A stretch of DNA of 64,000 nt from Nitratiruptor sp. YY09-18. Lineage in GTDB: Bacteria > Campylobacterota > Campylobacteria > Campylobacterales > Nitratiruptoraceae. This document shows positions 1 through 64,000 of the stretch, piece by piece. The notes under the pieces are model-generated. The model made no database searches and had not been told where the DNA came from. It saw only the letters and a list, made by a program, of their open reading frames with translations. The translations under genes and the position numbers were made by a program. The number at the start of each line of letters is the position of its first letter. Within the stretch, counting starts at the first letter, position 1. The DNA lies in NCBI RefSeq assembly GCF_016593235.1, contig NZ_AP023065.1:62001-126000 (forward strand), given 5' to 3'.

Positions 1-319
1 CTGCATTTTTCATCATGCGATAGATTTTGCGTAAAAACTGTTCAGGATCATGTAATTTGGTAATATCATAGTTGACAAAAACTGTATCAAACTGCATGGA
101 GCGAAGATTGTAACGCTCTTTATCTTCATCGAGACGCCGTACCTTTGCTGGTAGATCTTTGATCTTCTCATATAGATCATCACGCAGTGCCACAATCTCA
201 AGGTAATGCCCCTGCTCCTGGCAAAATTCACATAGACTCTTTGAGCTTTCAAGCGAATCGCTAAATTGGTATACCCTCACCCCAGGTAGTTTTGGAATAA
301 TGACAAACAGCTCCTCCAT
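1..319 (-). CDS. Hypothetical protein, 3' part outside the window
   Basis: An open frame begins with ATG at 319 and runs off the left edge, so only about the first 106 residues are visible (starting MEELFVIIPKLPG). The start codon directly follows the pgeF stop (TAG then ATG), so the two genes are probably co-transcribed. The visible part is acidic and soluble, with no signal peptide or membrane segment. The segment around residues 75-100 (FDTVFVNYDITKLHDPEQF) has the look of a Rossmann-like strand followed by a helix, as in SAM-dependent methyltransferases, but no glycine-rich SAM loop is visible, so I do not name it. Confidence 0.6.
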   Translation of the reverse strand, partial: MEELFVIIPKLPGVRVYQFSDSLESSKSLCEFCQEQGHYLEIVALRDDLYEKIKDLPAKVRRLDEDKERYNLRSMQFDTVFVNYDITKLHDPEQFLRKIYRMMKNA

Positions 320-985
320 CTACTCCTCCATCCATATAATTGAAGCAAATCTCCCTGTTCTTCCCTCTCTACGGTAAGAGTAGTAGCGCGTATCGCAACA
401 GGTGCAGATTTGCTGATCGTGAATATATGATACACCTTTTTGGTGGAGTTGCTCATAAATCATAGCTTTAATATCGAGGAATCTGCCTCTTTTAATAAAA
501 CGTGCAGGGGTTTTTTGGAGTATCTCCTCCCCTACTTCGTAGCAGCAGCTATGGATCCCTGGGCTTATTACTGCTCTTATCTCTTTTGCTCCAAGATGCT
601 GCATGCTCTCAATCGCATTGCTTACAATCTCTAGCTGCGCTCCTGCACGTCCTGCGTGGACTGCTCCAATAATATAGCTCTTTGGATCATACAGAAGCAC
701 GCCAAAGCAATCAGCACTCATAATAGCCAAGGCGATGTTTGGCTTTGTGGTGATAAAGCCATCACATTCAGGCGGATCGATATACTCATCAAGAACTATC
801 ACACTATTGCCATGCACCTGATTGGCAAATTGGGCATTGTTAATACCTGCTTTTTGAAATAGAATTTGACGGTTTTGCATTACATCTTCTGGCTTGTCGC
901 CTGTATGGAAAGCTATATTGAGCTCATTGTAGGGAGGCTTACTTACCCCACCAAAGCGATCACTTATGAAGTACTTTATCTGCAT
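320..985 (-). CDS. pgeF: Purine nucleoside phosphorylase / laccase-domain protein PgeF (YfiH, DUF152)
   Basis: A 221-residue cytosolic protein of the YfiH/PgeF family, whose members act as zinc-dependent purine nucleoside phosphorylase/adenosine deaminases and were formerly called polyphenol oxidases. The family residues are visible: QVHG, ADCFGVLLYD, GAVHAGRAG and the CCYEVG and CTCCDTRYYSYRR segments near the C-terminus; the His, Cys and His of the first three should bind zinc. I chose ATG at 985 (MQIKYFISDRFGG), preceded by AAAGG at good distance; an upstream ATG at 1090 would add 35 residues lying inside the neighbouring gene. It overlaps the upstream gene by 26 bases and directly abuts the next gene, so it sits in a minus-strand operon with dtd. 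Confidence 0.88.
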   Translation of the reverse strand: MQIKYFISDRFGGVSKPPYNELNIAFHTGDKPEDVMQNRQILFQKAGINNAQFANQVHGNSVIVLDEYIDPPECDGFITTKPNIALAIMSADCFGVLLYDPKSYIIGAVHAGRAGAQLEIVSNAIESMQHLGAKEIRAVISPGIHSCCYEVGEEILQKTPARFIKRGRFLDIKAMIYEQLHQKGVSYIHDQQICTCCDTRYYSYRREGRTGRFASIIWMEE

Positions 986-2219
986 ACAAAAATACCTTTG
1001 CCTGTGGAAGATAGCGATTCTCAAAATTATAATATATTGGCTCGAGTACAAATGTTGTCCATCCATCTTGCTCTGATAAGTATTGACCATCTTTAATATC
1101 GATAAGTCCAGGAGTCTTTATACGCAGGTAGAGAGCTCTTGTAATGTGAGGAGCTACAATGACAAAGCCATTATAAAAAAATCGCCAGTAGACCCCATCT
1201 TTGTGCTGTATCGCACCTTGTGGATTTCCAAGATCCACACAGTAGATATGATCGTATTCAAGAGTATGATCAAACGGGACTTCAGTATAGCTATAAAAGC
1301 CTCCTAGTTTAGCAAGCACATAGTTGTAGTAGATGATATCACGAGGCTTTTTTGTCTTGAGGATGTCTCCATGCGGCTCCAAAATTGGAGCTGCATAGTT
1401 CATATAGATCATCTCTTGGAAGGGATACTTTGCTTTGAGTGCAGCAAACTTTTTAAAATATGCAAACACCTCATCAAGGGGAACAAAATTGGTAGTGGGG
1501 ATGAAGGTGATTGCACCTTCGATATTTGCCATCGCTGTGCTCTTTTTTACTTGTGTCATATAGCTTTCACACATATCATAATGAACTGCTTCTAAAAGCT
1601 CTTCGTTGCGATATGCCTGGTTTGAAATAACAAGAGCTCCAGCATCTTTGAGAATTTTGAAAAATTTTTCGAGGCACTTTGCATAGGAGGTATATGGATG
1701 CTTTGAATGGAAGCTCTCTTTTAATGCTGCCAATTCTTTTTCGTACAAAAACTCCTCATTTGCCCAGTCAAAAAAGTATCCGGCAATATGGAGCCTCTTC
1801 TTTTGCTCAAGAAGATAGGAGATGCGTTTATGCGCAAGTTCTTCATTACACATATCATAAAAGTAGACTCCCTCTTTGTTTGGTTTTTCATTCAGGAGTG
1901 TTTGGGGATGCTTTTTGACCCAATCTATGAAATAGTTATTTTCATCTTTGTAAAATCCGGCACTCCATTCATAAGCTACAACCTTGTTAAAGCCAAAAAG
2001 ATCGATTCTTTGAATATCTTCTATTCCTCCTAGCTCCACAATTGCAAACTTTTTTGCAAAACTAAGATCTTTATCCCAAACTCTTGCAGTAGCGTAGAGT
2101 GGAGTGGTAGTTGGAAGAGAATAGGATTGGAGCTTTTGTGGTTTGTAGTGTGTTTGGTCTGAGAGTTGAATAGTTGCTCCTTGAAGTAAAAGTGTTATGA
2201 AGAGAATGAGATACTTCAT
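960..2219 (-). CDS. Exported TIM-barrel protein, GH114/TM1410-like
   Basis: A 419-residue protein with a signal peptide (MKYLILFITLLLQG). The body resembles the GH114 (endo-alpha-1,4-polygalactosaminidase, TM1410-like) barrel: VVAYEWSAGF early, AGYFFDWANEEF at about residue 146 where the family has a D-containing strand, and a later strand GALVISNQAYRNEELLEA followed by YDMCESYMT, like the family's conserved asparagine and glutamate positions. This assignment rests on motif resemblance only. Its ATG overlaps the dtd stop in an ATGA, so translation is probably coupled. It may trim an extracellular or periplasmic polysaccharide, but the substrate is unknown. Confidence 0.45.
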   Translation of the reverse strand: MKYLILFITLLLQGATIQLSDQTHYKPQKLQSYSLPTTTPLYATARVWDKDLSFAKKFAIVELGGIEDIQRIDLFGFNKVVAYEWSAGFYKDENNYFIDWVKKHPQTLLNEKPNKEGVYFYDMCNEELAHKRISYLLEQKKRLHIAGYFFDWANEEFLYEKELAALKESFHSKHPYTSYAKCLEKFFKILKDAGALVISNQAYRNEELLEAVHYDMCESYMTQVKKSTAMANIEGAITFIPTTNFVPLDEVFAYFKKFAALKAKYPFQEMIYMNYAAPILEPHGDILKTKKPRDIIYYNYVLAKLGGFYSYTEVPFDHTLEYDHIYCVDLGNPQGAIQHKDGVYWRFFYNGFVIVAPHITRALYLRIKTPGLIDIKDGQYLSEQDGWTTFVLEPIYYNFENRYLPQAKVFLYADKVLHK

Positions 2220-2659
2220 AGCTTCTTCGAATCGGCAATGATCGTCACAGGTCCATCATTGATAATACCTACCTCCATCATTGCGCCAAACGCTCCCTTT
2301 TGCACAGGCACATGGCGTGCAAGCTCTTCGCAAAAGAGAGCATAGAGCTCTTTGGCTCTTACTGGCTCCATTGCATTGCTAAAATCGGGACGGTTACCAC
2401 GTCTGATATTGCCAGCGAGAGTAAATTGGCTCACTACTAAAATCTCTCCACCAACTTGTAAAATATTTTTGTCAAAGCGTCCTTTTTCATTGGGAAAAAT
2501 TCGCAAATTGAGGATTTTTTTGACAAGTTTTTCTATATCTTCATCTGTATCATTGGCCATAACTCCTAATAAAATGTTGAGTCCTTTTTGGATATGAGCA
2601 ATTTCCTTATTTTCTACTTTTACCCAAGACTCTGTGACTCTTTGAATAAGTGCAATCAT
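2216..2659 (-). CDS. dtd: D-aminoacyl-tRNA deacylase
   Basis: A 147-residue protein of normal DTD length. It frees D-amino acids (and glycine on tRNA-Ala) from mischarged tRNAs in the cytosol. The two signature motifs are present: SQFTL at residues 77-81 with the Thr that lines the active site, and NDGPVT at 134-139, the cross-subunit Gly-Pro motif. The start MIALIQRVTES is standard for the family and is preceded by AAAAGGAGGGCT. First gene of a minus-strand group with the TIM-barrel gene and pgeF. Only 40 bases separate it from the divergent phosphoribosyltransferase gene. Confidence 0.95.
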   Translation of the reverse strand: MIALIQRVTESWVKVENKEIAHIQKGLNILLGVMANDTDEDIEKLVKKILNLRIFPNEKGRFDKNILQVGGEILVVSQFTLAGNIRRGNRPDFSNAMEPVRAKELYALFCEELARHVPVQKGAFGAMMEVGIINDGPVTIIADSKKL

Positions 2660-2699
2660 AGCCCTCCTTTTGTGTTATTATATAGAAAAAGGAGGTGAG

Positions 2700-3329
2700 A
2701 TGGTCTTTAGCGATAGATTTGAAGCTGGTGAGCTCTTGGCACAAAAACTGAGTAAATATGCCAATGATCCAGATACTATTGTCATCGCTTTGCCGCGCGG
2801 TGGTGTACCTGTAGCATATGTGATAGCTAAGCAGCTAGGACTGCCCCTCGATATCTTCTTTGTCAAAAAGATTCCATCTCCATACAATCCAGAAGCTGCC
2901 ATTGGTGCAATCAGTGAGAACGGATTGGAATTTATCAACGAGCGAGTAGTTATGATGCTCAATGTCTCACGCCACTATATCGATGAGCAGGCGCAAAAGA
3001 TCATGGAGGGAATTAAGCAAAAAAGAGCCCTCTATCAGCGACCTCGCAAAAGTATAGTAGGAAAGCGTGTCATATTGGTAGATGATGGTGTGGCAACTGG
3101 AGCGAGTATGTATTTGGCTGCAAAAGCTTTAAAAGAAGAGGGTGCAAAAGAGGTGATCATTGCAGTACCAGTTGCTCCTCCAGATAGTATAGCTATGCTC
3201 AAAGAGGTTGCAGATGAGGTGATAGTCCTCGATATTCCAGCAGATTTCATGGCAGTGGGGCAATACTATCGCGATTTTCATCAGCTTGATGACAAAGAGG
3301 TGGTGGAGCTTTTAGAGAATACCCCGTAA
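2700..3329 (+). CDS. Phosphoribosyltransferase-domain protein (type I PRTase fold)
   Basis: A 209-residue protein with the type I phosphoribosyltransferase fold. The PRPP-binding loop is clear at about residues 120-134 (VILVDDGVATGAS), and an early IVIALPRGGVPVA strand precedes LDIFFVKKIPSP, typical of the stand-alone PRTases often fused to a dienelactone-hydrolase domain in other bacteria. The true substrate of this subgroup is not known. I chose ATG at 2700 because AAAGGAGGTGAG precedes it directly; an in-frame ATG at 2670 lies upstream of this ribosome-binding site. The 3' end overlaps the convergent YdcF-like gene by 18 bases. Confidence 0.8.
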   Translation: MVFSDRFEAGELLAQKLSKYANDPDTIVIALPRGGVPVAYVIAKQLGLPLDIFFVKKIPSPYNPEAAIGAISENGLEFINERVVMMLNVSRHYIDEQAQKIMEGIKQKRALYQRPRKSIVGKRVILVDDGVATGASMYLAAKALKEEGAKEVIIAVPVAPPDSIAMLKEVADEVIVLDIPADFMAVGQYYRDFHQLDDKEVVELLENTP

Positions 3330-4061
3330 CACAAGACTTAACAGTCCCAGATATTCATGGAGGGCATAGTAACTCGCATGGTAATTGTCCATGCGAGGAA
3401 GATAGTCCCAGATATCTGGATCTCTATCTAATTTATAGTCAGTTTTTGCAGTTTCTATCCCAAAGCCAAAGTAACGAAAGAGATAGTAGCTGCGTGGCAT
3501 ATGAAATGCTGAGGTTACCAAAATTATTTGGGGCTTTTTGATACCCCATTTTGTAAAAAGCTCCCTTGTAAAGCGGGCATTTTCGTATGTATCCTTGCTA
3601 TTACCCTCAATCACGTAGCATCCTGGAGCCAAATGGTCGCACTCTTTGTAAGGGAGTGAAAAATTTGTAACTACCTCTTGGATAGTCTCTTTGGCGTAAC
3701 TGTTTTCATACCCAGTATAGATAAAGGGGAGGTTGCGCCTTTTTGCTTCCATTATCCCCCACATGATTCTCTCTGTACCCATGGCAGTTGTAGGAAGATT
3801 TGGCGCTCCATTTGTTTTGCCAGCACCAAGAATTACTACTGCTTGAGGGTGTGGGGCCGAATTTTTAAAAGAGTAGTTTTGCAAGGGAGAAAGGAGGAGA
3901 TTGGCTCCTAAGTGGCTAGCAAGAAGCCAGAGCACAAGAGCCGCTCCAAAAAGAAGCTTCTTGAAGCGCTTTACCAAAAGAGCTGCAATGGTAAATGTGA
4001 GTATAAATATGCCAGGAGGCAGGATAAAGGCATTGACAAGTTTAGAGATGAGGTAGATCAA
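3312..4061 (-). CDS. YdcF/SanA/ElyC-family membrane protein (DUF218)
   Basis: A 249-residue protein with two N-terminal membrane helices (about residues 8-30 and 37-57) followed by a periplasmic DUF218 domain beginning AVVILGAGK and containing MGTERIMWGIMEAKRR and the TSAFHMPRSYYLF block typical of the ElyC/SanA/YdcF family. ElyC affects peptidoglycan and undecaprenyl-phosphate metabolism in E. coli; no enzymatic activity is firmly established for the family. Its ATG overlaps the purM stop by 4 bases (ATGA), suggesting coupled translation. The 3' end overlaps the convergent phosphoribosyltransferase gene. Confidence 0.8.
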   Translation of the reverse strand: MIYLISKLVNAFILPPGIFILTFTIAALLVKRFKKLLFGAALVLWLLASHLGANLLLSPLQNYSFKNSAPHPQAVVILGAGKTNGAPNLPTTAMGTERIMWGIMEAKRRNLPFIYTGYENSYAKETIQEVVTNFSLPYKECDHLAPGCYVIEGNSKDTYENARFTRELFTKWGIKKPQIILVTSAFHMPRSYYLFRYFGFGIETAKTDYKLDRDPDIWDYLPRMDNYHASYYALHEYLGLLSLVLRGIL

Positions 4062-5050
4062 TGAAGCTCTACCTCTTTGTAGCCTGCAGCTAATTTACCA
4101 ACTATATACCCGTTACTTCGCGCCAAAACCTTCTCAACATCCTCAGGAGCAACTACCAAAATCATACCAATCCCCATATTGAAGGTTTTAAACATCTCAT
4201 CTTCATCTACATACTGAGCAATAAAGTCAAAAATTGGCAAGGTCTTAATAGAGCTTTTCTCAATGACTGCTTTGAGATTTTCTGGCAAGATACGCGGAAG
4301 GTTTTCTACTATTCCACCACCTGTTATGTGTGCAAGAGCTTTGATGGAGTCTTTGAGTGCTTTGTATGTTTTGACATAGATGCGAGTAGGGCGCAAAAGT
4401 ACATCTTTGAGCTTCTGGCCTCCAAACTCATCTTCCAAACCCATACCAAGCTTTTCAAAGAAGAGCTTACGCACAAGACTATAACCATTGGAGTGGATGC
4501 CAGAAGAGGGGAGAGCGATAAGTATATCACCTTCTTTGAGAGCAGGTCTGTTTTCGAGTTCTCTACGCTCTGCAATACCTACTGCAAAGCCAGCAAGATC
4601 AAAATCCCCCTCTTTGTACATTCCAGGCATCTCTGCTGTCTCACCACCAATGAGTGCGCACTCAGCCTCTTTGCACCCTTGTGCAATACCTTTGATCACC
4701 TCTTTTGCTTCATTGACATCGAGCTTTGCGGTAGCATAGTAGTCAAGGAAGAAGAGAGGCTCAGCAAAACTGCAGATAAGGTCATTGACACACATTGCCA
4801 CAAGGTCTATACCAACAGTATCAAACTTTTTGGCTTCAATTGCGAGCTTGAGCTTTGTGCCTACACCATCTGTTGCTCCAAAGAGTACAGGTTCGCTGTA
4901 TCCTTTTGGAATAGCGAATCCCCCAGCAAAGCCGCCTATGTTTCCAAGGACATTTTCATTGAATGTCTCTTTGACAAAAGGCTTGATCTCTTCAACCAGC
5001 TTCGCTCCAGCGTCGATATCGACTCCACTATCTTTATAGCTGAGGCTCAT
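4058..5050 (-). CDS. purM: Phosphoribosylformylglycinamidine cyclo-ligase (AIR synthetase)
   Basis: A 330-residue PurM that closes the imidazole ring of FGAM with ATP in de novo purine synthesis. The N-terminus SLSYKDSGVDIDAG and the segments GATDGVGTKL, GIDLVAMCVNDL, GGETAEMPGMY, SSGIHSNGYSLVRK and HITGGGIVENLPRIL are diagnostic. I prefer the ATG at 5050, which overlaps the upstream stop in an ATGA and has a GGGA upstream; a start at 5062 would add four residues without a good ribosome-binding site. It lies between a small membrane protein and the YdcF-like gene in one minus-strand operon. Purine synthesis in this genome also uses PurT (44.6 kb). Confidence 0.96.
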   Translation of the reverse strand: MSLSYKDSGVDIDAGAKLVEEIKPFVKETFNENVLGNIGGFAGGFAIPKGYSEPVLFGATDGVGTKLKLAIEAKKFDTVGIDLVAMCVNDLICSFAEPLFFLDYYATAKLDVNEAKEVIKGIAQGCKEAECALIGGETAEMPGMYKEGDFDLAGFAVGIAERRELENRPALKEGDILIALPSSGIHSNGYSLVRKLFFEKLGMGLEDEFGGQKLKDVLLRPTRIYVKTYKALKDSIKALAHITGGGIVENLPRILPENLKAVIEKSSIKTLPIFDFIAQYVDEDEMFKTFNMGIGMILVVAPEDVEKVLARSNGYIVGKLAAGYKEVELH

Positions 5051-5271
5051 TTTTTGTCCCATTCACATTTACCAAATATTTTGTCAAAGAACCAAAGGCT
5101 TGGGCAAAAGTTGGTAAAAGCGAAGATAAGTAGCATAATGATCATGAAAGTTTGCAAAATCACTGCTATTTTGAATTTAAGCGGGTCTCCATGGCATCCT
5201 GTTGCAAAAAGATACATGATAAAACCGAGCATTATCGCCATAAGTATACGCTGTGCTTTTGCTCCACACAT
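5047..5271 (-). CDS. Small membrane protein, DUF2892/YgaP-like
   Basis: A 74-residue protein (MCGAKAQRILMAIML start) with two predicted membrane helices, the pattern FATGCHGDPLKF between them and FTNFCPSLWFFDKIFGKCEW at the end. The NFCP motif and two-helix layout fit the DUF2892 family, which often forms the membrane tail of rhodaneses such as YgaP. I chose ATG at 5271, preceded by GGAGGTATTT; a start at 5304 would add a charged leader with no ribosome-binding site. Coupled to purM by an ATGA overlap. No function is known for stand-alone members. Confidence 0.7.
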   Translation of the reverse strand: MCGAKAQRILMAIMLGFIMYLFATGCHGDPLKFKIAVILQTFMIIMLLIFAFTNFCPSLWFFDKIFGKCEWDKK

Positions 5272-5360
5272 AAATACCTCCTTCTTTTTGTTTGATTGTA
5301 TCATATTTGTAAGATTTTCATTTACTTGGGATTTACTTGTTTTCTTTTAAATAATTTTGC

Positions 5361-5366
5361 TATTAT
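5361..5366 (+). promoter_or_regulatory. Probable -10 box for speE-coaE-dapF
   Basis: TATTAT preceded by TTTTGC and an AT-rich stretch, about 30 bases before the speE start. No -35 box is evident, as is usual for sigma-70 promoters in Campylobacterota. Confidence 0.5.
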
Positions 5367-5396
5367 CAGACAAATTTTATCCAAATTGGAGTGAAA

Positions 5397-6236
5397 ATGT
5401 GGTTTGAAGAGATACATAACGGTTTTTTTAAACAGGGTATAAAGATTGAGAAGAAGCTGTTTGGAACCAAAAGTAAATATCAGCAGATCGAGGTATATGA
5501 GAGCAAGGAGTTTGGGCGCATTCTTGTCATAGATGGGCATGGGATGTTGTGTGAGAAGGATGAGTTTATCTACCATGAGATGATGGCACATGTACCTGCG
5601 TGTACCCACAAAGAGCCAAAAAAGGTTCTCGTCATTGGTGGTGGTGATGGTGGAGTTGCCAAGGAGCTCTTAAGACATTCACATATAGAAGTGGATATGG
5701 TGGAGATCGATGAGGAGGTTGTGAATGTAAGCAAAGAGTATTTTCCTCAAATTGGTGACTGGAACAATCCCCGACTCAATCTCATCATCGGCGATGGTAT
5801 AGAATATGTCAAAAACGTAGAAGCTGGAATGTACGATATGGTGCTGGTAGATTCAACAGATCCAGAAGGTCCAGCCGAAGGGCTTTTCGATCGTAATTTC
5901 TATGCACATGTTTTTAAAATTCTCAAAGATGATGGTCTTGTTGTAGCGCAAGGGGAGAGTTGGTGGATCGATATGCCACTACACAAGCAGATCATGCAAG
6001 TCATTGGTGAGTTTTTCAAAATCGTTATGCCTTATCGCTTTGAGATGTATATGTATCCTGGATGTAATTGGAACTTTGTTTTAGGAAGTAAACTCTACCA
6101 CCCGACAGCAGATATGATCGTGCAAAGAGCTGATATGCTTGATGGCCTACGCTACTACAATGCAGATATTCATAAAGCAAGCTTCATTTTGCCAAACTAT
6201 GTCAAAAAAGAGCTAGGGGATCTGTATAAGTGGTAA
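5397..6236 (+). CDS. speE: Spermidine synthase (polyamine aminopropyltransferase)
   Basis: A 279-residue aminopropyltransferase that makes spermidine from putrescine and decarboxylated SAM. The nucleotide loop GGGDGGVAKE is at residues 81-90, followed by VDMVEIDEEVV and the catalytic region YDMVLVDSTDPEGPAEGLF; the aspartates in these are the family's catalytic and substrate ligands. A QGESWW stretch follows, as in bacterial SpeE. I chose ATG at 5397 (MWFEEIH), with TTGGAG upstream; a GTG six bases earlier lies too close to that site. The end overlaps the coaE start by 7 bases, and coaE overlaps dapF, forming a three-gene operon. Confidence 0.95.
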   Translation: MWFEEIHNGFFKQGIKIEKKLFGTKSKYQQIEVYESKEFGRILVIDGHGMLCEKDEFIYHEMMAHVPACTHKEPKKVLVIGGGDGGVAKELLRHSHIEVDMVEIDEEVVNVSKEYFPQIGDWNNPRLNLIIGDGIEYVKNVEAGMYDMVLVDSTDPEGPAEGLFDRNFYAHVFKILKDDGLVVAQGESWWIDMPLHKQIMQVIGEFFKIVMPYRFEMYMYPGCNWNFVLGSKLYHPTADMIVQRADMLDGLRYYNADIHKASFILPNYVKKELGDLYKW

Positions 6237-6835
6237 AACCTTTTCGCTACGCAATTGCCCTCACTGGCGGTATTGCTACTGGCAAAAGCACTGTATGCAA
6301 CATTCTCAAGCTCTATGGCTTTACTATCATAGATGCTGATCAGATTGCCCACGAAGTGCTCGATAGTGAAGCTGATGCTGTTGCAAGGCTCTTTGGCCAG
6401 CAGTATGTAAAAGATGGCAAAGTACAACGCAAAGAGCTTGGTAAACTTATATTTGGCGATAGTGCTAAGCGCAAGCAGCTTGAGCATCTATTACATCCAA
6501 AGATAAAGCAGCGTATTGAGGAGCTAGCCAAGAGACAAGATCGCTATAAGGTACCTTATATCATCGATATTCCGCTTCTTTATGAGACGCGTAACTACGA
6601 TATCGACAAAGTTGTCGTGGTCTATGCTCCCAAAGAGCTCCAGATTGAGCGACTCTGCAAGAGGGAGCGCTTGAGCCTTGAAGAGGCCAAAAAGAGAGTG
6701 GCTTTGCAGATAGATATCGAAAAGAAGCGCCAGATGGCTGATTATGTGATCGACAACTCCGGTGATCTAAAACATCTGCAAAAAGAGATCGATAAGTTTG
6801 TAGAGCAGATAAAGGAAGAGTATGCAGTTAGCTAA
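6230..6835 (+). CDS. coaE: Dephospho-CoA kinase
   Basis: A 201-residue kinase for the last step of coenzyme A synthesis. The P-loop GGIATGKST is at residues 13-21, followed by IIDADQIAHEVL, PLLYETR and the lid region containing KRERLSLEEAKKRV, all typical of CoaE. Translation seems to start at GTG (6230), inside the speE stop region, with AGGGGA upstream; no ATG lies at a suitable place. The 3' end overlaps dapF by 14 bases. Confidence 0.93.
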   Translation: MVKPFRYAIALTGGIATGKSTVCNILKLYGFTIIDADQIAHEVLDSEADAVARLFGQQYVKDGKVQRKELGKLIFGDSAKRKQLEHLLHPKIKQRIEELAKRQDRYKVPYIIDIPLLYETRNYDIDKVVVVYAPKELQIERLCKRERLSLEEAKKRVALQIDIEKKRQMADYVIDNSGDLKHLQKEIDKFVEQIKEEYAVS

Positions 6836-7571
6836 ATATAGTGCAAGCGGTAATGACTTTGTTATCTTTCATACATTTAAAAAGAAGGATCGTAGTGAAC
6901 TTGCGCAAAAACTTTGCCATCGTCACAACGGCATAGGTGCAGATGGGCTCATTGTACTACTTCCTCATGCAGAGTATGATTTTGTATGGCAGTTTTACAA
7001 TGCTGATGGAAGCGAAGCTGAAATGTGTGGCAATGGAAGCAGAGCTGCAGCCCACTATGCATATCATAACGGTTTAGCTGGCAAGCAGATGGAGTTTTTG
7101 ACACTTGCTGGGGTGATCAGCGCTTCAGTGGATGGCGATGTAGTAGAAAGCCTACTCACTGTACCCAAAATTTTACAAAACGATATAGATGAAGCTGGCA
7201 CAAACTGGTGGCTCATCGATACAGGCGTGCCCCATTTGGTCAATATCGTAGATGATATTGAGAGCTTTGATAAAGAGCTCGCACGTAAACTTCGCAACAA
7301 ATACAATGCCAATGTTAATTATGCAAAAATCGATGACAATACTATCTATGTGCGCACATATGAGCGAGGCGTGGAGGATGAGACGCTAGCATGTGGTACA
7401 GGTATGGCAGCTTCATTCTTGCGTGCAATGGAGGAAAGAAGAGTAGGGGAGCGTGCAAAGCTTTTGCCAAAAAGTGGCGAAGAGCTTGCTATACGCTATA
7501 GCAACGGCAGACTCTACTTTAAAGGGAGAGTCAAAAAAGTATTTGAAACAGCTATCGAAGGGGTCTATTAA
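6822..7571 (+). CDS. dapF: Diaminopimelate epimerase
   Basis: A 249-residue epimerase converting LL- to meso-diaminopimelate for lysine and peptidoglycan. The two catalytic cysteines are C69 (EMCGNGSR) and C191 (LACGTGMAA). The N-terminus [13 protein letters not shown] is characteristic. Last gene of the speE-coaE-dapF group. The 3' end overlaps the convergent prfA gene by 4 bases, leaving no room for a terminator between them. Confidence 0.95.
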
Positions 7572-8635
7572 AGACCCGCTTCTTGAATTTTTTGTGCTTG
7601 GTAGTGAGCAATGAGTGGATCGATGATCTGATCAAGATCACCGCTTTGCATTATCTCTTCCAATTTGTAAAGAGTGAGACCTATGCGGTGATCTGTAATG
7701 CGGTTTTGCGGATAGTTGTATGTGCGGATTCTCTCGCTTCTATCACCACTTCCTACCTGCTCTTTTCTATCTTTTGCCAAAGCCTCTTGCTGCTCACGCA
7801 TCATCTTTTCATAAATACGTGCTTTGAGGATTTTTAGAGCCTTCTCTTTGTTTTTGTGCTGGCTCTTCTCATCTTGCATAGCTACGACGATACCTGTAGG
7901 AATGTGGGTGATGCGCACAGCACTGTCAGTAGTATTGACCGATTGTCCACCGTGGCCACTTGAGCGGTAAACATCGATTTTGAGATCATTTGGATTAATA
8001 TCTACATCCACATCATCTACTTCAGGCATAATAGCTACAGTTACTGCAGATGTATGAATACGTCCTTGGGACTCAGTCTCTGGAACTCTTTGGACGCGAT
8101 GAGTGCCAGCTTCATATTTCAAGCGGCTGTAAACTCCCTGTCCTTTGATTTTAGCGATGATCTCTTTGTATCCACCTGTATCACTCTCACTTGAGCTCAC
8201 TATCTCAACCTTCCACCCCTTTTTCTCTGCATAGCGCACATAGGTTCTAAAGAGATCTGCCGCAAAGAGTGCTGCCTCTTCGCCGCCTGTTCCCGCACGG
8301 ATTTCGAGGTAGATGTCCTTCTCATCATTTGGATCTTTTGGAATGAGTAGGAGCTTGATCTCCTCTTCGAGTTCAATTCTTTTGGACTCTAACTCTTTGA
8401 GCTCCTCTTTGGCTAGCTCACCAAGCTCGGCATCTTCTATGAGAGATCTGTTCTCTTCGATAGCTTCAAGAACATCAAAATACTCTTTGGCTTTTTGAAC
8501 AATCGGTTCAATTTCTGACTGCTCTTTGGACAGTTCAGTCATCTTCTTGATATCGTTGGTGATTTCAGGGGAGCTAAGAAGTGTGTTAATCTCTTCGTAG
8601 CGTTTTATAAAAGGTTGAAGTTTTTCCTTGAGCAT
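7568..8635 (-). CDS. prfA: Peptide chain release factor 1
   Basis: A 355-residue class I release factor for UAA and UAG. The GGQ motif that triggers hydrolysis is at residues 229-231 within [10 protein letters not shown], and the codon-recognising PxT tripeptide is PET at 185-187, which fits RF1 and not RF2 (SPF). The preceding [15 protein letters not shown] is a family signature. It lies 21 bases downstream of rpsT, so the two are probably one transcript. Confidence 0.96.
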
Positions 8636-8656
8636 AGTTGCCTTGCGCGGGGCTGC

Positions 8657-8929
8657 TTATGCAGCCTCGTTGAGAGAGTTGACAAGTTTGTGGAGTTTAG
8701 ATACTTTGCGAGCGGCATTGTTTTTCTTGATAATTCCCTTACTTACATACTCATGGATACGCTTGTTTGCTACTTTCAGCGCTTCAAGAGCCTTCTCTTT
8801 ATCGCCAGCCTCTACTGCTTCGCGTACAGCTTTGATCATATTTTTCATACGTGTACGATAGAATCTGTTTCTCTCAGTTCTCTTCTTTGTCTGGCGCACT
8901 CTTTTTAAAGCGGATTTATGATTTGCCAT
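8657..8929 (-). CDS. rpsT: 30S ribosomal protein S20
   Basis: A 90-residue, strongly basic, helical protein starting [17 protein letters not shown], the standard S20 N-terminus, with [14 protein letters not shown] near the end. It binds 16S rRNA in the small subunit. Upstream partner of prfA. The upstream 93-base region separates it from the divergent glmM and is AT-rich with possible -10 boxes for both directions, none close to consensus. Confidence 0.97.
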
Positions 8930-9022
8930 ACTCTTTAATCCTTTTTTATCAAATTTAGGCTAAAATACTATCCAAACAATCTTTAAATTTTCTTTAAATT
9001 AATCATTTTTTAAGGAACTTGC

Positions 9023-10360
9023 ATGAAGCTTTTTGGAACAGATGGAGTGAGAGGAAAAGCAGGACAGAAGATTACTGCGCTTCTGAGTATGCGTCTTGCT
9101 ATGGCAGCTGGAATCTACTTTCGCAAAAACAGCAAAACCAACAAGATATTGGTAGGAAAAGATACACGACGCAGTGGCTATATGATAGAAAATGCACTTG
9201 TAAGTGGCCTCACCGCAGTGGGGTATAATGTGATCCAGGTAGGCCCTATGCCAACACCAGCAATCGCCTTCTTGACTGAAGATATGCGCTGTGATGCAGG
9301 GATCATGATAAGTGCTTCTCATAATCCTTACTACGATAATGGCATCAAGTTCTTTGACAATAACGGCAATAAGCTGCAAGAGAGTGATGAAGAGGAGATT
9401 GAGAAGATCTACTTTGATGATGAAGTAATCGAAGAGAATCAAAAAACTGAAAAACTTATAGGTGCTTCAAAAAGAATAGATGATGTGATCGGGCGCTATA
9501 TAGTCCATCTCAAGAACTCTTTTCCAAAAGATCTCACCCTCAATAATCTTCGCATTGTCATTGACACAGCCAATGGAGCTGGGTACAAAGTCGCTCCCAC
9601 AGTTTTTAGTGAGCTTGGTGCAGAGGTGATAGTGATCAATAATGAACCAAACGGGTTTAATATCAATAAAAATTGTGGAGCAATGCATCCAGAGCAGCTT
9701 GCCAAAGAGGTGGTGAAGTATCGTGCAGATGTAGGTTTTGCTCTTGATGGTGATGCTGATAGACTCGTAGTGGTAGATGAGAAGGGTGAGATTATAGATG
9801 GAGATAATCTTCTTGGAGCTCTTGCGCTCTATTTGCAAAAGCATGGCACTCTCAAAAACAGCAAAATTGTAGCAACTGTAATGAGCAATCAAGCTCTGGA
9901 AGATTTTCTTGCACAAAACGGTATAGAGCTTTTGCGCTGCAGTGTGGGTGATAAGTATGTGCTTGATGAGATGGCGCGCCATGGACTCAATTTTGGTGGT
10001 GAGGCAAGCGGTCATGTTGTCTTTGGGGATTATGCCAAGACAGGAGATGGTATCGCTACTGCACTGCAGGTAACTGCACTGATGCTTCGAGAAGGCAAAA
10101 GTGCTAGCGAAGTGCTTCGCCCATTTAAGCTCTATCCAAGTATGCTCAAAAATATCAACGTCAGTAAAAAGATTCCGCTGGAGGAGCTTGAAGGGTATGC
10201 AGAGCTTGTGAGTGAACTTAAAGAGGCTGGACTTCGTCCACTCATTCGCTACTCAGGGACTGAAAACAAACTGCGCATTTTGCTTGAGGGTCAAGATATG
10301 AAAAAGTTAGAAAAGATGATGACACAGACTGAGGAGTTTTTTAGAAAAAGTCTTGCTTGA
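9023..10360 (+). CDS. glmM: Phosphoglucosamine mutase
   Basis: A 445-residue alpha-D-phosphohexomutase that converts glucosamine-6-P to glucosamine-1-P for UDP-GlcNAc synthesis. The phosphoserine is S99 in [12 protein letters not shown]; the magnesium loop is [11 protein letters not shown]; the sugar-binding GGEASGH and the phosphate-binding [11 protein letters not shown] segments are all in order. The N-terminus [11 protein letters not shown] is the family hallmark; AAGGAACTTGC precedes the ATG. The stop overlaps the lspA start. Confidence 0.96.
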
Positions 10361-10800
10361 TGCGAAGGTTTGTTGTATTTTTTTTGATGGCAGCAGGAGT
10401 CTTTTTCATAGATCGTGCTATCAAAGAGCTCTTTTTGCAAGGGTTTGTATGGCAGAGTGAATGTATTACTCTTGCCTTTACGCTCAATAAGGGCGTCGCT
10501 TTTAGTATGTTTGCCTTTTTGCATGGGGCTTTGCGCTGGATTCTTCTTGCTCTCATTGGTGGACTCTTTATCTATCTGTATGTGCAAAAATTTCTCCAAA
10601 AGCACCCACTCCTCTTTGGGATACTCTTTGGAGCTGCCATTGGCAATCTTTACGATAGATTTATCTATGGAGGAGTGATTGATTATGTCTACTGGCACTG
10701 TGGGTTCGATTTTGCAGTCTTTAATTTTGCAGATGTGATGATCGATGTTGCGATTGCTGGTTTGGCATATTTACATTTTTTCAAAAACAGTGTAAAATAA
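10360..10800 (+). CDS. lspA: Lipoprotein signal peptidase (signal peptidase II)
   Basis: A 146-residue inner-membrane aspartic protease that cleaves prolipoprotein signal peptides. Four membrane helices are visible. The catalytic aspartates are D99 in GNLYDR and D125 in NFADV; NKGVAFSMF is the conserved first motif. Translation starts at ATG 10360, sharing one base with the glmM stop (TGATG). A likely client is the CsgG lipoprotein at 52.6 kb. The 3' end contains the probable -10 box of the following tRNA gene. Confidence 0.95.
   Translation: MRRFVVFFLMAAGVFFIDRAIKELFLQGFVWQSECITLAFTLNKGVAFSMFAFLHGALRWILLALIGGLFIYLYVQKFLQKHPLLFGILFGAAIGNLYDRFIYGGVIDYVYWHCGFDFAVFNFADVMIDVAIAGLAYLHFFKNSVK
10793..10798 (+). 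promoter_or_regulatory. Probable extended -10 box for tRNA-Val
   Basis: TGTAAAAT lies inside the end of lspA, ten bases before the tRNA 5' end. Read-through from lspA is also possible. Confidence 0.35.
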
Positions 10801-10807
10801 CGCTTGC

Positions 10808-10882
10808 GGTCGCGTAGCTCAGGGGTAGAGCACTACGTTGACATCGTAGTGGTCAGAGGTTCGAATCCTCTCGCGACCACCA
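10808..10882 (+). tRNA. tRNA-Val (GAC)
   Basis: A complete 75-nt cloverleaf. The acceptor stem GGTCGCG pairs with CGCGACC, the anticodon loop carries GAC, the T arm contains GGTTCGAATCC, and the 3' CCA is encoded. It sits between lspA and thrS; its last base belongs to an inverted repeat that leads into thrS. Confidence 0.97.
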
Positions 10883-10925
10883 TTGATATATCGATGTTTT
10901 GGCTGCAATATATCGATATATCAAT
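10882..10925 (+). repeat. Perfect 14-base inverted repeat in the thrS leader
   Basis: The arms at 10882-10895 (ATTGATATATCGAT) and 10912-10925 are exact reverse complements with a 16-base spacer. A second, nested 14-base palindrome (ATATATCGATATAT) lies at 10908-10921. The repeat ends five bases before the thrS ribosome-binding site. It could be an RNA hairpin that separates the tRNA from the mRNA or controls thrS, or a DNA operator. No T-run follows, so it is not a simple terminator. Confidence 0.75.
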
Positions 10926-10940
10926 CATCAAAGGAGCTTT

Positions 10941-12782
10941 TTGGAGCCTATCGCGATAAAACAAGATGAGCAAATCATCGATTTGCAAACTGCTCAAGCT
11001 AAAAATATAGATATCGAGTCTGCTAAAAAAATCTACCCTGAAAACTCTCCCGAAGCACTTGAAGTTATACGTCACTCTACCGCACACCTCATGGCACAAG
11101 CAATTAAAGAGCTCTATCCTGATGCACAGTTCTTTGTAGGTCCTGTTGTAGAGAACGGTTTTTACTACGATTTTCGAACATCTGCCAAAATTAGCGAAGA
11201 GGACCTTCCAAAAATTGAGAAAAAGATGAAGGAGCTTGCGAAGAAGAAGCTCCCAATTGAACGTTATGAGGTCAGCAAAGAAGATGCGATGAAAAAATTT
11301 GCTGCAGATGATCTCAAGCAAGAGGTACTCAAAAATATTCCATCTGACATAGTCTCCATCTATCGCCAAGGTGATTGGGAAGATCTATGCCGTGGTCCTC
11401 ATGTGCCTAATACTAGGTATCTGCAAAACTTCAAACTCTTGCGTGTAGCTGGTGCATATCTTGGCGGTGATGAGTCCAAAGAGATGCTTACGCGCATTTA
11501 TGGGACGGCATTTGCAGACAAAAAGGCTCTCAAAGAGTATCTGACGATGCTAGAAGAGGCCAAAAAGCGTGATCACCGCAAACTTGGCGCTGAGCTTGAA
11601 CTCTTTATGTTTAGTGATGAGGTGGGTGCGGGACTTCCCATCTGGCTACCAAAGGGTGCACGACTTCGCTCAAAGCTTGAGCAGCTTCTCTTTGTAGCTC
11701 ACCGCAAGCGCGGCTATGAGCCTGTAAGAGGTCCAGAGATCTTAAAATCGGATCTATGGAAAAAGAGTGGTCACTACCAAAACTACAAAGAAAATATGTA
11801 TTTCACTGAAATATGTGATGATGAGAGTAAGAAAGAGAGCTGCGTAGAGTATGGTATCAAGCCTATGAACTGTGTGGGTCATATCATGATCTACAAAGCC
11901 AAAAAGCGCAGCTACCGTGAGCTTCCGATTAAATATTTTGAATATGGAGTGGTACACAGACACGAAAAGAGCGGTGTACTCCATGGTTTGTTTCGTGTGA
12001 GAGAGTTTACGCAAGATGATGCCCATATCTTCTGTACTCCTGAGCAGATCAAGCCTATTGTGCTAGAGGTACTTGGATTTGTTGATGAGATTATGCGAAG
12101 TTTTGATTTTAGCTATGAGATGGAGATCTCTACAAAGCCCCAGAAGGCAATAGGTGATGATAGGATTTGGGATATAGCTACAAATGCCCTCAAAGAGGCT
12201 CTTGATGAGAGTAGCAAGGAGTATGGCATAGACGAGGGTGGTGGAGCTTTCTACGGACCAAAGATCGATATTAAGATCACTGATGCTATTGGGCGAAAGT
12301 GGCAGTGCGGCACAATCCAGGTAGATTTCAATCTTCCTGAGCGCTTTGAGCTTGAGTATACTACGAGTGAGAATGAAGCAGCGCGTCCTGTGATGATTCA
12401 CAGAGCTATACTTGGCTCATTTGAGAGATTTATCGGGATACTCACCGAACACTATGCGGGAGAGTTTCCATTCTTCATAGCTCCTACACAAATAATCTTC
12501 GTGCCAATTGCCGATAATCATATAGCATATGCCAAAGAGCTTGCAAGTAGACTCATGGATATTGGCGTAGATAGTGAGATATATGCGAGCAAAGATAGTC
12601 TCAATAAACGCATCCGCAACGCTGAAAAGCAAAAGGTACCAATGGTTGTGATCATTGGTGACAAAGAGGTAGAAGAAAAAAGTGTAGCGGTGCGAGATAG
12701 ACGAGAAAAAATTCAGTATAACCTCAGTGAAGAGGAGTTTTTAAACAAAATCAAGGAGAAATTAAGTGAGGTACGCTTTTGA
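10941..12782 (+). CDS. thrS: Threonyl-tRNA synthetase, TGS-less form
   Basis: A 613-residue class II synthetase. Order of parts: a short N-terminal stretch of about 35 residues in place of the usual TGS domain, the editing domain ([11 protein letters not shown], later [11 protein letters not shown]), the catalytic core with zinc ligands in [14 protein letters not shown] and MIHRAILGS, and the anticodon-binding domain. Absence of TGS is usual in Campylobacterota. I chose TTG at 10941, placed five bases after AAAGGAG; upstream in-frame codons run into the inverted repeat. The stop overlaps the infC start as TTGA. Confidence 0.95.
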
Positions 12783-13315
12783 GTAGGAAAAAAGAAGATA
12801 GAGTGCTCATGAATGAGGATATTAGAGCACGTGAGGTTCGCTGTATTGGAGATGACGGTACGCAGTATGGGATCGTAAGTCGCGATGAGGCGCTACGTCT
12901 TGCAGAAGAGAAGGGATTAGACCTTGTGCTGATAGCTCCTGATGCCAATCCACCTGTATGTAAAATCATGGATTATGGGAAATTCAAGTATCAGCAAGAG
13001 AAGAAGAAAAAAGAAGCCAAAAAGAAGCAGACAAAGATAGAGGTCAAAGAGATCAAGCTCTCAGTAAAAATTGCCCAAAATGATATTGATTATAAAGTAA
13101 AGCACGCAAGAGAATTTCTGGAAAAAGGCAAGCACGTGAAATTTCGCGTCTTCCTAAGAGGGCGCGAAATGGCTAATCCAGAGGCTGGCGTAGAAGTGCT
13201 CAACAAAATTATTCCTCTCATCGAAGATATTGGAGTTGTAGAGAAGAAGCCTCACCAAGAGGGACGCTATATCAATATGCTCATAGTTCCGAAAAAAGAG
13301 GAGAAGAAAAAGTAA
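12779..13315 (+). CDS. infC: Translation initiation factor IF-3
   Basis: A 178-residue IF-3 that binds the 30S subunit and proofreads start codons. The N-domain contains DDGTQYGIV and [20 protein letters not shown]; a lysine-rich linker follows; the C-domain has [17 protein letters not shown]. The start is most likely TTG at 12779 ([16 protein letters not shown]), because the homologous N-terminus begins a few residues before LMNEDI; ATG at 12809 would remove ten residues. E. coli infC uses the rare AUU start for autoregulation, so a non-ATG start here may serve the same purpose. Overlaps the thrS stop by four bases. Confidence 0.94.
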
Positions 13316-13320
13316 TCTCT

Positions 13321-13338
13321 TGCGGCTTTTTTGCCGCA
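13321..13338 (+). terminator. Hairpin after infC
   Basis: TGCGGC and GCCGCA form a six-pair stem around a loop of six T. There is no T-run after the stem, so if it terminates it is weak; a promoter for rpmI follows. Confidence 0.4.
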
Positions 13339-13382
13339 GTGCTACCAAAAAATCTTTAAACTCCACTTAAACTACAATCTGC

Positions 13383-13388
13383 TATAAT
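13383..13388 (+). promoter_or_regulatory. -10 box for rpmI-rplT
   Basis: TATAAT in the context CTGCTATAATACACC, 32 bases before the rpmI start, preceded by AT-rich tracts with CTTTAAA. It lets the two ribosomal protein genes be expressed apart from thrS-infC. Confidence 0.65.
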
Positions 13389-13419
13389 ACACCCCTCAAA
13401 ATTTGCAAAGGGAGTAGCC

Positions 13420-13614
13420 ATGCCAAAGATGAAGACCCATAGAGGGGCTGCAAAGAGATTCAAAAAGACAAAAAACAAGATCAAAAGAGGAAGCGCTTTT
13501 AGAAGCCACATCCTTACTAAAAAGAGTCCTAAGACCAAAAGACATCTTCGTGCACCACACTATGTAGCGCAAGTTGATGTCAAAAGAGTAATTGAGTTAA
13601 TTTCTACATACTAA
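13420..13614 (+). CDS. rpmI: 50S ribosomal protein L35
   Basis: A 64-residue basic protein with the standard N-terminus [15 protein letters not shown] and the [15 protein letters not shown] region. Preceded by AAAGGGAGTAGCC. Part of the widely conserved infC-rpmI-rplT order. A 76-base spacer separates it from rplT; it holds short complementary runs (CACCCGTAAGGGTC) but no clear terminator, and could be a site for L20 autoregulation, known for this operon in E. coli and Bacillus. Confidence 0.97.
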
Positions 13615-13690
13615 GAGTTAACTCCACCCGTAAGGGTCAAGTCCGTGTGATGCGGCACCTCAATAAAAAACAAAGGTAAAGGGAGAAAAG

Positions 13691-14041
13691 ATGAGAGTAA
13701 AAACTGGATTTGTAAGACGCAGACGCCACAAAAAAATCCTCAAGATGGCAAAAGGCTTCTACAGCGGTAGAAGAAAACACTTTAGAAAAGCAAAAGAGCA
13801 ACTTGAGAGAAGTTTAGTATATGCATATCGCGACAGAAAACAGAAAAAGAGAGATTTTCGCAAACTCTGGATAACAAGAATCAATGCAGCTTGCAGACTC
13901 AACGATATTAGCTATTCACGCTTTATCCATGGACTCAAGCAAGCAGGAATCGAACTTGATAGAAAAATCTTGGCAGATATGGCTATGAATGATCCTGCAG
14001 CATTCGCAAAGGTAGTAGAGCAAGCAAAAGCTGCTCTATAA
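13691..14041 (+). CDS. rplT: 50S ribosomal protein L20
   Basis: A 116-residue protein of normal length. The long basic N-terminal helix ([16 protein letters not shown]) and the globular C-domain with [19 protein letters not shown] are diagnostic. It nucleates assembly of the large subunit on 23S rRNA, and in other bacteria represses its own operon. Preceded by AAAGGGAGAAAAG. Confidence 0.97.
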
Positions 14042-14049
14042 TCTTAATT

Positions 14050-14064
14050 GCGCCTGCGGGCGCC
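14050..14064 (+). terminator. Probable terminator between convergent rplT and uppP
   Basis: GCGCC and GGCGC form a short GC stem with a TGCG loop, followed by CCTCTTT. It lies in the 27-base gap between the two convergent stops and could serve rplT. Confidence 0.5.
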
Positions 14065-14068
14065 CTCT

Positions 14069-14833
14069 TTAGAGCACCCACATCAAAAATAGAATCCCTA
14101 CAATAATTCGATAGATACCAAACGGTATAAAAGTGTGCTTTTTGATAAAGTGCAAGAACCACTTAATCACAATGAGTGCAACTACAAAAGCTGTAATAAA
14201 CCCAACCAGCAGAGCCAAAGTATTGGAAGCATCAAACTCTTTGTAGTGTTTGAGAAGATCATAGGCAGTAGCCGCTAGCATAGTTGGAACTGCAAGTAAG
14301 AAGCTAAACTCTGCAGCAGTTTTGCGCTTTAAGCCTAAAAGGAGGCCTCCGATTATGGTCGCACCACTACGAGAAGTTCCCGGTACCATTGCTAACGATT
14401 GAAAAAGACCTATCAAAAAGGCTTGCTTGTAACTGACTTGATCTACATCTTCGATATGGTGTTCCTTCTCTTTGTAAAAGAGCTCTACAAGAATAAAAAT
14501 AATACCGCCAATGATAAGCATGTATGCTACAGTGCTTGGTGCAAAGAGGCTCTTGATGATTTTATAGAGGGTAAAGCCCAAGATCCCTGTGGGAATAAAT
14601 CCTACAATAAGTCTCTTCCATAATTCTAAATCTTTAAAGATACGATCTTTAAAAGCAAATATGACTGCGAGGATTGAACCAAGCTGGATAACTACTTCGT
14701 AAGTTTTTTGGAAGCTATCTTGGGAGAGTCCCAGAAGTTTTGCAGTAAGTATCATATGTCCTGTAGAGGAGACTGGTAAAAATTCTGTTACTCCTTCCAC
14801 TATCCCAAATATTATAGATTCTACCAGCGTCAT
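14069..14833 (-). CDS. uppP: Undecaprenyl-diphosphatase (BacA/UppP)
   Basis: A 254-residue polytopic membrane enzyme that recycles undecaprenyl pyrophosphate, the carrier of peptidoglycan precursors. The two family motifs are GIVEGVTEFLPVSSTGH near the N-terminus and VPGTSRSGATIIGGLLLG in the middle, carrying the catalytic glutamates, serine and arginine. I chose ATG at 14833 (MTLVESI), with AAAGG six bases upstream; a TTG at 14839 is an alternative. The ribosome-binding site lies inside a strong hairpin, so initiation may be controlled. Transcribed after sufE. Confidence 0.94.
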   Translation of the reverse strand: MTLVESIIFGIVEGVTEFLPVSSTGHMILTAKLLGLSQDSFQKTYEVVIQLGSILAVIFAFKDRIFKDLELWKRLIVGFIPTGILGFTLYKIIKSLFAPSTVAYMLIIGGIIFILVELFYKEKEHHIEDVDQVSYKQAFLIGLFQSLAMVPGTSRSGATIIGGLLLGLKRKTAAEFSFLLAVPTMLAATAYDLLKHYKEFDASNTLALLVGFITAFVVALIVIKWFLHFIKKHTFIPFGIYRIIVGILFLMWVL

Positions 14834-14870
14834 AGCCAACCTTTTTTGCTAAGTGTAGCAAAGGTTGGCT
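14834..14870 (-). promoter_or_regulatory. Hairpin covering the uppP ribosome-binding site
   Basis: An 11-base arm at 14834-14844 pairs perfectly with 14860-14870; inside it, GCTA and TAGC add four pairs beyond a TTT bulge. In the minus-strand transcript the AAAGG of uppP is in the 3' arm, directly before the ATG, so it is paired when the hairpin forms. There is no T-run after the stem on either strand. Confidence 0.6.
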
Positions 14871-14876
14871 AAAGGT

Positions 14877-15302
14877 TTATTGATTCTCTTTACACTTTTT
14901 GGCAAAAGAGTAGATACGATTTAAAAAGGCTTCCATACCTTGCAATCGTGTAGGACTGAGGATCTTGTCAAAGCCTAATTCATAGAGTTTTTGGGGATCA
15001 AAAGCCAAAATCTCATCAGGTGTGCGATCATTGAAGATTTTGAGCATCAAAGGGATCATCCCTTTTGCCATAGATGAGGTACCCTCAACTGTGAAATGGA
15101 CTTTGCCATCTTTGCACTCTTCAATCATCCACGCATCACTTGCACATCCATGGATTTTTGTCTGATCATTTTTGAGTTCATCTGGTACTTTCATATCATT
15201 TTCATTACCAAGCTCGATGATATACTCTACTATTGCATTTGGATCGCCTAGAAGATCAAAATCTTCTTTGATCTGCTGGAGTGTCTCTTCCATACTGCTC
15301 AT
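14877..15302 (-). CDS. sufE: SufE-like Fe-S cluster assembly protein
   Basis: A 141-residue protein that accepts sulfur from a cysteine desulfurase for iron-sulfur cluster assembly. The persulfide-bearing cysteine is C53 in KIHGCASDAWM, matching the VxGCxSxVW motif of SufE. The downstream SSMAKGMIPLMLKIFNDRTPDEIL region is typical. AAAGGAAAGAGA precedes the ATG. No desulfurase is encoded in the window. Divergent from the small gene at 15.4 kb. Confidence 0.88.
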   Translation of the reverse strand: MSSMEETLQQIKEDFDLLGDPNAIVEYIIELGNENDMKVPDELKNDQTKIHGCASDAWMIEECKDGKVHFTVEGTSSMAKGMIPLMLKIFNDRTPDEILAFDPQKLYELGFDKILSPTRLQGMEAFLNRIYSFAKKCKENQ

Positions 15303-15375
15303 TCTCTTTCCTTTGCTATAATTTTTTACAATATAACTTAAATCAGATAAAATTACTCTTAATTAAATTATTGGC

Positions 15376-15381
15376 TATAAT
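15376..15381 (+). promoter_or_regulatory. -10 box for the 15.4-17.75 kb operon
   Basis: TATAAT in TTGGCTATAATTGC, 19 bases before the start codon, with an AT-rich upstream region. Confidence 0.65.
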
Positions 15382-15399
15382 TGCAAGAAAGGAGCAACA

Positions 15400-15621
15400 A
15401 TGCCACATCACAAACATCATGAAAAGCTTGAGCGTCTTAAAGAAGCTATCAAAAACCACCCAGATTTGAGTGAAGAGGAAAAGAGCAACGCTTTAGCGCA
15501 TATCGAGGAGTGGTACATAGAAGACCAGGCTGACAAAGTTGTCTGGAGTGAGCTCAAAGAAAAACTCCTCGAGATTAGCGCTAAACTTGAACCAATCTTG
15601 GCTGAGCTAGGCTTTTTGTAA
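15400..15621 (+). CDS. Small acidic helical protein, unknown function
   Basis: A 73-residue protein starting MPHHKHHEKLERLKEAI, with a good ribosome-binding site (AAAGGAGCAACA) and a -10 box upstream, so it is very likely translated. It looks like two or three amphipathic helices and has no cysteine, signal or membrane segment. It faintly recalls DUF4404 proteins, but I cannot confirm that. It is the first gene of an operon with the sirtuin, the ferritin-VIT fusion and the DedA protein; its histidine-rich start (HHKHH) might bind metal. Confidence 0.7.
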   Translation: MPHHKHHEKLERLKEAIKNHPDLSEEEKSNALAHIEEWYIEDQADKVVWSELKEKLLEISAKLEPILAELGFL

Positions 15622-15627
15622 GAGCTG

Positions 15628-16320
15628 ATGCAGATCTATCTCCTCAGCGGAGCGGGGCTGAGTGCTCCAAGTGGGATCGCTATCTACAGAGATGGTGGGC
15701 TGTGGAATGAGGTTGATATCAATGAGGTTGCTACGCATGATGCGTGGTTGCACGATCCAGAGCATGTCATAGCATTCTTTGATACAAAACGTCAAGAGCT
15801 TGCTAGATTTTCACCCAATGCAGCCCACTACTATTTTGCAAACTTGCCACACTGCGTACATCTGACGCAAAATGTTGATGATTTGAGTGAAAAGGCAGGT
15901 GATAAGCCAATCCATTTGCATGGCAAGCTTACAGAGGTACGCTGTGATGAGTGTAAGAGCGTGTGGGATATCGGGTATATTGTACAACCAAAGGTATGCC
16001 ACTTTTGTGGCAGCAGGAGCGTACGACCAAATGTTATACTTTTTGGTGAAGTTGCGCCAAATTATAAGCATCTCTACACCACCAAAGCCGACGTTTTCAT
16101 AGCTGTTGGCACAAGTGGGATGGTGATAGACATCGCAGATATTGCGCAAAATTATCCCACCTCCATATTGATTGATCCAGTGCGGCGCAAGCGCTGTACA
16201 ATGTTTGGAGAGTTTGACGAGTATATCGATGAGTATTTTGACTATTTTTTGCAAAAAGATATCTGTGAAGCGATTGATGAACTAGATAATTTATTAAGGA
16301 AAATAGATGGATGCACTTAA
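15628..16320 (+). CDS. cobB: NAD-dependent protein deacylase, sirtuin (CobB-like)
   Basis: A 230-residue class III-like sirtuin that removes acyl groups from lysine using NAD+. NAD-binding GAGLSAPSG is at residues 8-16, TQNVDDL at 80-86, the catalytic His in HLHGK near 96-100, and zinc cysteines C106/C109 and C124/C127. Two oddities: the Tyr and Arg that select succinyl-lysine in CobB/SIRT5 align with F51 and K54 (AFFDTKRQEL), and the usual QNVDGL has Asp for Gly. It may therefore act mainly on neutral acyl groups, which is inference. Overlaps the next gene by 14 bases. Confidence 0.9.
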   Translation: MQIYLLSGAGLSAPSGIAIYRDGGLWNEVDINEVATHDAWLHDPEHVIAFFDTKRQELARFSPNAAHYYFANLPHCVHLTQNVDDLSEKAGDKPIHLHGKLTEVRCDECKSVWDIGYIVQPKVCHFCGSRSVRPNVILFGEVAPNYKHLYTTKADVFIAVGTSGMVIDIADIAQNYPTSILIDPVRRKRCTMFGEFDEYIDEYFDYFLQKDICEAIDELDNLLRKIDGCT

Positions 16321-17158
16321 ACAGCAGCAAAATGAGATCAATGAGTTTTTTATCTATATGGAACTCAGTAAACTCCAAAAAGATCCCCACAACAAAAAGA
16401 TCTTGCAAGAGATCGCGATGCAAGAAAAAGAGCACTATGAGTTTTGGAAAAAGATCACCGGCCAGGAACTCAAACCACAAAAACTTGTTGTTATGTGGTA
16501 TATCTTTTTAGCAAGACTCTTTGGGCTCAGCTTTGCTTTGAAACTGATGGAGCGGGGAGAAGAGAGGGCACAGGAGTTTTACAAGCGCCTTATTATGAAA
16601 TATCCTGAGGCTAAAAAGATTTTTGATGAAGAGAGAATTCATGAAGCAAAGCTTCTCTCACTCCTCAATGATGGGAAATTGCGCTATGCTGGAGCAATAG
16701 TGTTGGGGATGAATGATGCTTTAGTAGAGCTTACAGGAACTCTCACAGGTATTGCTTTGGCTTTCAATAACGCGCAGTATGTAGGAATTACAGGTGTGAT
16801 TATGGGAGTTGCAGCCTCGCTCTCCATGGCGGGGAGTGCTTATTTGGAAGCAAGAGAAAACCAAGATAGTGGAATTGAGCCTACAAAGTATGCTCTTTAT
16901 ACAGGATTTGCGTATATTCTTACAACAATATTTCTAGTTACACCATTTTTCTTTGTTACGAGTGCTAAAACAGGACTTATTTTTATGTTTGTAGCTGCTG
17001 CCCTTGCCATTATAATTTACAATTTTTATATTGCAGTAGCAAAAGATGAGGATTTTGGCAAACGTGTCAAAGAGATGTTCGTCATTACATTCGGTGTAGC
17101 ACTTATATCTTTTGCGATTGGCTACGTGGTCAACAAATACTTTGGCATTGAGATATGA
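16307..17158 (+). CDS. Ferritin-like/VIT1 fusion (Er-VIT, MbfA-type iron transporter)
   Basis: A 283-residue protein with an N-terminal ferritin/rubrerythrin-like helical domain (about residues 1-125) and a C-terminal VIT1/CCC1 membrane domain with about five helices. Di-iron ligands can be read in QEKEHYEFW and DEERIHEAKLL. The membrane part starts YAGAIVLGMNDALVELTGTLTG, as in VIT transporters. This layout is that of MbfA, an iron exporter in Agrobacterium and Bradyrhizobium where the ferritin domain senses iron. AAGGA precedes the ATG. Cotranslated with cobB and, through ATGA, with the DedA gene, linking iron handling to this operon. Confidence 0.85.
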   Translation: MDALKQQQNEINEFFIYMELSKLQKDPHNKKILQEIAMQEKEHYEFWKKITGQELKPQKLVVMWYIFLARLFGLSFALKLMERGEERAQEFYKRLIMKYPEAKKIFDEERIHEAKLLSLLNDGKLRYAGAIVLGMNDALVELTGTLTGIALAFNNAQYVGITGVIMGVAASLSMAGSAYLEARENQDSGIEPTKYALYTGFAYILTTIFLVTPFFFVTSAKTGLIFMFVAAALAIIIYNFYIAVAKDEDFGKRVKEMFVITFGVALISFAIGYVVNKYFGIEI

Positions 17159-17751
17159 TTGAACATTTGGTATCTCTTCTTGTCCATTTTGCAGATATAC
17201 TGGGTTATATCGGAATATACTTTTATATGCTTCTTGTTGGTACTTTCATCCCAGTACCAAGTGAAATAGTCCTCATTCCTGCAGGCTATCTTTCTTCTAT
17301 TGGCAAAAAGAGTTTCTTTTTGCTGCTTCTTAGTGGAGCGCTAGGATCCCTCTCAGGGGCTCTCATCAACTACTTCTTGGCGAAATGGCTTGTGCAAAAA
17401 TATCGCCACAAGGAACTGTTTCAAAAAGTGATCAGATTTTTCAACCATCATGGCAAAATTGCAGTCTTTCTCGCTCCTTTGACTCCAGGGCTTGGCCAGT
17501 ATATCTCTATTCCGGCCGGAATATCTCATATGCCGCTTCGTTACTTCGTCCCGCTCACGTTCAGTGCAAATCTCATTTGGGTAGGTTTCATGCTTCTTAT
17601 TGGTTACATTTTTGGCGAAGGTACAGCTGCAAAAAGTGCTGCTACACTAGGTTCTTTAGTACTTTTGGGGTTTGTGATCCTCTCTGCTACGATATATGTA
17701 TATAGAGAAGTCAAAAAGAGTTCTTATGAAGAGATAACGGAGAGTTCATAA
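17155..17751 (+). CDS. DedA-family membrane protein lacking conserved arginines
   Basis: A 198-residue protein of the DedA/SNARE-associated (VTT) family, recently linked to lipid-carrier flipping such as undecaprenyl phosphate. FIPVPSEIVLIPAGYL is the N-terminal signature and YISIPAGISHMPLRYF the C-terminal one. The block between, which normally reads GRFxPGxR, is here FLAPLTPGLGQ, so both conserved arginines are absent. It overlaps the ferritin-VIT gene as ATGA. Function may differ from canonical DedA, for example in proton coupling. Confidence 0.85.
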   Translation: MIEHLVSLLVHFADILGYIGIYFYMLLVGTFIPVPSEIVLIPAGYLSSIGKKSFFLLLLSGALGSLSGALINYFLAKWLVQKYRHKELFQKVIRFFNHHGKIAVFLAPLTPGLGQYISIPAGISHMPLRYFVPLTFSANLIWVGFMLLIGYIFGEGTAAKSAATLGSLVLLGFVILSATIYVYREVKKSSYEEITESS

Positions 17752-17778
17752 AAAAATTTTTTAGTTTTGTTAATTTAG

Positions 17779-17791
17779 TGGCCGAAGGCCA
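17779..17791. terminator. Short hairpin between convergent genes
   Basis: TGGCC-GAA-GGCCA between the dedA stop and the stop of the thioredoxin-fold gene. It may serve both directions, with T-rich sequence upstream (the 3' side for the minus-strand transcript). Confidence 0.4.
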
Positions 17792-17802
17792 GGGAAAGAG
17801 TA

Positions 17803-18120
17803 TTAAGAAGAAGTTTTTAGGAGATTTTCGAAAATCTTAGTAAGTTCCTCTGCACTTACCAGGCCTTCAGCCAAGATCTTGCCTTGCCACTCCAGCGTTG
17901 GATCTTTGGCGACACCTCTTTCAATCGATTTTATTGCATCTTTTTCATATCGTATTTGCAAGCGCAAAGGCAGGTGCTTTACAGCACAGACAAGCCTTTT
18001 GGCCAACTTCACCCGCTCCGTATCGCTTCCGTGGATCGTTACATCAAGCAAAGGCCACTCTTCGTGCTCTGCATGAAGCATTTCCCCTTCCTTAAGGGGA
18101 TAGCAATATTCTAAACTCAT
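17803..18120 (-). CDS. Thioredoxin-fold-like small protein without CxxC
   Basis: A 105-residue cytosolic protein. The order of a DVTIHG strand, a helix with one cysteine (RLVCAVKHL), a LRLQIRYEKD strand, a VAKDPTLEWQGKIL hairpin and a final VSAEELTKIFENLL helix recalls the small thioredoxin-like proteins (MTH895 type), in which NPTLIVDGKVL is the usual hairpin. The CxxC pair is missing. AAGGAATGAA precedes the ATG, which lies one base after the globin gene stop. Last gene of the K+ channel operon. The fold is inferred by eye. Confidence 0.55.
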   Translation of the reverse strand: MSLEYCYPLKEGEMLHAEHEEWPLLDVTIHGSDTERVKLAKRLVCAVKHLPLRLQIRYEKDAIKSIERGVAKDPTLEWQGKILAEGLVSAEELTKIFENLLKTSS

Positions 18121-18121
18121 T

Positions 18122-19219
18122 TCATTCCTTGTTTTTGATGTAGAGTGTCAATTTCATAGTTTCTGCCAAGAGGTCAATTCCCTCAACTATGTAGAGTTTA
18201 TTTACAACATCTCTTGCTTTGATACAAAGAAAAAAGACGCTCTCTTTAAAACTTATATATTTAACAATATCATAGCCTTCTTCCGGTTCACTCTCTAAAA
18301 ACTCCAATGCTTCTATCGCCCATCCATAATTTTGGCTTAATAGCTTATACATATTGTGCTGGATAGTCTCTATCGTCAATGCTTTATCATTTGTAATAGC
18401 TCTTGTATAAATAATATCGGTCATGGCCCGCATTGTAGCAAGAGAACTTGTTAAAGAAAGATATGCAGTGACATTGATGTTATTGAGTGGTTTGATGATA
18501 GCATTTTTCAGTGCCCCTAAATTCTTCTCATTTGGTTCATTGGAAAACTGCGTACAAAATCTTTTGATAGTTGCTAGATGAAAACCCGCCTCTTCCAAAA
18601 CATCTTTATACTCTTTGAGCTCCTCCAAACTCTTTTCAAAAAGCTCTTTTGCTTCTTTGTCTACTTTCAACGCTTCAAAAGAGCTTTTGCATCGAATATA
18701 TGCCATATGAAGGCTATTGACTGCAATAAAAAGATCATTTGCCCTGTAAGGAGACTCTGCCAGCGTTTTTTGCGAAAAATACTCCTCTTTCATGATCTCT
18801 TCTGATACTTTTAAATACTTGATAATGAGCTTGAGATAGGGCAAGATAGCAGGTTCTTTTTGAGAAAGCTCCAAGATGAGTTCACTGAGCAGATGATAGC
18901 CGTATGAAAGCAGAATCGGATCGAGTCTGATGTGATAGTGCGCAATGGCCACTTTTGCGATTTTGTTATACAGCTCCTCATCAAAAGGTTTAGAGAGTAA
19001 CTGGGCAACAAACTTGATCTGTTTTCTTTTGAGTTCAGGGATTCTTTCAACCGGAATGAATTTCGTAAATTCCTCTTTTTGCAAGAGCTTTTCGTAAAAC
19101 TTGTCCATTATCTCATTCACATAAGGCTCTATCTTTTGTAATGCCTCTTTTCGCTTCTTTAGATCGTCATCTTGCAGTTGGTATATCTCTTTAATAAGTT
19201 CAATTTTTGCATTCATCAT
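18122..19219 (-). CDS. Protoglobin-domain sensor with unknown C-terminal region
   Basis: A 365-residue soluble protein. Residues 1-150 match the protoglobin/globin-coupled-sensor domain: IEPYVNEIMDKFYEKLL for the early helices and IAHYHIRLDP at 92-101, where H94 aligns with the proximal haem ligand (VHxRIGL in the family). Residues 160-365 are all-helical and match no output domain I recognise; there is no GGDEF, MCP, kinase or DNA-binding motif. Its start overlaps the cNMP-binding gene as ATGA. I infer a haem-based oxygen or NO sensor acting on its operon partners, most plausibly the K+ channel. Confidence 0.7.
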   Translation of the reverse strand: MMNAKIELIKEIYQLQDDDLKKRKEALQKIEPYVNEIMDKFYEKLLQKEEFTKFIPVERIPELKRKQIKFVAQLLSKPFDEELYNKIAKVAIAHYHIRLDPILLSYGYHLLSELILELSQKEPAILPYLKLIIKYLKVSEEIMKEEYFSQKTLAESPYRANDLFIAVNSLHMAYIRCKSSFEALKVDKEAKELFEKSLEELKEYKDVLEEAGFHLATIKRFCTQFSNEPNEKNLGALKNAIIKPLNNINVTAYLSLTSSLATMRAMTDIIYTRAITNDKALTIETIQHNMYKLLSQNYGWAIEALEFLESEPEEGYDIVKYISFKESVFFLCIKARDVVNKLYIVEGIDLLAETMKLTLYIKNKE

Positions 19220-19662
19220 AGCACCTCTTCTAATGTTTTATACATCTGAACAATTTTCTCATCGCTATTTCTTAAAAATTTAGCAAGAAGCAACGTAGCA
19301 TTTTTCAAAACCTTTACACCAATTTCTGGATTTTTTTGACAAAAGGCAAAAAAATCCTTTTGAGAAACTTCCAAAATCACTGAATCTTTTTTAGCCTCTA
19401 CAGTCGTCAAACTGTTACCTCCATCAACAAGGCAGGTCAGCGAAAAAAAGACACTGCTGTCACTGATTGTTGCAACCTCCATCTCTCCATCACTGGAGTG
19501 TTTTTTTACCAAAAGCAGACCACTTTCTAACAAAAACCCTTTTTTTAAATGGTCCCCTTCTTTTTTGATCGCCTGTCCTTTTGGAATCTCTTTTTTTGCA
19601 AAAATGGACAAAAAGCTTTGTTCCTCTTCTTCATTCAAACCTTCAAACAGCGGATTTTTCAT
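19216..19662 (-). CDS. Free-standing cyclic-nucleotide-binding (Crp-type) domain
   Basis: A 148-residue protein consisting only of a cNMP-binding beta-roll and flanking helices: MKNPLFEGLNEEEEQSFL, then GDHLKKGFLLESGLLLV and a final helix. There is no helix-turn-helix, so it is not a Crp-type regulator. The phosphate-binding cassette does not show the usual RAA motif (the region reads SSVFFSLTCLVDGGNS), so the ligand may not be cAMP. GGAGAGAAAAC precedes the ATG. It overlaps the K+ channel gene by 20 bases; such domains are usually fused to channels, here it is a separate chain. Confidence 0.8.
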   Translation of the reverse strand: MKNPLFEGLNEEEEQSFLSIFAKKEIPKGQAIKKEGDHLKKGFLLESGLLLVKKHSSDGEMEVATISDSSVFFSLTCLVDGGNSLTTVEAKKDSVILEVSQKDFFAFCQKNPEIGVKVLKNATLLLAKFLRNSDEKIVQMYKTLEEVL

Positions 19663-20758
19663 GTTTTCTCTCCATTACGATTAGTGCTGCGAACTCAGGA
19701 ATAACAAGATTATCGTCAGGATTGATAACCACTTCCATCTCGACCTGATTTTTTTTGATTTTTGTGAGAAGCTTTTTATATTTTTCCACATCCCCTCCAA
19801 ACTGCAGCTTTTTTAAGACAATTTTTTTCAGTTCACTCTCTGTTATATAGTTTTTTACGATGCCTATGAGTATCTCCCCTTTTTGCAAGCTATCCTCAAA
19901 AGCCTCTTTATAAGAGACTCCCTCATAGGAGTGTTTCGTTTGGATATGGATATTTTGCGTTCTAAGCAGCTTTCTGATAACCTTGGACATTCCAGGTTCA
20001 GTCACTGATTTTGAGAGTAAAAAGCGGTTATACTCTTCGCTCATAATAATTTCGTTGCATTTGCTTTTTATGAGATAGTTTTCATACTTTGGATCGATGA
20101 TTTCTGCTGTGATATAGACATGTGGATTTAAGGAACGAATCAAAATGACCGTTTCCAGCACCCTTGCATCGGCAAACTCATCATGCATATTGAGTATCAT
20201 CACTTTATCGGCTCTTTCGATATGCGCCTCTTTCAAAACCGCTTCATCGTTGTATTCCCCTTGTGCCCATTTGAGATGATGCTCTTCAAGAAGATTTTTC
20301 AGTTCTGGTACAAGTTCAGGATAAACGATTACGATATTCTCCCCATAATGGGCTTTAAAACTTTGTAAAACCTCTATACGAGGCGTTTTAAAACCGCAGA
20401 TCACAAGGTGCTTGTTCAGTGAATCTAACATCTCATATTCCTTTTTTGAAGAGATTGTCAGGGCTACAAGTTTGCTCGTCATTGTCGCTGTAAATGCAGC
20501 AACTGCAATGACACCACCTACAATAATGATAATCGCTACTATTTTTCCAGCTGCACTATGGGGCACCACATCACCATATCCCACGGTGGTAGCCGTAACA
20601 ATAGACCACCATAAACCATCAAAAAAATTTTTATAGGTTTTAGGCTCAAGCAACTCCATCAAATAAGATGCAATAAATAAAAAGATGGTATAAAGAAGGA
20701 TATAAAGCGTCGATAAATTAAGTTCTATTTTTAATCTTCTCAAAACCATCCTTTCCAT
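19643..20758 (-). CDS. MthK-like potassium channel with RCK domain
   Basis: A 371-residue membrane protein with two helices (about 17-37 and 71-95) around a pore loop with the K+ selectivity filter TVGYGD at residues 58-63, then an RCK/TrkA-N domain and a second C-terminal RCK-type lobe. The first RCK strand reads HLVICGFKTPRIEVL; the GxGxxG nucleotide motif is absent, as in the calcium-gated MthK channel (CGWSEST). A conserved AEIIDPKYENYL follows. It is the first gene of the four-gene module, 47 bases after the CDF gene; the in-between sequence has a possible -10 box (TTATAGT). Confidence 0.88.
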   Translation of the reverse strand: MERMVLRRLKIELNLSTLYILLYTIFLFIASYLMELLEPKTYKNFFDGLWWSIVTATTVGYGDVVPHSAAGKIVAIIIIVGGVIAVAAFTATMTSKLVALTISSKKEYEMLDSLNKHLVICGFKTPRIEVLQSFKAHYGENIVIVYPELVPELKNLLEEHHLKWAQGEYNDEAVLKEAHIERADKVMILNMHDEFADARVLETVILIRSLNPHVYITAEIIDPKYENYLIKSKCNEIIMSEEYNRFLLSKSVTEPGMSKVIRKLLRTQNIHIQTKHSYEGVSYKEAFEDSLQKGEILIGIVKNYITESELKKIVLKKLQFGGDVEKYKKLLTKIKKNQVEMEVVINPDDNLVIPEFAALIVMERKHEKSAV

Positions 20759-20805
20759 AACTTCTAATACACTATAACAAAGAAGATCTTTTGAATAGAT
20801 AATTT

Positions 20806-21702
20806 TTAAGGTGATACTACAAGCTCCTTTGTATCATTTCTACGGTATTCTGGCTGCAGTGTCACATGAGAAATATGATATTTTTCTTTTAAAACTTTTT
20901 CTATTTTTTCCATCTTTTTCATCACCTCTTTTAGTTTAAGATCACTGCTAAAATCCACATGTGCCTCAAAAAAGAGATCATGGTCATTGAGTCTCCAGAT
21001 GTGAATATGATGGACATTTTCGATTCCAGCTATTTGTGAAACGTCTTCGGCAATCTTTTGCAAATCTATCTCTTTGGGGGCAAACTGCATTAAGATAAAG
21101 ACAGACTCTTTGATAATATCAAAAGAGGCCCAAATGAGATAAAAAGCTATGAAAATAGAGATAACTGGATCGATCCAGTAGATGTGCCACCACTGCATGA
21201 GTAACCCGCCCACAACAACAGCCACTGAAGTAGCCACATCTGTTAAAAGATGCAAATAGGCTGCTTTTATGTTCATATTCTCATGCGCATCCTCTTTGAC
21301 AAGAAAGACACTGAGAGAGTTGAGTATAACGCTCAAAAGTCCAAGCCAGATAACCCATACCGAATCAATAGGTAGGGGATGGAAAAATTTTTGCACTGCT
21401 TCAATAATCAAAAAGATCGCTATGCCCATAAGAAGAGAGGCATTAAAAAGAGCTGCTATGATTTCAGCCCGTTTATAGCCAAAAGTTTTTGAAGTATCAC
21501 CAGGTCTTGCTGCCAGACGATTTGCTATCCATGCAACTACAAGGGAGAGCACATCGCTGAAGTTGTGCATCGCATCGCTTAAAAGTGCTAAAGAGCCAGA
21601 TATAAATCCTCCAATGATTTGCGCTAATGTAATAATAACATTTAAAATAATTGTAATAAAAAGGTTTTTGCCACTTACTTCATGATGGTGATGATGCCCC
21701 AT
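20806..21702 (-). CDS. CDF-family cation (zinc) efflux protein
   Basis: A 298-residue cation diffusion facilitator (CzcD/ZitB type) with six membrane helices and a cytosolic C-terminal domain. Metal-site motifs are SLALLSDAMHNFSDVLSL in helix 2 (with the HxxxD pair) and KAAYLHLLTDVATS in helix 5; the N-terminus carries a GHHHHHE metal-binding tail. The C-domain contains VHHIHIWRLNDHD and DVSQIAGIENVHH. Exports Zn2+ or a similar divalent cation with proton antiport. Twelve bases after the gene for the 81-residue protein; same strand as the whole efflux run. Confidence 0.92.
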   Translation of the reverse strand: MGHHHHHEVSGKNLFITIILNVIITLAQIIGGFISGSLALLSDAMHNFSDVLSLVVAWIANRLAARPGDTSKTFGYKRAEIIAALFNASLLMGIAIFLIIEAVQKFFHPLPIDSVWVIWLGLLSVILNSLSVFLVKEDAHENMNIKAAYLHLLTDVATSVAVVVGGLLMQWWHIYWIDPVISIFIAFYLIWASFDIIKESVFILMQFAPKEIDLQKIAEDVSQIAGIENVHHIHIWRLNDHDLFFEAHVDFSSDLKLKEVMKKMEKIEKVLKEKYHISHVTLQPEYRRNDTKELVVSP

Positions 21703-21714
21703 TGCTATCCTTTA

Positions 21715-21960
21715 TTATGATGGCTTAATATGACACTTTTTTGCCCGAATTGCTTTAATCTCTTTGACCTTTTTCTCAAGATCGCTGAGCATCTCATATT
21801 GAGCTGAATCGGTATGCCCATGCTCCTCCATTCGTCTTTTTTTCTCTTCAATCGTCTCGAGCCACTCGTCTATGATCTCATCTGGAACGGTACAATCGAG
21901 GGCCTCATCCTTTTCATGCTCGACGATCCAGTCGGCGATCTTTTTCAATATATGCAACAT
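21715..21960 (-). CDS. Small charged protein, unknown function
   Basis: An 81-residue soluble protein rich in Glu and Lys, with a coiled-coil-like C-terminal half (MLSDLEKKVKEIKAIRAKK) and two cysteines (C23 and one near the C-terminus in KKCHIKPS). AAGGATAAGCC precedes the ATG, so it is probably real. It lies between the TauE/SafE exporter and the CDF exporter with very short gaps. I do not recognise a family. Confidence 0.6.
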   Translation of the reverse strand: MLHILKKIADWIVEHEKDEALDCTVPDEIIDEWLETIEEKKRRMEEHGHTDSAQYEMLSDLEKKVKEIKAIRAKKCHIKPS

Positions 21961-21969
21961 GGCTTATCC

Positions 21970-22731
21970 TTAAAAAGTGATATGCAGCAGTTTTGCGATC
22001 ATCTTGGCGGAGAGGATCAAAAGCAAAACGCCAATGAGCTTCTTGACCTGCCCCGCTGTCAGATTATAGTGCAAAATCCTATCTCCCAGATATCCCCCGA
22101 TGATTGCGGCAACCGTCACATCGGCTAAAAGTAGCCAATCCATCTTGACAAAACTAAGATAGGTCGCAAACGCTCCAAGGGTGGAAAACGGAATCACGAA
22201 ACTAATAGCATAGGCCGCCTTTTTCGCATCAAATCCCAATAAAATCAGTAGCGGCATAATCAGCGATCCTCCCCCAACACCGATCATCCCTGAAACGATT
22301 CCCACACTTCCACCAATGACATAGAGCACCCACGCCTTATCATAAACCACCTTTGTCTCTCGGTGGCTAAAGAGCAGTAAAAAGGCGCTTACAATCAAAA
22401 AGGCTACCAGCATCCACTCCACGATCTCTTTTGGAACATATTGGGACATCCACGCTCCAATGGGAGTGGCGATCATAATGGAGATCACCAAAGGCAGAGC
22501 GAATTTGATATCCAAAACCCCTCGAAAAAAGTTCATAATCGATGCTGTGATCGTTGAAGCTGAGTTGATAAAGAGTCCTATGGCTTTGGCGAGATTGAAA
22601 GGCATTCCCATCATCGTAAAGGTTGGAACCAGTGCAATAGCCGAGCCCACTCCACCCATCGCAAAGAGGGTGGAAAGAGCGAGCGTGAGTAGAAAGTAAA
22701 GCCCGTAATGGATAAGTTCTGGACTCATCAT
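21970..22731 (-). CDS. TauE/SafE-family sulfite/anion exporter
   Basis: A 253-residue membrane protein with about eight helices. The pair of GVGGGSLIMPLLILLGFDAKKA-type loops is diagnostic (SGMIGVGGGSLIMP in the middle, MGGVGSAIALVPTF at the N-terminus). The family exports sulfite, sulfoacetate or related organosulfonates. Starts with ATGATG one base after the upstream stop, without a clear ribosome-binding site, so translation is probably coupled. Sequence here looks richer in GC than its neighbours, judged by eye. Confidence 0.85.
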   Translation of the reverse strand: MMSPELIHYGLYFLLTLALSTLFAMGGVGSAIALVPTFTMMGMPFNLAKAIGLFINSASTITASIMNFFRGVLDIKFALPLVISIMIATPIGAWMSQYVPKEIVEWMLVAFLIVSAFLLLFSHRETKVVYDKAWVLYVIGGSVGIVSGMIGVGGGSLIMPLLILLGFDAKKAAYAISFVIPFSTLGAFATYLSFVKMDWLLLADVTVAAIIGGYLGDRILHYNLTAGQVKKLIGVLLLILSAKMIAKLLHITF

Positions 22732-23727
22732 CTATCCATTGAGCAGTATGGTGGTTTTATAGAAAGGCTCGATGGGACCTTCAACGATATAGGGCAAAAT
22801 TGCCAAGACATGATGGCGAAATCTTGGATCGATATGGGAGTTTTCATGATCGAACACACTCTCCCATGTCCCATGAAACAGATAGTGGTACTTTCCATCC
22901 GGAGCAAAAGCGCTTTGCAAGATCTCCGTCGTTACCGCTCTTCTGTAGTGTCTGTTTTGATAGGATCCTGGCATCCCGTAGGGGAATTTTGGATTGTAAT
23001 CATAATCTCCTTTTGCCGGTCGGAAGGTCTCTTGAGCGACTTTGAGTAGTGCTGTGCTCTTTTTGTTGAAGATCTCTCTATCTTTTTTCAAAATCGCCAC
23101 ATGGTTGTTGACGGTGACAAGATCGCTTATAGGATCGTCTACTTGATGGCTCAAAAACTCTTCAATCTCTCTTGGTCGCAGATAGATTCTCTCTCTATCT
23201 CCAGCCGAGACGGTGACATAGACCCCTTCGGAGTAGTTTTCACTTAAGTCCCCAAACTCTCTCATCAGCCTCTCAAAGTCTTTGATAACGCCAGATCGCA
23301 TCAAATCGTGATAATTTTTAAATCGCACGAACAAAGAGTAGTACAGTGGAAGACTATTTTCCTTGGCGGCGTCAAGATAGGCGGTGCGCAAAACCGCTTT
23401 GAGATTGGTGGGGTAGTTGTGTACCATTGTCGAATCGCCTACCATGTTTTTAAGCGAAAGAGACAAAAAGCCTCTTTTTTTGCGAAGTTTTTTGCCAAGT
23501 TCTTCCATGTGGGCTACCATCTTTTCACGCTCGGGTATCCAGATCTTAAACTCCGTATAGTAGGTTACCGCACCTTTTGGAGCCTTTTCACCCTTGCCCG
23601 GCTCGATGTTTCTGGAGCCAAGAGTACAAGCCGCTCCCATCCCGCTTGCATCCGCCATAGTAGAAGCGAGCGTCAATCCTCCCATAGCCAAAGCCGCATT
23701 TTTCATAAAGTCACGTCGTTTCATCAT
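22732..23727 (-). CDS. Tat-exported protein of unknown function
   Basis: A 331-residue protein with a twin-arginine signal (KRRDFMKNAALAMGG), so it is exported folded, probably with a cofactor. The stretch from about residue 55 (VTYYTEFKIWIPEREKM to MVHNYP) has the strand-helix pattern of dimeric alpha-beta barrels (antibiotic biosynthesis monooxygenase-like), which is only a resemblance. The C-terminal third is rich in His and aromatic residues (YRRAVTTEIL, FDHENSHIDPRFRHHVL) that could bind metal or haem. AGGAGGTAG precedes; ATG at 23727 or 23724 are both possible. Sandwiched between a small membrane protein and TauE/SafE. Confidence 0.6.
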   Translation of the reverse strand: MMKRRDFMKNAALAMGGLTLASTMADASGMGAACTLGSRNIEPGKGEKAPKGAVTYYTEFKIWIPEREKMVAHMEELGKKLRKKRGFLSLSLKNMVGDSTMVHNYPTNLKAVLRTAYLDAAKENSLPLYYSLFVRFKNYHDLMRSGVIKDFERLMREFGDLSENYSEGVYVTVSAGDRERIYLRPREIEEFLSHQVDDPISDLVTVNNHVAILKKDREIFNKKSTALLKVAQETFRPAKGDYDYNPKFPYGMPGSYQNRHYRRAVTTEILQSAFAPDGKYHYLFHGTWESVFDHENSHIDPRFRHHVLAILPYIVEGPIEPFYKTTILLNG

Positions 23728-24059
23728 CTACCTCCTAATGTTTGGTGTTTATAGATCTCATACAAGAAATCGTGCATATCAAAATAGCCGATCATCGCCT
23801 CAAAAACCATCCGCCAGCAAAGCTCGGCACACAAAAAGAACCCCACAGCTATCAAAATTGTCATAAACTTGCCTCCTTTGGAAAGCGAGGCGTAGAGTGT
23901 GTGAAGTGTATCATTTAATGTTTTAGCAATTGAGATATTTTGGACAATCCAATCCCTTGCTATCCAAAGTACAAATGGCATAACAATTGCACCTATGTAG
24001 TAAAAAATGATCAATACATATTGAGTAATAAAATGATTAAAAGATAAAACATCATACAT
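23724..24059 (-). CDS. Small membrane protein, DUF4282-like
   Basis: A 111-residue protein with two membrane helices (about residues 12-33 and 66-88), the second followed by ELCWRMVFEAMIGYFDMHDFLYEI. The two-helix pattern with RMxxExxI resembles DUF4282. Its end overlaps the Tat-protein gene by 4 bases and its start overlaps the rhodanese gene by 8, so the three are one unit. It may anchor the exported protein or a partner; this is inference. Confidence 0.6.
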   Translation of the reverse strand: MYDVLSFNHFITQYVLIIFYYIGAIVMPFVLWIARDWIVQNISIAKTLNDTLHTLYASLSKGGKFMTILIAVGFFLCAELCWRMVFEAMIGYFDMHDFLYEIYKHQTLGGR

Positions 24060-24435
24060 CTTGTATACTTTCTATTATCTCTTTTGCTTTGTCACCTCTT
24101 AAAAATTCGACCACTTTGAGTAGTCCGTCCGTAAGATATCGTGCGTTAAAGCCTTTGAGTGTAAGATATAGTCTTGCAATTTCGGCTCTGTCATAGTGTG
24201 GACACATAGTCACAATTGTTTTGCTACTATCTAGCTCATTGAGTCTGTCTGGCAGCTCATTGAGTGGAATATGCAATCCAAATCCTACATGCCATGCCTC
24301 ATACTCCTCCCTAAATCTGATATCAACAACTTGTGCTTCGTCTTTTTGCAAAAGCTCAAACATCTCTTCAAGTCCAATTTTCATAGCCTTTCGTTCCTCA
24401 TAATCAAAACTTTTCAAATATTCATCAAAATCCAC
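24052..24435 (-). CDS. Rhodanese-domain protein
   Basis: A 127-residue single-domain rhodanese (sulfurtransferase). AQVVDIRFREEYEAWHVGFGLHIPL is the usual first half and VTMCPHYDRAEIAR contains the catalytic cysteine with a CPHYDRA loop, which is an unusual loop for thiosulfate sulfurtransferases. Translation starts at GTG (24435), six bases after AGGAG. Together with TauE/SafE downstream it suggests a sulfur-handling subcluster. Confidence 0.85.
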   Translation of the reverse strand: MDFDEYLKSFDYEERKAMKIGLEEMFELLQKDEAQVVDIRFREEYEAWHVGFGLHIPLNELPDRLNELDSSKTIVTMCPHYDRAEIARLYLTLKGFNARYLTDGLLKVVEFLRGDKAKEIIESIQDV

Positions 24436-24542
24436 TGCTTTCTCCTACTGATAAATTTTGTAACGAAGTCAAACAGACATATCTTGAGACACTGTTTGTT
24501 GGTATGATGCATTGCGTCCATAAACTCTTGCCACTCTCTCAT
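24414..24542 (-). CDS. Possible 42-residue ORF after chrA
   Basis: An open frame starts with ATG that shares bases with the chrA stop (TGATG) and runs 42 codons into the rhodanese start, reading MREWQEFMDAMHHTNKQ at its N-terminus and ending in WILMNI. It contains two cysteines separated by CLKIC and a basic tail. It would fill the only gap over 100 bases in this part of the minus-strand run. No family is recognised; it may be chance. Confidence 0.25.
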   Translation of the reverse strand: MREWQEFMDAMHHTNKQCLKICLFDFVTKFISRRKQWILMNI

Positions 24543-25738
24543 CACTTAAAATACAGTATAAGCTTAGCCACAACACCGATTAAAAAGATCCATAGTATAT
24601 TTATCCGCCAGTATCGTACTGCCAAAAAAGCTCCAACCGCCCATATATAGGTTGCAGGATTTATGAGAGCAACTTTGCCCAGGCTTAACAGAACAAAAAC
24701 AAGCATGCCTGTAAACGCAGCCAATATCCCTTTTAAAGCATTGCGAATCAGAGCCAAGTTTTTGATCTTCCCATACACTTCACTCATAACAAGAGTATAA
24801 AAAAAGGAGGGATAAAACATTCCAACGGTAGCCAAAGCACTTCCCAAAACTCCACTGACTTTATAACCGATAAAAGTAGCGGTAATGAGGAAGGGTCCTG
24901 GTGTAATCTGACCAAAAGCTATTGCATCTGCAAACTCTTTCAATGTCAGCCAGTGATGCGAAACTACCGCTTCTTGCTGCAGCAGCGGCATTATGGTCAT
25001 TCCGTTGCCAAAAGCTACTGCTCCCACTTTGAACATAGAAAAAAGCAGCTCCCCAGACTCGGTATGCCATATATATCCTGCTACAAAAAGCAGTACAAAA
25101 ATGGAACCTGCAAGAAAAATAGCTACCATACGCCACTGCCATTTGCCAGGAAACACTACTTCATACTCTTTTATGTTTCCATTATTCTTTTGAGAAGTTT
25201 TTAAAGAAAAAAGTCCAAGCACTGCGGCAACTATGATAATCCAAAAGGCATTCATACCATACAGCATCAATATAAGCGCAATACCGGCTATCAGTGCAGT
25301 TTTGCCTCCATTAATATATCGGCTGGAAAAATCGATCGTTACTTGTAAAACAATCCCTACTACCATCGCCTCTATGGCAATTAAGATGGGATGAATCCAT
25401 CCGATATGACCATATCGAAAATAGAGCCACGATAAGAGCAGCATCAATAGATAAGATGGCAAAATAAAAAGAAAAGTAGCCAAAACAGCGCCAAAAAATC
25501 CTTTAATTCGATAGGCTGAATAGGTAGCCAGATTGACAAAAATGGGTCCAGGATAGAGCTGCACCATAGCCAGCCCCTCATCTATCTCTTCTTGACTTAG
25601 CCATCCTTTTCTTGCGATAAGGTCTTTTAACTGCTGCAGCAACGCCATACTGTATGCAGTCAAACCTAAAAGAAAATATGTCCAACAAAGCTGCCAAAGG
25701 GTCGGAGTCTCTTTTTGGTTTACTGTTTTATCACTCAT
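24542..25738 (-). CDS. chrA: CHR-family chromate transporter, two-domain form
   Basis: A 398-residue membrane protein of the long-chain CHR family, with two homologous halves. The first has QLKDLIARKGWLSQEE and QLYPGPIFVNLATYSAYRIKG; the second has FGNGMTIMPLLQQEAV, HHWLTLKEFADAIAFGQITPGP and the same following helix. These repeat the CHR signature (GGP..A, Q.TPGP). Members export chromate driven by proton motive force, though some have other anions as substrate. The first half lacks the usual FGGP (LGLTAYSMA). The start overlaps the upstream permease gene by 8 bases. Confidence 0.85.
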   Translation of the reverse strand: MSDKTVNQKETPTLWQLCWTYFLLGLTAYSMALLQQLKDLIARKGWLSQEEIDEGLAMVQLYPGPIFVNLATYSAYRIKGFFGAVLATFLFILPSYLLMLLLSWLYFRYGHIGWIHPILIAIEAMVVGIVLQVTIDFSSRYINGGKTALIAGIALILMLYGMNAFWIIIVAAVLGLFSLKTSQKNNGNIKEYEVVFPGKWQWRMVAIFLAGSIFVLLFVAGYIWHTESGELLFSMFKVGAVAFGNGMTIMPLLQQEAVVSHHWLTLKEFADAIAFGQITPGPFLITATFIGYKVSGVLGSALATVGMFYPSFFYTLVMSEVYGKIKNLALIRNALKGILAAFTGMLVFVLLSLGKVALINPATYIWAVGAFLAVRYWRINILWIFLIGVVAKLILYFK

Positions 25739-26210
25739 TTTCTATTCTTTCGACAATCATCCCTTGCAATAGGGCTCCTATGATTATGTATATATTCAAC
25801 ACTATTGTAAATGTTAATCCAAAATAGTGCACCATCAATGGAAGCAGCGGCAGTTTCACAGCTCTTGCATAAAAAAAGAGGGCTATTAAAGAATCCCTTA
25901 GCCCCTTTTTCTTTAAATCTTCTATCAGCGGATACCATGCATACATAGGACCGTGGCTTAAAATTCCGGCAAACAGTGCTATGATCCATGCTTTTATCCC
26001 GCCCTCACGGCTTAGATGTTTTGCCAATGTTTTCGGGTCGATAAAAAAGTTGATAAGGGCATTGATTAAAACGACAACGGCTAAAATAGGAGTGATTTTC
26101 ATCAAAAGATAAAAAGACTCCTGCAAAGCCAAAGAAGCTTTTTGAGGGAAAAAGAGAAAAAGCAACATATAGCTTGCAGTGACGATGAGCAAAAACCATT
26201 TTCCCTTCAT
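25731..26210 (-). CDS. Permease half-gene (DUF318/ArsP-like), C-terminal part
   Basis: A 159-residue membrane protein with about four helices; VLINALINFFIDPKTLAKHL and LFAGILSHGPMYAWYPLIEDL match the second half of the DUF318 permeases (ArsP/YraQ type). I chose ATG at 26210 (MKGKWFLLIV), overlapping the previous stop as ATGA with GGAG upstream. The first half is the next gene upstream; together they would make one transporter of about 300 residues. ArsP members export organoarsenicals. Confidence 0.7.
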   Translation of the reverse strand: MKGKWFLLIVTASYMLLFLFFPQKASLALQESFYLLMKITPILAVVVLINALINFFIDPKTLAKHLSREGGIKAWIIALFAGILSHGPMYAWYPLIEDLKKKGLRDSLIALFFYARAVKLPLLPLMVHYFGLTFTIVLNIYIIIGALLQGMIVERIENE

Positions 26211-26620
26211 CCCAAAAGCTCCAGCGTCCAAACGGTAGCGATGGTAACCAAAAAAGTAAAAACAAAAGCCAAAATATTTCTAAGAATGGTAAATCGAATA
26301 CCAAGCACACTTGCTTCCAGCGGCAGCTGCACGATTCCAAGAGTAACCCAAGCCAAAATAAACGCCGTCACTCCATACATCGACACACCGCTTTCTAAAA
26401 GTTCCCCACCTAATATATAACTTATAATTGCCTGCCCAACGGCAATAGCTCCGGCAAAAAGGCCTATGAAGGTATCATAAAACGGTTTTTCGGTAAACAA
26501 AGATGCAAGCAGATCGGGAGTGATGAAAACTTTGAAAATGCCGACAACTCCGATAATACCTATTAACATCGGTAATATCTTGAAAAAACTTTTCAAAGAT
26601 TGAGAGAGTGCTCTTTTCAT
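26207..26620 (-). CDS. Permease half-gene (DUF318/ArsP-like), N-terminal part
   Basis: A 137-residue membrane protein with four helices. LPMLIGIIGVVGIFKVFIT, then LFAGAIAVGQAIISYILGGELLESGVS, has the pattern of the first half of DUF318 permeases. The split into two genes with an ATGA overlap looks stable rather than a fresh frameshift, because the second gene has its own ribosome-binding site. Starts directly after the ferredoxin-reductase stop. Confidence 0.7.
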   Translation of the reverse strand: MKRALSQSLKSFFKILPMLIGIIGVVGIFKVFITPDLLASLFTEKPFYDTFIGLFAGAIAVGQAIISYILGGELLESGVSMYGVTAFILAWVTLGIVQLPLEASVLGIRFTILRNILAFVFTFLVTIATVWTLELLG

Positions 26621-27667
26621 CTATATCTCTGTATGTATTTTACTCTCGTCCACTCCGTTTTTCATAAGCACTTTTTTAAACGTATCCAATGCTCCAAAAG
26701 GTCCAGCTATATAGTAATCCCTATCGGTATCAAAAATCTCTTCTAAAAAAGCCTCCAGTGCTCTTTTTTTGAAAAATTGTCCATGTTTTGGCAGTTTAAA
26801 TGCAACATCATACTCTTTCGCCACCAAAATGGGTTTGAAATTTTTATATGTTTGGGCAAGCTCGTTAATCTCATCCAAATAGTAGAAATCTTTTGATCGG
26901 CTTACTCCCCAAAACAGTTTGATATCTCTATCTTGATCTTTTAAGAGTACCTCCCGTATCATTCCGATAAGTGGTGCAAGCCCTACACCAAGAGCCACGA
27001 AATAGAGTCTGTTTTGCGAATCACACACAAACTTTCCGTACGGCCCTTTTGCAATGAGGGATTCCTCTCTTTTCAAGTCATTATAGGCATATTCGCTAAA
27101 TCTTCCTCCTGGAACCTTTTTGACATGAAACTCGACATATCCGTCAGAGAAAGGAACATTTGCAACAGAATAGCTCCTTCCAAGCCAATTCTTACCCGGA
27201 ATTTCAAGCTCCATATAACGCCCGGCTCGTATATTTTGCACATTTCCAAGATCACATCTTAAAATTGTCACATCACCTCTGATCTCTTTATCAACAATTT
27301 TTGCTTGCTCTTTTGGCGCAGGTTTAGCATCTTTGTATTCCAAAATATCTTTTCGAGTAAATAGATCATCTTCAACTGCGTGATGCTCATCGACTCTTTT
27401 TTCAAGATCTAAAACGACATCAAATGGCGGAAAAGATATGGCATCTACCGGGCAAGTATTATGGCAAGTGGTACATCCTACAAGACAGTTCAACGGATCA
27501 TAGACAATCGATTTTTCGTTTTCAAAATCATATCTATACACAAGCCTGTTGCATCCTGTCACACATGTTGCACACCCTATACATCTGTCATGATCGACAG
27601 TGGGATGCCAATCTATCTCTTCTCTTGGTATTCCATGCCATGGTTTTAAAAATCTTGGATCTGGCAT
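26621..27667 (-). CDS. Ferredoxin-FNR fusion oxidoreductase
   Basis: A 348-residue protein: two 4Fe-4S clusters in residues 20-80 (C29/C32/C35/C39 and C61/C65/C68/C72), then from about 120 an FAD domain (GRSYSVANVP, the RxYS flavin motif) and an NAD(P) domain (YFVALGVGLAPLIGMIREVL, ending in YYIAGPFGALDTFKKVL). It would pass electrons between NAD(P)H and a low-potential or membrane acceptor. AAAGGAGTCAAAG precedes the ATG. Located next to the split permease and chrA, so it may reduce a metal or metalloid before export; that is inference. Confidence 0.8.
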   Translation of the reverse strand: MPDPRFLKPWHGIPREEIDWHPTVDHDRCIGCATCVTGCNRLVYRYDFENEKSIVYDPLNCLVGCTTCHNTCPVDAISFPPFDVVLDLEKRVDEHHAVEDDLFTRKDILEYKDAKPAPKEQAKIVDKEIRGDVTILRCDLGNVQNIRAGRYMELEIPGKNWLGRSYSVANVPFSDGYVEFHVKKVPGGRFSEYAYNDLKREESLIAKGPYGKFVCDSQNRLYFVALGVGLAPLIGMIREVLLKDQDRDIKLFWGVSRSKDFYYLDEINELAQTYKNFKPILVAKEYDVAFKLPKHGQFFKKRALEAFLEEIFDTDRDYYIAGPFGALDTFKKVLMKNGVDESKIHTEI

Positions 27668-27703
27668 CTTTGACTCCTTTGTTTGTTTTCATATCTTCTC
27701 TTT

Positions 27704-27946
27704 TCAAAAAAGATCCTCAAATTTGTAATTTAAAAACAAAATGATTCCAATACCGCCTACAATACTTACAAGAGCACTCAACAGATCGTTATTTGGAAAA
27801 AGATACTTATCCATAAGCATCCAACTTCCTCTCCAAAATGCCACTACACCAAAAGCTGCAGCTAATGCTGCTATACCTCTGGAGTGGAGATTAGTGTTTT
27901 TTCCTTTTTCATCATTTTGTTGACATATTCTTTTTTTCGATCGCAT
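27704..27946 (-). CDS. Small membrane protein, unknown function
   Basis: An 80-residue protein with a charged N-terminal 24 residues and two membrane helices (about 26-46 and 58-75) with FWRGSWMLMDKYLFPNND between them, which recalls small membrane proteins seen beside metal transporters. AGAAGGTT precedes the ATG. It lies 18 bases after the thioredoxin gene and 36 before the ferredoxin-FNR gene. Confidence 0.6.
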   Translation of the reverse strand: MRSKKRICQQNDEKGKNTNLHSRGIAALAAAFGVVAFWRGSWMLMDKYLFPNNDLLSALVSIVGGIGIILFLNYKFEDLF

Positions 27947-27964
27947 GCATAACCTTCTAAGCTA

Positions 27965-28324
27965 TTATTTCAAAAGTTCTATAACCTCTTTTTTGGAAAG
28001 CACTCCGATATGTCGATAGACCTCTTTTTTCTTTTCATACAAAATCTGTGTTGGAATAAGCATAATTTGTAACTTTTTTGCTGCATCTTTATTTTGTTCG
28101 ATATTTAAAAAAAATATTTGAAAATTTGGATGCTCTTGCTTAATGGTATAAAACAGCTTTCCCATTTTTTGACAACTCAAGCAGTGGTCTGATCCAACTT
28201 CAACCAAAACCCGTTTTCCGGAAGCGATCGCTTTTTGAATTTCACTAAAAGGCGTAGATGGAAGCATTTTTGCATCTGCAAAAAGAGACATGCTAAAAAT
28301 AGCAGCAAATAGTAACTTTTTCAT
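27965..28324 (-). CDS. Periplasmic thioredoxin-like protein (CLSC)
   Basis: A 119-residue protein with a signal peptide (MKKLLFAAIFSMSLFADA) and a thioredoxin fold with active site C48-L-S-C51, strand VLVEVGSDHC and the cis-proline loop MLIPTQILY. It is shorter than full thioredoxins, like the DsbD/SoxW-related type. AAAGGAAAAAG precedes the ATG. Ten bases after the ccdA-like gene, which is its probable electron donor across the inner membrane. Confidence 0.85.
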   Translation of the reverse strand: MKKLLFAAIFSMSLFADAKMLPSTPFSEIQKAIASGKRVLVEVGSDHCLSCQKMGKLFYTIKQEHPNFQIFFLNIEQNKDAAKKLQIMLIPTQILYEKKKEVYRHIGVLSKKEVIELLK

Positions 28325-28334
28325 CTTTTTCCTT

Positions 28335-29036
28335 TCATATCTGTTCTATCGCTCTATAGAAAAAATAGCATCCAAACCCAATCAAAACAAGAGCAAAACT
28401 TTTATTCAAAAGAGTAGAGAGCTTTGCTACTGTTTTGTTTGAGACAACTCTTTGTGCAATGCCAACAGAGGCTCCTGCTATGAGCAGCAGTAGCGAGTGT
28501 CCAAGGGCGAAGCTCAAAACCAGCATATAGGCATAGATATAGTGAGCATTGGCTGCAGCTGTGATGATAGCCACAAGAGGAGCAGAGGCACAAGGCGTGC
28601 TCACAAGTCCAAAAACAATCCCTATCAAAAAGCCTCCAAAGAGGCGAAATCGAATAAGTTTGTCTATAACTTTTGATTTATCAATCTCACTAAAAATACC
28701 CCAAGCATAGAGTCCAATGAAGATACTGACAACTCCAGCAATCAGATATGCCCACATTGGAGCTATAGAGAAAAAGAGGCCAAATTTTGCCACTAAAAAG
28801 GCCAAAAAAGAGAAACTGACCACTACACCTAAAGCAAAAAGTGCTGAAAATGCATAAGTAAAAAATATCTTCTTTCTGCCTTGGAGATCTTTGTTGAGAG
28901 CAAGAACGCTTCCAACTAATAGAGGAACTGAGATAAGAGAGCAAGGAGCTGCGGCAGTGAGACTTCCTGCAACAAAGGCTCCTACAATTGCTACTAATGA
29001 GTGTGATGCCAAAAGGGCATCAAGCCATTGGGGCAT
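28335..29036 (-). CDS. ccdA: CcdA/DsbD-type thiol-disulfide transmembrane transporter
   Basis: A 233-residue membrane protein with six to seven helices and the two redox cysteines of the CcdA family: C32 in TAAAPCSLISVP and C149 in VSTPCASAPLVAI. It carries reducing equivalents from cytosolic thioredoxin to the periplasm. Next gene is the CLSC thioredoxin; upstream is an AhpD-like protein and the RND pump, so this looks like a periplasmic redox-repair branch of the efflux operon. Confidence 0.88.
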   Translation of the reverse strand: MPQWLDALLASHSLVAIVGAFVAGSLTAAAPCSLISVPLLVGSVLALNKDLQGRKKIFFTYAFSALFALGVVVSFSFLAFLVAKFGLFFSIAPMWAYLIAGVVSIFIGLYAWGIFSEIDKSKVIDKLIRFRLFGGFLIGIVFGLVSTPCASAPLVAIITAAANAHYIYAYMLVLSFALGHSLLLLIAGASVGIAQRVVSNKTVAKLSTLLNKSFALVLIGFGCYFFYRAIEQI

Positions 29037-29038
29037 TG

Positions 29039-29401
29039 CTACTCTTCTAGATTTTTCAGTGCCGCCTCAGCCACTCCTACCACACTGCTTGCGGCTGCAT
29101 GGCGCACTATGCGAATGACTGAGAGAATCTCTTCTTTAGTTGCACCCATTTTCTTAGCGGCTTTTGTATTGAGCTCAACACACTCTTCGTTACCCAGTGC
29201 AAGAGCTGCTGCCAAAAAAACAAGCGTGCTTGTTTTTGGATCGAGCGCATTCTTTTCGCTTTGCATGCTCAGTTTGGAACTTATTGCTTGCTCAACTATT
29301 AAAGATGGATCCAATTTTGCTGCTGCTTCGATTGATGCAGGAATCTTTCCGAAGCGCTCTTTCATCATATTCATCACTTGTTCTGGTGTTGGTGTTTGCA
29401 T
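29039..29401 (-). CDS. AhpD/carboxymuconolactone decarboxylase-like protein, degenerate active site
   Basis: A 120-residue all-helical protein of the CMD/AhpD family. FGKIPASIEAAAKLDPSLI and LVFLAAALALGNEECVELNTKAAKKMGATKEEI follow the family pattern. The usual CxxCxxxH is replaced by N71-E-E-C74-V-E-L-N78, so the first cysteine and the histidine are missing and a peroxidase cycle like that of AhpD is not expected. AAGGAGGAGAT precedes the ATG. Lies between the RND pump and ccdA. Confidence 0.8.
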   Translation of the reverse strand: MQTPTPEQVMNMMKERFGKIPASIEAAAKLDPSLIVEQAISSKLSMQSEKNALDPKTSTLVFLAAALALGNEECVELNTKAAKKMGATKEEILSVIRIVRHAAASSVVGVAEAALKNLEE

Positions 29402-29410
29402 ATCTCCTCC

Positions 29411-32400
29411 TTATTCTTCGATATATTCTTCAACTTTTTCTATCGGATTGGTTTTTCTATTCCTTGGATCGGTCGCATAGGCATAGAGCGGAACATAAAT
29501 GAGTGTGAGAAGTGTTCCTACCAAAAGCCCTCCAATCGCAACATCAGCCAAAGGACTGAGGCGTTCTAGACCCACCGCTTGCTCAAGTGCAATTGGGATC
29601 ATCCCAGCAATTGTCCCAAAGGCTGTCATCATAACAGGGCGAAAACGTACTCTCACGCTCTCAAGTGCTGCTTCAAATGGTGATTTTCCTTCTTTTTCAT
29701 ACTCTTTATAAAAGTCGATAAGCAAAACGGCATTTTTGATGATAATCCCAAAGAGGAGCAAGAGTCCCACCATACTTGGCATACAGCTAGGTTTGTGAAA
29801 TATAAGCATACCCCATGCGGCTCCTATCATTGAGAGTGGGAGAACCAAAATCATGATGATTGCCAAACGGACTGACTCATAGATAGCAGTAAGTGTCATG
29901 AGCAAAATTATGACACCTATTGCAATCGCTTTGATCATACGCTTGAAGCTATCATGAAGCTGTGCGATATCTCCCTCTTGGCTTACGATAAATCCTGTTG
30001 TATCTACCTTTTTCAGTGCATTATCTGCATCATCTGTGATATGTGTGACAGGGCGTTTTGCACGGTATCCGTTGATATCGATGCTATAGAGCAATTTATC
30101 TCGCTCGATTTTTGCAGGGGTGAGCTGATAGTGCATTTTTGCAATCTCACGTAATGGGATCTCACCAAATTTTGTGTGGATTGGCAAGAGTTTGAGAGAT
30201 TGGATAGTCTCATTGAATTTACCTTTGAGGTAGAGACGCACAAACTGTGTATTCATCGATGCAAGGTTCGCTGCAAGGGAGACTACTTGTCCTTTGATAG
30301 GAAGCTGCATTGCTACTTGCAGTGGTGTAATACCGTAGCTTAGAGCCTTGTTCTTGTCGATATCGATGAAAATCTCTGTAAAGTCATTATCCCAGCTTTG
30401 ACTAATAGATGTAAGCCCTTTGATGTTTTTGATTGTATGTATAATCTCTTGCGCTTTTGTTGGCAAGCTCTCATAATCGCCCGCTTTGAGACGGATATCA
30501 AGAGGTGCTTTGATCGTGGAGAGGGCAGTTGCTCCAAAATCGAATACATCGTTTTTCTTCACACCTGGAAGCTGGGCAATTTTGTCGCGTATCTCATCTT
30601 CAAGCTCCCAGATACTTTTTTTGCGGTGGAATCTATCTACTGCATTGATAGTGATTGTCGCTTCACTTGGCAAGTTTCCACTTCCTAGGCTTAGCACCGA
30701 TGGCTCGCTCCCAAATGCTACAGAGCTGCTTACAACCCATGGCTGTTTGTGTAGCCAGACAAGGAATTTGTGCAGTTTCTTCTCTGCACTATCTACTGTC
30801 TCATTGGCACTAAAAGCTACTTGTGCTTTGATGATCCCCGTATCCATTGGCGGCATAACATCTTTTCCAATGAGCGGCATAACATTTTTGAGGCTGAGTA
30901 CCAGCGTCAAAACCACCGCCATTGTAAGGAGCATACGGCGAAGTGGCCAAAATTTGCCATTGGAAAATTTAAGAACACTCAAGTATGGGCCAATAAGGCG
31001 ACCTATTGTGTTTTGATAGAACTCCTCAAACCACTTTTCAATGCGAGTCTTTTCTGTTCCATTTTTATATAGCCAGATCGAAAGACGTGGTATAAAGGTG
31101 ATAGAGAGAAAATAGCTCACTAAAAGTGCGATGATGAGTGTAGAGATGAGTGGCCTAAAGATATGCTCTGGAAAGTCTCCCACAAACATGAGTGGAAAGA
31201 TAATAGCGATAGTCGCTACAGTCCCTGCAAAGACCGGTCCTAGCACCTCTTTGGTCCCGTTGATGATGGCTTGTTCCATCGATTCATTCATCTCAAGATG
31301 GCGCTCGATATTTTCAAGTACCACAACCGCATCATCCACTAGCATTCCAAGAGCGAGGATAATAGCAGTGTAGATGACGATATTGAGCTCCCCGCCACTT
31401 AGCCAAATGATTGCGATCGTACCAAAAAAGACAAGCGGGATAGAGATACCTGCTGCAACAATTGCACGGAAATTTCCCAAGAAAAGCAAAAGTACCAGAA
31501 GTGTATAGACTATTGCATCTCTGAGAGCTTCAAGCATGTTTTTGTTTGCAGTCTCAATGAGTGTGCGTTGGGTATCAGCAATTTCAAAATTGATATTTGG
31601 ATAGAGTTTGGCAAGTTTTTTGATCTCAGCGCGCGCTGCATCACTCACATCAAGGACGCTTCCGCCAGGTGCGCGCTGAATAGAAAGTGCAATCGCATTT
31701 TTGCCGTTTCCTATATAGCCACTTGTGCGCTTTTTGTGGCTCCAAGAGATTGTTGCAATATCTTTGAGTTTCACATTTGGCAAAATATTGAGGTTTTTAA
31801 GCTCCTCCATATTATCTTTTTCGCCATAATATGTCACAGTGTAAAAGTCGTTCGCACTCTTTGTGAAGCCTATAGGAATATCTTTGTTGAGTGCAAAGAG
31901 AGCCTTTGCAAGTTGATCGAAGCTAATATTGTATTTTTTGGCTTTGAAGGGGTCTATTTCGATATTGATAGCGCTTTGATACCCCCCAAAGACCTCTACA
32001 TTTCCTATATGTGGATTTGCCAAAAGGTAGGGCTTGATATGAGAGTCTGCGATTTTGCGAATCTCATCAAGAGAGATATTTTTATTTTTTGGGCTAAGAG
32101 CCACCACTTCTACAGGCAGTGTAAAATCCCCTACTGTATAGATAGAGGGATTTGCGTTTTGTGGGAGTTTTCCTTTTGCGATAGAGAGGGCATTTGCTAC
32201 ATCCACTGCAGCCGCTTCTAGCCCCTTTTCATATTCAAATTCGGCTTTGACAATGGAGAAGTTTGCTACATTCACACTACTTACATCTCGTACGAGACTA
32301 ATACGACTGATCTCCTCTTCAATTGGCTTACTTACTGTATTTGCAGCAACCTCAGCTGTTGCTCCTGGCACTGAGGTAATAACTACAACTTGAGGTCTAT

Positions 32401-32515
32401 TGGCATCGGGAAAAAGATTTTTAGGAAGGGCTTTTAGCCCAATAATCCCCATTACAAAAAAGCCAACAATTAAACTAAAGAGCAGATAGGGTCGTTTATA
32501 AAAATATTCAAACAT
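29411..32515 (-). CDS. RND efflux pump, AcrB/HAE1-type
   Basis: A 1034-residue inner-membrane pump with twelve helices and two large periplasmic loops. The proton-relay pair D394-D395 in ALGMLVDDAVVVLENIERH matches the drug-exporting HAE family (heavy-metal pumps have DG here). The second half has LFGIIIKNAVLLIDFYKEYEKEG and RFRPVMMTAFGTIAGMIP. AAAGGATAGCGT precedes the ATG. It forms a tripartite system with the adaptor and TolC encoded upstream. Confidence 0.93.
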   Translation of the reverse strand: MFEYFYKRPYLLFSLIVGFFVMGIIGLKALPKNLFPDANRPQVVVITSVPGATAEVAANTVSKPIEEEISRISLVRDVSSVNVANFSIVKAEFEYEKGLEAAAVDVANALSIAKGKLPQNANPSIYTVGDFTLPVEVVALSPKNKNISLDEIRKIADSHIKPYLLANPHIGNVEVFGGYQSAINIEIDPFKAKKYNISFDQLAKALFALNKDIPIGFTKSANDFYTVTYYGEKDNMEELKNLNILPNVKLKDIATISWSHKKRTSGYIGNGKNAIALSIQRAPGGSVLDVSDAARAEIKKLAKLYPNINFEIADTQRTLIETANKNMLEALRDAIVYTLLVLLLFLGNFRAIVAAGISIPLVFFGTIAIIWLSGGELNIVIYTAIILALGMLVDDAVVVLENIERHLEMNESMEQAIINGTKEVLGPVFAGTVATIAIIFPLMFVGDFPEHIFRPLISTLIIALLVSYFLSITFIPRLSIWLYKNGTEKTRIEKWFEEFYQNTIGRLIGPYLSVLKFSNGKFWPLRRMLLTMAVVLTLVLSLKNVMPLIGKDVMPPMDTGIIKAQVAFSANETVDSAEKKLHKFLVWLHKQPWVVSSSVAFGSEPSVLSLGSGNLPSEATITINAVDRFHRKKSIWELEDEIRDKIAQLPGVKKNDVFDFGATALSTIKAPLDIRLKAGDYESLPTKAQEIIHTIKNIKGLTSISQSWDNDFTEIFIDIDKNKALSYGITPLQVAMQLPIKGQVVSLAANLASMNTQFVRLYLKGKFNETIQSLKLLPIHTKFGEIPLREIAKMHYQLTPAKIERDKLLYSIDINGYRAKRPVTHITDDADNALKKVDTTGFIVSQEGDIAQLHDSFKRMIKAIAIGVIILLMTLTAIYESVRLAIIMILVLPLSMIGAAWGMLIFHKPSCMPSMVGLLLLFGIIIKNAVLLIDFYKEYEKEGKSPFEAALESVRVRFRPVMMTAFGTIAGMIPIALEQAVGLERLSPLADVAIGGLLVGTLLTLIYVPLYAYATDPRNRKTNPIEKVEEYIEE

Positions 32516-32518
32516 ACG

Positions 32519-33613
32519 CTATCCTTTTATCTCTTTAAGCTTAATGCCACTTAAGAGTTTGAGCAAAATATCTGGTTTTGCAACTACAAGCTCTTTGCCA
32601 CTGAGATCTTCTGCTACAACCACGCCTTCTGCTCCAGATGCTTTCACATGTACTTCGAGCGGTTTTGCATACTCTCCATTTACTACAAGCACATATGTTT
32701 TGCCGTTACGATTGAGGACCGCATCAAATGGAAGCAAAAGAGCTTCGTTATCATATGTAATCACTTTCGTCTCGACTCGTTGACCTTCAATGAGTTTTGG
32801 ATCATCTACATCAGCGCGATATTCGCTCAAAGAGTTGAAGCTGCCTTTGAGGGGTTTGAGTGCGTAACGTTTGCCATTATAGAGTAGACCATAAGCTGCT
32901 ATATTGCTTGGAAGTCTTACAAGAAGATAGTTGTCTTGTGATCCATTGATGCTAAGAAGCGGACGTCCCGGCATAGCAATATCGCCGAGGTTTGCAAATT
33001 TTTTGGCTACTACTCCATCGATTGGTGAAGTGAGCACCGCATAGCTGAGCTCATTATTTACTTCAGCTAGATTTGCTTGGAATGAAGCGAGTTTGCCACG
33101 CAGACTTGCGAGATTTGCTTTTGCATTTGCGATCTGAGTCGCTTCTCTCTCTAGCTGCTCTTTGGAAGCTCCTTTGACAGCGTAGAGCTTTTTGGTGCGC
33201 TCATGAATTTTGCGCAAATTCACGAGAGCTTCCTTGGCTGCTGCAATCTGGAGTCTTGTAGCTTCTATTTGTGCTTTGAGACTATCGCGTTTGCTTTTGA
33301 GTACAGTTGTATCTATTTTGGCGACTACATCACCCTTTTTGACCTTTTGGCCAGCCTCTTTTATCTGTAAAATTCGTCCCGGAAATTTTGCAACAAGTGC
33401 GACATTCTTATCATTTTTAACAATTGCAAGATAGTCGCTGCTTAGCACTACATGGCTCTTTTGTGGTTTGAGTGTCTTGACAATGACAGCATACTCTTTT
33501 GCTATTGGAGTGCTTGCTTCTTGAGCCTTACGCTTTTTTACTAGCCTTACAGCACCTACAACGAGTAAAATCACAATAAGCAAGAATATTGCAATTTTTA
33601 TCCATTTTTTCAT
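32519..33613 (-). CDS. RND periplasmic adaptor (membrane fusion protein)
   Basis: A 364-residue adaptor with an N-terminal membrane anchor (about residues 5-25). ILQIKEAGQKVKKGDVVAKID is the lipoyl half-motif, followed by a helical hairpin (residues 110-180, heptad-like) and the second half SPIDGVVAKKFANLGDIAMPG. It links the pump to TolC. Overlaps the tolC gene by four bases (ATGA), and the pump gene starts three bases after its stop. Confidence 0.93.
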   Translation of the reverse strand: MKKWIKIAIFLLIVILLVVGAVRLVKKRKAQEASTPIAKEYAVIVKTLKPQKSHVVLSSDYLAIVKNDKNVALVAKFPGRILQIKEAGQKVKKGDVVAKIDTTVLKSKRDSLKAQIEATRLQIAAAKEALVNLRKIHERTKKLYAVKGASKEQLEREATQIANAKANLASLRGKLASFQANLAEVNNELSYAVLTSPIDGVVAKKFANLGDIAMPGRPLLSINGSQDNYLLVRLPSNIAAYGLLYNGKRYALKPLKGSFNSLSEYRADVDDPKLIEGQRVETKVITYDNEALLLPFDAVLNRNGKTYVLVVNGEYAKPLEVHVKASGAEGVVVAEDLSGKELVVAKPDILLKLLSGIKLKEIKG

Positions 33614-34881
33614 TTGACTATCCTTTCAAGATCATTTCCATAGATTACAGCAAGTTGTGCGAGTGTTTGCCACTTCTGTGCTTTGAGTTGTGCGAGATTT
33701 GCCTGAGCAAAGAAGAGCCCCTCTTCATAGCGAAGATACTCCTCTTCACTGAGACGTCCCACTTTGTATGCAGTTTTTGCATATTTAACGAGTTCTTTTT
33801 GTGAAGCAACTTTTTTCTGGGATGCTTCTATCGCAATTTTAAGTGAAGAGAGTTGAGTGTGCAGACTCTTTGCCTGAGCTTCAAGCTCCTGGCGGGTCTG
33901 GAGGAAGCGGTTGTGCTCTTTGAAATATTTAGCTTTTGCAAGATCGATATCGGTAAATTGCGCTTTTGAGAGAGGGATGACGAGTTTGAGTGTAACATCA
34001 CCATATCCCACATCTACATCTTCTCCATAGAGCACGTCTTTTTGGGCATAGTTTTTGCTCCATTTTCCCTCAAGCAAGAGTTTTGGGAAAAAGGACTCTT
34101 TGGCTATAGAGATATCTTTTTGGGCAGCTTTGAGATTTTTTGCAAGTGGCTTGATAGCAAAGAGTTCACCCTCTTTCAATGATCCAATCTGCTCAATTGG
34201 CTCAATATTTTTTACTTCAATACCAGTGAGTGCACTGATACGCTCTTTGGCAAGAGACTCTTTAATATTGAGATCTTGGAGACTTATTGCAAGATTTGCC
34301 AATGATGTATCGATCTTATCTAGAGCAATTGGTGCAGCACGACCACTATCTACTGCTATTTTGATATCTTGTCGCATCTTCAAAAGAGATCGTTTACGAG
34401 CAAAAAGGGCATTTTTGGTCTCATGTAGAGCCAAAAGATTTGCATAAGCTCCCACGATGATCGCTTCATTTTTATAAAAATTGAGCTTTTTTTTGAGCTT
34501 TGCTGCTTCATATATATATGCAAGTTTCTTTTTGAGGGTAAAGAGTGATTTGACAAAAAGCGGCATACTCCCGCTTATACCTACTCTTTGTATATTTTGT
34601 GCAAATGGGAGAGGCTGATGCTCACTTATACGCCTATTTGCCTCAGGTGGTGGTACTGGGCGCAAATTGGTATCATTGGTGTAGTGCTCATACGTACCAA
34701 AGAGCGCAAAGGATGGATAGAACTGATCAGTTACTTTTTGTTTGCTTAGTTTCGCAATTTTTTGCGCTGCAATATCGATTTGCGTAACGGGCTTGTTCTT
34801 GAGGGCATGCAAAAGTGTATGCAGTTGACTTGCTTGCAGCGATGCAACAAAAATAGCTGCTGTGAGTGCTACTCTTTTCAT
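33610..34881 (-). CDS. TolC-family outer membrane channel protein
   Basis: A 423-residue protein with a signal peptide (MKRVALTAAIFVASLQA) and two repeats of long helices and short strands typical of TolC. Readable parts are FFPKLLLEGKWSKNY, DVTLKLVIPLSKAQF and the second-helix region KTAYKVGRLSEEEYLRYEEGLFFAQANLAQLKAQ. It provides the outer-membrane exit of the RND pump. ATGA overlap with tetR upstream; AAGGAAAGAACA before the ATG. Confidence 0.9.
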   Translation of the reverse strand: MKRVALTAAIFVASLQASQLHTLLHALKNKPVTQIDIAAQKIAKLSKQKVTDQFYPSFALFGTYEHYTNDTNLRPVPPPEANRRISEHQPLPFAQNIQRVGISGSMPLFVKSLFTLKKKLAYIYEAAKLKKKLNFYKNEAIIVGAYANLLALHETKNALFARKRSLLKMRQDIKIAVDSGRAAPIALDKIDTSLANLAISLQDLNIKESLAKERISALTGIEVKNIEPIEQIGSLKEGELFAIKPLAKNLKAAQKDISIAKESFFPKLLLEGKWSKNYAQKDVLYGEDVDVGYGDVTLKLVIPLSKAQFTDIDLAKAKYFKEHNRFLQTRQELEAQAKSLHTQLSSLKIAIEASQKKVASQKELVKYAKTAYKVGRLSEEEYLRYEEGLFFAQANLAQLKAQKWQTLAQLAVIYGNDLERIVK

Positions 34882-35483
34882 TGTTCTTTCCTTATGGCTT
34901 TGATAATCTTTTTGGCAAGAGTTTTTGAAAAATCCTTGATAGTAGGTTCAGGAAGTACCGGGAATCCTTCTACATTGGATGTGACTTTTTCACGAAGTCC
35001 TTGTGTTGTTTGGTGCATAATGAGAGGACTAACTATCATCATTTGTACTACCATAGGGTTTTGCACTTCTATCTCCTCTTTTTCGATACCTTCGTTAAGT
35101 ATTGATGTCAAAATACTCAAAATTTCGGAGAGACTCTTGATAGCATTGTGGCTCATATGTTTGCCGTTATCTGCAAACTCATGGGCCAAAATGGCTGCAA
35201 AGCAGGGATACTCTTGTAAAAATTCGCCGAAGCTCTCTATAAATTGCTTGATTTTTTGCACGGGAGAGCTTGCGTTGATACTTGATTGAATATGCTCTTT
35301 GAGGCCATCGAGGCGAAAGAGCAAAACAGCCTCATACAGATCGTCTTTATCTTTAAAATGGTAATAGATTGCAGCTTTTGAGATGCCTACCTCTTTGGCT
35401 ATAGCATCCAAAGATACACCATTGTAGCCAAACTTTGAGAAGTGGTTTGCTGCCACTTGTAGAAGCTTTTCTCTCTTACTCAT
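34878..35483 (-). CDS. TetR-family transcriptional regulator
   Basis: A 201-residue regulator. The N-terminal helix-turn-helix reads FSKFGYNGVSLDAIAKEVGISKAAIYYHFKDKDDLYEAVL. The C-terminal ligand-binding part is all-helical. I chose ATG at 35483 (MSKREKLLQ), which has AAGGAG; a start at 35498 lies upstream of this site. First gene of the tolC-adaptor-pump operon, so it probably controls it and itself by binding the inverted repeat at 35505-35528. Confidence 0.92.
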   Translation of the reverse strand: MSKREKLLQVAANHFSKFGYNGVSLDAIAKEVGISKAAIYYHFKDKDDLYEAVLLFRLDGLKEHIQSSINASSPVQKIKQFIESFGEFLQEYPCFAAILAHEFADNGKHMSHNAIKSLSEILSILTSILNEGIEKEEIEVQNPMVVQMMIVSPLIMHQTTQGLREKVTSNVEGFPVLPEPTIKDFSKTLAKKIIKAIRKEQ

Positions 35484-35504
35484 GATGCTCCTTACCAACT
35501 GATA

Positions 35505-35528
35505 AGTAAATTATAGCATAAATTTACT
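35505..35528. promoter_or_regulatory. Candidate TetR operator
   Basis: AGTAAATT and AATTTACT are exact reverse complements with an 8-base spacer, 22 bases upstream of the tetR start. Size and place fit a TetR dimer site controlling the efflux operon and perhaps the divergent haem-protein gene. Confidence 0.55.
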
Positions 35529-35537
35529 CGTTTTGGA

Positions 35538-35543
35538 TATAAT
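35538..35543 (+). promoter_or_regulatory. -10 box for the Tll0287-like gene
   Basis: TATAAT in TTGGATATAATAAAT, 29 bases before the ATG at 35572 and 10 bases from the candidate TetR operator. Confidence 0.55.
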
Positions 35544-35571
35544 AAATTATATTTTAATGAAGGAGGGGAAT

Positions 35572-36144
35572 ATGAAAAAGCTATCAATATTAGCACTTAC
35601 TACATCGTTGCTTCTAGCGGTCCAAAGTGCTCCTAAACCACAAAATAATGATTTAGCAGAGGTAATAGCTACAGGACAAAAAGCGAGCCAACTCCTTCTT
35701 AAAACTCTTGGTGGCAATCTTAAAAAACACCTCAAAAAAGGTGGTCCTGCTGATGCATTGGAGTTTTGTGCGATGCGCGCAGCCGAACTAACTGCAAAAG
35801 TGGATAATGAGCTAGGCAAAAATGTAAGCATTAAGCGTGTAACGCTTAAATCGCGCAATCCTGCTAATGAGGCGCAAGGAGACGAGAGGGCAGTCTTGGA
35901 GGCTTTGGAGAAACTCAAACAAAACAGCGTCTTACTACCAAAAGAGCTTGTAGAAAAGACTAAAGATGGTTATAAATATTACAAGCCACTCGTTATCAAT
36001 AAGCCGGTTTGCCTCAAATGCCATGGACAAAATATCGATCCAAAACTTCAAGCAAAAATCAAGAGTATCTACCCAACTGACAAAGCTATAGGCTACAAAA
36101 TGGGAGATCTTCGCGGAGCAATCGTCGTAGAGATTAAAAAATAG
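35572..36144 (+). CDS. Periplasmic c-type haem protein, Tll0287-like (DUF3365)
   Basis: A 190-residue protein with a signal peptide (MKKLSILALTTSLLLAVQS) and a DUF3365/Tll0287-like domain. It carries one CxxCH motif (PVCLKCHGQ) close to the C-terminus and the family's ALEFCAMRAAELTA and RGAIVVEI segments; the first cysteine (EFC) is also typical. It binds one haem and may sense redox state or gas. GGAGGGGAAT precedes the ATG at 35572. Divergent from tetR. Confidence 0.85.
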   Translation: MKKLSILALTTSLLLAVQSAPKPQNNDLAEVIATGQKASQLLLKTLGGNLKKHLKKGGPADALEFCAMRAAELTAKVDNELGKNVSIKRVTLKSRNPANEAQGDERAVLEALEKLKQNSVLLPKELVEKTKDGYKYYKPLVINKPVCLKCHGQNIDPKLQAKIKSIYPTDKAIGYKMGDLRGAIVVEIKK

Positions 36145-36156
36145 TCTCTCACTTCC

Positions 36157-36170
36157 TGGGCTCTTGCCCA
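36157..36170 (+). terminator. Hairpin with TCTT loop
   Basis: TGGGC-TCTT-GCCCA after the Tll0287-like gene, followed by AAAATC rather than a T-run. One of several intergenic hairpins in this window with the same loop. Confidence 0.4.
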
Positions 36171-36231
36171 AAATCAATGCAAGAAAGCAAAAATTTTTCT
36201 ATTCTTTTGAAAAACTCTCAAAGGATCATCT

Positions 36232-37428
36232 ATGCAGTTTTCAGCAGCCAAACCATCTAAATTAGGATACTTTTTCTCTCAACCTCACCAACCCTTTTTC
36301 CTCTTAGGCATGATCGATGCAGTGATTTTCATGCTACTCTTTTTACTCTCCTATCGTGGAGTCATAGCAGTTGATGCAAAATTTTTGCATAGCTACTCGA
36401 TGATTTTTTTGGTCTTTACAAATTTCTTCTATGGATTTTTATACACTACTTTTCCACGCTTTTCTGGGACTGCACCAATTGAGCAGCGATTTTATATAGT
36501 CGTTTTTTTCATGCAGGTTTTAGCAACTTTGAGCTTTTTGATTTCACTTCTTTTCCTTCCGGCCTTTTATGCTGCAGTACTCTTTGTAGCTATCGGGTTT
36601 GCTTTGACTCTGCGTAAATTTTATGGAATATATAGAGTTTGCCAGCTACCAAAGAGAGATCAATACTGGATTATTGTGGCTCTGGGAGTTGGAGCAATGA
36701 GCAATATTCTCTTTTTGCTGTCGCAAATACCCTGTAGATGCAATAGCACAGCTTTTTACACTACAGCTATTAACTTTGGAGTCTATCTCTATATGATTTT
36801 TCTTGCTTTTGTTGTAGCTTTGCGAATGGTGCCCTTTTTTAGTCATGTAATGCAATGGAAGAGAAATCCCTATCTTCATCTTGAGATTTTTGTGCTTTTT
36901 TTGCTCCACTCTTTTTTGCAGGGGCTTTTTCCAGCGGGAGTATTTATAGTAGATTTCATAGCTGGAGTTTTAATAGCATGGGAACTTAAAAAAATTGCTT
37001 TACCATTTCCAAATAGTGAACCATTGCTTTGGATTTTGCATATTGCTCTATTTTGGCTTGCTGGTGGACTGATTGTAGGAAGTATAGTGGAAGCTTTTGA
37101 GTATATATATGGTTTTTATAGTTTTGCATTGCCGCTGCATTTTTTGGTCCTTGGATTTTTGATGACAATTCTCATAGGATTTGGAACGAGAGTAACTTTA
37201 GGGCATAGTGGAAATCTGCTTCGGGTCGATAAAGGAACAGTTTGGATATTTTACTTTACTCAGATAGTGGTTTTGGGACGAATTCTTTTTAGTCTCTTTG
37301 CTTCTGGGGGCAAAATATATCCATTTTTTGATATCAGTGCAACGCTTTTTATTGCTCTTTTTGTCTGGTGGAGTGCCAAATATTTCAAGATTTTAGCTTT
37401 TGGAGAAAAACTAGGTAGAGTTGAGTAG
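36232..37428 (+). CDS. NnrS-family haem-copper membrane protein
   Basis: A 398-residue polytopic membrane protein with about twelve helices. The N-terminus (PHQPFFLLGMIDAVIF), HSYSMIFLVFTNFFYGFLYTTFPRF and the C-terminal GFGTRVTLGHSGN are the NnrS signatures. NnrS helps cells resist nitric oxide and nitrosative stress and binds haem and copper. AAAGGATCATCT precedes the ATG. Its place after a periplasmic haem protein fits a nitrate-reducing lifestyle. Confidence 0.9.
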   Translation: MQFSAAKPSKLGYFFSQPHQPFFLLGMIDAVIFMLLFLLSYRGVIAVDAKFLHSYSMIFLVFTNFFYGFLYTTFPRFSGTAPIEQRFYIVVFFMQVLATLSFLISLLFLPAFYAAVLFVAIGFALTLRKFYGIYRVCQLPKRDQYWIIVALGVGAMSNILFLLSQIPCRCNSTAFYTTAINFGVYLYMIFLAFVVALRMVPFFSHVMQWKRNPYLHLEIFVLFLLHSFLQGLFPAGVFIVDFIAGVLIAWELKKIALPFPNSEPLLWILHIALFWLAGGLIVGSIVEAFEYIYGFYSFALPLHFLVLGFLMTILIGFGTRVTLGHSGNLLRVDKGTVWIFYFTQIVVLGRILFSLFASGGKIYPFFDISATLFIALFVWWSAKYFKILAFGEKLGRVE

Positions 37429-37438
37429 AGGAGTTTTC

Positions 37439-37900
37439 ATGGGAGCACGGGGCATTTTAGAACATTATACATATGAAGATTATAAACTATGGGAAGGCGA
37501 TTGGGAACTCATTGGTGGAGTAGCCTATGCGATGGCACCATCTCCAGTGAAACGCTATCAGAATTTGAATGTAAAAATCGTTACACAATTGGAAGAAGCG
37601 TTTGAAAATTGTCCAGAATGCGAAGTATTGGTAGAAGAAGATTACAAGATTGCAGAAGATACAGTTGTGTGCCAAAATATTGCAGTGGTATGTGATGATG
37701 AGAATGAAAACTACATAGCAAAAGCTCCACTTATAGTCGTAGAGATAATCTCTCCTAAAACTGCACGACGTGATGAGGTAATAAAATTTTCTCTCTACGA
37801 AAAAGAGGGAGACTCTTCTCACGAAACTTATGAGTTTACCAAGAGCAAGTGCCCTGCAAAAATAGATTTTGCAAGGGTGTTTAAAAAATATAGAAAATAG
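37439..37900 (+). CDS. Uma2-family (DUF820) endonuclease-like protein, internally deleted
   Basis: A 153-residue remnant-like member of the Uma2 family (PD-(D/E)XK fold), which normally has about 185-190 residues. The first two-thirds are typical: YTYEDYKLWEGDWELIGG, EVLVEEDYKIAEDTVVCQN and LIVVEIISPKTARRDEVIKF. Two defects are visible. The catalytic PD is changed to QN (CQNIAVVCDD). After LYEKEG the text jumps straight to a C-terminus (KCPAKIDFARVF), so about 30-40 residues, including the usual VxxYWIVDP strand, seem deleted in frame. Starts at ATG 37439, with GAGGAG upstream. Probably inactive. Confidence 0.65.
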   Translation: MGARGILEHYTYEDYKLWEGDWELIGGVAYAMAPSPVKRYQNLNVKIVTQLEEAFENCPECEVLVEEDYKIAEDTVVCQNIAVVCDDENENYIAKAPLIVVEIISPKTARRDEVIKFSLYEKEGDSSHETYEFTKSKCPAKIDFARVFKKYRK

Positions 37901-37901
37901 C

Positions 37902-38528
37902 ATGCAAACTCTCACTTTTCAAAACCAAAAAATAACTCCTTGTAAAATTGTTTGTGTCGGCAGAAACTATGTAGAGCATATCCATGAGCTTGGTAATGAG
38001 ATCCCCGATGAGCCGGTCTACTTTATCAAGCCAAATTCATCAATTGGCTCACATCTCATTGCCCAGGAGGGACTGCACTATGAAGGAGAGATGAGCTTTT
38101 TAATCCAAAATAGAAAAATTGCTGGTGTTGGTTTTGGGCTTGATCTGACCCGCCGTGACATTCAAAGCAGGCTCAAGGCAAAGGGGCTTCCTTGGGAGAG
38201 GGCAAAAGCTTTCAAAGGCGCTGCACTTTTTAGTGAGTTTGTATATATTGATGATTGGAGTGATTTGGAACTTCGCCTTTATAAAAATGGAGAACTTGTA
38301 CAGCAAGGTTCAGTAAAGCAGATGATTTACAAACCAGATTTTTTAGTAGAAGATATAGAGCGTATTTTTGGACTTGATGATGGAGATATCATAATGAGTG
38401 GTACACCAAAAGGGGTTGGAGAGGTGAGCGCAGGAGATAGATTCAAAGGTAAAATTTATCAAGATGGCAAGCAGCTTGTGAGTGTCGAATTTATAGCAAA
38501 TGCTGCAGATAGAAATCTACTTCTTTGA
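37902..38528 (+). CDS. Fumarylacetoacetate hydrolase-family protein (FAHD1-like)
   Basis: A 208-residue enzyme of the FAH family. CVGRNYVEHIHELGNEIPDEPVYFIKP at the N-terminus, YEGEMSFLI with metal-binding glutamates, and LPWERAKAFKGAA and GDIIMSGTPKGVGEVSAGD later match FAHD1-type acylpyruvase/oxaloacetate decarboxylases. It cleaves or decarboxylates small beta-keto acids with Mg2+. Start at ATG 37902 fits the family; no strong ribosome-binding site is visible. Its 3' end overlaps the convergent PAS-sensor gene by 38 bases. Confidence 0.85.
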   Translation: MQTLTFQNQKITPCKIVCVGRNYVEHIHELGNEIPDEPVYFIKPNSSIGSHLIAQEGLHYEGEMSFLIQNRKIAGVGFGLDLTRRDIQSRLKAKGLPWERAKAFKGAALFSEFVYIDDWSDLELRLYKNGELVQQGSVKQMIYKPDFLVEDIERIFGLDDGDIIMSGTPKGVGEVSAGDRFKGKIYQDGKQLVSVEFIANAADRNLLL

Positions 38529-39816
38529 CATTTTTGGCAATATCAGTGCTATATTTGTGTGCAGTCTTGATAGAAGGTGAGAGTTCTTCGAGGGTTTTTG
38601 TGGTACTTTCTACAAGATTTTGTACTTGCTGAAAAATGATATTAAATTTAATATCCTCTAACTTTGAAGCCTCTATGAGGCCATTGATCTGGATATAGTG
38701 GAGCTCTTTTATGAGGCGTTGAATCTTGTTGACGATGTGGAGGGTCTCTTCTATATGCTCTTTGAGGATATTTGATTGTGTGGAGACCTCTTGGGTAGAT
38801 GCTTTTAAAACTTTTACAAAGTCTTCAAGTTTGTCGATGCACTCTCCTTCACTGCAGCTTTGATAATCTATCGTCTCTTTGAGGTAGTAAAGAATGGCAA
38901 ATATCTCGATATTGAGTGAGAGGAGGTGCAAAATCGTACTCTTGATATGGTGATAGAGCTTTTTGGTGATTTTGCGTAGTGTCAGCGTATATGTACCAAT
39001 CTCCTCTGCATCTTTTTTTATCTGACTTGAAACAACTGCAAAAGATGCACCAATAGAGCCAAGCTTGTGACTTTCAACTGAGGAGTTGAGAGCAATGAGT
39101 GAGAGGCTATCGGTGATTTCAAATATCTTTTGGAATTTCTCTTCAAGTTCGCTCTCTAGATCAATAAAAAAGTAGAGACGGTTTTTGAGAGCACCATAAA
39201 TATACTCCACAACTTTTGCCATGTCATAGATGTGATTGAGGCGGGGAATATTTGCAAGATGTTTCGGATCAATGGTGATCTGAAAATGTTTCTCTTTTGA
39301 GCGAAACTCTTCAAGCAAAGCTTCAATCATAAAATCTTCATAATTTACAAAGCCTTGCTCTTGGATCATTTGTGCTAGCACCTTTTTTGAGTCCTCAAGT
39401 CCTTCTTGCTCCTCGATTTTTTTGAGATTTTTGTAGAGTTTTTGTGCGATTGCAAAGAGTTTAGTAGTTGGTTTGATACGTACAGAGAGATAACCTCTCT
39501 TTTTGCCTTCATCAAAGATTGGAAATACTATAGCAAATACCCAGTAGTAGCTCCCATCTTTTGCCAGATTCTTCACGTAACCTGCAAAGGGCTTATTATG
39601 CTTTATAAAATCCCACAGATAGTAAAAGACAGCTTTAGGCATATCAGGATGGCGGATGATGTTGTGGGGTTTGCCTTTGAGTTCTTTATGGGAGTATTTA
39701 GCAATATCATAAAAGACTCTGTTTCCGTATATAATCTTGCTGGATAAATCTGTTTTGGAAAAGAAAACATCTTCTATGTTAAAGTGCGATTCGAGATCTA
39801 TTGGATTTGGGCGCAT
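38491..39816 (-). CDS. Aer-type PAS sensor with a divergent MCP-like C-terminus
   Basis: A 441-residue cytosolic protein. Residues 15-115 form an Aer-type PAS domain (IIRHPDMPKAVFYYLWDFI, KDGSYYWVFAIVFPIFD), which in homologues binds FAD or haem to sense redox state. A long helical middle follows. Around residues 250-285, SLIALNSSVESHKLGSIGASFAVVSSQI has the pattern of the chemoreceptor tip (LxALNAAIEAARAGxxGxGFAVVAxE) but with several changes. There are no membrane helices. I infer a soluble, diverged chemoreceptor. It starts one base after the rsgA stop. Confidence 0.75.
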   Translation of the reverse strand: MRPNPIDLESHFNIEDVFFSKTDLSSKIIYGNRVFYDIAKYSHKELKGKPHNIIRHPDMPKAVFYYLWDFIKHNKPFAGYVKNLAKDGSYYWVFAIVFPIFDEGKKRGYLSVRIKPTTKLFAIAQKLYKNLKKIEEQEGLEDSKKVLAQMIQEQGFVNYEDFMIEALLEEFRSKEKHFQITIDPKHLANIPRLNHIYDMAKVVEYIYGALKNRLYFFIDLESELEEKFQKIFEITDSLSLIALNSSVESHKLGSIGASFAVVSSQIKKDAEEIGTYTLTLRKITKKLYHHIKSTILHLLSLNIEIFAILYYLKETIDYQSCSEGECIDKLEDFVKVLKASTQEVSTQSNILKEHIEETLHIVNKIQRLIKELHYIQINGLIEASKLEDIKFNIIFQQVQNLVESTTKTLEELSPSIKTAHKYSTDIAKNVKEVDFYLQHLL

Positions 39817-39817
39817 C

Positions 39818-40705
39818 TTATTCCCTTGACTCTTTACATACAGTATCGAGCTTTTCCCAAAAAAATTGCATGATTTTGAGATAGTTTTTGAATCGAGAGC
39901 AGCTGATCTCTCCTCTCATGACTGCTTCTTGCACAGCACAGCCTGGCTCATTTGTATGGGTACAGTCAGAATATTTACACCTATAGCGCAAAAACTCTCG
40001 AAAGTAGCGGTGCACTTCTCGTTTATCCATAAAGTATGTGGCTTCTACTTTACTAAAACCGGGCGTATCGGCAATGAAAGAGTTTTTATCTGCAGGATAG
40101 AGTGTGACTGCAGTCGTAGTGTGGCGTCCCCGCCCAAGTTTTTCACTGACTTCTCCAATTTTGAGCTCGATACCCAAAAGCTTTGAGAGAAGTGTTGATT
40201 TTCCCGCACCACTGGGACCCGCTACTATCGTTATATTTCCTTGGATATAATGCTTGATCTTTTGGAGGTTTTCCTCTTGGAGAGCACTGAGTGTTACAAC
40301 CTCATAGCCAATACTTTCATAAAGCTTTTTCCATCTATTTACCTCTTGCGGGTCTGCCAGGTCTACTTTATTGAAGATTATTACAGGTGTGATACCTATA
40401 TATTCATAGACTGCCAAGAAATTATCTAAGAGGTAGCTATCAAAGTTGGGACTCTTCATAGCCATAACTACAAGGACACTATCTACATTGGCTACAGGAG
40501 GGCGCACCAAGAGGTTTTTGCGTGGAGCAATCTTTTCGATGACAAACTGCTCACCTACAATTTCTCCTTGTACATAGTCTCCGGCGTAGAGTTTGTGCTT
40601 TTTGATCTTTTTACGCAGGATAGAAGGGTAGGTAGCAAGAGAATCTAGGAGTGTAACCCTGCTCGCAGCAGCACTGCGATAGGTTACAAGACCTTTAACA
40701 CTCAT
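39818..40705 (-). CDS. rsgA: Ribosome small-subunit biogenesis GTPase RsgA
   Basis: A 295-residue circularly permuted GTPase (order G4-G1-G3). NKVDL (G4) precedes [14 protein letters not shown] (G1), and DTPGF (G3) follows; the [13 protein letters not shown] switch region is present. The C-terminal zinc knuckle is [17 protein letters not shown] with a later SCSRF. It checks late maturation of the 30S subunit. Overlaps the ilvD 3' end by 11 bases. Confidence 0.94.
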
Positions 40706-42389
40706 CTTTTAAGACTGCTCCGTGAGCAGCATTTGTCACAAGTGCTCTATATTGGCGCAGCCATCTTCCTTTGATATCTTTGACTTTTGGCTTGAAATTT
40801 TTGCGGCGCTCTTCAAGCTCTTCGTCGCTTAGCTTCACTTCCAGAGTATAAGTATCTACATTGATATAGATCTCATCGCCATCTTGCAAGAGTCCTATGA
40901 CTCCACCTTCTGCTGCTTCTGGGCTCACGTGTCCAATACTTGCTCCTCTTGTAGCACCACTAAAGCGGCCATCGGTAATGAGAGCTACTTTGTCACCAAG
41001 ATTCATACCGGCTATGAGGCTTGTGGGAGCGAGCATCTCCTGCATTCCAGGACCACCTTTTGGTCCTTCATAACGAATGACTACTACATGTCCAGGTTTT
41101 ACTTTGCCTGCCAAAATACCGTCAATCGCCTCTTGTTGGCTATCGAAGCAGATAGCATGTCCTGTAAATTCTCGCATGTTTGGATCAATTCCGGCAGTTT
41201 TGACTACAGCACCTTCACGTGCAAGATTTCCAAAAAGAATCGCTAATCCCCCAACTTCACTATAAGGATTTTCTATTGGATGTATGACGGAAGTATCAAT
41301 TACTTTGGCATCTTTGATACGATCGCCTATAGTACCACCCTCTATAACTGGATTATCGAGATAAAGGACTGTATCGCTGCGTTTGCTTGCTTCTTTCATA
41401 ACTGCACTCACTCCGCCAGCTTTGTGAATATCTTCCATATGGACAGTTTGCAAACTTGGAGAGATTTTTGCGATATGTGCAACATGCTTGCTGATCTCGT
41501 TAAGTTTTGCTAGATCAAATTTTACACCTGCTTCATAAGCTATTGCCATCATATGGAGAATGGTATTGGTACTTCCACCCATTGCCATATCCACTACAAA
41601 GGCGTTATGGATAGCTTTTTCGTTGAGGATGTTGCGGATGCGATACTTATCGGTAAGTCGCTCGTCTTTGGCTATTTCGCAGATACGTCTCGCTGCTTGA
41701 CGCAAAAGCTCCTCACGTTCTGGTGTGAGAGCAAGAATTGTACCGTTGCCTTTGAGAGCGATGCCCATAGCTTCCATAAGTGTATTCATGGAGTTTGCTG
41801 TAAACATACCTGAGCAGCTTCCTCCACTCGGACACGCTTCACACTCTATCTCATAGAGCTGCTCTTCACTCATCTCTCCTTGCGCTACTTGTCCAACTGC
41901 CTCAAATGCAGTTGCTAGATCTATTGGAGTACCATCTTTGAGATGTCCAGCTTTCATTGGTCCACCGCTGACAAATACAGTCGGGACATTGACTCTCAAG
42001 GCACCCATAATCATACCCGGAGTGATTTTGTCACAGTTGGGAATACAGATGAGTGCGTCAAGCTTGTGGGCATTCATGACAGTTTCTATAGAGTTTGCAA
42101 TGATTTCACGGCTAGGCAGAGAGTAGAGCATCCCATCGTGCCCCATAGCTATCCCATCATCGACGCCGATTGTGTTAAATTCAAAAGGAACACATCCATT
42201 TTTGCGTATTTCATCTTTAATAATTTCGGCATATTTATTGAGAAAGAAGTGACCAGGAATAATTTCGATAAAAGAGTTTGCAACACCAATAAAGGGTTTG
42301 TCAAAATCTTCATCTTTGAGACCTACTGCACGAAGCAAGCTTCTGTGAGGAGCACGTTGGAACCCCTTTTTTATTTCATCGCTACGCAT
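40695..42389 (-). CDS. ilvD: Dihydroxy-acid dehydratase
   Basis: A 564-residue iron-sulfur enzyme of branched-chain amino acid synthesis. Cluster and Mg2+ ligands lie in [16 protein letters not shown] and [33 protein letters not shown] and [21 protein letters not shown] complete the signature. Length and start ([19 protein letters not shown]) are normal. Transcribed from a minus-strand TATAAT 26-31 bases upstream, divergent from the tRNA cluster. Confidence 0.96.
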
Positions 42390-42414
42390 ATTTTCTCCTG
42401 CATTGGTTTTTGTA

Positions 42415-42420
42415 ATTATA
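42415..42420 (-). promoter_or_regulatory. -10 box for ilvD
   Basis: The complement reads GGTATAATTAC, about 26 bases before the ilvD start codon. Confidence 0.6.
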
Positions 42421-42452
42421 CCCTAGATATTTACAAAGCTTACTTTTTTGGT

Positions 42453-42458
42453 TATAAT
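42453..42458 (+). promoter_or_regulatory. -10 box for the tRNA cluster
   Basis: TATAAT in TTGGTTATAATTTC, 16 bases before the 5' end of tRNA-Gly. It may drive all five tRNAs. Confidence 0.65.
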
Positions 42459-42473
42459 TTCATTCCAAGTTGC

Positions 42474-42549
<76 letters not shown>

Positions 42550-42648
42550 TAAAAGAGAGATTTTTTCCCTACGATATTTTCGTAATGAAAATCAAAGCAT
42601 AAATTTCTGTTAGCTAGGTTGATAATATAAAAACTTAGCCATTTCTAG

Positions 42649-42735
42649 CCCGGGTGGCGGAATTGGTAGACGCAAGGGACTTAAAATCCCTCGGAGGTTT
42701 TCTCCGTGCCGGTTCAAGTCCGGCCTCGGGCACCA
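42649..42735 (+). tRNA. tRNA-Leu (TAA)
   Basis: An 87-nt tRNA with a long variable arm (CTCGGAGGTTTTCTCCGTG). The acceptor stem is GCCCGGG, the anticodon loop CTTAAAA gives TAA, and CCA is encoded. 99 bases after tRNA-Gly; the gap contains GATAATATAA, which could be a further -10 box. Confidence 0.97.
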
Positions 42736-42747
42736 CTGCTCATTTAT

Positions 42748-42822
42748 GGCGCCATAGCCAAGTGGCTAAGGCAGGAGCCTGCAAAGCTCTGATCCCCGGT
42801 TCGAATCCGGGTGGCGCCTCCA
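42748..42822 (+). tRNA. tRNA-Cys (GCA)
   Basis: A 75-nt cloverleaf; acceptor stem GGCGCCA pairs with TGGCGCC, anticodon GCA in GCCTGCAAAGC, CCA encoded. Twelve bases after tRNA-Leu. Confidence 0.97.
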
Positions 42823-42838
42823 CATGATAGCTACCTCT

Positions 42839-42930
42839 GGGGAGGTGGCGGAGCTGGTTGAACGCACCGGTCTTGAAAACCGGCGTAGGTGATGAGCCTA
42901 CCGTGGGTTCGAATCCCACCCTCCCCGCCA
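42839..42930 (+). tRNA. tRNA-Ser (TGA)
   Basis: A 92-nt class II tRNA with a long variable arm. Acceptor stem GGGGAGG pairs with CCTCCCC, anticodon TGA in GTCTTGAAAAC, CCA encoded. Confidence 0.97.
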
Positions 42931-42956
42931 TATAATCAAAATATACCGATCAATCT

Positions 42957-43046
42957 GGAGAGATGGCCGAGTGGTTGAAGGCGCACGCCTGGAACGCGTG
43001 TAAGGGTTCACGCCCTTCGTGGGTTCGAATCCCACTCTCTCCGCCA
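42957..43046 (+). tRNA. tRNA-Ser (GGA)
   Basis: A 90-nt class II tRNA. Acceptor stem GGAGAGA pairs with TCTCTCC, anticodon GGA in GCCTGGAACGC, variable arm TAAGGGTTCACGCCCTT, CCA encoded. Last tRNA before the SRP RNA. Confidence 0.97.
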
Positions 43047-43057
43047 GATTTTTATGG

Positions 43058-43063
43058 TATAAT
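43058..43063 (+). promoter_or_regulatory. -10 box for the SRP RNA
   Basis: TATAAT in TTATGGTATAATTGC. Transcription would start near 43070, about 38 bases before the mature SRP RNA end. Confidence 0.65.
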
Positions 43064-43074
43064 TGCTCCACCAA

Positions 43075-43116
43075 AGCGGAGCGTTGAGAGTAGATTGCTA
43101 CTTTGAGCGCTCCGCT
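43075..43116 (+). repeat. Leader hairpin overlapping the SRP RNA 5' end
   Basis: AGCGGAGCG (43075-43083) and CGCTCCGCT (43108-43116) are exact reverse complements; within them AGTAG (43089-43093) pairs with CTACT (43098-43102) over an ATTG loop, and both sides in between read TTGAG. The right arm is also the 5' strand of the SRP closing helix, so the two structures exclude each other. Confidence 0.75.
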
Positions 43117-43211
43117 CAGACCCGTGCGACGGGCAGTTGCGGCAACGCTTCAGGGCGGGAACGCAGCAGAGCACCGCAGCTGTCCGGGCGCCGCGGGTAT
43201 CTGGGCGGAGT
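43108..43211 (+). ncRNA. ffs: Signal recognition particle RNA (4.5S-type)
   Basis: A roughly 104-nt bacterial small SRP RNA. CTCCGCTCAGACCCG at the 5' end pairs with CGGGTATCTGGGCGGAG at the 3' end. The conserved apical region reads GCAACGCTTCAGGGCGGGA followed by ACGCAGCAGAGCACC, with the GGGA tetraloop-like tip and AGCAG internal loop that bind Ffh. It shares GCAACGCT with E. coli 4.5S RNA. End points are set by the closing helix and are accurate to a few bases. The 3' end touches the stop codon of the convergent dehydrogenase gene. Confidence 0.88.
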
Positions 43212-44141
43212 CTATTTAGCTAAAAACTCTTCAATATTTTTGATAATCCCTTCAATAAGCTTCTTTCTAGCCTCTATACTTGTCCAAGCGATATGCGGTG
43301 TGATGAGAAGTCTCTCTTTGTTCTTTACTTGCAAAAGAGGAGAGTCTTGTGGAATGGGTTCTGTTGCGGTTACATCGAGACCAGCATAGATATTTTTGCT
43401 ATCAATTGCATAAGCCAATGCATTTTCATCTATGATACCACCTCTTCCCAGATTGAGAAGTACTGCATTCTCTTGCAAAAGATCAAGCTCGTACTCTCCT
43501 ATGAGATTTTTTGTCTTTGCATTGAGCGGGGCGTGAATGGAGATAATTTGAGAAGTGCGCACAAGCTCTTCAAGAGAGAGATGAGGATAGGGTGCGTGAA
43601 GATTCCGCCCACTTGTTGAGTAGTAGACCGCTTCTGCTCCAAAACTTGTTGCAACCTCTGCGACACGTCTACCTATAGTTCCAAGTCCAATAATTCCCCA
43701 TCTTTTATCTTTGATCTCAAAAAATGGCCTGTCGATACAGGTAAAGAGCCCACTTTTACTCCATTTTCCACTTTTGACATACTCATCATAATAGCGTAGT
43801 TGCTCAATGAGGTAGAAAGCCATTGCAAAAGTATGCTGCACTACACTTTCAGTCGAATAGCCGGCTACGTTTTTGACTGCTATACCTTTTTTGGTGGCAT
43901 AGTCGATATCGATATTGTTTATCCCCGTAGCTGCTACACAGATGAGTTTCAGATTTGGTGCTGCATCAATCGCATCTTTGTCGATAATGACTTTGTTTGT
44001 TATGATGATGTTTGCATCTTTTATTCTCTCAAATCGATCATTTGCTGCAGTGGTTTCATAGATTTTCAATTCACCAAAGCGTCCAAGTGCACTCAAATCC
44101 ACATCACCCAGTGTTTTTGCATCAAGAACTACTATCTTCAT
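43212..44141 (-). CDS. D-2-hydroxyacid dehydrogenase (NAD-dependent)
   Basis: A 309-residue enzyme of the D-isomer 2-hydroxyacid dehydrogenase family. The NAD loop is WGIIGLGTIGRRVAEVA; the catalytic Arg is in NLGRGGIIDE, the Glu in GLDVTATEPIP and the His in LLITPHIAWTS. It reduces a 2-keto acid such as hydroxypyruvate or glyoxylate; the exact substrate cannot be read. Five bases after the yjbQ gene in the same direction. Its stop abuts the SRP RNA from the other strand. Confidence 0.88.
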   Translation of the reverse strand: MKIVVLDAKTLGDVDLSALGRFGELKIYETTAANDRFERIKDANIIITNKVIIDKDAIDAAPNLKLICVAATGINNIDIDYATKKGIAVKNVAGYSTESVVQHTFAMAFYLIEQLRYYDEYVKSGKWSKSGLFTCIDRPFFEIKDKRWGIIGLGTIGRRVAEVATSFGAEAVYYSTSGRNLHAPYPHLSLEELVRTSQIISIHAPLNAKTKNLIGEYELDLLQENAVLLNLGRGGIIDENALAYAIDSKNIYAGLDVTATEPIPQDSPLLQVKNKERLLITPHIAWTSIEARKKLIEGIIKNIEEFLAK

Positions 44142-44146
44142 TGCAG

Positions 44147-44569
44147 CTATACTCCCATGAGTGTGATATAGACTTTGCGGTTACCTGCAAAATCGCGATG
44201 CTCACATAGATAGATTCCCTGCCACGTGCCAAAAACAAATTGTCCATTATTGATAGGAATGACCAAAAAGTTACCGTAGAGGCTACTTTTGATATGGGCT
44301 GGCATATCTTCACTGCCTTCGAGTGTATGAGTATAGTATGGTTCATTTTCAGGTACCAAGCGATCGGTAAAGGCCAAAAAATCGTGGCGTACGCTAGGGT
44401 CTGCATTTTCATTGATTGTGAGACTTGCACTCGTATGCATCAAAAAAAGATGTGCAGTCCCCGCCTCAAATTCACGCAGTTCAGGAAGATGCTCTAATAT
44501 CTCATGAGTAATGAGATGAAAACCTCTTGGTTTTGCTTTGAGCGTGACCAATTTTTGGACTATTTTCAT
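44147..44569 (-). CDS. YjbQ-family protein (UPF0047)
   Basis: A 140-residue protein with the UPF0047 signature [24 protein letters not shown] and, near the end, [24 protein letters not shown]. coli YjbQ has weak thiamine-phosphate synthase activity, but the physiological role is unsettled. The ATG overlaps the purT stop as ATGA. Confidence 0.88.
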
Positions 44570-45825
44570 GTGAAAAACCTTTTAAGTTTTGCAAAAAAGC
44601 CACACTGTTGCTGCTCTTGTTCATTGAGTTTTTCTGGGCTGCTTTCTATTGCTTCATTATAATCAAGATCACGTATTTTTTGCACAAGTTCTTTAGCCTT
44701 TTCAAGTGCCACTTTTGGCTCTCCCCCTACCAGTATCACTGCCATACGACGGCCTGGATGGGACTCAGGCTTGCCAAAGAGGCGCAAGAAACTATCTTTT
44801 CCAAAGAGTGTCGGATCGATCTCAAAGACCGGATTGAAACTTTCACTTTTTGCTTTATATGCTGCGCTTGCACCTCCTATGAGCTGTTTGAATCCAAGAG
44901 GAAGACCAAGGACTGCCCGGACATGCAAAGCAAATTCGCTCTGTGTCTGTGTGATGAGAGTCACTAAGCCTGTATCATGGGGTCTTGGAGAGACTTCGCT
45001 GAAATAGACTTCGTTTCCTTTGATAAAGAGTTCAACTCCAAATATCCCTCTGCCTCCAAGACCATCAGTAATGGTTTTGGCTATCTCTTGGGCCTTTTGT
45101 TTGACCTCTTTACTCATCTCCATAGGTTGCCAGCTAAAAATGTAGTCTCCATCTTGTTGAATATGTCCTATTGGTTCGCAAAAGACAGTTTCAGTTTCTG
45201 TACGTGCAGTAAGGAGTGTGATTTCGTAGTCGAAGTGAATGAACTCTTCTACAATCAATTCGCTTGCATCACCTCTTGCCTCTTTTGCAATCTCCCAAGA
45301 CTTAGCAAGATCTGCTTCACTTTTTGCAATGCTTTGTCCATGCCCGGAAGAGCTCATGACTGGTTTGATTACACAGGGAAAACCGAGTTCTTTAGCGGCA
45401 GCTTCAAGCTCTTCGAGACTCTTGACAAATCGGTATGCACTGGTTTTAAGACCCAACTTTTCAGCTGCAAATTTACGGATATTTTTACGGTTCATTGTTT
45501 TGTTGACAGCTTCTGCGTTAGGGATGACTTTGAATCCTAGATTCTCCGCTGCAAAGAGAGCATCGATATTGATTGCTTCAATTTCTGGAAGGATGTATGT
45601 AGGTTTTTCACGAAGAATTACTTCTAAAACTTGTGCTTTATCTTTCATATCTATAACGTAGCTGCGATGTGCTACTTGATGTGCTGGTGCATTTGGATAG
45701 CGATCAACTGCCACCACTTCTATACCAAGGCGTTGTGCCTCGATAGCCACCTCTTTTCCTAACTCACCGCTTCCTAAAAGCAAGAACTTGATAGAGTTGT
45801 GTTTGAGGGGAGTTGTAAGTTGCAT
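44566..45825 (-). CDS. purT: Formate-dependent phosphoribosylglycinamide formyltransferase
   Basis: A 419-residue ATP-grasp enzyme that formylates GAR with formate and [24 protein letters not shown] opens the protein; [44 protein letters not shown] and GRRMAVILV follow as in PurT. I chose ATG at 45825 (MQLTTPLKH) because AAAGGAGTCCC precedes it; the start at 45843 overlaps the upstream gene. Using formate instead of formyl-THF suits an anaerobic, formate-rich metabolism. Confidence 0.95.
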
Positions 45826-45839
45826 GGGACTCCTTTTTT

Positions 45840-46277
45840 TCATAAATTATAACCTTTTTTGTTTTGTGTTGGTAAAGGTAGAGGTATTGGGATGAAGTTT
45901 TTGTTCTTTTTATCACGCAAAATATCTTGTACCGATTTTTTAAGTGGAAAGGAGGTAATAATTTTCCCATCATCGCATGCAATTACCACCCAACTACCTT
46001 GTATATAGATAATTTTATCCTTTGTAGAAGGAGTTGTACTTTTGAGATAGTAGATAGTCTGGGGATGTGAGAGTGTTGTGATAGTTTTTGCGAAATAGTC
46101 GAAACGGTTTTTGATATCTTTGTGCTTGAGCCGTTTTTTGAGGTGTTTGAGATAGTCTTTAGGTGTTATCCAAAGACGTACGAAGCTGTTTTGATTGACT
46201 TTTTTGACCTTTTGTAAGATATCTTTATGCACACTGTTGAAGCGACGAAATATCTGTAGATAGTTTTTTAGTTGCAT
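45840..46277 (-). CDS. Hypothetical basic protein, possibly PBECR/RelE-type nuclease fold
   Basis: A 145-residue, strongly basic protein. The central part ([35 protein letters not shown]) recalls the phage-type Barnase-EndoU-ColicinE5-RelE-like (PBECR) nucleases, in which a WxVVV...GxIxTxFP strand pair is common. This is weak resemblance only. It overlaps the methyltransferase gene by 10 bases and has no clear ribosome-binding site of its own. No partner that looks like an antitoxin is next to it. Confidence 0.5.
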
Positions 46278-46921
46278 TTTTTGGCTTTGAGGAGTCTTAC
46301 ATATCTACCAAAATAGAAATGCTCTTCAAAATCTCCAAACCCAAAAGAGCTTAGCATCTTTTTTGTATCACGCTCGATAAAGTCTTGGGCTAGGGGACAC
46401 TCTACTTTTTGGATAGGAAAACGGACATACCAAGGGGCTTTGTCTACTTCAAAGTTAGCATAATCAAGGATAGCAAAAGTGCCATGGGGCTTGAGAGCGT
46501 TGTAGGCATTTTGGATGATGATATCTCTTTTTTTTTGGATAAATCCATGGAGTACAAAAGAGGTGAAGACGATATCAAACTCCTCTTTGAATGGAAGAGG
46601 TGAGTCTATGCGAAGATTTTCTAGCTTGATATTGGGATAAGTTGCGCAGTTGCGCCTAAACTGCTCTTGCATCTCTTTGCCAATTTCAAGTCCTACTATC
46701 TCTCCCTCATCCCCTATATATCGGTGCATAAGCAGAGCATTTCTCCCCGTTCCAGCTCCAAAATCAAGCACTTTATAGCCCTTTTTGAGACGGAGATCTC
46801 TTATGGCTTTGCGAATGAAAAAAGGATAATAGCCAAGAGTAATAATATCCATAAGCCTATCATAAAACTTTGCCTCAAATCCTTTGACCTCTACTTTACT
46901 CATATCTTGTGTGAGATTCAT
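46268..46921 (-). CDS. Class I SAM-dependent methyltransferase
   Basis: A 217-residue methyltransferase. The SAM loop KVLDFGAGTGRNALLMHRYI is at about residues 49-68; EIVGLEIGKEM is the next strand, and FDIVFTSFVLHGFIQKKRDII the substrate-side one. The YDRLMDIITLGYYPFFIRKAI beginning resembles UbiE/quinone-type methyltransferases, but the substrate is not known. Overlaps the upstream methyltransferase by 4 bases, so the two are probably cotranslated. Confidence 0.8.
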   Translation of the reverse strand: MNLTQDMSKVEVKGFEAKFYDRLMDIITLGYYPFFIRKAIRDLRLKKGYKVLDFGAGTGRNALLMHRYIGDEGEIVGLEIGKEMQEQFRRNCATYPNIKLENLRIDSPLPFKEEFDIVFTSFVLHGFIQKKRDIIIQNAYNALKPHGTFAILDYANFEVDKAPWYVRFPIQKVECPLAQDFIERDTKKMLSSFGFGDFEEHFYFGRYVRLLKAKKCN

Positions 46922-47553
46922 AGCTTCTTCCTTGCTAGGAGACTCAAAAAAGCTCCTCCCTTTTTACACCCATCATATATCGCAAAACTTAAATGCTCAA
47001 GATCTGGTCCAAAAAGCGTTTCAGTGCACTTTTTTACAACAAATCCATGCTTTTTGAGAAGCTGCAATATCTCTTTTTTGCTAAAAAATGTTGCTTCTTT
47101 ATAAAAGCGGCTCTTATCTTTGTTTTTTTCGTACATTTTCCCCAGCTTTGAATCGCGATCTACAAAAGCGATGAGCAGGTATCCATCATCAGTGAGGATG
47201 CGCTTAGCTTCTTGGAGAGTTTTGTCGATATCATCTACAAAGCAGATAGTTGTCACCATCAAAACAAAGTCAAAGTTCTTATCATCAAAGGGGAGATTTT
47301 CAGCCTCTGCTTCGATAACTTTAATACCTCTTTGCTTCGCGATTTGTGCCATATTGTGTGATGGTTCTACACCCAGTCTAATACCTAGTGGAGCTGCAAA
47401 GCGTCCTGTCCCTACGCCAATCTCGACTCCTTTTGTAAAGGGAGGGAGAATTCTTTTTATAGCTTGGAGTTCTGTTTGATAAATATTATCATGTTCATCA
47501 AACCATTTGTCATAATATGCAAAGTGCTCTTCAAAAAGCCTCTCTTTTGGCAT
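46918..47553 (-). CDS. Class I SAM-dependent methyltransferase
   Basis: A 211-residue methyltransferase. GVEIGVGTGRFAAPLGIRLGVEPS contains the SAM loop, AENLPFDDKNFDFVLMVTTICFVDDI the following strands, typical of the Methyltransf_11 group. AAAGGAGTAGCT precedes the ATG. Divergent from the 12-haem cytochrome gene with 80 bases between; the spacer has a minus-strand TATAAT. Substrate unknown. Confidence 0.8.
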   Translation of the reverse strand: MPKERLFEEHFAYYDKWFDEHDNIYQTELQAIKRILPPFTKGVEIGVGTGRFAAPLGIRLGVEPSHNMAQIAKQRGIKVIEAEAENLPFDDKNFDFVLMVTTICFVDDIDKTLQEAKRILTDDGYLLIAFVDRDSKLGKMYEKNKDKSRFYKEATFFSKKEILQLLKKHGFVVKKCTETLFGPDLEHLSFAIYDGCKKGGAFLSLLARKKL

Positions 47554-47633
47554 AGCTACTCCTTTAACTTCTATTATTATACGCTTTTAAGCTTCAAAGG
47601 GCGATAATAGAGAAAAAGCTATAAGGAATTTTT

Positions 47634-49976
47634 ATGAAAAAGCTTTTAGCTATAGCACTTGTGAGTCTAGTTGGATGGGCTAATAACTGTATTGAATGTC
47701 ACAAGGGAATAGAAGATATTCGAGATCCTCATAGCGGTATGGCAAAGGCTATTGCCAAGAAGGCAAAAGAGGCTGGCTTTGGTGATAACAGCTGTATCGT
47801 CTGCCATGGGGGAAATCCTGAGGCAAGTACAAAGGAGGAAGCGCATAAGGGGACTATCGCTTACTTTCTCAAGCATGAAGGCCCCAAAGAGTTTTATCCC
47901 GATCCAGGAAGCGCATGGATCAATAAAAACACCTGTGGAATGTGTCACAAAGAGCAAGTAAGTACACAGATGAATAATCTCATGAATACTGAACAAGGAA
48001 AGATTCAGGGGGCTTTGTGGGGATTTGGATGGAATATACGAGAGCATAAATTTGCCAACTATAATCTTACAAATCTGCACAAAAGACTTGGCACGAAAAC
48101 CTATCAAAACTATATGAAGCGCATAGCATCCAAAGAGCCGCAAGTCTATGTGAAAAAGACAATAGAGCTTCCACCAGCACCTACTGCTGATGAGGTAGCA
48201 AAGAATCCAAAACTCGCTGCCATTACATATCTGCGCCAAGAGTGTCTGCGCTGCCATACTGCGAGCAAAGGCCGCAGTCGCAGGGGTGATTTTCGTGGGA
48301 TGGGGTGTAGCAGCTGCCATATACCATACTCCAATGATGGGTACTATGAAGGAGGAGACCCTACAATTCCCAAAAATGAGCCAGGACATATGCTTGTGCA
48401 CCAGATCCAGGGCACAAGGGATGCAAAAGTGCATGTCCATGGGCTTACATATAGTGGAATTCCAGTTGAGACCTGTACTACCTGCCACAATCGTGGGAAG
48501 CGTATAGGTGTAAGCTACCAAGGGCTCATGGAGACAGCTTACAATCCAACCTTTGATAAACATGGCAAAGGACAGCCAAAGCTCCATACCAAACACTATC
48601 TACATATGAGTGAGGATGTACACTACAAAAAGGGAATGCTCTGCCAAGACTGCCACACCTCCATCGATGTCCATGGCGATGGCAAGATTGCGGGGAGTAC
48701 TTTGGCACCAGTGGAGATAGAGTGTCAAGACTGCCACGGTACACCATCGAAGTATCCTTGGGAGCTTCCTTTGGGATACGGGGATGAGTTTGGCCAGAAG
48801 CTCTCTCATAAACCTCGCGGAGTCACAAAGACTCTCGCCGCATACCTCAAAAAAGGGACATACTATGAGCCAGAGGATGGATATCTGCTCAGTGCCAGGG
48901 GTAATCCAATCCCAAATGTTGTCAAAGTTGGCAATGAAGTGGTAGTCCATCTAGCAAGTGGCAAAGATCTCAAGCTTCAGCCACTCAAAAAGCTGGCCAA
49001 AGAGCATAAGCTCTCGCAAGCTGGTGAAGTGGCAATGGTGCAGATTGGCAAGCATTTGGATGAGATGGAGTGCTATGCCTGCCACGATACCTGGGCGCCG
49101 CAATGCTATGGATGCCATGTAAAAGTCGATTACAGTGGCAGTAAGAAAAATGTGGACTGGCTTGCAATCGCACATGCGCATGATATCCATGGAACAGATG
49201 CAGCTAAACGTAAAAACCTCAAAGATTATCTCATCGATGGTGAGGTGAGAGAGACGAGAAGCTATTTGCGATGGGAAGATCCAATATTGGTGCGCAATGG
49301 TGAAGGGCGCATTGCTCCTGCAATCCCTGGATGTCAAACGACAGTGACTGTCATAGGAAAAGATGGAAACGCATTAGTGCAAAACCACATCTACACAGGA
49401 AAGGATAACGGCAAAGATGTGCTTACTATTGATATGGCTCCAGTGCACTCGCATACAGTACAAAAAGAAGCAAGAAGCTGTGAGAGCTGCCATAATAATC
49501 CAAAATCCATGGGATTTGGGATAGATGAGGGCAAAGTCTTTGGAGATCCGAGCAAAACACTCATTGTCGATCTCATGACTGCAGATGGCAAAGTAATTCC
49601 CAAAAAGATTACTATCCAAAAGCCAGGTATTGAAAATCTTTCTTTTGACTGGAGCCGTATTATTGACGAAAATGCTTCGCAGCTTGTTACAGTTGGGCAC
49701 CACTGGAGTCTTTCACGAGCTTTGCATCAAGATGAACTAAGCAAGCTTGATCGTCGAGGTGTGTGTATGAGCTGTCACCAGACAATTCCTGATAAAGATT
49801 TGGCAGTGAGTTTGATGGTGCATGTAGCACATGCGGCAGATATTGAGATAGATAACGAAATGCATAAAAATATCTTGCACAAAAATCTGCTGCTGAGTGC
49901 GTGGATGCAAATATTAGGAGGAGTATTAGTGCTTGGAGGGTTACTCTATTGGCTTATACGTAGAAAGAGGAGGTAA
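47634..49976 (+). CDS. Twelve-haem membrane-anchored c-type cytochrome
   Basis: A 780-residue periplasmic protein with a signal peptide (MKKLLAIALVSLVGWANN), twelve CxxCH motifs (CIECH, CIVCH, CGMCH, CLRCH, CSSCH, CTTCH, CQDCH twice, CYACH, CYGCH, CESCH, CMSCH), and a C-terminal membrane helix ending WLIRRKRR. Many extra His offer second ligands. The haem spacing does not match NrfA, HAO or MccA patterns that I know (no CxxCK and no CX15CH), so the reaction is unknown; electron exchange between the quinone pool and a periplasmic acceptor or donor is likely. TATAAGGAATTTTT precedes the ATG. The copA/copB pair follows with its own promoter. Confidence 0.85.
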   Translation: MKKLLAIALVSLVGWANNCIECHKGIEDIRDPHSGMAKAIAKKAKEAGFGDNSCIVCHGGNPEASTKEEAHKGTIAYFLKHEGPKEFYPDPGSAWINKNTCGMCHKEQVSTQMNNLMNTEQGKIQGALWGFGWNIREHKFANYNLTNLHKRLGTKTYQNYMKRIASKEPQVYVKKTIELPPAPTADEVAKNPKLAAITYLRQECLRCHTASKGRSRRGDFRGMGCSSCHIPYSNDGYYEGGDPTIPKNEPGHMLVHQIQGTRDAKVHVHGLTYSGIPVETCTTCHNRGKRIGVSYQGLMETAYNPTFDKHGKGQPKLHTKHYLHMSEDVHYKKGMLCQDCHTSIDVHGDGKIAGSTLAPVEIECQDCHGTPSKYPWELPLGYGDEFGQKLSHKPRGVTKTLAAYLKKGTYYEPEDGYLLSARGNPIPNVVKVGNEVVVHLASGKDLKLQPLKKLAKEHKLSQAGEVAMVQIGKHLDEMECYACHDTWAPQCYGCHVKVDYSGSKKNVDWLAIAHAHDIHGTDAAKRKNLKDYLIDGEVRETRSYLRWEDPILVRNGEGRIAPAIPGCQTTVTVIGKDGNALVQNHIYTGKDNGKDVLTIDMAPVHSHTVQKEARSCESCHNNPKSMGFGIDEGKVFGDPSKTLIVDLMTADGKVIPKKITIQKPGIENLSFDWSRIIDENASQLVTVGHHWSLSRALHQDELSKLDRRGVCMSCHQTIPDKDLAVSLMVHVAHAADIEIDNEMHKNILHKNLLLSAWMQILGGVLVLGGLLYWLIRRKRR

Positions 49977-50042
49977 ACTCCTCTAAACTCCAAACTTTTT
50001 CTCTCTTTTCCTTCATTCCACACATCTTGCACATTTTATCTC

Positions 50043-50048
50043 TATAAT
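50043..50048 (+). promoter_or_regulatory. -10 box for copA-copB
   Basis: TATAAT in ATCTCTATAATAGATG, 36 bases before the copA ATG, behind a C/T-rich stretch. Confidence 0.6.
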
Positions 50049-50083
50049 AGATGTAATGATAAAGATAAAAAAGGATCGTGACA

Positions 50084-51781
50084 ATGAATCATCTATCTAG
50101 AAGAGATTTTTTGAAAGGTGTCGCTGCTTCAGGATTGGTGTTGTCGAGTATCAATGTACATGCAAAGAGTTATGGTGTCATTGAGAGAAAAGAGACTACT
50201 GAGCTAAGCGGTAATGTTTTTCATCTTACAATCAATAAAACTCTTGTCAATGTGACAGGCTCTCCTTCAATAGCGACTACAGTCAATGGAATGCTACAAG
50301 GTCCAACTTTGCGGTGGAGAGAGGGTGATATGGTGACAATACATGTGACAAACTACCTCGATGAGCCCTCTTCGATTCACTGGCACGGCATAATCCTTCC
50401 TTACCAGATGGATGGAGTTCCAGGGATTAGTTTTGATGGGATTGCACCGGGCGAGACCTTTACATATACTTTCAAAGTACAGCAAAGTGGGACATTTTGG
50501 TATCACTCCCACTCAGGATTCCAAGAGCAGACCGGGGTATATGGAGCCATAGTTATTGAGCCAAAAGAGAAAGAGCCTTTTACCTATGATAGGGAGTATG
50601 TTGTTTTGCTTTCAGACTATTCAGACGAAAAACCTGCCACAATCTATAGAAAACTCAAAATTGCATCAGATTACTACAACTTCAATCAAAGAACGGTGGG
50701 TGATTTTTTTGCAGAGGTGAAGGAGAAAGGATTTTGGGAAGCATGGCAAGCAAGAAAGATGTGGAATCAGATGCGCATGTCAGATAGAGATCTATCAGAC
50801 GTTACGGGATATACCTACACTTTTTTGATGAATGGGCATAGTCCATCCAAGCCTTTTCAGGCATTGTATCGCGCTGGCGAGAGAGTGAGACTCCGCTTTA
50901 TCAATGCTGCTGCAATGACATTTTTTGATGTGCGCATTCCTGGATTGAAAATGCGTGTAGTTGCGGCAGATGGAAACAATGTCCAGCCAGTTGAGGTAGA
51001 TGAGATACGCCTGGGCGTTGCTGAGACATACGATGTGATTGTTGAGCCAAAAAATTCACAGGCGTATGCAATCTTTGCTCAGGCGATGGATAGAAGTGGT
51101 TATGCTTTGGGTAATCTCACAACAAATCCAAACATCTACGCAAAAGTACCAAAACTCGATCAACCCCAGCCATTAACTATGGCAGATATGGGAATGGGTA
51201 TGCATATGGCAGATATGAAAAAGATGCCAATGAAGCACAATAAGTATGCTCTCAAAAAACCTGTTCCTATTACACAACTGCCAATGAGATGGGGTGTGGG
51301 GACAACAATGCGTGCAAAGAATCCCCAATATAGGCTCGATGATCCAGGAGTTGGACTGCGCAATAACGGTAGAAGAGTACTTACCTATGCGGATTTGCGC
51401 TCACTGCGCTCTACAAAAGATGACAAATATCCAGATAGAGAGATCATTTTGCATTTGACCGGAAATATGGAGCGCTACATGTGGTCTATAAACGGTATTC
51501 CATACCATGAGGCAGATCCTATTAGGTTTCGCTATGGAGAGAGAGTGCGTATCACCTACATCAATGATACGATGATGAATCATCCTATGCATCTGCACGG
51601 TTTGTGGAGTGATTTGGAAACAGGAGATGAGAATCATCTGGTAAGGAAACATACCATCATTTCACAGCCTGGATCAAAGATAAGCTTTCGTGTTACTGTA
51701 GATGCCAAAGGTGCATGGGCATATCACTGCCATCTTCTCTATCACATGAAGGATATGTTTAGAAAAGTAGTAGTCACATAA
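50084..51781 (+). CDS. copA: Multicopper oxidase, CopA-type copper resistance protein
   Basis: A 565-residue multicopper oxidase with a Tat signal (SRRDFLKGVAASG). The four copper-ligand blocks are present: HWHGIILP, WYHSHSGFQEQ, HPMHLHGLW and AYHCHLLYHMKDM (type 1 centre with Met). A Met-rich loop with MGMGMHMADMKKMPMKH at about residue 367 is the copper-binding region of PcoA/CopA. It oxidises Cu(I) in the periplasm. ATG at 50084 has AAGGA upstream; GTG at 50078 is too close to it. The copB gene follows ten bases after the stop. Confidence 0.92.
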   Translation: MNHLSRRDFLKGVAASGLVLSSINVHAKSYGVIERKETTELSGNVFHLTINKTLVNVTGSPSIATTVNGMLQGPTLRWREGDMVTIHVTNYLDEPSSIHWHGIILPYQMDGVPGISFDGIAPGETFTYTFKVQQSGTFWYHSHSGFQEQTGVYGAIVIEPKEKEPFTYDREYVVLLSDYSDEKPATIYRKLKIASDYYNFNQRTVGDFFAEVKEKGFWEAWQARKMWNQMRMSDRDLSDVTGYTYTFLMNGHSPSKPFQALYRAGERVRLRFINAAAMTFFDVRIPGLKMRVVAADGNNVQPVEVDEIRLGVAETYDVIVEPKNSQAYAIFAQAMDRSGYALGNLTTNPNIYAKVPKLDQPQPLTMADMGMGMHMADMKKMPMKHNKYALKKPVPITQLPMRWGVGTTMRAKNPQYRLDDPGVGLRNNGRRVLTYADLRSLRSTKDDKYPDREIILHLTGNMERYMWSINGIPYHEADPIRFRYGERVRITYINDTMMNHPMHLHGLWSDLETGDENHLVRKHTIISQPGSKISFRVTVDAKGAWAYHCHLLYHMKDMFRKVVVT

Positions 51782-51790
51782 GGAGAAGAG

Positions 51791-52477
51791 ATGAAAAATC
51801 TATTTTTACAATTGCTGCTTTTTGCTACACTCATGAGCTCTACATTTGCTGGTAGTGGAGGAGATATATTGCGAGCAACTTTTACAGCAGATAGTCTTGA
51901 GTACCAGGCAAATTTTGATGAGAGAGCAATATATTGGGATACTTACGGATATATCGGATATGATATCAATAAACTCTATTTTTACAGTGAAGGTGAAAAG
52001 CCTCATAGAGAAAGCGCCAATAGCGAAAACCAGCTTCTCTATTCTCGTGCAATCGCACCTTTTTGGGATGTGCAAATAGGAGTGGGTTTAGATAGAGCAA
52101 ACGAAAAATATAAATCATGGGCTGTTATCGCCCTTGCAGGATTGGCACCTTACTTTTTTGAAACAAGAGCTGCACTTTTGGTTGGTGGGAATGGAAATAT
52201 TGGACTTAGAATCGATCTTGAATATGAAGCGCTTTTGACACAAAAATTGATACTAACTCCAAAAGTGAGCAGTGAGGCATATACAAAAAATGAACCACGC
52301 ATGGGGTATGGTGCAGGGCTTTCCAACCTCACTATAGGAGCAAGACTCAGATATGAGATCAAAAGAGAGTTTGCACCTTATGTAGGAATAGAGTGGAGTA
52401 AAAATTTTGGAAATACAAGAAAATATTCACCTTTCAATGAGCTCTATTTAGTAGGTGGAGTGAGGTTTTGGTTTTAG
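51791..52477 (+). CDS. copB: CopB/PcoB-type outer membrane copper resistance protein
   Basis: A 228-residue protein with a signal peptide (MKNLFLQLLLFATLMSSTFA) and an outer-membrane beta-barrel ending in aromatic residues (GVRFWF). ALAGLAPYFFETRAALLVGGNGNIGLRIDLEYEALL and YVGIEWSKNFG are CopB signatures. The Met/His-rich N-terminal stretch found in many CopB proteins is missing. GGAGAAGAG precedes the ATG. Works with CopA. Confidence 0.88.
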   Translation: MKNLFLQLLLFATLMSSTFAGSGGDILRATFTADSLEYQANFDERAIYWDTYGYIGYDINKLYFYSEGEKPHRESANSENQLLYSRAIAPFWDVQIGVGLDRANEKYKSWAVIALAGLAPYFFETRAALLVGGNGNIGLRIDLEYEALLTQKLILTPKVSSEAYTKNEPRMGYGAGLSNLTIGARLRYEIKREFAPYVGIEWSKNFGNTRKYSPFNELYLVGGVRFWF

Positions 52478-52580
52478 TCATTGAACACTTTACAAAGATG
52501 TTTTATAAAAAATAAGAGATAGATGTATAAAAAAATAAATTGACGAAAATAAGAATTAATTAAAATTTAAACTAGACTGC

Positions 52581-52586
52581 TATATT
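52581..52586 (+). promoter_or_regulatory. -10 box for the CsgG-like gene
   Basis: TATATT in ACTGCTATATTATTG, 31 bases before the start codon. The 139-base gap between copB and this gene is very AT-rich and otherwise shows nothing I can name. Confidence 0.5.
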
Positions 52587-52616
52587 ATTGATTATATACA
52601 GATCAAAGGAGATGCC

Positions 52617-53663
52617 ATGAGGATCTTGAAAATAGCAGCGATGGCAACAGTGTGTTTAGTGATGTTTAGTGGATGTGCACAGATGCAGATGGGTTCACCA
52701 AAAGCCAAAACTACAGCTACCGGATCAGCAGCGGGGAGTACCTCTCAAGGAGCCAATAGGGGATTGGAACACTGTAGTAGACCTTTAGGAACCCTTGCGA
52801 TTCATGAAGATACAAGTGCAAATTGGTATCAGGTACTCACAAATAATTGGCATTTAGGATCAACGGTGCCGGTACTCAAACTTCTTGCTCAGCAAAGCAA
52901 CTGTTTTGTAGTAGTGGAGCGAGGACGTGGCATGAGTGATATCATGCGCGAAAGAGAGCTAGCAAAATCTGGCGAACTACGTAGGAGATCACATTTTGGA
53001 AAAGGGCAGATGGTTGCTGCCGATTATACACTCATACCTTCTATAACCTTCAGTGCAAAAAATACAAGCGGTATAGGTGGAGCTATCGGAGGACTGTTTG
53101 GCCGTGTAGCTGGAGCAATTGCAGGTGGCATCAAAACCAGTGATGCAAGCACAATTTTGACACTCGTTGACAACCGCAGTGGTGTGCAGATTGCTGCAGC
53201 TGAAGGGAGTGCGAGAAATATTGATTTCAATTTGATGGGTGGAATCTTTAGCGGTGTAGGTGCTGGTGTGGGAGGATATAGCAACACGCCAGAAGGGAAA
53301 GTAATAGTTGCAGCTTTTACAGATTCATTTAATAAACTTGTACGAGCTCTGCGAAACTATAAAGCTCAAAGAGTTGAAGGAGGCCTTGGAACTGGTGGAA
53401 AACTCAAAGTCCAAGGAAGCGAAAACACCGGTCTTGTACAGCGCTATGAAGGGGTGATTGTGAGCAGAAAATGGAATCCATCTACGAAAAGATATGATTA
53501 TGTAATCATTACAAAAGATAGAAGCGAAAAATTTACCTTCAGCTCACGCAAAAAAATCCCCTACAAAGACGATCTCGTACGCTTCAATGTAATCGATGGT
53601 AAAGTCGATCCATCATCAATCCGCCTGATTGAACGCCGCTACTATCAAAAGTATTGGCAGTAA
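52617..53663 (+). CDS. CsgG-family lipoprotein
   Basis: A 348-residue outer-membrane lipoprotein with a lipobox (VMFSGC, cysteine at residue 20). The CsgG domain follows: VLKLLAQQSNCFVVVERGRGMSDIMRERELAKSG, later DYTLIPSITF, a Gly-rich transmembrane-hairpin region (GIGGAIGGLFGRVAGAIAGG) and a TLVDNRSGVQIAAAEG strand. CsgG forms the secretion pore for curli; no csgA/B/E/F genes lie nearby, so this is one of the many non-curli members of the family. AAAGGAGATGCC precedes the ATG. Confidence 0.85.
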   Translation: MRILKIAAMATVCLVMFSGCAQMQMGSPKAKTTATGSAAGSTSQGANRGLEHCSRPLGTLAIHEDTSANWYQVLTNNWHLGSTVPVLKLLAQQSNCFVVVERGRGMSDIMRERELAKSGELRRRSHFGKGQMVAADYTLIPSITFSAKNTSGIGGAIGGLFGRVAGAIAGGIKTSDASTILTLVDNRSGVQIAAAEGSARNIDFNLMGGIFSGVGAGVGGYSNTPEGKVIVAAFTDSFNKLVRALRNYKAQRVEGGLGTGGKLKVQGSENTGLVQRYEGVIVSRKWNPSTKRYDYVIITKDRSEKFTFSSRKKIPYKDDLVRFNVIDGKVDPSSIRLIERRYYQKYWQ

Positions 53664-53666
53664 ACT

Positions 53667-53686
53667 TTTCCGGCTCCTGCCGGGAA
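53667..53686 (+). terminator. Hairpin after the CsgG-like gene
   Basis: CCGGC-TCCT-GCCGG with extra T-A pairs at the base. It is not followed by a T-run. Confidence 0.4.
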
Positions 53687-53723
53687 TAGTATAAGCTGCA
53701 AAACTTCTCTCTTCCAATAGTGT

Positions 53724-53729
53724 TATAAT
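53724..53729 (+). promoter_or_regulatory. -10 box for yebC
   Basis: TATAAT in TAGTGTTATAATTGC, 23 bases before the TTG start. Confidence 0.6.
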
Positions 53730-53751
53730 TGCAAAAAGTAAAGGAACTACA

Positions 53752-54489
53752 TTGGGACGTGCATTTGAATACCGCAAAGTAGCAAAACTAAAGCGATGGG
53801 GTGCTATGTCGAGAATCTTTCCAAAATTAGGACGTCTCATCACAATTGCAGCCAAAGAGGGTGGACCAGATCCAGAAATGAATCCAAAGCTGCGCACAGC
53901 AATCCTCAATGCCAAAGCACAGAATATGCCAAAAGACAATATAGAGGCAGCTATCAAGAGAGCAAGTGGTAAAGATGCAGCCGATATCAAAGAGATTATC
54001 TACGAAGCCAAAGGTCCCCATGGAACGCTTATGTACATCGAGACTGCTACAGATAATGGAACAAGAACAGTGGCAAATATCCGTGCGATACTGGTACGTA
54101 ATGGTGGAGAACTGCTTAAAAGTGGATCTTTGGATTTTATGTTTGAGAGAAAGTCGGTTTTTAAGTTTGATAAAACTAATGATATAGATCTTGAAGAGCT
54201 TGAACTTGATCTTATAGATTATGGGCTTGAGGAGCTAGAAGAGGACAAATTACCCCAAGAAAATGGCAAAGATAGAGAAATTATTCGTGTGTATGGAGAT
54301 TTCGCCTCTTTTGGAGAACTTGGCAAAGCTTTGGAAAAACGTGGAATCCAAATCACAAAAGCATCTTTGCAACGTATTCCCACATCACCCTTGGATCTAA
54401 CGGAAGAGCAAATGGATGAAGTAAGTGAGCTTATTGAAAAGCTTGAAGAAGATGATGATGTGCAAGTAGTCTATACCAACTTGGCGTAA
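53752..54489 (+). CDS. yebC: YebC/PmpR-family protein (TACO1-like)
   Basis: A 245-residue protein of the YebC family, first described as transcriptional regulators and now known to help ribosomes through polyproline stretches. Domain order is standard: a basic N-terminal helical part (MGRAFEYRKVAKLKRWG, PKLGRLITIAAKEGGPDPEMN), MPKDNIEAAIKRASGKDA and the acidic C-part ending DDDVQVVYTNLA. Start is TTG at 53752 with AAAGGAACTACA before it; no ATG fits the family N-terminus. Two bases from the next gene. Confidence 0.92.
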   Translation: MGRAFEYRKVAKLKRWGAMSRIFPKLGRLITIAAKEGGPDPEMNPKLRTAILNAKAQNMPKDNIEAAIKRASGKDAADIKEIIYEAKGPHGTLMYIETATDNGTRTVANIRAILVRNGGELLKSGSLDFMFERKSVFKFDKTNDIDLEELELDLIDYGLEELEEDKLPQENGKDREIIRVYGDFASFGELGKALEKRGIQITKASLQRIPTSPLDLTEEQMDEVSELIEKLEEDDDVQVVYTNLA

Positions 54490-54490
54490 A

Positions 54491-54940
54491 ATGACTCTCT
54501 TTATCGATGGGGATGCACTGCCTAATCTTCTCAAATCTATTCTCCTTCGTACTATCGAGCGATTGCAAATCCCCACAAAAATAGTTGCTAATAAAAAGAT
54601 ATATATCGGAGATTCACAATATATTCAAATGATCGTTGTTGGGCAGGGAGCTGACAAAGCGGATGATTTGATAGTAGAACTTTTGTCTCCTAGTGATCTT
54701 GTCATTACTGCTGATATACCTTTGGCTGATAGAGTTATTTCAGTCGGTGCTCATGCCATAGATCATAGAGGTATTCGCTACACTCCAGACAATATCAAAC
54801 AACATTTAGTTATGCGTAATCTTATGGAGTCTATTCGAGAAAGTGGCGAGATGACAAAGGGTCCAAAACCATTTACCAAAAAAGATGCCCATGCGTTTGC
54901 CAATCAGTTGAGTGCGTTTTTACAAAAAGTCAAAAAGTAG
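54491..54940 (+). CDS. YaiI/YqxD-family protein (UPF0178, DUF188)
   Basis: A 149-residue protein of the DUF188 family, related to PIN-like or NYN-like nuclease folds. FIDGDALPNLLKSIL is the acidic first motif; ADKADDLIVELLSPSDLVITADIPLADRVI and KGPKPFTKKDAHAFANQLSAFL are typical. Function not established. ATG one base after the yebC stop. Confidence 0.88.
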   Translation: MTLFIDGDALPNLLKSILLRTIERLQIPTKIVANKKIYIGDSQYIQMIVVGQGADKADDLIVELLSPSDLVITADIPLADRVISVGAHAIDHRGIRYTPDNIKQHLVMRNLMESIRESGEMTKGPKPFTKKDAHAFANQLSAFLQKVKK

Positions 54941-54955
54941 AATAAAGTTGAGAAG

Positions 54956-54975
54956 TTTCGGCCAAGAGGCCGAAA
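54956..54975. terminator. Hairpin between convergent genes
   Basis: TTTCGGCC and GGCCGAAA pair over an AAGA loop (TCTT on the minus strand). It can serve the DUF188 gene and rpsU from opposite sides. No T-run. Confidence 0.5.
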
Positions 54976-54978
54976 TAT

Positions 54979-55191
54979 TTACAGACGAGATTCGTATCGT
55001 CTGAGCATATAGAGTCGTTTGAGCATTTTCTTGCGTGCCGCAATTTTCTCTTTTTTACGTCTTTCAGTTGGCTTTTCGTAATATCTACGAGCTCTTGCCT
55101 CTGTGACAATCAAGTTACGATCAACTTGCTTTTTGAAGAGGCGGTACGCTTCCTCAAACGACTGATCAGGTCTTACGAGGATGCCAGGCAT
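54979..55191 (-). CDS. rpsU: 30S ribosomal protein S21
   Basis: A 70-residue basic protein, [21 protein letters not shown] at the N-terminus and a lysine/arginine-rich C-terminus ([21 protein letters not shown]). It takes part in initiation near the 16S rRNA 3' end. GGGGGTGATG precedes the ATG. Expressed from its own promoter, a minus-strand TATAAT at 55229-55234. Confidence 0.95.
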
Positions 55192-55228
55192 ACTGACATC
55201 ACCCCCTTTCGGATTTAAATTGGCCGAT

Positions 55229-55234
55229 ATTATA
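55229..55234 (-). promoter_or_regulatory. -10 box for rpsU
   Basis: The complement reads TGCTATAATATCGG, about 38 bases before the rpsU start. Confidence 0.6.
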
Positions 55235-55242
55235 GCACAATT

Positions 55243-55626
55243 CTAGAGCCATTTTACAAGATCAATATTGTTAAGATAGGAGATGTAGAGTTTTTTGATT
55301 CTCTCAAATATCTCTTCGCTTCTCTTTTGATCATAAATATGAGAGCTAAGATTTCTATCTTCTAGCATATCGAGAATGATCTCATCATCATCGATGATAT
55401 GTGCTTTATAAGCTTCCTTGATACAGTTTCTGGGGGAAAAACACTCAATGCCTTGATATACAAGCACTGCTTTGATAGTTTTCCAGAGCATCTCTATGGT
55501 AAACTCAAAACGCTGCAATACTCCATCTTTATCCAGTTCATCTTGTGCTATCTCGATAGCTTCTTGGAGCCTCTCTCTAGCCATCTCAAAATTTTTGATC
55601 TTTACAAGTACATCACTCTTTTTCAT
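55243..55626 (-). CDS. HEPN-domain toxin (HepT-like, HI0074 family)
   Basis: A 127-residue all-helical HEPN protein of the HI0074 type. R91-N-L-S-S-H96-I-Y98 is an exact RX4HXY motif, the RNase active site of HepT toxins whose tyrosine is AMPylated by the partner MntA. RFEFTIEMLWKTIKAVL is the family core helix. Overlaps the mntA-like gene by 14 bases in antitoxin-first order. I expect an RNase toxin; the substrate is not visible from sequence. Confidence 0.88.
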   Translation of the reverse strand: MKKSDVLVKIKNFEMARERLQEAIEIAQDELDKDGVLQRFEFTIEMLWKTIKAVLVYQGIECFSPRNCIKEAYKAHIIDDDEIILDMLEDRNLSSHIYDQKRSEEIFERIKKLYISYLNNIDLVKWL

Positions 55627-55912
55627 AGAGAATTTTTCCCTCTTTTAAAATTTGTTGTTGCATACGATCATCAATTTCATGCATAAATAGTATATCCACA
55701 CTCAGTAGTCCACTCAATTTCTCTATCTCCTCTTTGAGTTTTCTTTGTGAACGAAAATCTAAGGGCAAATCGATTGCAATATCAATATCGGAGTGTTTTG
55801 TGGCGTATCCCTTCGCACGAGAGCCAAAGAGTATGATTTTTTGGGGATGAAACTGTTTGAGATATGTGGTAATCTGCTCTATTTTTTCTTGTGGATTTAT
55901 ATGTTTTTTCAT
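55613..55912 (-). CDS. Minimal nucleotidyltransferase antitoxin (MntA-like)
   Basis: A 99-residue MNT-fold protein. G30-S31 and D42-I-D44 form the GSX10DXD motif (GSRAKGYATKHSDID) that binds ATP and magnesium. In the HepT/MntA system this enzyme adds AMP to the toxin's tyrosine to silence it. AAAGGTGATTAG precedes the ATG and a minus-strand TATAAT lies at 55934-55939. Divergent from the peroxidase gene. Confidence 0.88.
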   Translation of the reverse strand: MKKHINPQEKIEQITTYLKQFHPQKIILFGSRAKGYATKHSDIDIAIDLPLDFRSQRKLKEEIEKLSGLLSVDILFMHEIDDRMQQQILKEGKILYEKE

Positions 55913-55933
55913 CTAATCACCTTTATACAATAA

Positions 55934-55939
55934 ATTATA
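55934..55939 (-). promoter_or_regulatory. -10 box for the mntA-hepT pair
   Basis: The complement reads GTGTTATAATTTATTG, 22 bases before the mntA start. Confidence 0.55.
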
Positions 55940-55989
55940 ACACAGCAAAAAGGAAAAAAATTATTAATAAAAATTTAATATTATTATGC

Positions 55990-55995
55990 TAAAAT
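55990..55995 (+). promoter_or_regulatory. -10 box for the dihaem peroxidase gene
   Basis: TAAAAT in TATTATGCTAAAATTTT, 27 bases before the ATG at 56022, in a very AT-rich region. Confidence 0.45.
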
Positions 55996-56021
55996 TTTAA
56001 AAAATTAAAAAAGGAGGATCT

Positions 56022-57047
56022 ATGAAAATAGCAAAGAGCATAGTATTAGCAACTGCATTGATAGGTGTCAGTGCTTTTGCAAAAGATGCGCTTATCGAAA
56101 AAGCAAAACAGGCTGGGTTGCAGCCAATTCCTCAAGAGGTGAGTAAACTTTTCAAGCTTATTGATAATCCAAAAAACCCTATCACAAAAGCAAAAGTTGA
56201 GCTTGGTAAGAAGCTCTATTTTGATCCAAGACTTTCACGCAGCGGTCTTATCAGTTGTAATACCTGTCATAACCTTGCAACTGGTGGAGATGATAATGTG
56301 CCAGTAGCCACAGGACATAAATGGAGACACAATCCGCATCATCTCAATTCTCCAACAGTATATAATGCTGTCTTTAATAAAAAACAGTTCTGGGATGGAA
56401 GAAGTCCAGATCTTGAAGATCAAGCTACTGGTCCAATTCAAGCAGATGTAGAGATGAATATGCCAAAAGATTTGGCTGTAAAGGTTGTCAAAAGCATTCC
56501 AGAATATAAAAAAGCATTTGAAAAAGTCTATCCTGGAGAAGAGATAACTATTAAAACCATTGGAAAAGCGATTGGAGCATTTGAGCGAACACTTGTGACA
56601 CCGAGCCGATACGATGACTACCTTAATGGTAATGAAAAAGCTTTGAGCAAGGCTGAGAAAGAGGGTCTTAAAACATTTATCGAAGTGGGATGTGCAAGTT
56701 GTCACAATGGTGTTGGACTTGGTGGTAGTATGCAGCCATTCCCAGTAGTTGGCAAGTATAAATATGCAAATATAGGTGATTTCCATGGTGATAAAAACGG
56801 TATGGTGAAAGTTCCAACGCTTAGAAACATACTCGAGACTGCTCCATATTTCCATAATGGTGCGACATATGATATCAAAGAGGCGATTGAGATTATGGCT
56901 GAGACACAGCTTGGCAAAAAACTTACCAAAAAACAAGTCGAGTCAATCGCAACATTTTTCAACGCCCTTACAGGCAAAAAGCCATATATCCGCATACCAA
57001 TACTTCCAAACAGTACACCTGCTACTCCAAAACCACAACTTGACTAA
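56022..57047 (+). CDS. Dihaem cytochrome c peroxidase
   Basis: A 341-residue periplasmic enzyme of the CcpA/MauG family with a signal peptide (MKIAKSIVLATALIGVSAFA). Two haem motifs: C79-N-T-C82-H83 in the peroxidatic domain and C224-A-S-C227-H228 in the electron-accepting domain. LYFDPRLSRSG, WDGRSPDLEDQATGPI, AFERTLVTPSRYDDYL and FHNGATYDIKEAIEIM are family landmarks. It reduces hydrogen peroxide with electrons from cytochrome c. AAGGAGGATCT precedes the ATG. Divergent from the toxin-antitoxin pair. Confidence 0.94.
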   Translation: MKIAKSIVLATALIGVSAFAKDALIEKAKQAGLQPIPQEVSKLFKLIDNPKNPITKAKVELGKKLYFDPRLSRSGLISCNTCHNLATGGDDNVPVATGHKWRHNPHHLNSPTVYNAVFNKKQFWDGRSPDLEDQATGPIQADVEMNMPKDLAVKVVKSIPEYKKAFEKVYPGEEITIKTIGKAIGAFERTLVTPSRYDDYLNGNEKALSKAEKEGLKTFIEVGCASCHNGVGLGGSMQPFPVVGKYKYANIGDFHGDKNGMVKVPTLRNILETAPYFHNGATYDIKEAIEIMAETQLGKKLTKKQVESIATFFNALTGKKPYIRIPILPNSTPATPKPQLD

Positions 57048-57050
57048 TTC

Positions 57051-57068
57051 TTGGGGCTCTTGCCCCAA
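57051..57068 (+). terminator. Hairpin with TCTT loop after the peroxidase gene
   Basis: TTGGGGC-TCTT-GCCCCAA, seven pairs, starting four bases after the stop codon. It is followed by ATATTGACC, not a T-run. Confidence 0.5.
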
Positions 57069-57075
57069 ATATTGA

Positions 57076-57103
57076 CCTTTTTGCTACAATTAAAGCAAAA
57101 AGG
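57076..57103 (+). promoter_or_regulatory. Hairpin covering the aldo/keto reductase ribosome-binding site
   Basis: CCTTTTTGCT (57076-57085) pairs exactly with AGCAAAAAGG (57094-57103) over an 8-base loop. The AAAGG ribosome-binding site of the next gene is the end of the 3' arm, six bases before the ATG. Confidence 0.55.
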
Positions 57104-57109
57104 CTTCAG

Positions 57110-58129
57110 ATGGAATATCGCTATATTGGCAGATCTGGTCTACGCGTCACTCCGATTTGTCTTGGTACTATGACTTTTGGCTCTACTACGCCAAAAAAGG
57201 AAGCTTTCAAAATTTTAGACAAAGCATACGATTTTGGTATCAACTTCTATGATACGGCTGAACTTTATCCTGTACCGCCAGATAGTAAATGGGCCGGTCA
57301 GACAGAAAAAATTGTAGGCGAGTGGCTTAAAACCAAGCCAAGGGACTCTGTCATATTGGCTACTAAGGTTGCCGGAGCTGCAAGTGGATGGTTCGTACCA
57401 CCTATTCGCCATGGGCTAACTGCCATGGATCGTTTCCATATAAAAAAAGCTATTGAAGGATCTCTCAAAAGGCTAGATACCGACTATATAGATCTTTATC
57501 AGCAGCATTGGCCTGACACTGTTGTACCGATTGAAGAGACAATGCGTGCTTTTGATGAATTGGTTCAAGAGGGGAAGGTACGCTATATTGGCACTTCTAA
57601 CGATACTGCTTATGGCCTTACAAAAGCAAATATGGTGGCCAAATATGAAGGGTTGGCTCGTTTTGAATCGATCCAAAACAACTTCAGTCTGCTAAATCCC
57701 AGGTTTTTCGATGAACTGGAAAATGTCTGTAGGCGTGAGCAGGTGAGCCTGCTTCCATATTCACCAATAGGCGGTGGGATTTTAAGTGGCAAATACAACC
57801 AGAAGTTTATACCAGAAGATGCGAGGTTTGCACTCTATCTCAAACATCCTATAAAGCGGGTGCGAGAGCATGCGAAGAAGTTCTTTAATGACAAGACATT
57901 GCAGTTTACTGCTGAGTATCTTGAAATTGCCAAAAAGTATGAGATCCACCCAGTTACGTTGGCGGTTGCTTATAGCAAACATTTTGATTTTGTAGCTTCT
58001 ACTATTATTGGAGCAAGAAAGCTTGAACAGCTTGATGCGAGTCTGGCTGCAATGGATGTGAAGCTTTCTCGTGCTATACTAAAAGAGTTGACTGCATTGC
58101 AGCAAAAATATTGCTATCCGATGGGATAA
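57110..58129 (+). CDS. Aldo/keto reductase
   Basis: A 339-residue NADPH-dependent TIM-barrel oxidoreductase of the Tas/YhdN kind. MEYRYIGRSGLRVTPICLGTMTFG opens the protein; the catalytic tetrad Asp-Tyr-Lys-His can be seen in FYDTAELY, ILATKVAG and YQQHWPD; the cofactor part includes VASTIIGARKLEQL. Reduces aldehydes or ketones; substrate unknown. ATG at 57110. Followed three bases later by the DUF4139-like gene. Confidence 0.88.
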   Translation: MEYRYIGRSGLRVTPICLGTMTFGSTTPKKEAFKILDKAYDFGINFYDTAELYPVPPDSKWAGQTEKIVGEWLKTKPRDSVILATKVAGAASGWFVPPIRHGLTAMDRFHIKKAIEGSLKRLDTDYIDLYQQHWPDTVVPIEETMRAFDELVQEGKVRYIGTSNDTAYGLTKANMVAKYEGLARFESIQNNFSLLNPRFFDELENVCRREQVSLLPYSPIGGGILSGKYNQKFIPEDARFALYLKHPIKRVREHAKKFFNDKTLQFTAEYLEIAKKYEIHPVTLAVAYSKHFDFVASTIIGARKLEQLDASLAAMDVKLSRAILKELTALQQKYCYPMG

Positions 58130-58132
58130 GTT

Positions 58133-59326
58133 GTGAAAAAGCTACTTTTTTTTCTTATAGGTCTCTATCTTGGAGCTTCCGAGCTTGTTATCTATAATGA
58201 TCTTGCTTTTGTCAAAGAGAAGTTAAAAGTTGATCGAGGCATCATAGCACCTCTTCCGCGTAGTATCATTGCTGACTCTCTCTATGTGCCGGGAGTGAAA
58301 TATTATAGTTTCCACACTGGCGGTCTCGATCAAAAAGTCCTTTTGCGCTCACTTCTTGGAAAAAAGGTACGATTTGTTCACAGGAAGAAGGAGCTTGTCG
58401 GCACTTTGAAGAGTTACGATCCAATCATCATACAAGGCGAAAAGAGGGTATATTTCGACGTCTATTTTAATGATCTTATCTTTACAAATCTCTCCATTTC
58501 TCCATTTCCTTATATCCAAACAAACTTGCAAAATGGCAAAGCAGATATTGCATATCTCATGCGCCAGATCTCTTGGAGAGCTTCTTATGTAGCAAAGATT
58601 AACAAAAAGCTCGCTTTGCAAGGCTTCATGCATATTACCAATAATAGCGGTAAAGAGTTCAAAGATAGTGCTATTACACTTATAGCTGGCGATATTGCAA
58701 GAGCGAGGAGAGTCATGCCTTTGAAGATGACGAAGGCTTTGATGGATAGCAATGCTATAGCTCCCCAAAGTATCCAGGGATACTATCGCTACGATTTGCC
58801 AGGAAAATGGGATCTTAAAAAATCGCAATATATTGCGTTTATGCAAGAAAGACTTGATTATTCCAACCTCTATGAAGTAAGTTTTTACAATGTTTTATAC
58901 ACCAATACCACTCTCAAGCAAAAATGTAACCGCTATATCCTTTTTCGCAGTTCCAAACCTCTTCCAAGAGGAACTATTAGATTCTATACGCAAGATATCT
59001 TCTTGGGTGAAGGAGTATTAAAAAATATTGCGCCAAAAGAGCAGGTGAAAATGCTGCTAGGTAAAGATTTCGACCTTGTGGCCAAGCGCTACACTCTGCA
59101 CCTGCAAAGAGACAAAAAGCGTATAGCAGCAAAGGTGCGCTATGAGGTGCGCAACCCAAAACCAAAAGCTGTGGATGTTGTGGTCAAAGAGCGTATTGCG
59201 GGTGATAATCTGCAAATTCATAGCGAGAAAAACTACTCCAAAGAGAATGGAAATATAGCCTTTCATCTTCACATACCTTCTCAAAGTTCGATAATTTGGG
59301 AAGCGGAATATATCCTTCTAAAATAG
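58133..59326 (+). CDS. Exported DUF4139-like protein
   Basis: A 397-residue protein with a signal peptide (MKKLLFFLIGLYLGAS). ELVIYNDLAFVKEKLKV and IIADSLYVPGV at the N-terminus and ISWRASYVAKINKKLALQGFMHITNNSGKEFKDSAITLIAG in the middle follow the DUF4139 layout (YNxxxAxVxE start, WxAxYxxxL...NxTGxxWxxxxLxLxTG). Function unknown; DUF4139 proteins are seen in exported or surface proteins. Starts at GTG 58133, with GGGATAAG upstream. It is followed by the promoter of the next gene. Confidence 0.7.
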   Translation: MKKLLFFLIGLYLGASELVIYNDLAFVKEKLKVDRGIIAPLPRSIIADSLYVPGVKYYSFHTGGLDQKVLLRSLLGKKVRFVHRKKELVGTLKSYDPIIIQGEKRVYFDVYFNDLIFTNLSISPFPYIQTNLQNGKADIAYLMRQISWRASYVAKINKKLALQGFMHITNNSGKEFKDSAITLIAGDIARARRVMPLKMTKALMDSNAIAPQSIQGYYRYDLPGKWDLKKSQYIAFMQERLDYSNLYEVSFYNVLYTNTTLKQKCNRYILFRSSKPLPRGTIRFYTQDIFLGEGVLKNIAPKEQVKMLLGKDFDLVAKRYTLHLQRDKKRIAAKVRYEVRNPKPKAVDVVVKERIAGDNLQIHSEKNYSKENGNIAFHLHIPSQSSIIWEAEYILLK

Positions 59327-59378
59327 TGGCGAAAAAAATATAAAAAACATTGACAATTTTCGCCAAAAGTCGTATAAT
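59327..59378 (+). promoter_or_regulatory. Consensus sigma-70 promoter with an inverted repeat around the -35 box
   Basis: TTGACA at 59350-59355 and TATAAT at 59373-59378 with exactly 17 bases between: a perfect consensus, rare in this group. TGGCGAAAA (59327-59335) and TTTTCGCCA (59357-59365) are exact reverse complements lying on both sides of the -35 box, so a protein bound there would block the promoter. It may also fold as a hairpin after the DUF4139-like gene. Confidence 0.75.
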
Positions 59379-59404
59379 TTTTCCAATCCTTTGAAAGGTG
59401 TGGC

Positions 59405-60070
59405 ATGAATTATATCTACATGCGCAGTAAAAGTGATCGCTACTCTCTTGCTACACAAGAGAAGAGCATCAAAGATTACATGGCGCTCAATGGATACGAA
59501 AATGGAGAGGTGGAGATTGAGGTCTCCCCTATGAGTAAACCTCTCGATGAGCGTGAGGAGTTTCGTCACTTCATGCACTCATTGAAAAAGGGTGATAGGG
59601 TCTTTGTTTATGACCTACGCGCTCTTTCACATCGCATAGGTGAATTGGTGCAGATATTCAACTGCATCTTCAACCACAATATTGAGCTGATTGTGACGAA
59701 ATATGGCACAAAAATCGATGCAAATACGCCATCTTATGTCACAATATCACTGCTCTATGCACAAAGAGAGGAGAACAAACAGCAGCAAGTTCACACCGGA
59801 CGACCAAAAGGGAGTATTTCACGCTCCAAATATGATATCTATCGTGACGAAATCATCAAGATGATCAAGGAGGGCAAAAGTGTAACACAGATTGCTAAGA
59901 GTTTAGGAGTGAGCCGCAGCTCTATTAGGGATTATATCGCTTCTCGAGAGCTTAAAAAAATAGCTCGGGGCGAGGGAGAGAAGGTAAGAATTTTGGAACT
60001 TCCTACACAAGAGTGTCAAATCAAAAAAAAGGATGAGAATAATGGCTACAGCAACAGTCAAACAGTCTAA
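59405..60070 (+). CDS. Serine-recombinase homologue without catalytic residues, probable DNA-binding regulator
   Basis: A 221-residue protein with the layout of Hin/Gin invertases: resolvase domain (1-125), a HTGRPKGS linker and a helix-turn-helix at about 158-178 (SVTQIAKSLGVSRSSIRDYI). The active site is lost. Against YIRVST the text reads YMRSKS, putting Lys at position 9 where the nucleophilic Ser should be (a neighbouring Ser at 8 or 10 would need a shifted alignment), and LDRLGRS becomes LRALSHR, losing both catalytic arginines. It is therefore not a recombinase. I infer a regulator of the ccoG operon; the -35 inverted repeat is a possible target. AAAGGTGTGGC precedes the ATG. Confidence 0.75.
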   Translation: MNYIYMRSKSDRYSLATQEKSIKDYMALNGYENGEVEIEVSPMSKPLDEREEFRHFMHSLKKGDRVFVYDLRALSHRIGELVQIFNCIFNHNIELIVTKYGTKIDANTPSYVTISLLYAQREENKQQQVHTGRPKGSISRSKYDIYRDEIIKMIKEGKSVTQIAKSLGVSRSSIRDYIASRELKKIARGEGEKVRILELPTQECQIKKKDENNGYSNSQTV

Positions 60071-61490
60071 AGTCAATAAAGCCAAAGAGTATCTTAAAAA
60101 CTGGATACCATATCGTTACAAGAGATATGTATTCTTTACAATTGTTACTATCATAGCATTGGTGCTGCCATGGATCCGTATCAATGGTAACCACTTCTTT
60201 TTGCTCAACTTTGACCATATGCAAGTGCATCTCTTTTTCATACGCTTTGATATGCAAGAGCTCTACTTGATGCCGTTTTTGCTGTGGATTTTGTTTTTTG
60301 GAATCTTTTTTATCACCACGCTTGGTGGTCGGGTCTGGTGCGGATGGAGCTGTCCGCAGACTATCTTTAGGGTAATTTACCGCGACTTGATTGAAACAAA
60401 GCTTTTGCATCTTCGCAAACGCATCTCCAACAAGCAGATAGAACCAGATATGAGCAAGCCTGAAAATAAAGTAAAAAAGATTATTGCAATCTTGCTTTGG
60501 TCAGTGCTTGCATTTATAGCAGCAGCAGACTTTTTGTGGTATTTTGTGCCGCCTGAAGATTTCATCCGCTACATTCAAGACCCAGCTAACCACCCTATAC
60601 TTATGGGATTTTGGGTTGGTACTGCACTCTTTTTGATTGCTGATGTAGTATTTATCAAAGAGAACTTCTGTATCTATATATGCCCCTATGCAAGGGTACA
60701 ATCAGTGCTCTATGACGAAGATACTTTCCAAACAGTCTATGACTATAAACGGGGTGGACGCATCTATGATGAGCATGGAAATCTTATCGTCCATAACAAA
60801 AAAGAGCTCAAGTCACAAAAAGAGGAGGCGGAGTGTACACTGTGTGAGTCGTGTGTGAAGGTCTGTCCGACACATATCGATATCCGTAAAGGGATGCAGC
60901 TAGAGTGTATTAACTGTCTTGAGTGTGCAGATGCGTGTACGAAAGTAATGGGCGCTTTAGGTAAAGAGAGCTTGGTACGCTGGACAAGTTACCATGCACT
61001 AGAGACCGGAGAGAAGACACGCGTTTTCCGTTTTCGTATTGTTGCGTATATTGTGATGCTTACTATTGCATTCATAGCGCTCTTTTGGATGGGAAGCAAA
61101 AAAGAGCATATGCTCCTCAACATCAACCGTACAAGTCAGCTCTATAAAATTGAACCGGATGGAAGAGTCAAAAATACATATGTTTTCTTGTTCCAAAATA
61201 CAGAGCGAGAAAAACATAAATACTATTTTGAAATTTTGAACAACAAAGATATCAAGATTGAGAGACCAAGAAAACCATTTACGGTCATTCCTGGCAAGAA
61301 GGTCAAAAAAGTAGTCGTACTCTATACAGACAAAATCTTGGCAAAAAATACGCAAAAAGATGTACCAATTCCAATCAAGATCAAAGCATATGCAGTAGAT
61401 GATCCGAAGAAGATTGCTGTTTTCAGAGATACTATCTTTGTATTCCCACGATGGGATGTTTATCAAAAACATGTACAAAAAAATCAGTAA
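60042..61490 (+). CDS. ccoG: Cytochrome c oxidase accessory protein CcoG (FixG/RdxA)
   Basis: A 482-residue membrane ferredoxin with about five helices. VWCGWSCPQTIFRVIYRD, CIYICPYARVQSVLYDEDT and two 4Fe-4S clusters (CTLCESCVKVCPTHID, CINCLECADACTK) are in the family order, followed by the FixG C-terminal periplasmic Ig-like domain. It is a copper reductase used in assembly of cbb3 oxidase. I chose ATG at 60042 (MATATVKQSK), with AAAAGGATGAG upstream; it overlaps the recombinase-like gene by 29 bases. No ccoNOP genes are in the window. Confidence 0.94.
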   Translation: MATATVKQSKVNKAKEYLKNWIPYRYKRYVFFTIVTIIALVLPWIRINGNHFFLLNFDHMQVHLFFIRFDMQELYLMPFLLWILFFGIFFITTLGGRVWCGWSCPQTIFRVIYRDLIETKLLHLRKRISNKQIEPDMSKPENKVKKIIAILLWSVLAFIAAADFLWYFVPPEDFIRYIQDPANHPILMGFWVGTALFLIADVVFIKENFCIYICPYARVQSVLYDEDTFQTVYDYKRGGRIYDEHGNLIVHNKKELKSQKEEAECTLCESCVKVCPTHIDIRKGMQLECINCLECADACTKVMGALGKESLVRWTSYHALETGEKTRVFRFRIVAYIVMLTIAFIALFWMGSKKEHMLLNINRTSQLYKIEPDGRVKNTYVFLFQNTEREKHKYYFEILNNKDIKIERPRKPFTVIPGKKVKKVVVLYTDKILAKNTQKDVPIPIKIKAYAVDDPKKIAVFRDTIFVFPRWDVYQKHVQKNQ

Positions 61491-61503
61491 GGCTTCCAGC
61501 CTT
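61489..61503 (+). terminator. Hairpin at the ccoG stop
   Basis: AAGGCT-TCC-AGCCTT, six pairs, includes the last two bases of the TAA stop. No T-run follows; it may lower expression of the downstream genes. Confidence 0.4.
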
Positions 61504-61526
61504 GCTGCTTCATAGGAGGAGGGGAA

Positions 61527-61880
61527 ATGGTAGCAATGCCGGTGAAGACTAATAAAGAGGATACAGCAATCTCACCACTTTTTGGTCATGCAAAATATTT
61601 TGCTTTTATTGACGAAAACGGCAACGTAACAATTGAGAAAAATCCTGCCAATGGGGGAGGGCAGGTTGTTGCATGGCTAGCGCAAAAGGGAGTAGACAGA
61701 GTCATCACGCAGCATATTGGACGCAAGCCATACCTGTTACTCGAAAAGGCAGGTATCGCTTGCTTCTATCCTGGAGATGGTCGTATAAGTATCAAAGAGG
61801 CTCTAGCAGCAAATCTTGAGCCTATCAACCAAGCAAATATAGATAAATTTGTACGGCATAAAGGACGCAAACATGGCTAA
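61527..61880 (+). CDS. NifX/NifB-type iron-molybdenum-cofactor-binding domain protein
   Basis: A 117-residue protein with the dinitrogenase Fe-Mo cofactor biosynthesis fold (NifX/NafY/NifB C-domain): SPLFGHAKYFAFID, then VVAWLAQKGVDRVITQHIGRKPYLLLEKAGI. No nitrogenase genes are seen, and such domains are also found in other metal or redox loci. AGGAGGGGAA precedes the ATG. It overlaps the next small gene by 8 bases and lies between ccoG and an SQR-like flavoprotein, so a role in metal or cluster handling for respiration is possible. Confidence 0.8.
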   Translation: MVAMPVKTNKEDTAISPLFGHAKYFAFIDENGNVTIEKNPANGGGQVVAWLAQKGVDRVITQHIGRKPYLLLEKAGIACFYPGDGRISIKEALAANLEPINQANIDKFVRHKGRKHG

Positions 61881-62091
61881 AGAGGGTTTCAACGAGTATG
61901 GTGAACCAACTCTTCGTGAAATTGATGATTACAAAGGCAAGGCTTCACCTGAAAAGCGAAGAGCCGTTATGTGGGTAATTATTACAGGACTTACACTTGG
62001 AGTCTTCTATGCGCTAGCCAAGAACTACTTCAAAGATGTAGGTGAAAAAGAGTATAAGATACCGCAAGAGCAAAAGATTCGCAATTTCTAA
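61873..62091 (+). CDS. Small single-pass membrane protein
   Basis: A 72-residue protein (MAKEGFNEYGEPTLREI) with one membrane helix (about residues 33-52, VMWVIITGLTLGVFYALA) and a charged C-terminal tail. ATG at 61873 with AAAGGACGC upstream overlaps the NifX-like gene by 8 bases. Nine bases before the flavoprotein gene. No family recognised. It could anchor the flavoprotein to the membrane. Confidence 0.65.
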   Translation: MAKEGFNEYGEPTLREIDDYKGKASPEKRRAVMWVIITGLTLGVFYALAKNYFKDVGEKEYKIPQEQKIRNF

Positions 62092-62100
62092 GGAGAAAAG

Positions 62101-63270
62101 ATGAAGAAGGTAGTGGTTTTAGGCGGCGGTTTTGCAGGAGTAGAAGCTGCAATATTTTTGCGCAAAAACGGCTTCGAAGTAGATCTCATCACTCCTCGTC
62201 CATACATGTACATCTACCCTACATCCATTTGGGTGCCGGTCTATGAAGCTGAGTTTGCAGATGTCTGTTTGCCGTTAGAAGATCTTGAAAAGGTACATGG
62301 ATTTAAGTGGATAGAGGATGAGGTAGTTGCAATCGATGCGAGCAAAAAAAGCGCAAAAGGCAAAAAGGGAGAGTATAGAGGCGAATATCTCGTCATTGCT
62401 ATGGGTGCAGGGAAAGTGAAGCATGAGGGAAGCGAGAACTATCTCTCTATCTGTGGCGATCCAGAAGATGCCATCAAGATGCGTGATCGTATTGATGAGC
62501 TTGTGACAAAAAAGCGCGGCGGTAAGATTGCAATGGGTTTTGGCGGCAATCCAAAAGATAGCTCAGCCGTGCGAGGGGGACCGGCGTTTGAGATGATTTT
62601 CAATGTGCATAATTATCTCAAGAAAAAGGGTCTGCGTGATCGTTTTGAGCTCACATTCTTTGCCACAATGGCTGAGCCTGGGAAGAGACTTGGACCGCAG
62701 GCGCTCAAGATGATGGATCTCTTTTTCAATAAACTAGGTATCAAGAAACATTTTGGCAAAAAGATCAAGCGCTTTGAGCCAAATGGCATTGTCTTTGAAG
62801 ATGATAGCTTTTTAGAGAGCGATTTTACGATGTTTATCCCTGCAAATGCAGGGCATCCTGTCTTTCAAAATGCAGACTTGCCACTGAGTGAAGCTGGATT
62901 TATCCTCATAGATGAGTATTGTGAAGTCAAAGATAAGCCAGGAGTCTATGCAATAGGTGATAGTGCCTATATTGAAGGTCCGCAGTGGAGGGCAAAGCAG
63001 GGGCATATTGCCGAAGTTATGGCTCGCAACACAGCCAACAACATAGCAATTGATGCTGGTGTAAAAGTAGGTAAAAAAGAGAGCTATATTCACCACCTCA
63101 ATATTATCTGCGTGATGGATAGCGGTGATGGAGCGGCTTTTGTTTATCGCGATGACAAGCGTGGAGTAATGCTTCCTATGCCAATTGTAGGACACTGGCT
63201 CAAAAAGAGTTGGGGCTGGTACTGCCGCAATTCTAAGCTAGAAAAAATTCCTCGCCTACCAGGGCTTTAA
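62101..63270 (+). CDS. SQR/NDH-2-like FAD oxidoreductase
   Basis: A 389-residue flavoprotein. FAD site VVVLGGGFAGVEAAIFL at the N-terminus and GVYAIGDSAYIEGPQWRAKQGHIAEVMARN near 280-310 are the shared SQR/flavocytochrome c/NDH-2 motifs; a hydrophobic amphipathic C-terminus (VGHWLKKSWGWYCRN) should dock to the membrane. Of the two SQR catalytic cysteines, one may be C337 (IICVMDSG), but the central one is missing: the region that normally reads KCAGAP is SAVRGGP (157-161). So sulfide oxidation of the usual kind is doubtful. It probably reduces quinone for the cytochrome bd oxidase encoded next. Confidence 0.75.
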   Translation: MKKVVVLGGGFAGVEAAIFLRKNGFEVDLITPRPYMYIYPTSIWVPVYEAEFADVCLPLEDLEKVHGFKWIEDEVVAIDASKKSAKGKKGEYRGEYLVIAMGAGKVKHEGSENYLSICGDPEDAIKMRDRIDELVTKKRGGKIAMGFGGNPKDSSAVRGGPAFEMIFNVHNYLKKKGLRDRFELTFFATMAEPGKRLGPQALKMMDLFFNKLGIKKHFGKKIKRFEPNGIVFEDDSFLESDFTMFIPANAGHPVFQNADLPLSEAGFILIDEYCEVKDKPGVYAIGDSAYIEGPQWRAKQGHIAEVMARNTANNIAIDAGVKVGKKESYIHHLNIICVMDSGDGAAFVYRDDKRGVMLPMPIVGHWLKKSWGWYCRNSKLEKIPRLPGL

Positions 63271-63281
63271 TCCCTGGTTTT
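63259..63281 (+). terminator. Terminator or attenuator before DUF4492-cydA
   Basis: CCAGGG and CCCTGG pair over a CTTTAAT loop, followed by TTTT. The left arm is the end of the flavoprotein gene and its stop codon is in the loop, so it could partially separate the two gene groups. Confidence 0.6.
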
Positions 63282-63294
63282 AAAAGGGTCAAAA

Positions 63295-63510
63295 ATGAGA
63301 ATGAAAGCTATTATCGATTTTTATATCGATGGTTTTCGCAATATGAGCAAGCTTGGCAAAAAACTTTGGCTCATAATTGCTATCAAATTTTTTATCTTTT
63401 TCATGATTATCAAAATGCTCTTTTTCCCAGATATCTTGCACGAGAAGTTCCATAGTGATAAAGAGCGAGCGAACTATGTGATGAAAACCTTATTAGGAGG
63501 GGAGAAATGA
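63295..63510 (+). CDS. DUF4492 membrane protein linked to cytochrome bd
   Basis: A 71-residue protein with one membrane helix ([21 protein letters not shown]). [20 protein letters not shown] at the N-terminus and [24 protein letters not shown] at the end match DUF4492, which in Campylobacterota and Bacteroidetes is found beside cydA and may be an accessory subunit of cytochrome bd. Its stop overlaps the cydA ATG (ATGA), with AGGAGGGGAGAA serving as ribosome-binding site for cydA. Confidence 0.85.
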
Positions 63511-64000
63511 CAGTGGATACATCTTTGGTAGATTGGAGCAGAGCGCAGTTTGCACTCACTGCAATCTATCACTTTTTGTTTGTTCCTTTGACATTGGGGC
63601 TATCGTTTATTGTAGCGATTATGGAGACAATATATGTAACAACAGGTGACGAGAAGTGGAAAGAGGTGACTCTTTTTTGGATGAAGCTCTTTGGTATTAA
63701 CTTTGCCATTGGGCTTGCAACGGGTATCATTATGGAGTTTGAATTTGGTACAAACTGGGCAAATTACAGCTGGTTTGTAGGTGATATTTTTGGAGCGCCT
63801 CTTGCAATTGAAGGGATCATGGCATTCTTCCTCGAATCTACCTTCTTTGCAGTGATGTTTTTTGGGTGGAACAGAGTAAGCAAGAAGTTTCATCTTCTTG
63901 CTACCTGGCTTGTGGCGATCGGATCAAATCTCTCAGCCCTTTGGATCTTGGTAGCAAACGGTTGGATGCAGCATCCAGTTGGTATGCAGTTTAACCCAGA
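63507..64000 (+). CDS. cydA: Cytochrome bd oxidase subunit I, 3' part outside the window
   Basis: The first 164 codons of CydA are present ([19 protein letters not shown]). The N-terminal helix has [15 protein letters not shown] with the haem-ligand His (about residue 22), followed by [29 protein letters not shown] and [26 protein letters not shown]. It is the quinol-binding subunit of a high-affinity terminal oxidase. Translationally coupled to DUF4492 by an ATGA overlap. The remainder and cydB are expected to the right of the window. Confidence 0.96.

Follow-up and report, generated by a model that had tools for sequence, protein, structure and literature searches.

Three overlapping genes in the genome of Nitratiruptor sp. 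YY09-18 constitute a conserved and probably functional module, encoding a two-transmembrane (2-TM) K+ channel with an RCK domain (CHAN), a stand-alone protein of the cNMP-binding fold (CNBD) and a protoglobin sensor (GLOB). The best reading of this arrangement, which we consider about evenly balanced between right and wrong, is a gas- or redox-regulated K+ channel built from separately encoded subunits. More tentatively, we suggest that it may represent the first globin-gated ion channel, in which a protoglobin sensor freed from its kinase would act through a nucleotide-blind CNBD adaptor and let O2, NO or the haem redox state directly set the K+ flux of an RCK channel. The features of the locus are collected in Table 1; the window is the whole 64,000-nucleotide stretch that was analysed.

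Table 1. Features of the module and its surroundings, in window coordinates
Feature	Position	Strand	Basis
Detoxification island: CDF, 81-aa protein, TauE, CT0912-like, DUF4282, rhodanese, ChrA, ArsP, Fe-S/NAD reductase, Trx, DsbD, CMD, RND pump	20806..34881	-	
CHAN, 2-TM K+ channel with RCK domain, 371 aa	19643..20758	-	Ion_trans_2 1.7e-17, TrkA_N 1.1e-11 (Pfam); model match to MthK/GsuK/Slo
Selectivity filter TVGYGD, residues 58-63	20570..20587	-	Sequence and alignment
RCK N-lobe, about residues 117-239, Rossmann loop CGFKTPR replacing GxGxxG	20042..20410	-	Pfam, predicted model
CNBD, stand-alone cNMP-binding-fold protein, 148 aa	19216..19662	-	PF00027 (cNMP_binding) 1.5e-11; 20-nt overlap with CHAN
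Degenerate phosphate-binding cassette FFSLTCLVDGGNSLTT, without GE...R of cNMP binders	19402..19449	-	Alignments, profile comparison
Conserved CNBD C-terminal tail SDEKIVQMYKTLEEVL, likely partner-binding	19219..19266	-	Alignment; retained in GLOB-less L081
GLOB, protoglobin sensor without output domain, 365 aa	18122..19219	-	PF11563 8.5e-17; 4-nt overlap with CNBD
Protoglobin domain, residues 3-150	18770..19213	-	Pfam, Foldseek
Tyr42, predicted distal haem residue (= AfGcHK Tyr45)	19094..19096	-	PDB profile alignment
His94, predicted proximal haem ligand (= AfGcHK His99)	18938..18940	-	PDB profile alignment
Degenerate CZB-like helical bundle, residues 162-246	18482..18736	-	Alignment with kinases; Cys177, Cys222 at two zinc-ligand positions
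Helix-three strands-helix segment, residues 283-365	18125..18373	-	Homologous to pre-HisKA segment of protoglobin histidine kinases
Small thioredoxin-fold-like accessory protein without CXXC, 105 aa	17803..18120	-	Weak profile matches (Pfam Thioredoxin_3 0.025, TIGR00412 0.0019)

The locus comprises four minus-strand reading frames with spacings of -20, -4 and +1 nt, in exact agreement with the 20-base overlap, 4-base overlap and 1-base gap given by an earlier sequence-only reading. That reading had treated the four genes as one unit, which does not hold, because the fourth gene adjoins the others in just 8 of 15 genomes, all within the window's genus; given this limited adjacency we leave it out of the core and regard it as accessory. 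The gene itself is present as described, but the thioredoxin fold ascribed to its product rests on sub-threshold matches, and the CXXC of a thioredoxin active site is missing from all 10 aligned copies. A promoter and terminator scan of the locus gave matches no more numerous than in shuffled sequences.

The first three genes fare differently. A search for the same gene order in other Campylobacterota, which the sequence-only reading had proposed, finds them syntenic in 15 genomes of several families, at identities to the window as low as 58% for the channel, 39% for CNBD and 47% for GLOB, so that their co-occurrence is not due to chance. CNBD adjoins CHAN in all 17 loci at a distance of -20 to +3 nt and is never fused to the channel chain; CNBD and GLOB lie -4 to +1 nt apart in all 15 genomes save one, L090, with its frame-broken GLOB. 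Among the loci examined, no protein joins CHAN to CNBD or CNBD to GLOB in one chain. The genome of the window yielded a single copy of GLOB. The window's family has GLOB in 8 of 22 genomes, all of the window's genus, with an orthologous channel in the same 8; a phylum sample of 397 genomes adds full-length GLOB orthologs in three other families, and a scan of genome contigs adds three further MAG loci with the module. Of the genome-contig scans, that with the GLOB sequence returned no relatives, and that with the cytosolic part of the channel returned 10 loci, all from Campylobacterota or unclassified epsilonproteobacteria, the patterns being narrow enough to leave absence elsewhere unproven. 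On plasmids (tblastn) GLOB was not found and the channels were remote only.

Two genomes carry the channel and CNBD genes without GLOB, G120 (locus L081, 68%) and the distant G313 (L082, 33%). The CHAN-CNBD pair is thus best seen as the core of the module and GLOB as an add-on, and gas control is not essential to the channel. Two MAG loci display altered copies: in L068 (G234) the channel lies in two pieces on separate contigs and all that remains of GLOB is a 164-aa globin domain, and in L090 (5578-6533) a frame change splits GLOB, through either an assembly error or a natural break.

The predicted CHAN model (mean pLDDT 74) combines a 2-TM pore with a Rossmann lobe and with a C-lobe into which a helical part is inserted, and its best structural matches are MthK, GsuK and Slo1 (Foldseek; 1.5e-15 to MthK 6u5r). 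Filter residues T58 to D63 are invariant in a 16-sequence channel alignment, the Rossmann loop reads ICGFKTPR where GxGxxG would be expected, and the stretch SEEYNRFLLSKS is identical in every aligned copy but that of the distant L082. Both the TVGYGD filter and the MthK-like RCK lobe lacking GxGxxG had been recognised from the sequence. CHAN therefore shares with MthK and GsuK the 2-TM pore, the TVGYGD-type filter and the C-terminal RCK domain, and differs from them in a C-lobe that Pfam does not recognise. The ligands of MthK and GsuK, in contrast to the input proposed here, are Ca2+ or nucleotides, and we know of no partner CNBD or globin for either channel.

What, then, could be the role of the free CNBD? 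Its fold is clear, with a profile match to the CNBD of MlotiK1 (6e-6), and Pfam agrees with the sequence-only reading that it is a separate chain devoid of a DNA-binding domain. It resembles the domain of MlotiK1 and other CNBD channels in accompanying a K+ pore, and differs in being encoded by a separate neighbouring gene rather than fused to the channel as in cyclic-nucleotide-gated channels, in lacking the residues that contact cNMP, and in serving a channel that already has an RCK domain. At the Gly-Glu and Arg positions of cNMP binders, 15 of 16 aligned copies carry a sequence of the FSLT...SLTT type; the sixteenth, L082, retains Gly-Glu and has lost the Arg. Neither class III nor class I adenylate cyclases, the two families searched for, were found in the 1.76-Mb genome, which encodes three cNMP-binding domains, the other CRP/FNR-type domains lying outside the module. 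With the contact residues lost and the two cyclase families absent, we rejected cyclic-nucleotide gating as the default, and the nucleotide input that had been ascribed to the free CNBD is not borne out. A split CNG-like channel, with CNBD binding a cyclic nucleotide or another small ligand and gas as a second input, appears very improbable on the same grounds, even though the clear fold, the Gly-Glu of L082 and the restriction of the cyclase search to two families speak in its favour. The loss of the Glu and Arg together with the missing cyclases suggests instead that CNBD is probably a coupling subunit and not a cNMP sensor. Its C-terminal tail, ending in TLEEVL, is conserved in all aligned copies except L082; since the GLOB-less L081 also keeps it, the channel or another CNBD is a likelier partner for this tail than GLOB.

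The predicted model of GLOB (pLDDT 85) has an N-terminal protoglobin-type fold, the globin part of which matches the sensor domains of AfGcHK and HemAT (TMt 0.80, Foldseek). In AfGcHK, His99 is the proximal and Tyr45 the distal haem residue (PMC8697598). The protoglobin domain and the proximal His94 noted at the outset are both upheld by the Pfam match and by the alignment of His94 with His99, and Tyr42 and His94 are invariant in all 14 copies examined. The remaining segment of about 200 helical residues is likewise present, yet it is not of unknown type as had been supposed: it is homologous to the stretch that separates globin from HisKA in protoglobin histidine kinases of the same bacterial order. 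Within it, the degenerate bundle has Cys at two of the zinc-ligand positions of a CZB domain and has lost the others, whereas the related kinases retain a His, Cys, HxxxH pattern; CZB was recorded in one of these relatives at 9.9e-4, under the curated cut-off. Cys177 and Cys222 are kept in the GLOB copies except that of L091, and L068 is without the whole region. GLOB ends in this unannotated linker-type segment, and kinase domains occur just in the relatives. Judged from its sequence, GLOB belongs with the globin-coupled sensors and lacks the kinase: it shares the N-terminal protoglobin-type domain, proximal His and distal Tyr with AfGcHK, HemAT and DosC and the pre-HisKA segment with the protoglobin kinases, and differs from the former in having no kinase, MCP or GGDEF in its chain, its likely output being the adjoining K+ channel. 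Protoglobin histidine kinases in which globin and HisKA flank a CZB-like pattern of zinc ligands were observed in L069 (3981-6308), L070 (4239-6566), L072 (5046-7379) and L074 (3746-6052), the kinase domains having been tested in L069 and L074 and assigned by similarity in L070 and L072; these proteins are possibly dual haem and zinc sensors.

We propose that CHAN would act as a tetrameric K+ channel of the MthK type, its gating ring formed by RCK domains, and that CNBD, retaining its fold and having lost nucleotide binding, would sit on its cytosolic domain as a fixed coupling subunit. GLOB would correspond to the sensor half of a protoglobin histidine kinase, the kinase itself having been lost. 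Ligand binding to, or oxidation of, a haem held by His94 and Tyr42 would alter the CZB-like and linker part of GLOB, and this change might pass to the CNBD-CHAN assembly and modify K+ flux under oxidative, nitrosative or sulfur stress. The synteny and gene overlaps show co-expression and not contact; that the proteins form a physical complex, that CHAN is a tetramer, that GLOB binds haem, which ligand it senses, in which direction gating goes and that K+ flows out rather than in are what we infer.

It is a lesser but real possibility that CHAN and CNBD form a channel complex, and that GLOB is a co-transcribed haem protein handling NO or O2 or signalling elsewhere, the operon reflecting a shared stress response rather than one machine. 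CHAN-CNBD does occur alone, the CNBD tail is conserved whether GLOB is present or not, so that its partner is probably not GLOB, and the surrounding genes are all concerned with detoxification; a Methanosarcina protoglobin is reported to act as a nitrite reductase and to isomerise peroxynitrite (PMC4020757). The long transmission segment of kinase-linker type would, however, be superfluous in a globin that simply detoxifies, and full-length GLOB orthologs were never found apart from CHAN-CNBD. Unlikely in our view is a third arrangement, in which GLOB and CNBD act on some other target, for instance a kinase or a regulator, and CHAN is just a neighbour: the resemblance of GLOB to a kinase sensor part and the further CRP/FNR-type domains of the genome would fit, but no pair of the module persists as well as CHAN-CNBD, which is retained even amid entirely different surroundings.

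For a regulated channel of separate subunits, the nearest functional analogue, by our best reading, would be the glutathione-gated K+ efflux systems KefC-KefF and KefB-KefG, in which a separate ancillary subunit encoded by an overlapping gene binds the RCK domain (PMC10224563). The module has in common with them a K+ pathway with an RCK/KTN domain, a separately encoded soluble ancillary subunit, a gene overlap of a few bases and, putatively, protection from reactive compounds (PMC10224563). It differs in that Kef is a K+/H+ antiporter with a CPA2 membrane domain and CHAN a 2-TM channel whose pore Pfam assigns to the ion-channel type, and in that the Kef ancillary subunit is a quinone reductase, its place being taken here by CNBD and a globin.

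Globin-coupled sensors drive chemoreceptors, kinases and cyclases. Our literature search, which covered few subscription papers, found no described system joining a protoglobin or other globin sensor to a potassium channel, nor any report tying a globin-coupled sensor to an ion channel, in line with the sequence-only reading, which knew of none combining a haem sensor, a cNMP domain and a K+ channel. If the complex exists, a gas or redox signal would act directly and quickly on membrane potential and cytoplasmic K+, in parallel with the protection that Kef affords, and the gas gating of a K+ channel could be rebuilt from a small set of purified parts. It would also exemplify the apparent use of a CNBD as an adaptor without nucleotide.

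The island of sulfur, metal and redox detoxification genes lies upstream of the module. At least one island gene is found near every GLOB-bearing copy examined (the short contig L089 has just one), and the two GLOB-less copies have none nearby, a distribution that points to a role of the module in stress defence. The 81-aa protein of the island (21715-21960, minus strand) has no Pfam match, is well conserved and usually adjoins the TauE gene in related loci. The CT0912-like or ABM-like protein (22732-23727, minus strand) displays, by eye, a twin-arginine-like N-terminus, and its counterpart in L066 is 82% identical. FeoA and FeoB directly follow the module in L009 (7370-9732) and, by similarity, in L010, and not in the window. 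On the plus strand of the window, the gene at 16307-17158 appears from its sequence to encode a fusion of a ferritin-like domain with a membrane part of the VIT1 type.

Follow-up and report, generated by a model that had tools for sequence, protein, structure and literature searches.

A serine recombinase homologue that has lost its active site, encoded beside ccoG in Campylobacterota, is a likely regulator of respiratory genes

Results

Organisation of the locus

The window, by which we mean the whole 64,000-nucleotide stretch of Nitratiruptor sp. YY09-18 DNA that was analysed, ends inside an operon headed by the gene that concerns us here. All genes and promoter elements described lie on the forward strand, and coordinates are those of the window unless another locus is named. 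The first gene (59405-60070) encodes a protein of 221 residues, which we propose to be a regulator and identify as a catalytically dead serine recombinase homologue on the basis of Pfam matches, a fold match, active-site loss and purifying selection. It is followed by ccoG (60042-61490; TIGR02745, 498 bits) of the cytochrome oxidase accessory/cupric reductase family, CcoG being a cupric reductase family protein (PMC8267372), and by a gene for a NifX-like protein with a Nitro_FeMo-Co domain (61527-61880; PF02579, E 1e-14). After a small ORF of 71 residues without a family match (61876-62091) comes a gene for an SQR-like flavoprotein of the sulfide:quinone reductase superfamily (62101-63270; Pyr_redox_2), whose best solved relatives are 3h8i (E 2e-27) and the SQR 3hyv (E 8e-24). 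A DUF4492 gene (63295-63510; PF14899, E 1e-25), of a kind that also precedes cydA in loci L188 and L191, leads into the start of cydA, encoding subunit I of a bd-type quinol oxidase (63507-64000; PF01654). Beyond the end of the window cydA is completed and followed by cydB (L123:8-1549 and 1542-2663). The operon thus runs from the regulator gene through the SQR-like gene into cydAB. Several relatives retain the 71-residue ORF in the same position, between the genes for the NifX-like and SQR-like proteins.

The regulator gene and ccoG overlap by 29 bases, given a ccoG start at ATG 60042, a start favoured by the orthologues and by an AGGA ribosome site; the ORF listing offers an alternative in-frame ATG nine bases earlier, at 60033. 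Upstream of the operon is a sigma-70 promoter (59350-59378) that matches the consensus at 12 of 12 positions, with -35 TTGACA at 59350-59355, -10 TATAAT at 59373-59378 and a spacer of 17, and it is the sole 12/12 match within 14 kb. An exact 9-bp inverted repeat, TGGCGAAAA (59327-59335) and TTTTCGCCA (59357-59365), flanks the -35 box and forms the arms of a putative 39-bp operator dyad (59327-59365, no strand assigned); when the window was shuffled 100 times, the repeat never arose. Being upstream of the -10 box, the dyad falls outside the transcript and so must act as DNA rather than RNA; its position rules out a reading as an RNA hairpin. An earlier, sequence-only reading of this locus had reported the consensus promoter, the exact 9-base inverted repeat flanking the -35 box and the 29-base overlap; the first two held, and the third holds if ccoG starts at ATG 60042.

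The protein has the fold of a small serine recombinase

The ORF matches PF00239 Resolvase (E 5e-10) and the resolvase helix-turn-helix (HTH) family PF02796 (E 2e-6), and its sequence relatives in the PDB include the gamma-delta and Tn3 resolvases. An AlphaFold model built from 75 orthologues has a mean pLDDT of 88, and its top Foldseek match is gamma-delta resolvase (E 3e-9 to 3e-8 against 2gm4 and 1gdt). By descent and by fold, the protein therefore belongs to the serine recombinase superfamily, with a resolvase N-terminal domain and an HTH. The C-terminal HTH (residues 144-181; 59834-59947) is the most conserved part of the protein. Ahead of it, a near-invariant GRPKG linker motif (residues 132-136; 59798-59812) resembles the GRPR minor-groove element of Hin, by analogy with which we assign its function. 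The gene is single-copy in the source genome. A comparison with phage sequences gave no match, and only plasmid recombinases of less than 30% identity were found, so that a donor has not been identified.

The active site is lost throughout the family

Aligned with gamma-delta resolvase and Hin, the protein has Lys9 (codon 59429-59431) in place of the nucleophile Ser10, Ala73 in place of Arg68 and His76 in place of Arg71, while Arg8 (R7), Gln19 (Q18) and Arg45 (R50) are retained. Among 94 non-identical orthologues, which constitute our family alignment, a serine occupies the nucleophile column in only four; Arg68 is kept in none and Arg71 in one, and the Arg8 and Arg45 equivalents are largely retained. 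From the middle of helix E (the L117 equivalent) to GRPKG there are 14-17 residues in all orthologues, against 30 in Hin. The long helix E that grips the crossover site in active enzymes is thus absent from this family. Residues invariant in the family are Q18, C87, GRP-G, S139, S141, D144, R171, S173, D176, S180, R181 and C204. In 13 of 14 close pairs dS could be computed, giving dN/dS values of 0.04-0.09, with both domains constrained. We infer from these sequences that the protein is maintained as a non-enzymatic one, lacking a working active site family-wide; the absence of cleavage and strand exchange is likewise an inference.

The sequence-only reading had described a Hin/Gin layout with a C-terminal HTH, the nucleophilic serine aligned with lysine and two arginines lost. 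The HTH and the losses held, the latter throughout the family; the match to the Hin/Gin layout is approximate, some 14 residues being missing from helix E. That reading was to be refuted by an intact Ser/Arg site or by an unconserved location, and neither was found: the active site is lost family-wide, and the location is conserved (see below).

Two alternatives bear on these data. The first is that the protein is a still-active invertase or resolvase that uses another nucleophile, with the dyad as its crossover site. In favour of this are the recombinase fold, a gene-adjacent dyad as in res sites, and the presence of the Arg8 and Arg45 equivalents. However, the nucleophile, Arg68 and Arg71 are lost and helix E is 14 residues short; furthermore, there is as a rule only one strict dyad per genome, and hence no partner site for recombination. 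Active-site loss and the short helix E lead us to reject this alternative with little reservation. The second is that the gene is the decaying, functionless remnant of a mobile element, as the lost catalytic residues and the divergent N-terminal domain might suggest. Against this stand the low dN/dS in both domains, reading frames that remain open and a position that is unchanged across the class, and a conserved promoter and dyad. Selection and conservation together rule it out for practical purposes.

We also observed a different degenerate serine recombinase family in genomes of family f9 (L125:917-1552, minus strand, and L154, L155 and L156). Its members appear to have lost the Ser10 and Arg68 equivalents and retain FGR, and the L125 gene lies directly upstream of one that reads like ribosomal protein L9. 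This could be another domesticated recombinase.

The gene keeps its place beside ccoG across Campylobacterota

The protein is present in 35 of 60 genomes searched, and a scan of the genome collection confirmed 213 stretches that encode relatives. The best 80 of these are labelled Campylobacterota (including Nitratiruptor, Sulfurovum, Sulfurospirillum and Hydrogenimonas) or Epsilonproteobacteria, except for one titled only 'Proteobacteria'. Directly downstream of the regulator gene lies ccoG in 29 of 30 relatives, and in all 51 loci with enough downstream sequence; class-level loci agree. What follows ccoG is variable, with an SQR-like flavoprotein in 21 of the 51 loci and cydAB in two. The sequence-only reading had proposed a survey of genomes for adjacency to ccoG or cytochrome bd; adjacency to ccoG proves almost universal. 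The genes upstream of the regulator also vary among loci, and synteny therefore does not explain why the promoter is conserved.

Some observations concern ccoG itself. In locus L133/L184 (G059:C1:39814-43262) both genes downstream of the regulator, ccoG and the SQR-like one, contain several stops and are apparently decayed; the same genome carries a second, intact ccoG about 90 kb away. In several relatives (G001, G003, G011 and G017) ccoG is present twice, the two copies being nearly equal and scoring almost identically, which points to gene conversion or a recent duplication. In G001 the second copy (L117) is without a dyad.

The dyad and promoter recur before the orthologues

An element of the form TGRCG-N17..19-TTGAC-N6-CGYCA followed by a -10 box, that is, a dyad TGRCG-N28..30-CGYCA, recurs among the promoters of the 94 orthologues. 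The dyad scores at least 13/15 in 84 of the 94; its length is 38-40 bp in 93, and the -35/-10 spacer is 17 or 18 in 89. G2 and G5 of the arms are invariant on both sides (84/84). Arms from the same locus match one another better than randomly paired arms do (p 0.0016; 0.021 in a 70%-non-redundant set), and in Sulfurospirillum arcachonense-type loci (L074 and L083) the outer pair has changed on both sides, to AGACG...CGTCT. The site has decayed in about 10 of the 94, mainly in Sulfurovum-type promoters. The recurrence of gene, neighbour and dyad/promoter across Campylobacterota is far beyond chance. Some 89% of sigma-70 promoters in C. jejuni lack a -35 box and have a periodic A/T pattern instead (PMC3656092), and by comparison the conserved -35 box of the regulator promoters is unusual for the group.

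In L020, L021, L023 and L028 the normal dyad is preceded by an extra half site of the TGACGA type, a hint that the operator may be a multi-site one.

The same dyad precedes unlinked SQR-like and cyd genes in some relatives

In one relative, G038, the regulator homologue is unlinked from both ccoG and cyd. Here a NifX-like relative heads the cyd operon behind a dyad of its own, which is perfect and accompanied by a promoter (L112:1645-1683), while another 39-bp dyad precedes the regulator gene. In G166 the SQR-like gene lies on a separate contig, where a dyad with promoter precedes it. We derived a weight matrix from the 84 regulator promoters; applied to unlinked targets, it located dyads in G037, G080 and G162, 85-86 bp ahead of the unlinked SQR-like gene, and in G045 and G027 ahead of DUF4492-cydA (0/2000 Markov nulls in each case). 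In total, an unlinked SQR-like gene has the dyad in four genomes and an unlinked cyd operon in three (G038, G045 and G027). The unlinked SQR-like genes of G054, G046 and G176 show no dyad, nor do the cyd loci of G043 and of four Sulfurospirillum-type genomes; that before the unlinked SQR-like gene of G151 is weak.

As controls we used genomes without the regulator, including G062, which is of the same genus as G037, G080 and G162. None of the 17 promoters examined there (ccoG, SQR-like or cydA genes) held the dyad, the best control scoring 6.6 where the 5th percentile of true sites is 20.8. A hand calculation for 7/17 against 0/17 gives a one-sided hypergeometric probability of ∼0.004; it is important to note that three of the seven share a genus and are not independent. 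In a survey of 160 genomes the regulator was present in 27 (cut-off E≤1e-57, the next class of matches lying at E≥1e-22), and a strict site lay 50-110 bp upstream in 20 of the 27; the other 133 showed scattered matches only. Thus the same dyad stands before unlinked, functionally related genes and is absent where the regulator is absent, though it is not found in every genome. The link to respiration drawn by the sequence-only reading held, and is strengthened by cydAB in the operon and by the dyads before unlinked SQR-like and cyd genes.

These data bear on the possibility that a different transcription factor occupies the dyad, the recombinase homologue serving, for example, a DNA-bridging or structural role. 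Binding by the regulator has not been shown, and some genomes that carry the gene lack a strict site, both of which leave room for this explanation. However, the dyad occurs only in company with the gene, about once per genome and right before it, and goes with the regulator where that is separated from ccoG (G038). Furthermore, its layout, with an outer specific arm and an inner A/T tract, fits DNA reading of the Hin type. We consider this explanation very improbable.

A search of the source genome for a larger regulon, using strict and relaxed patterns, gave only the promoter site and two further matches, both of which we take to be chance. One is a relaxed match, TGACGAAAT...ATACGCCA, at 59694-59731 within the regulator's own coding sequence and probably fortuitous; the other is a GC-richer match elsewhere. 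In G037 the pattern also matched at 1297560, where no gene was seen starting behind it; this too we take to be chance.

Two invariant cysteines

Cys87 (codon 59663-59665) and the C-terminal Cys204 (codon 60014-60016) are invariant in 94/94 orthologues, and in 43 of the 94 proteins they are the sole cysteines. In the AlphaFold model the C-terminal tail, which carries Cys204, is of low confidence. We infer that this pair is the most likely switch, responding to thiol redox, reactive sulfur or Cu(I); an effect of ligand or oxidation on DNA binding is itself inferred. The G038 homologue (L030:1315-1869) has neither cysteine, Cys87 being lost and Cys204 having gone with the entire C-terminal tail, and a 39-bp dyad is retained there.

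Discussion

Our conclusion is that this gene probably encodes a domesticated serine recombinase which has lost catalysis and acts as the repressor of a small respiratory regulon as well as of its own operon. There are no binding or expression data, and both the binding and the sign of control are inferred. In this model a dimer of the regulator would sit on the 39-bp dyad, its HTHs on the outer TGRCG arms and its GRPKG linkers in the inner A/T minor groove, a reading of the dyad modelled on Hin. So placed, it would cover the -35 box of its own promoter and repress the regulator gene and ccoG and, in the source genome, the NifX-like, SQR-like and cydAB genes; unlinked SQR-like and cyd genes of some relatives would be under the same control via the dyad. 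Oxidation or liganding of C87/C204 would release the DNA. We infer repression because the promoter whose -35 box the dyad covers is close to consensus and so would not be expected to depend on an activator. Judging from the regulon (CcoG, an SQR-like protein and a bd-type oxidase), the signal may be reactive sulfur, thiol oxidation or copper status, with no choice possible among the three.

There is another possible reading of the sign of control. The dyad-bound protein could be an activator or dual regulator that contacts RNA polymerase from a site centred near -39; class II activators also sit at dyads centred at about this position, and the fixed spacing from dyad to -10 fits either sign. 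We consider this unlikely, given that both the -35 and -10 boxes are near consensus, which is not usual at activator-dependent promoters, and that a dyad arm covers the region beside the -35 box, the L030 dyad of G038 spanning a TATA-like element too. Returning to the repressor reading, we note as points against it the dyads missing at some unlinked targets, the decayed sites, the wide dyad and the G038 homologue without the two cysteines. The claim of a catalysis-lost invertase homologue is supported, while the repressing or sensing role that the sequence-only reading attached to it remains an inference in the absence of binding data. Taken together, the comparative support for a regulator is strong, making it the probable reading, with no experiment as yet.

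A bolder reading is that a class-wide family of serine recombinases has become a thiol-switched repressor (redox, reactive-sulfur or Cu(I)) of alternative respiration, comprising CcoG, the SQR-like flavoprotein and the copper-free bd-type oxidase, with an expanded 39-bp operator that possibly derives from a res-like site. We judge this fuller version a little more apt to fail than to hold. Should the main reading hold, the gene would supply a respiratory regulator for a large group of free-living Campylobacterota (Nitratiruptor, Sulfurovum, Sulfurospirillum and Hydrogenimonas), and the regulon points to a way in which these bacteria may turn to bd-type quinol oxidases, which in E. coli withstand sulfide (PMC4815019). 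It would also offer a testable conversion of enzyme to transcription factor within the serine recombinase superfamily, with a defined putative operator and many orthologues. To our knowledge no earlier metabolic transcription factor derived from a serine recombinase has been described, and this one would be the first. Annotation by domain content would label these genes recombinases, and the regulator is thus easily overlooked. The literature that we searched, which left most subscription journals uncovered, contained neither a metabolic regulator derived from a serine recombinase nor this gene beside ccoG. A 2019 review of respiratory regulation mentions no recombinase or resolvase for the group (PMC6682613), and in a review of genes recruited from mobile elements serine recombinases appear in connection with inversion and with integration/excision (PMC8987985).

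With the small serine recombinases (gamma-delta and Tn3 resolvases, Hin and Gin invertases) the regulator shares the resolvase fold, the C-terminal HTH, the GRPK linker and a dyad beside its own gene. Resolvases are also known to repress their own promoters. Unlike these enzymes, the regulator has lost Ser, Arg68 and Arg71, has a helix E about 14 residues shorter, and occupies a fixed chromosomal place beside ccoG without a mobile element; its dyad is 38-40 bp long, whereas the sites of Hin or resolvase are 26-28 bp. Its top NCBIfam match is Master DNA invertase Mpi (NF009949; E 8e-13), yet at 48.6 bits against a cut-off of 272 it is not a member of that family. To SqrR, BigR and YgaV (PMC9774250) the likeness is functional only, that of a proposed two-cysteine repressor with an SQR-type gene among its targets; those proteins are of the ArsR family and experimentally supported, whereas the regulator's fold is unrelated and its signal unknown. 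A parallel in kind is MrpR, the SP-beta master repressor, a tyrosine recombinase turned repressor (PMC10516654). Both have a recombinase fold and lost catalysis, and MrpR acts as a repressor on a conserved element, as we propose for the regulator; MrpR, however, is a prophage tyrosine recombinase, whereas the regulator is a serine recombinase homologue with a putative chromosomal respiratory regulon.
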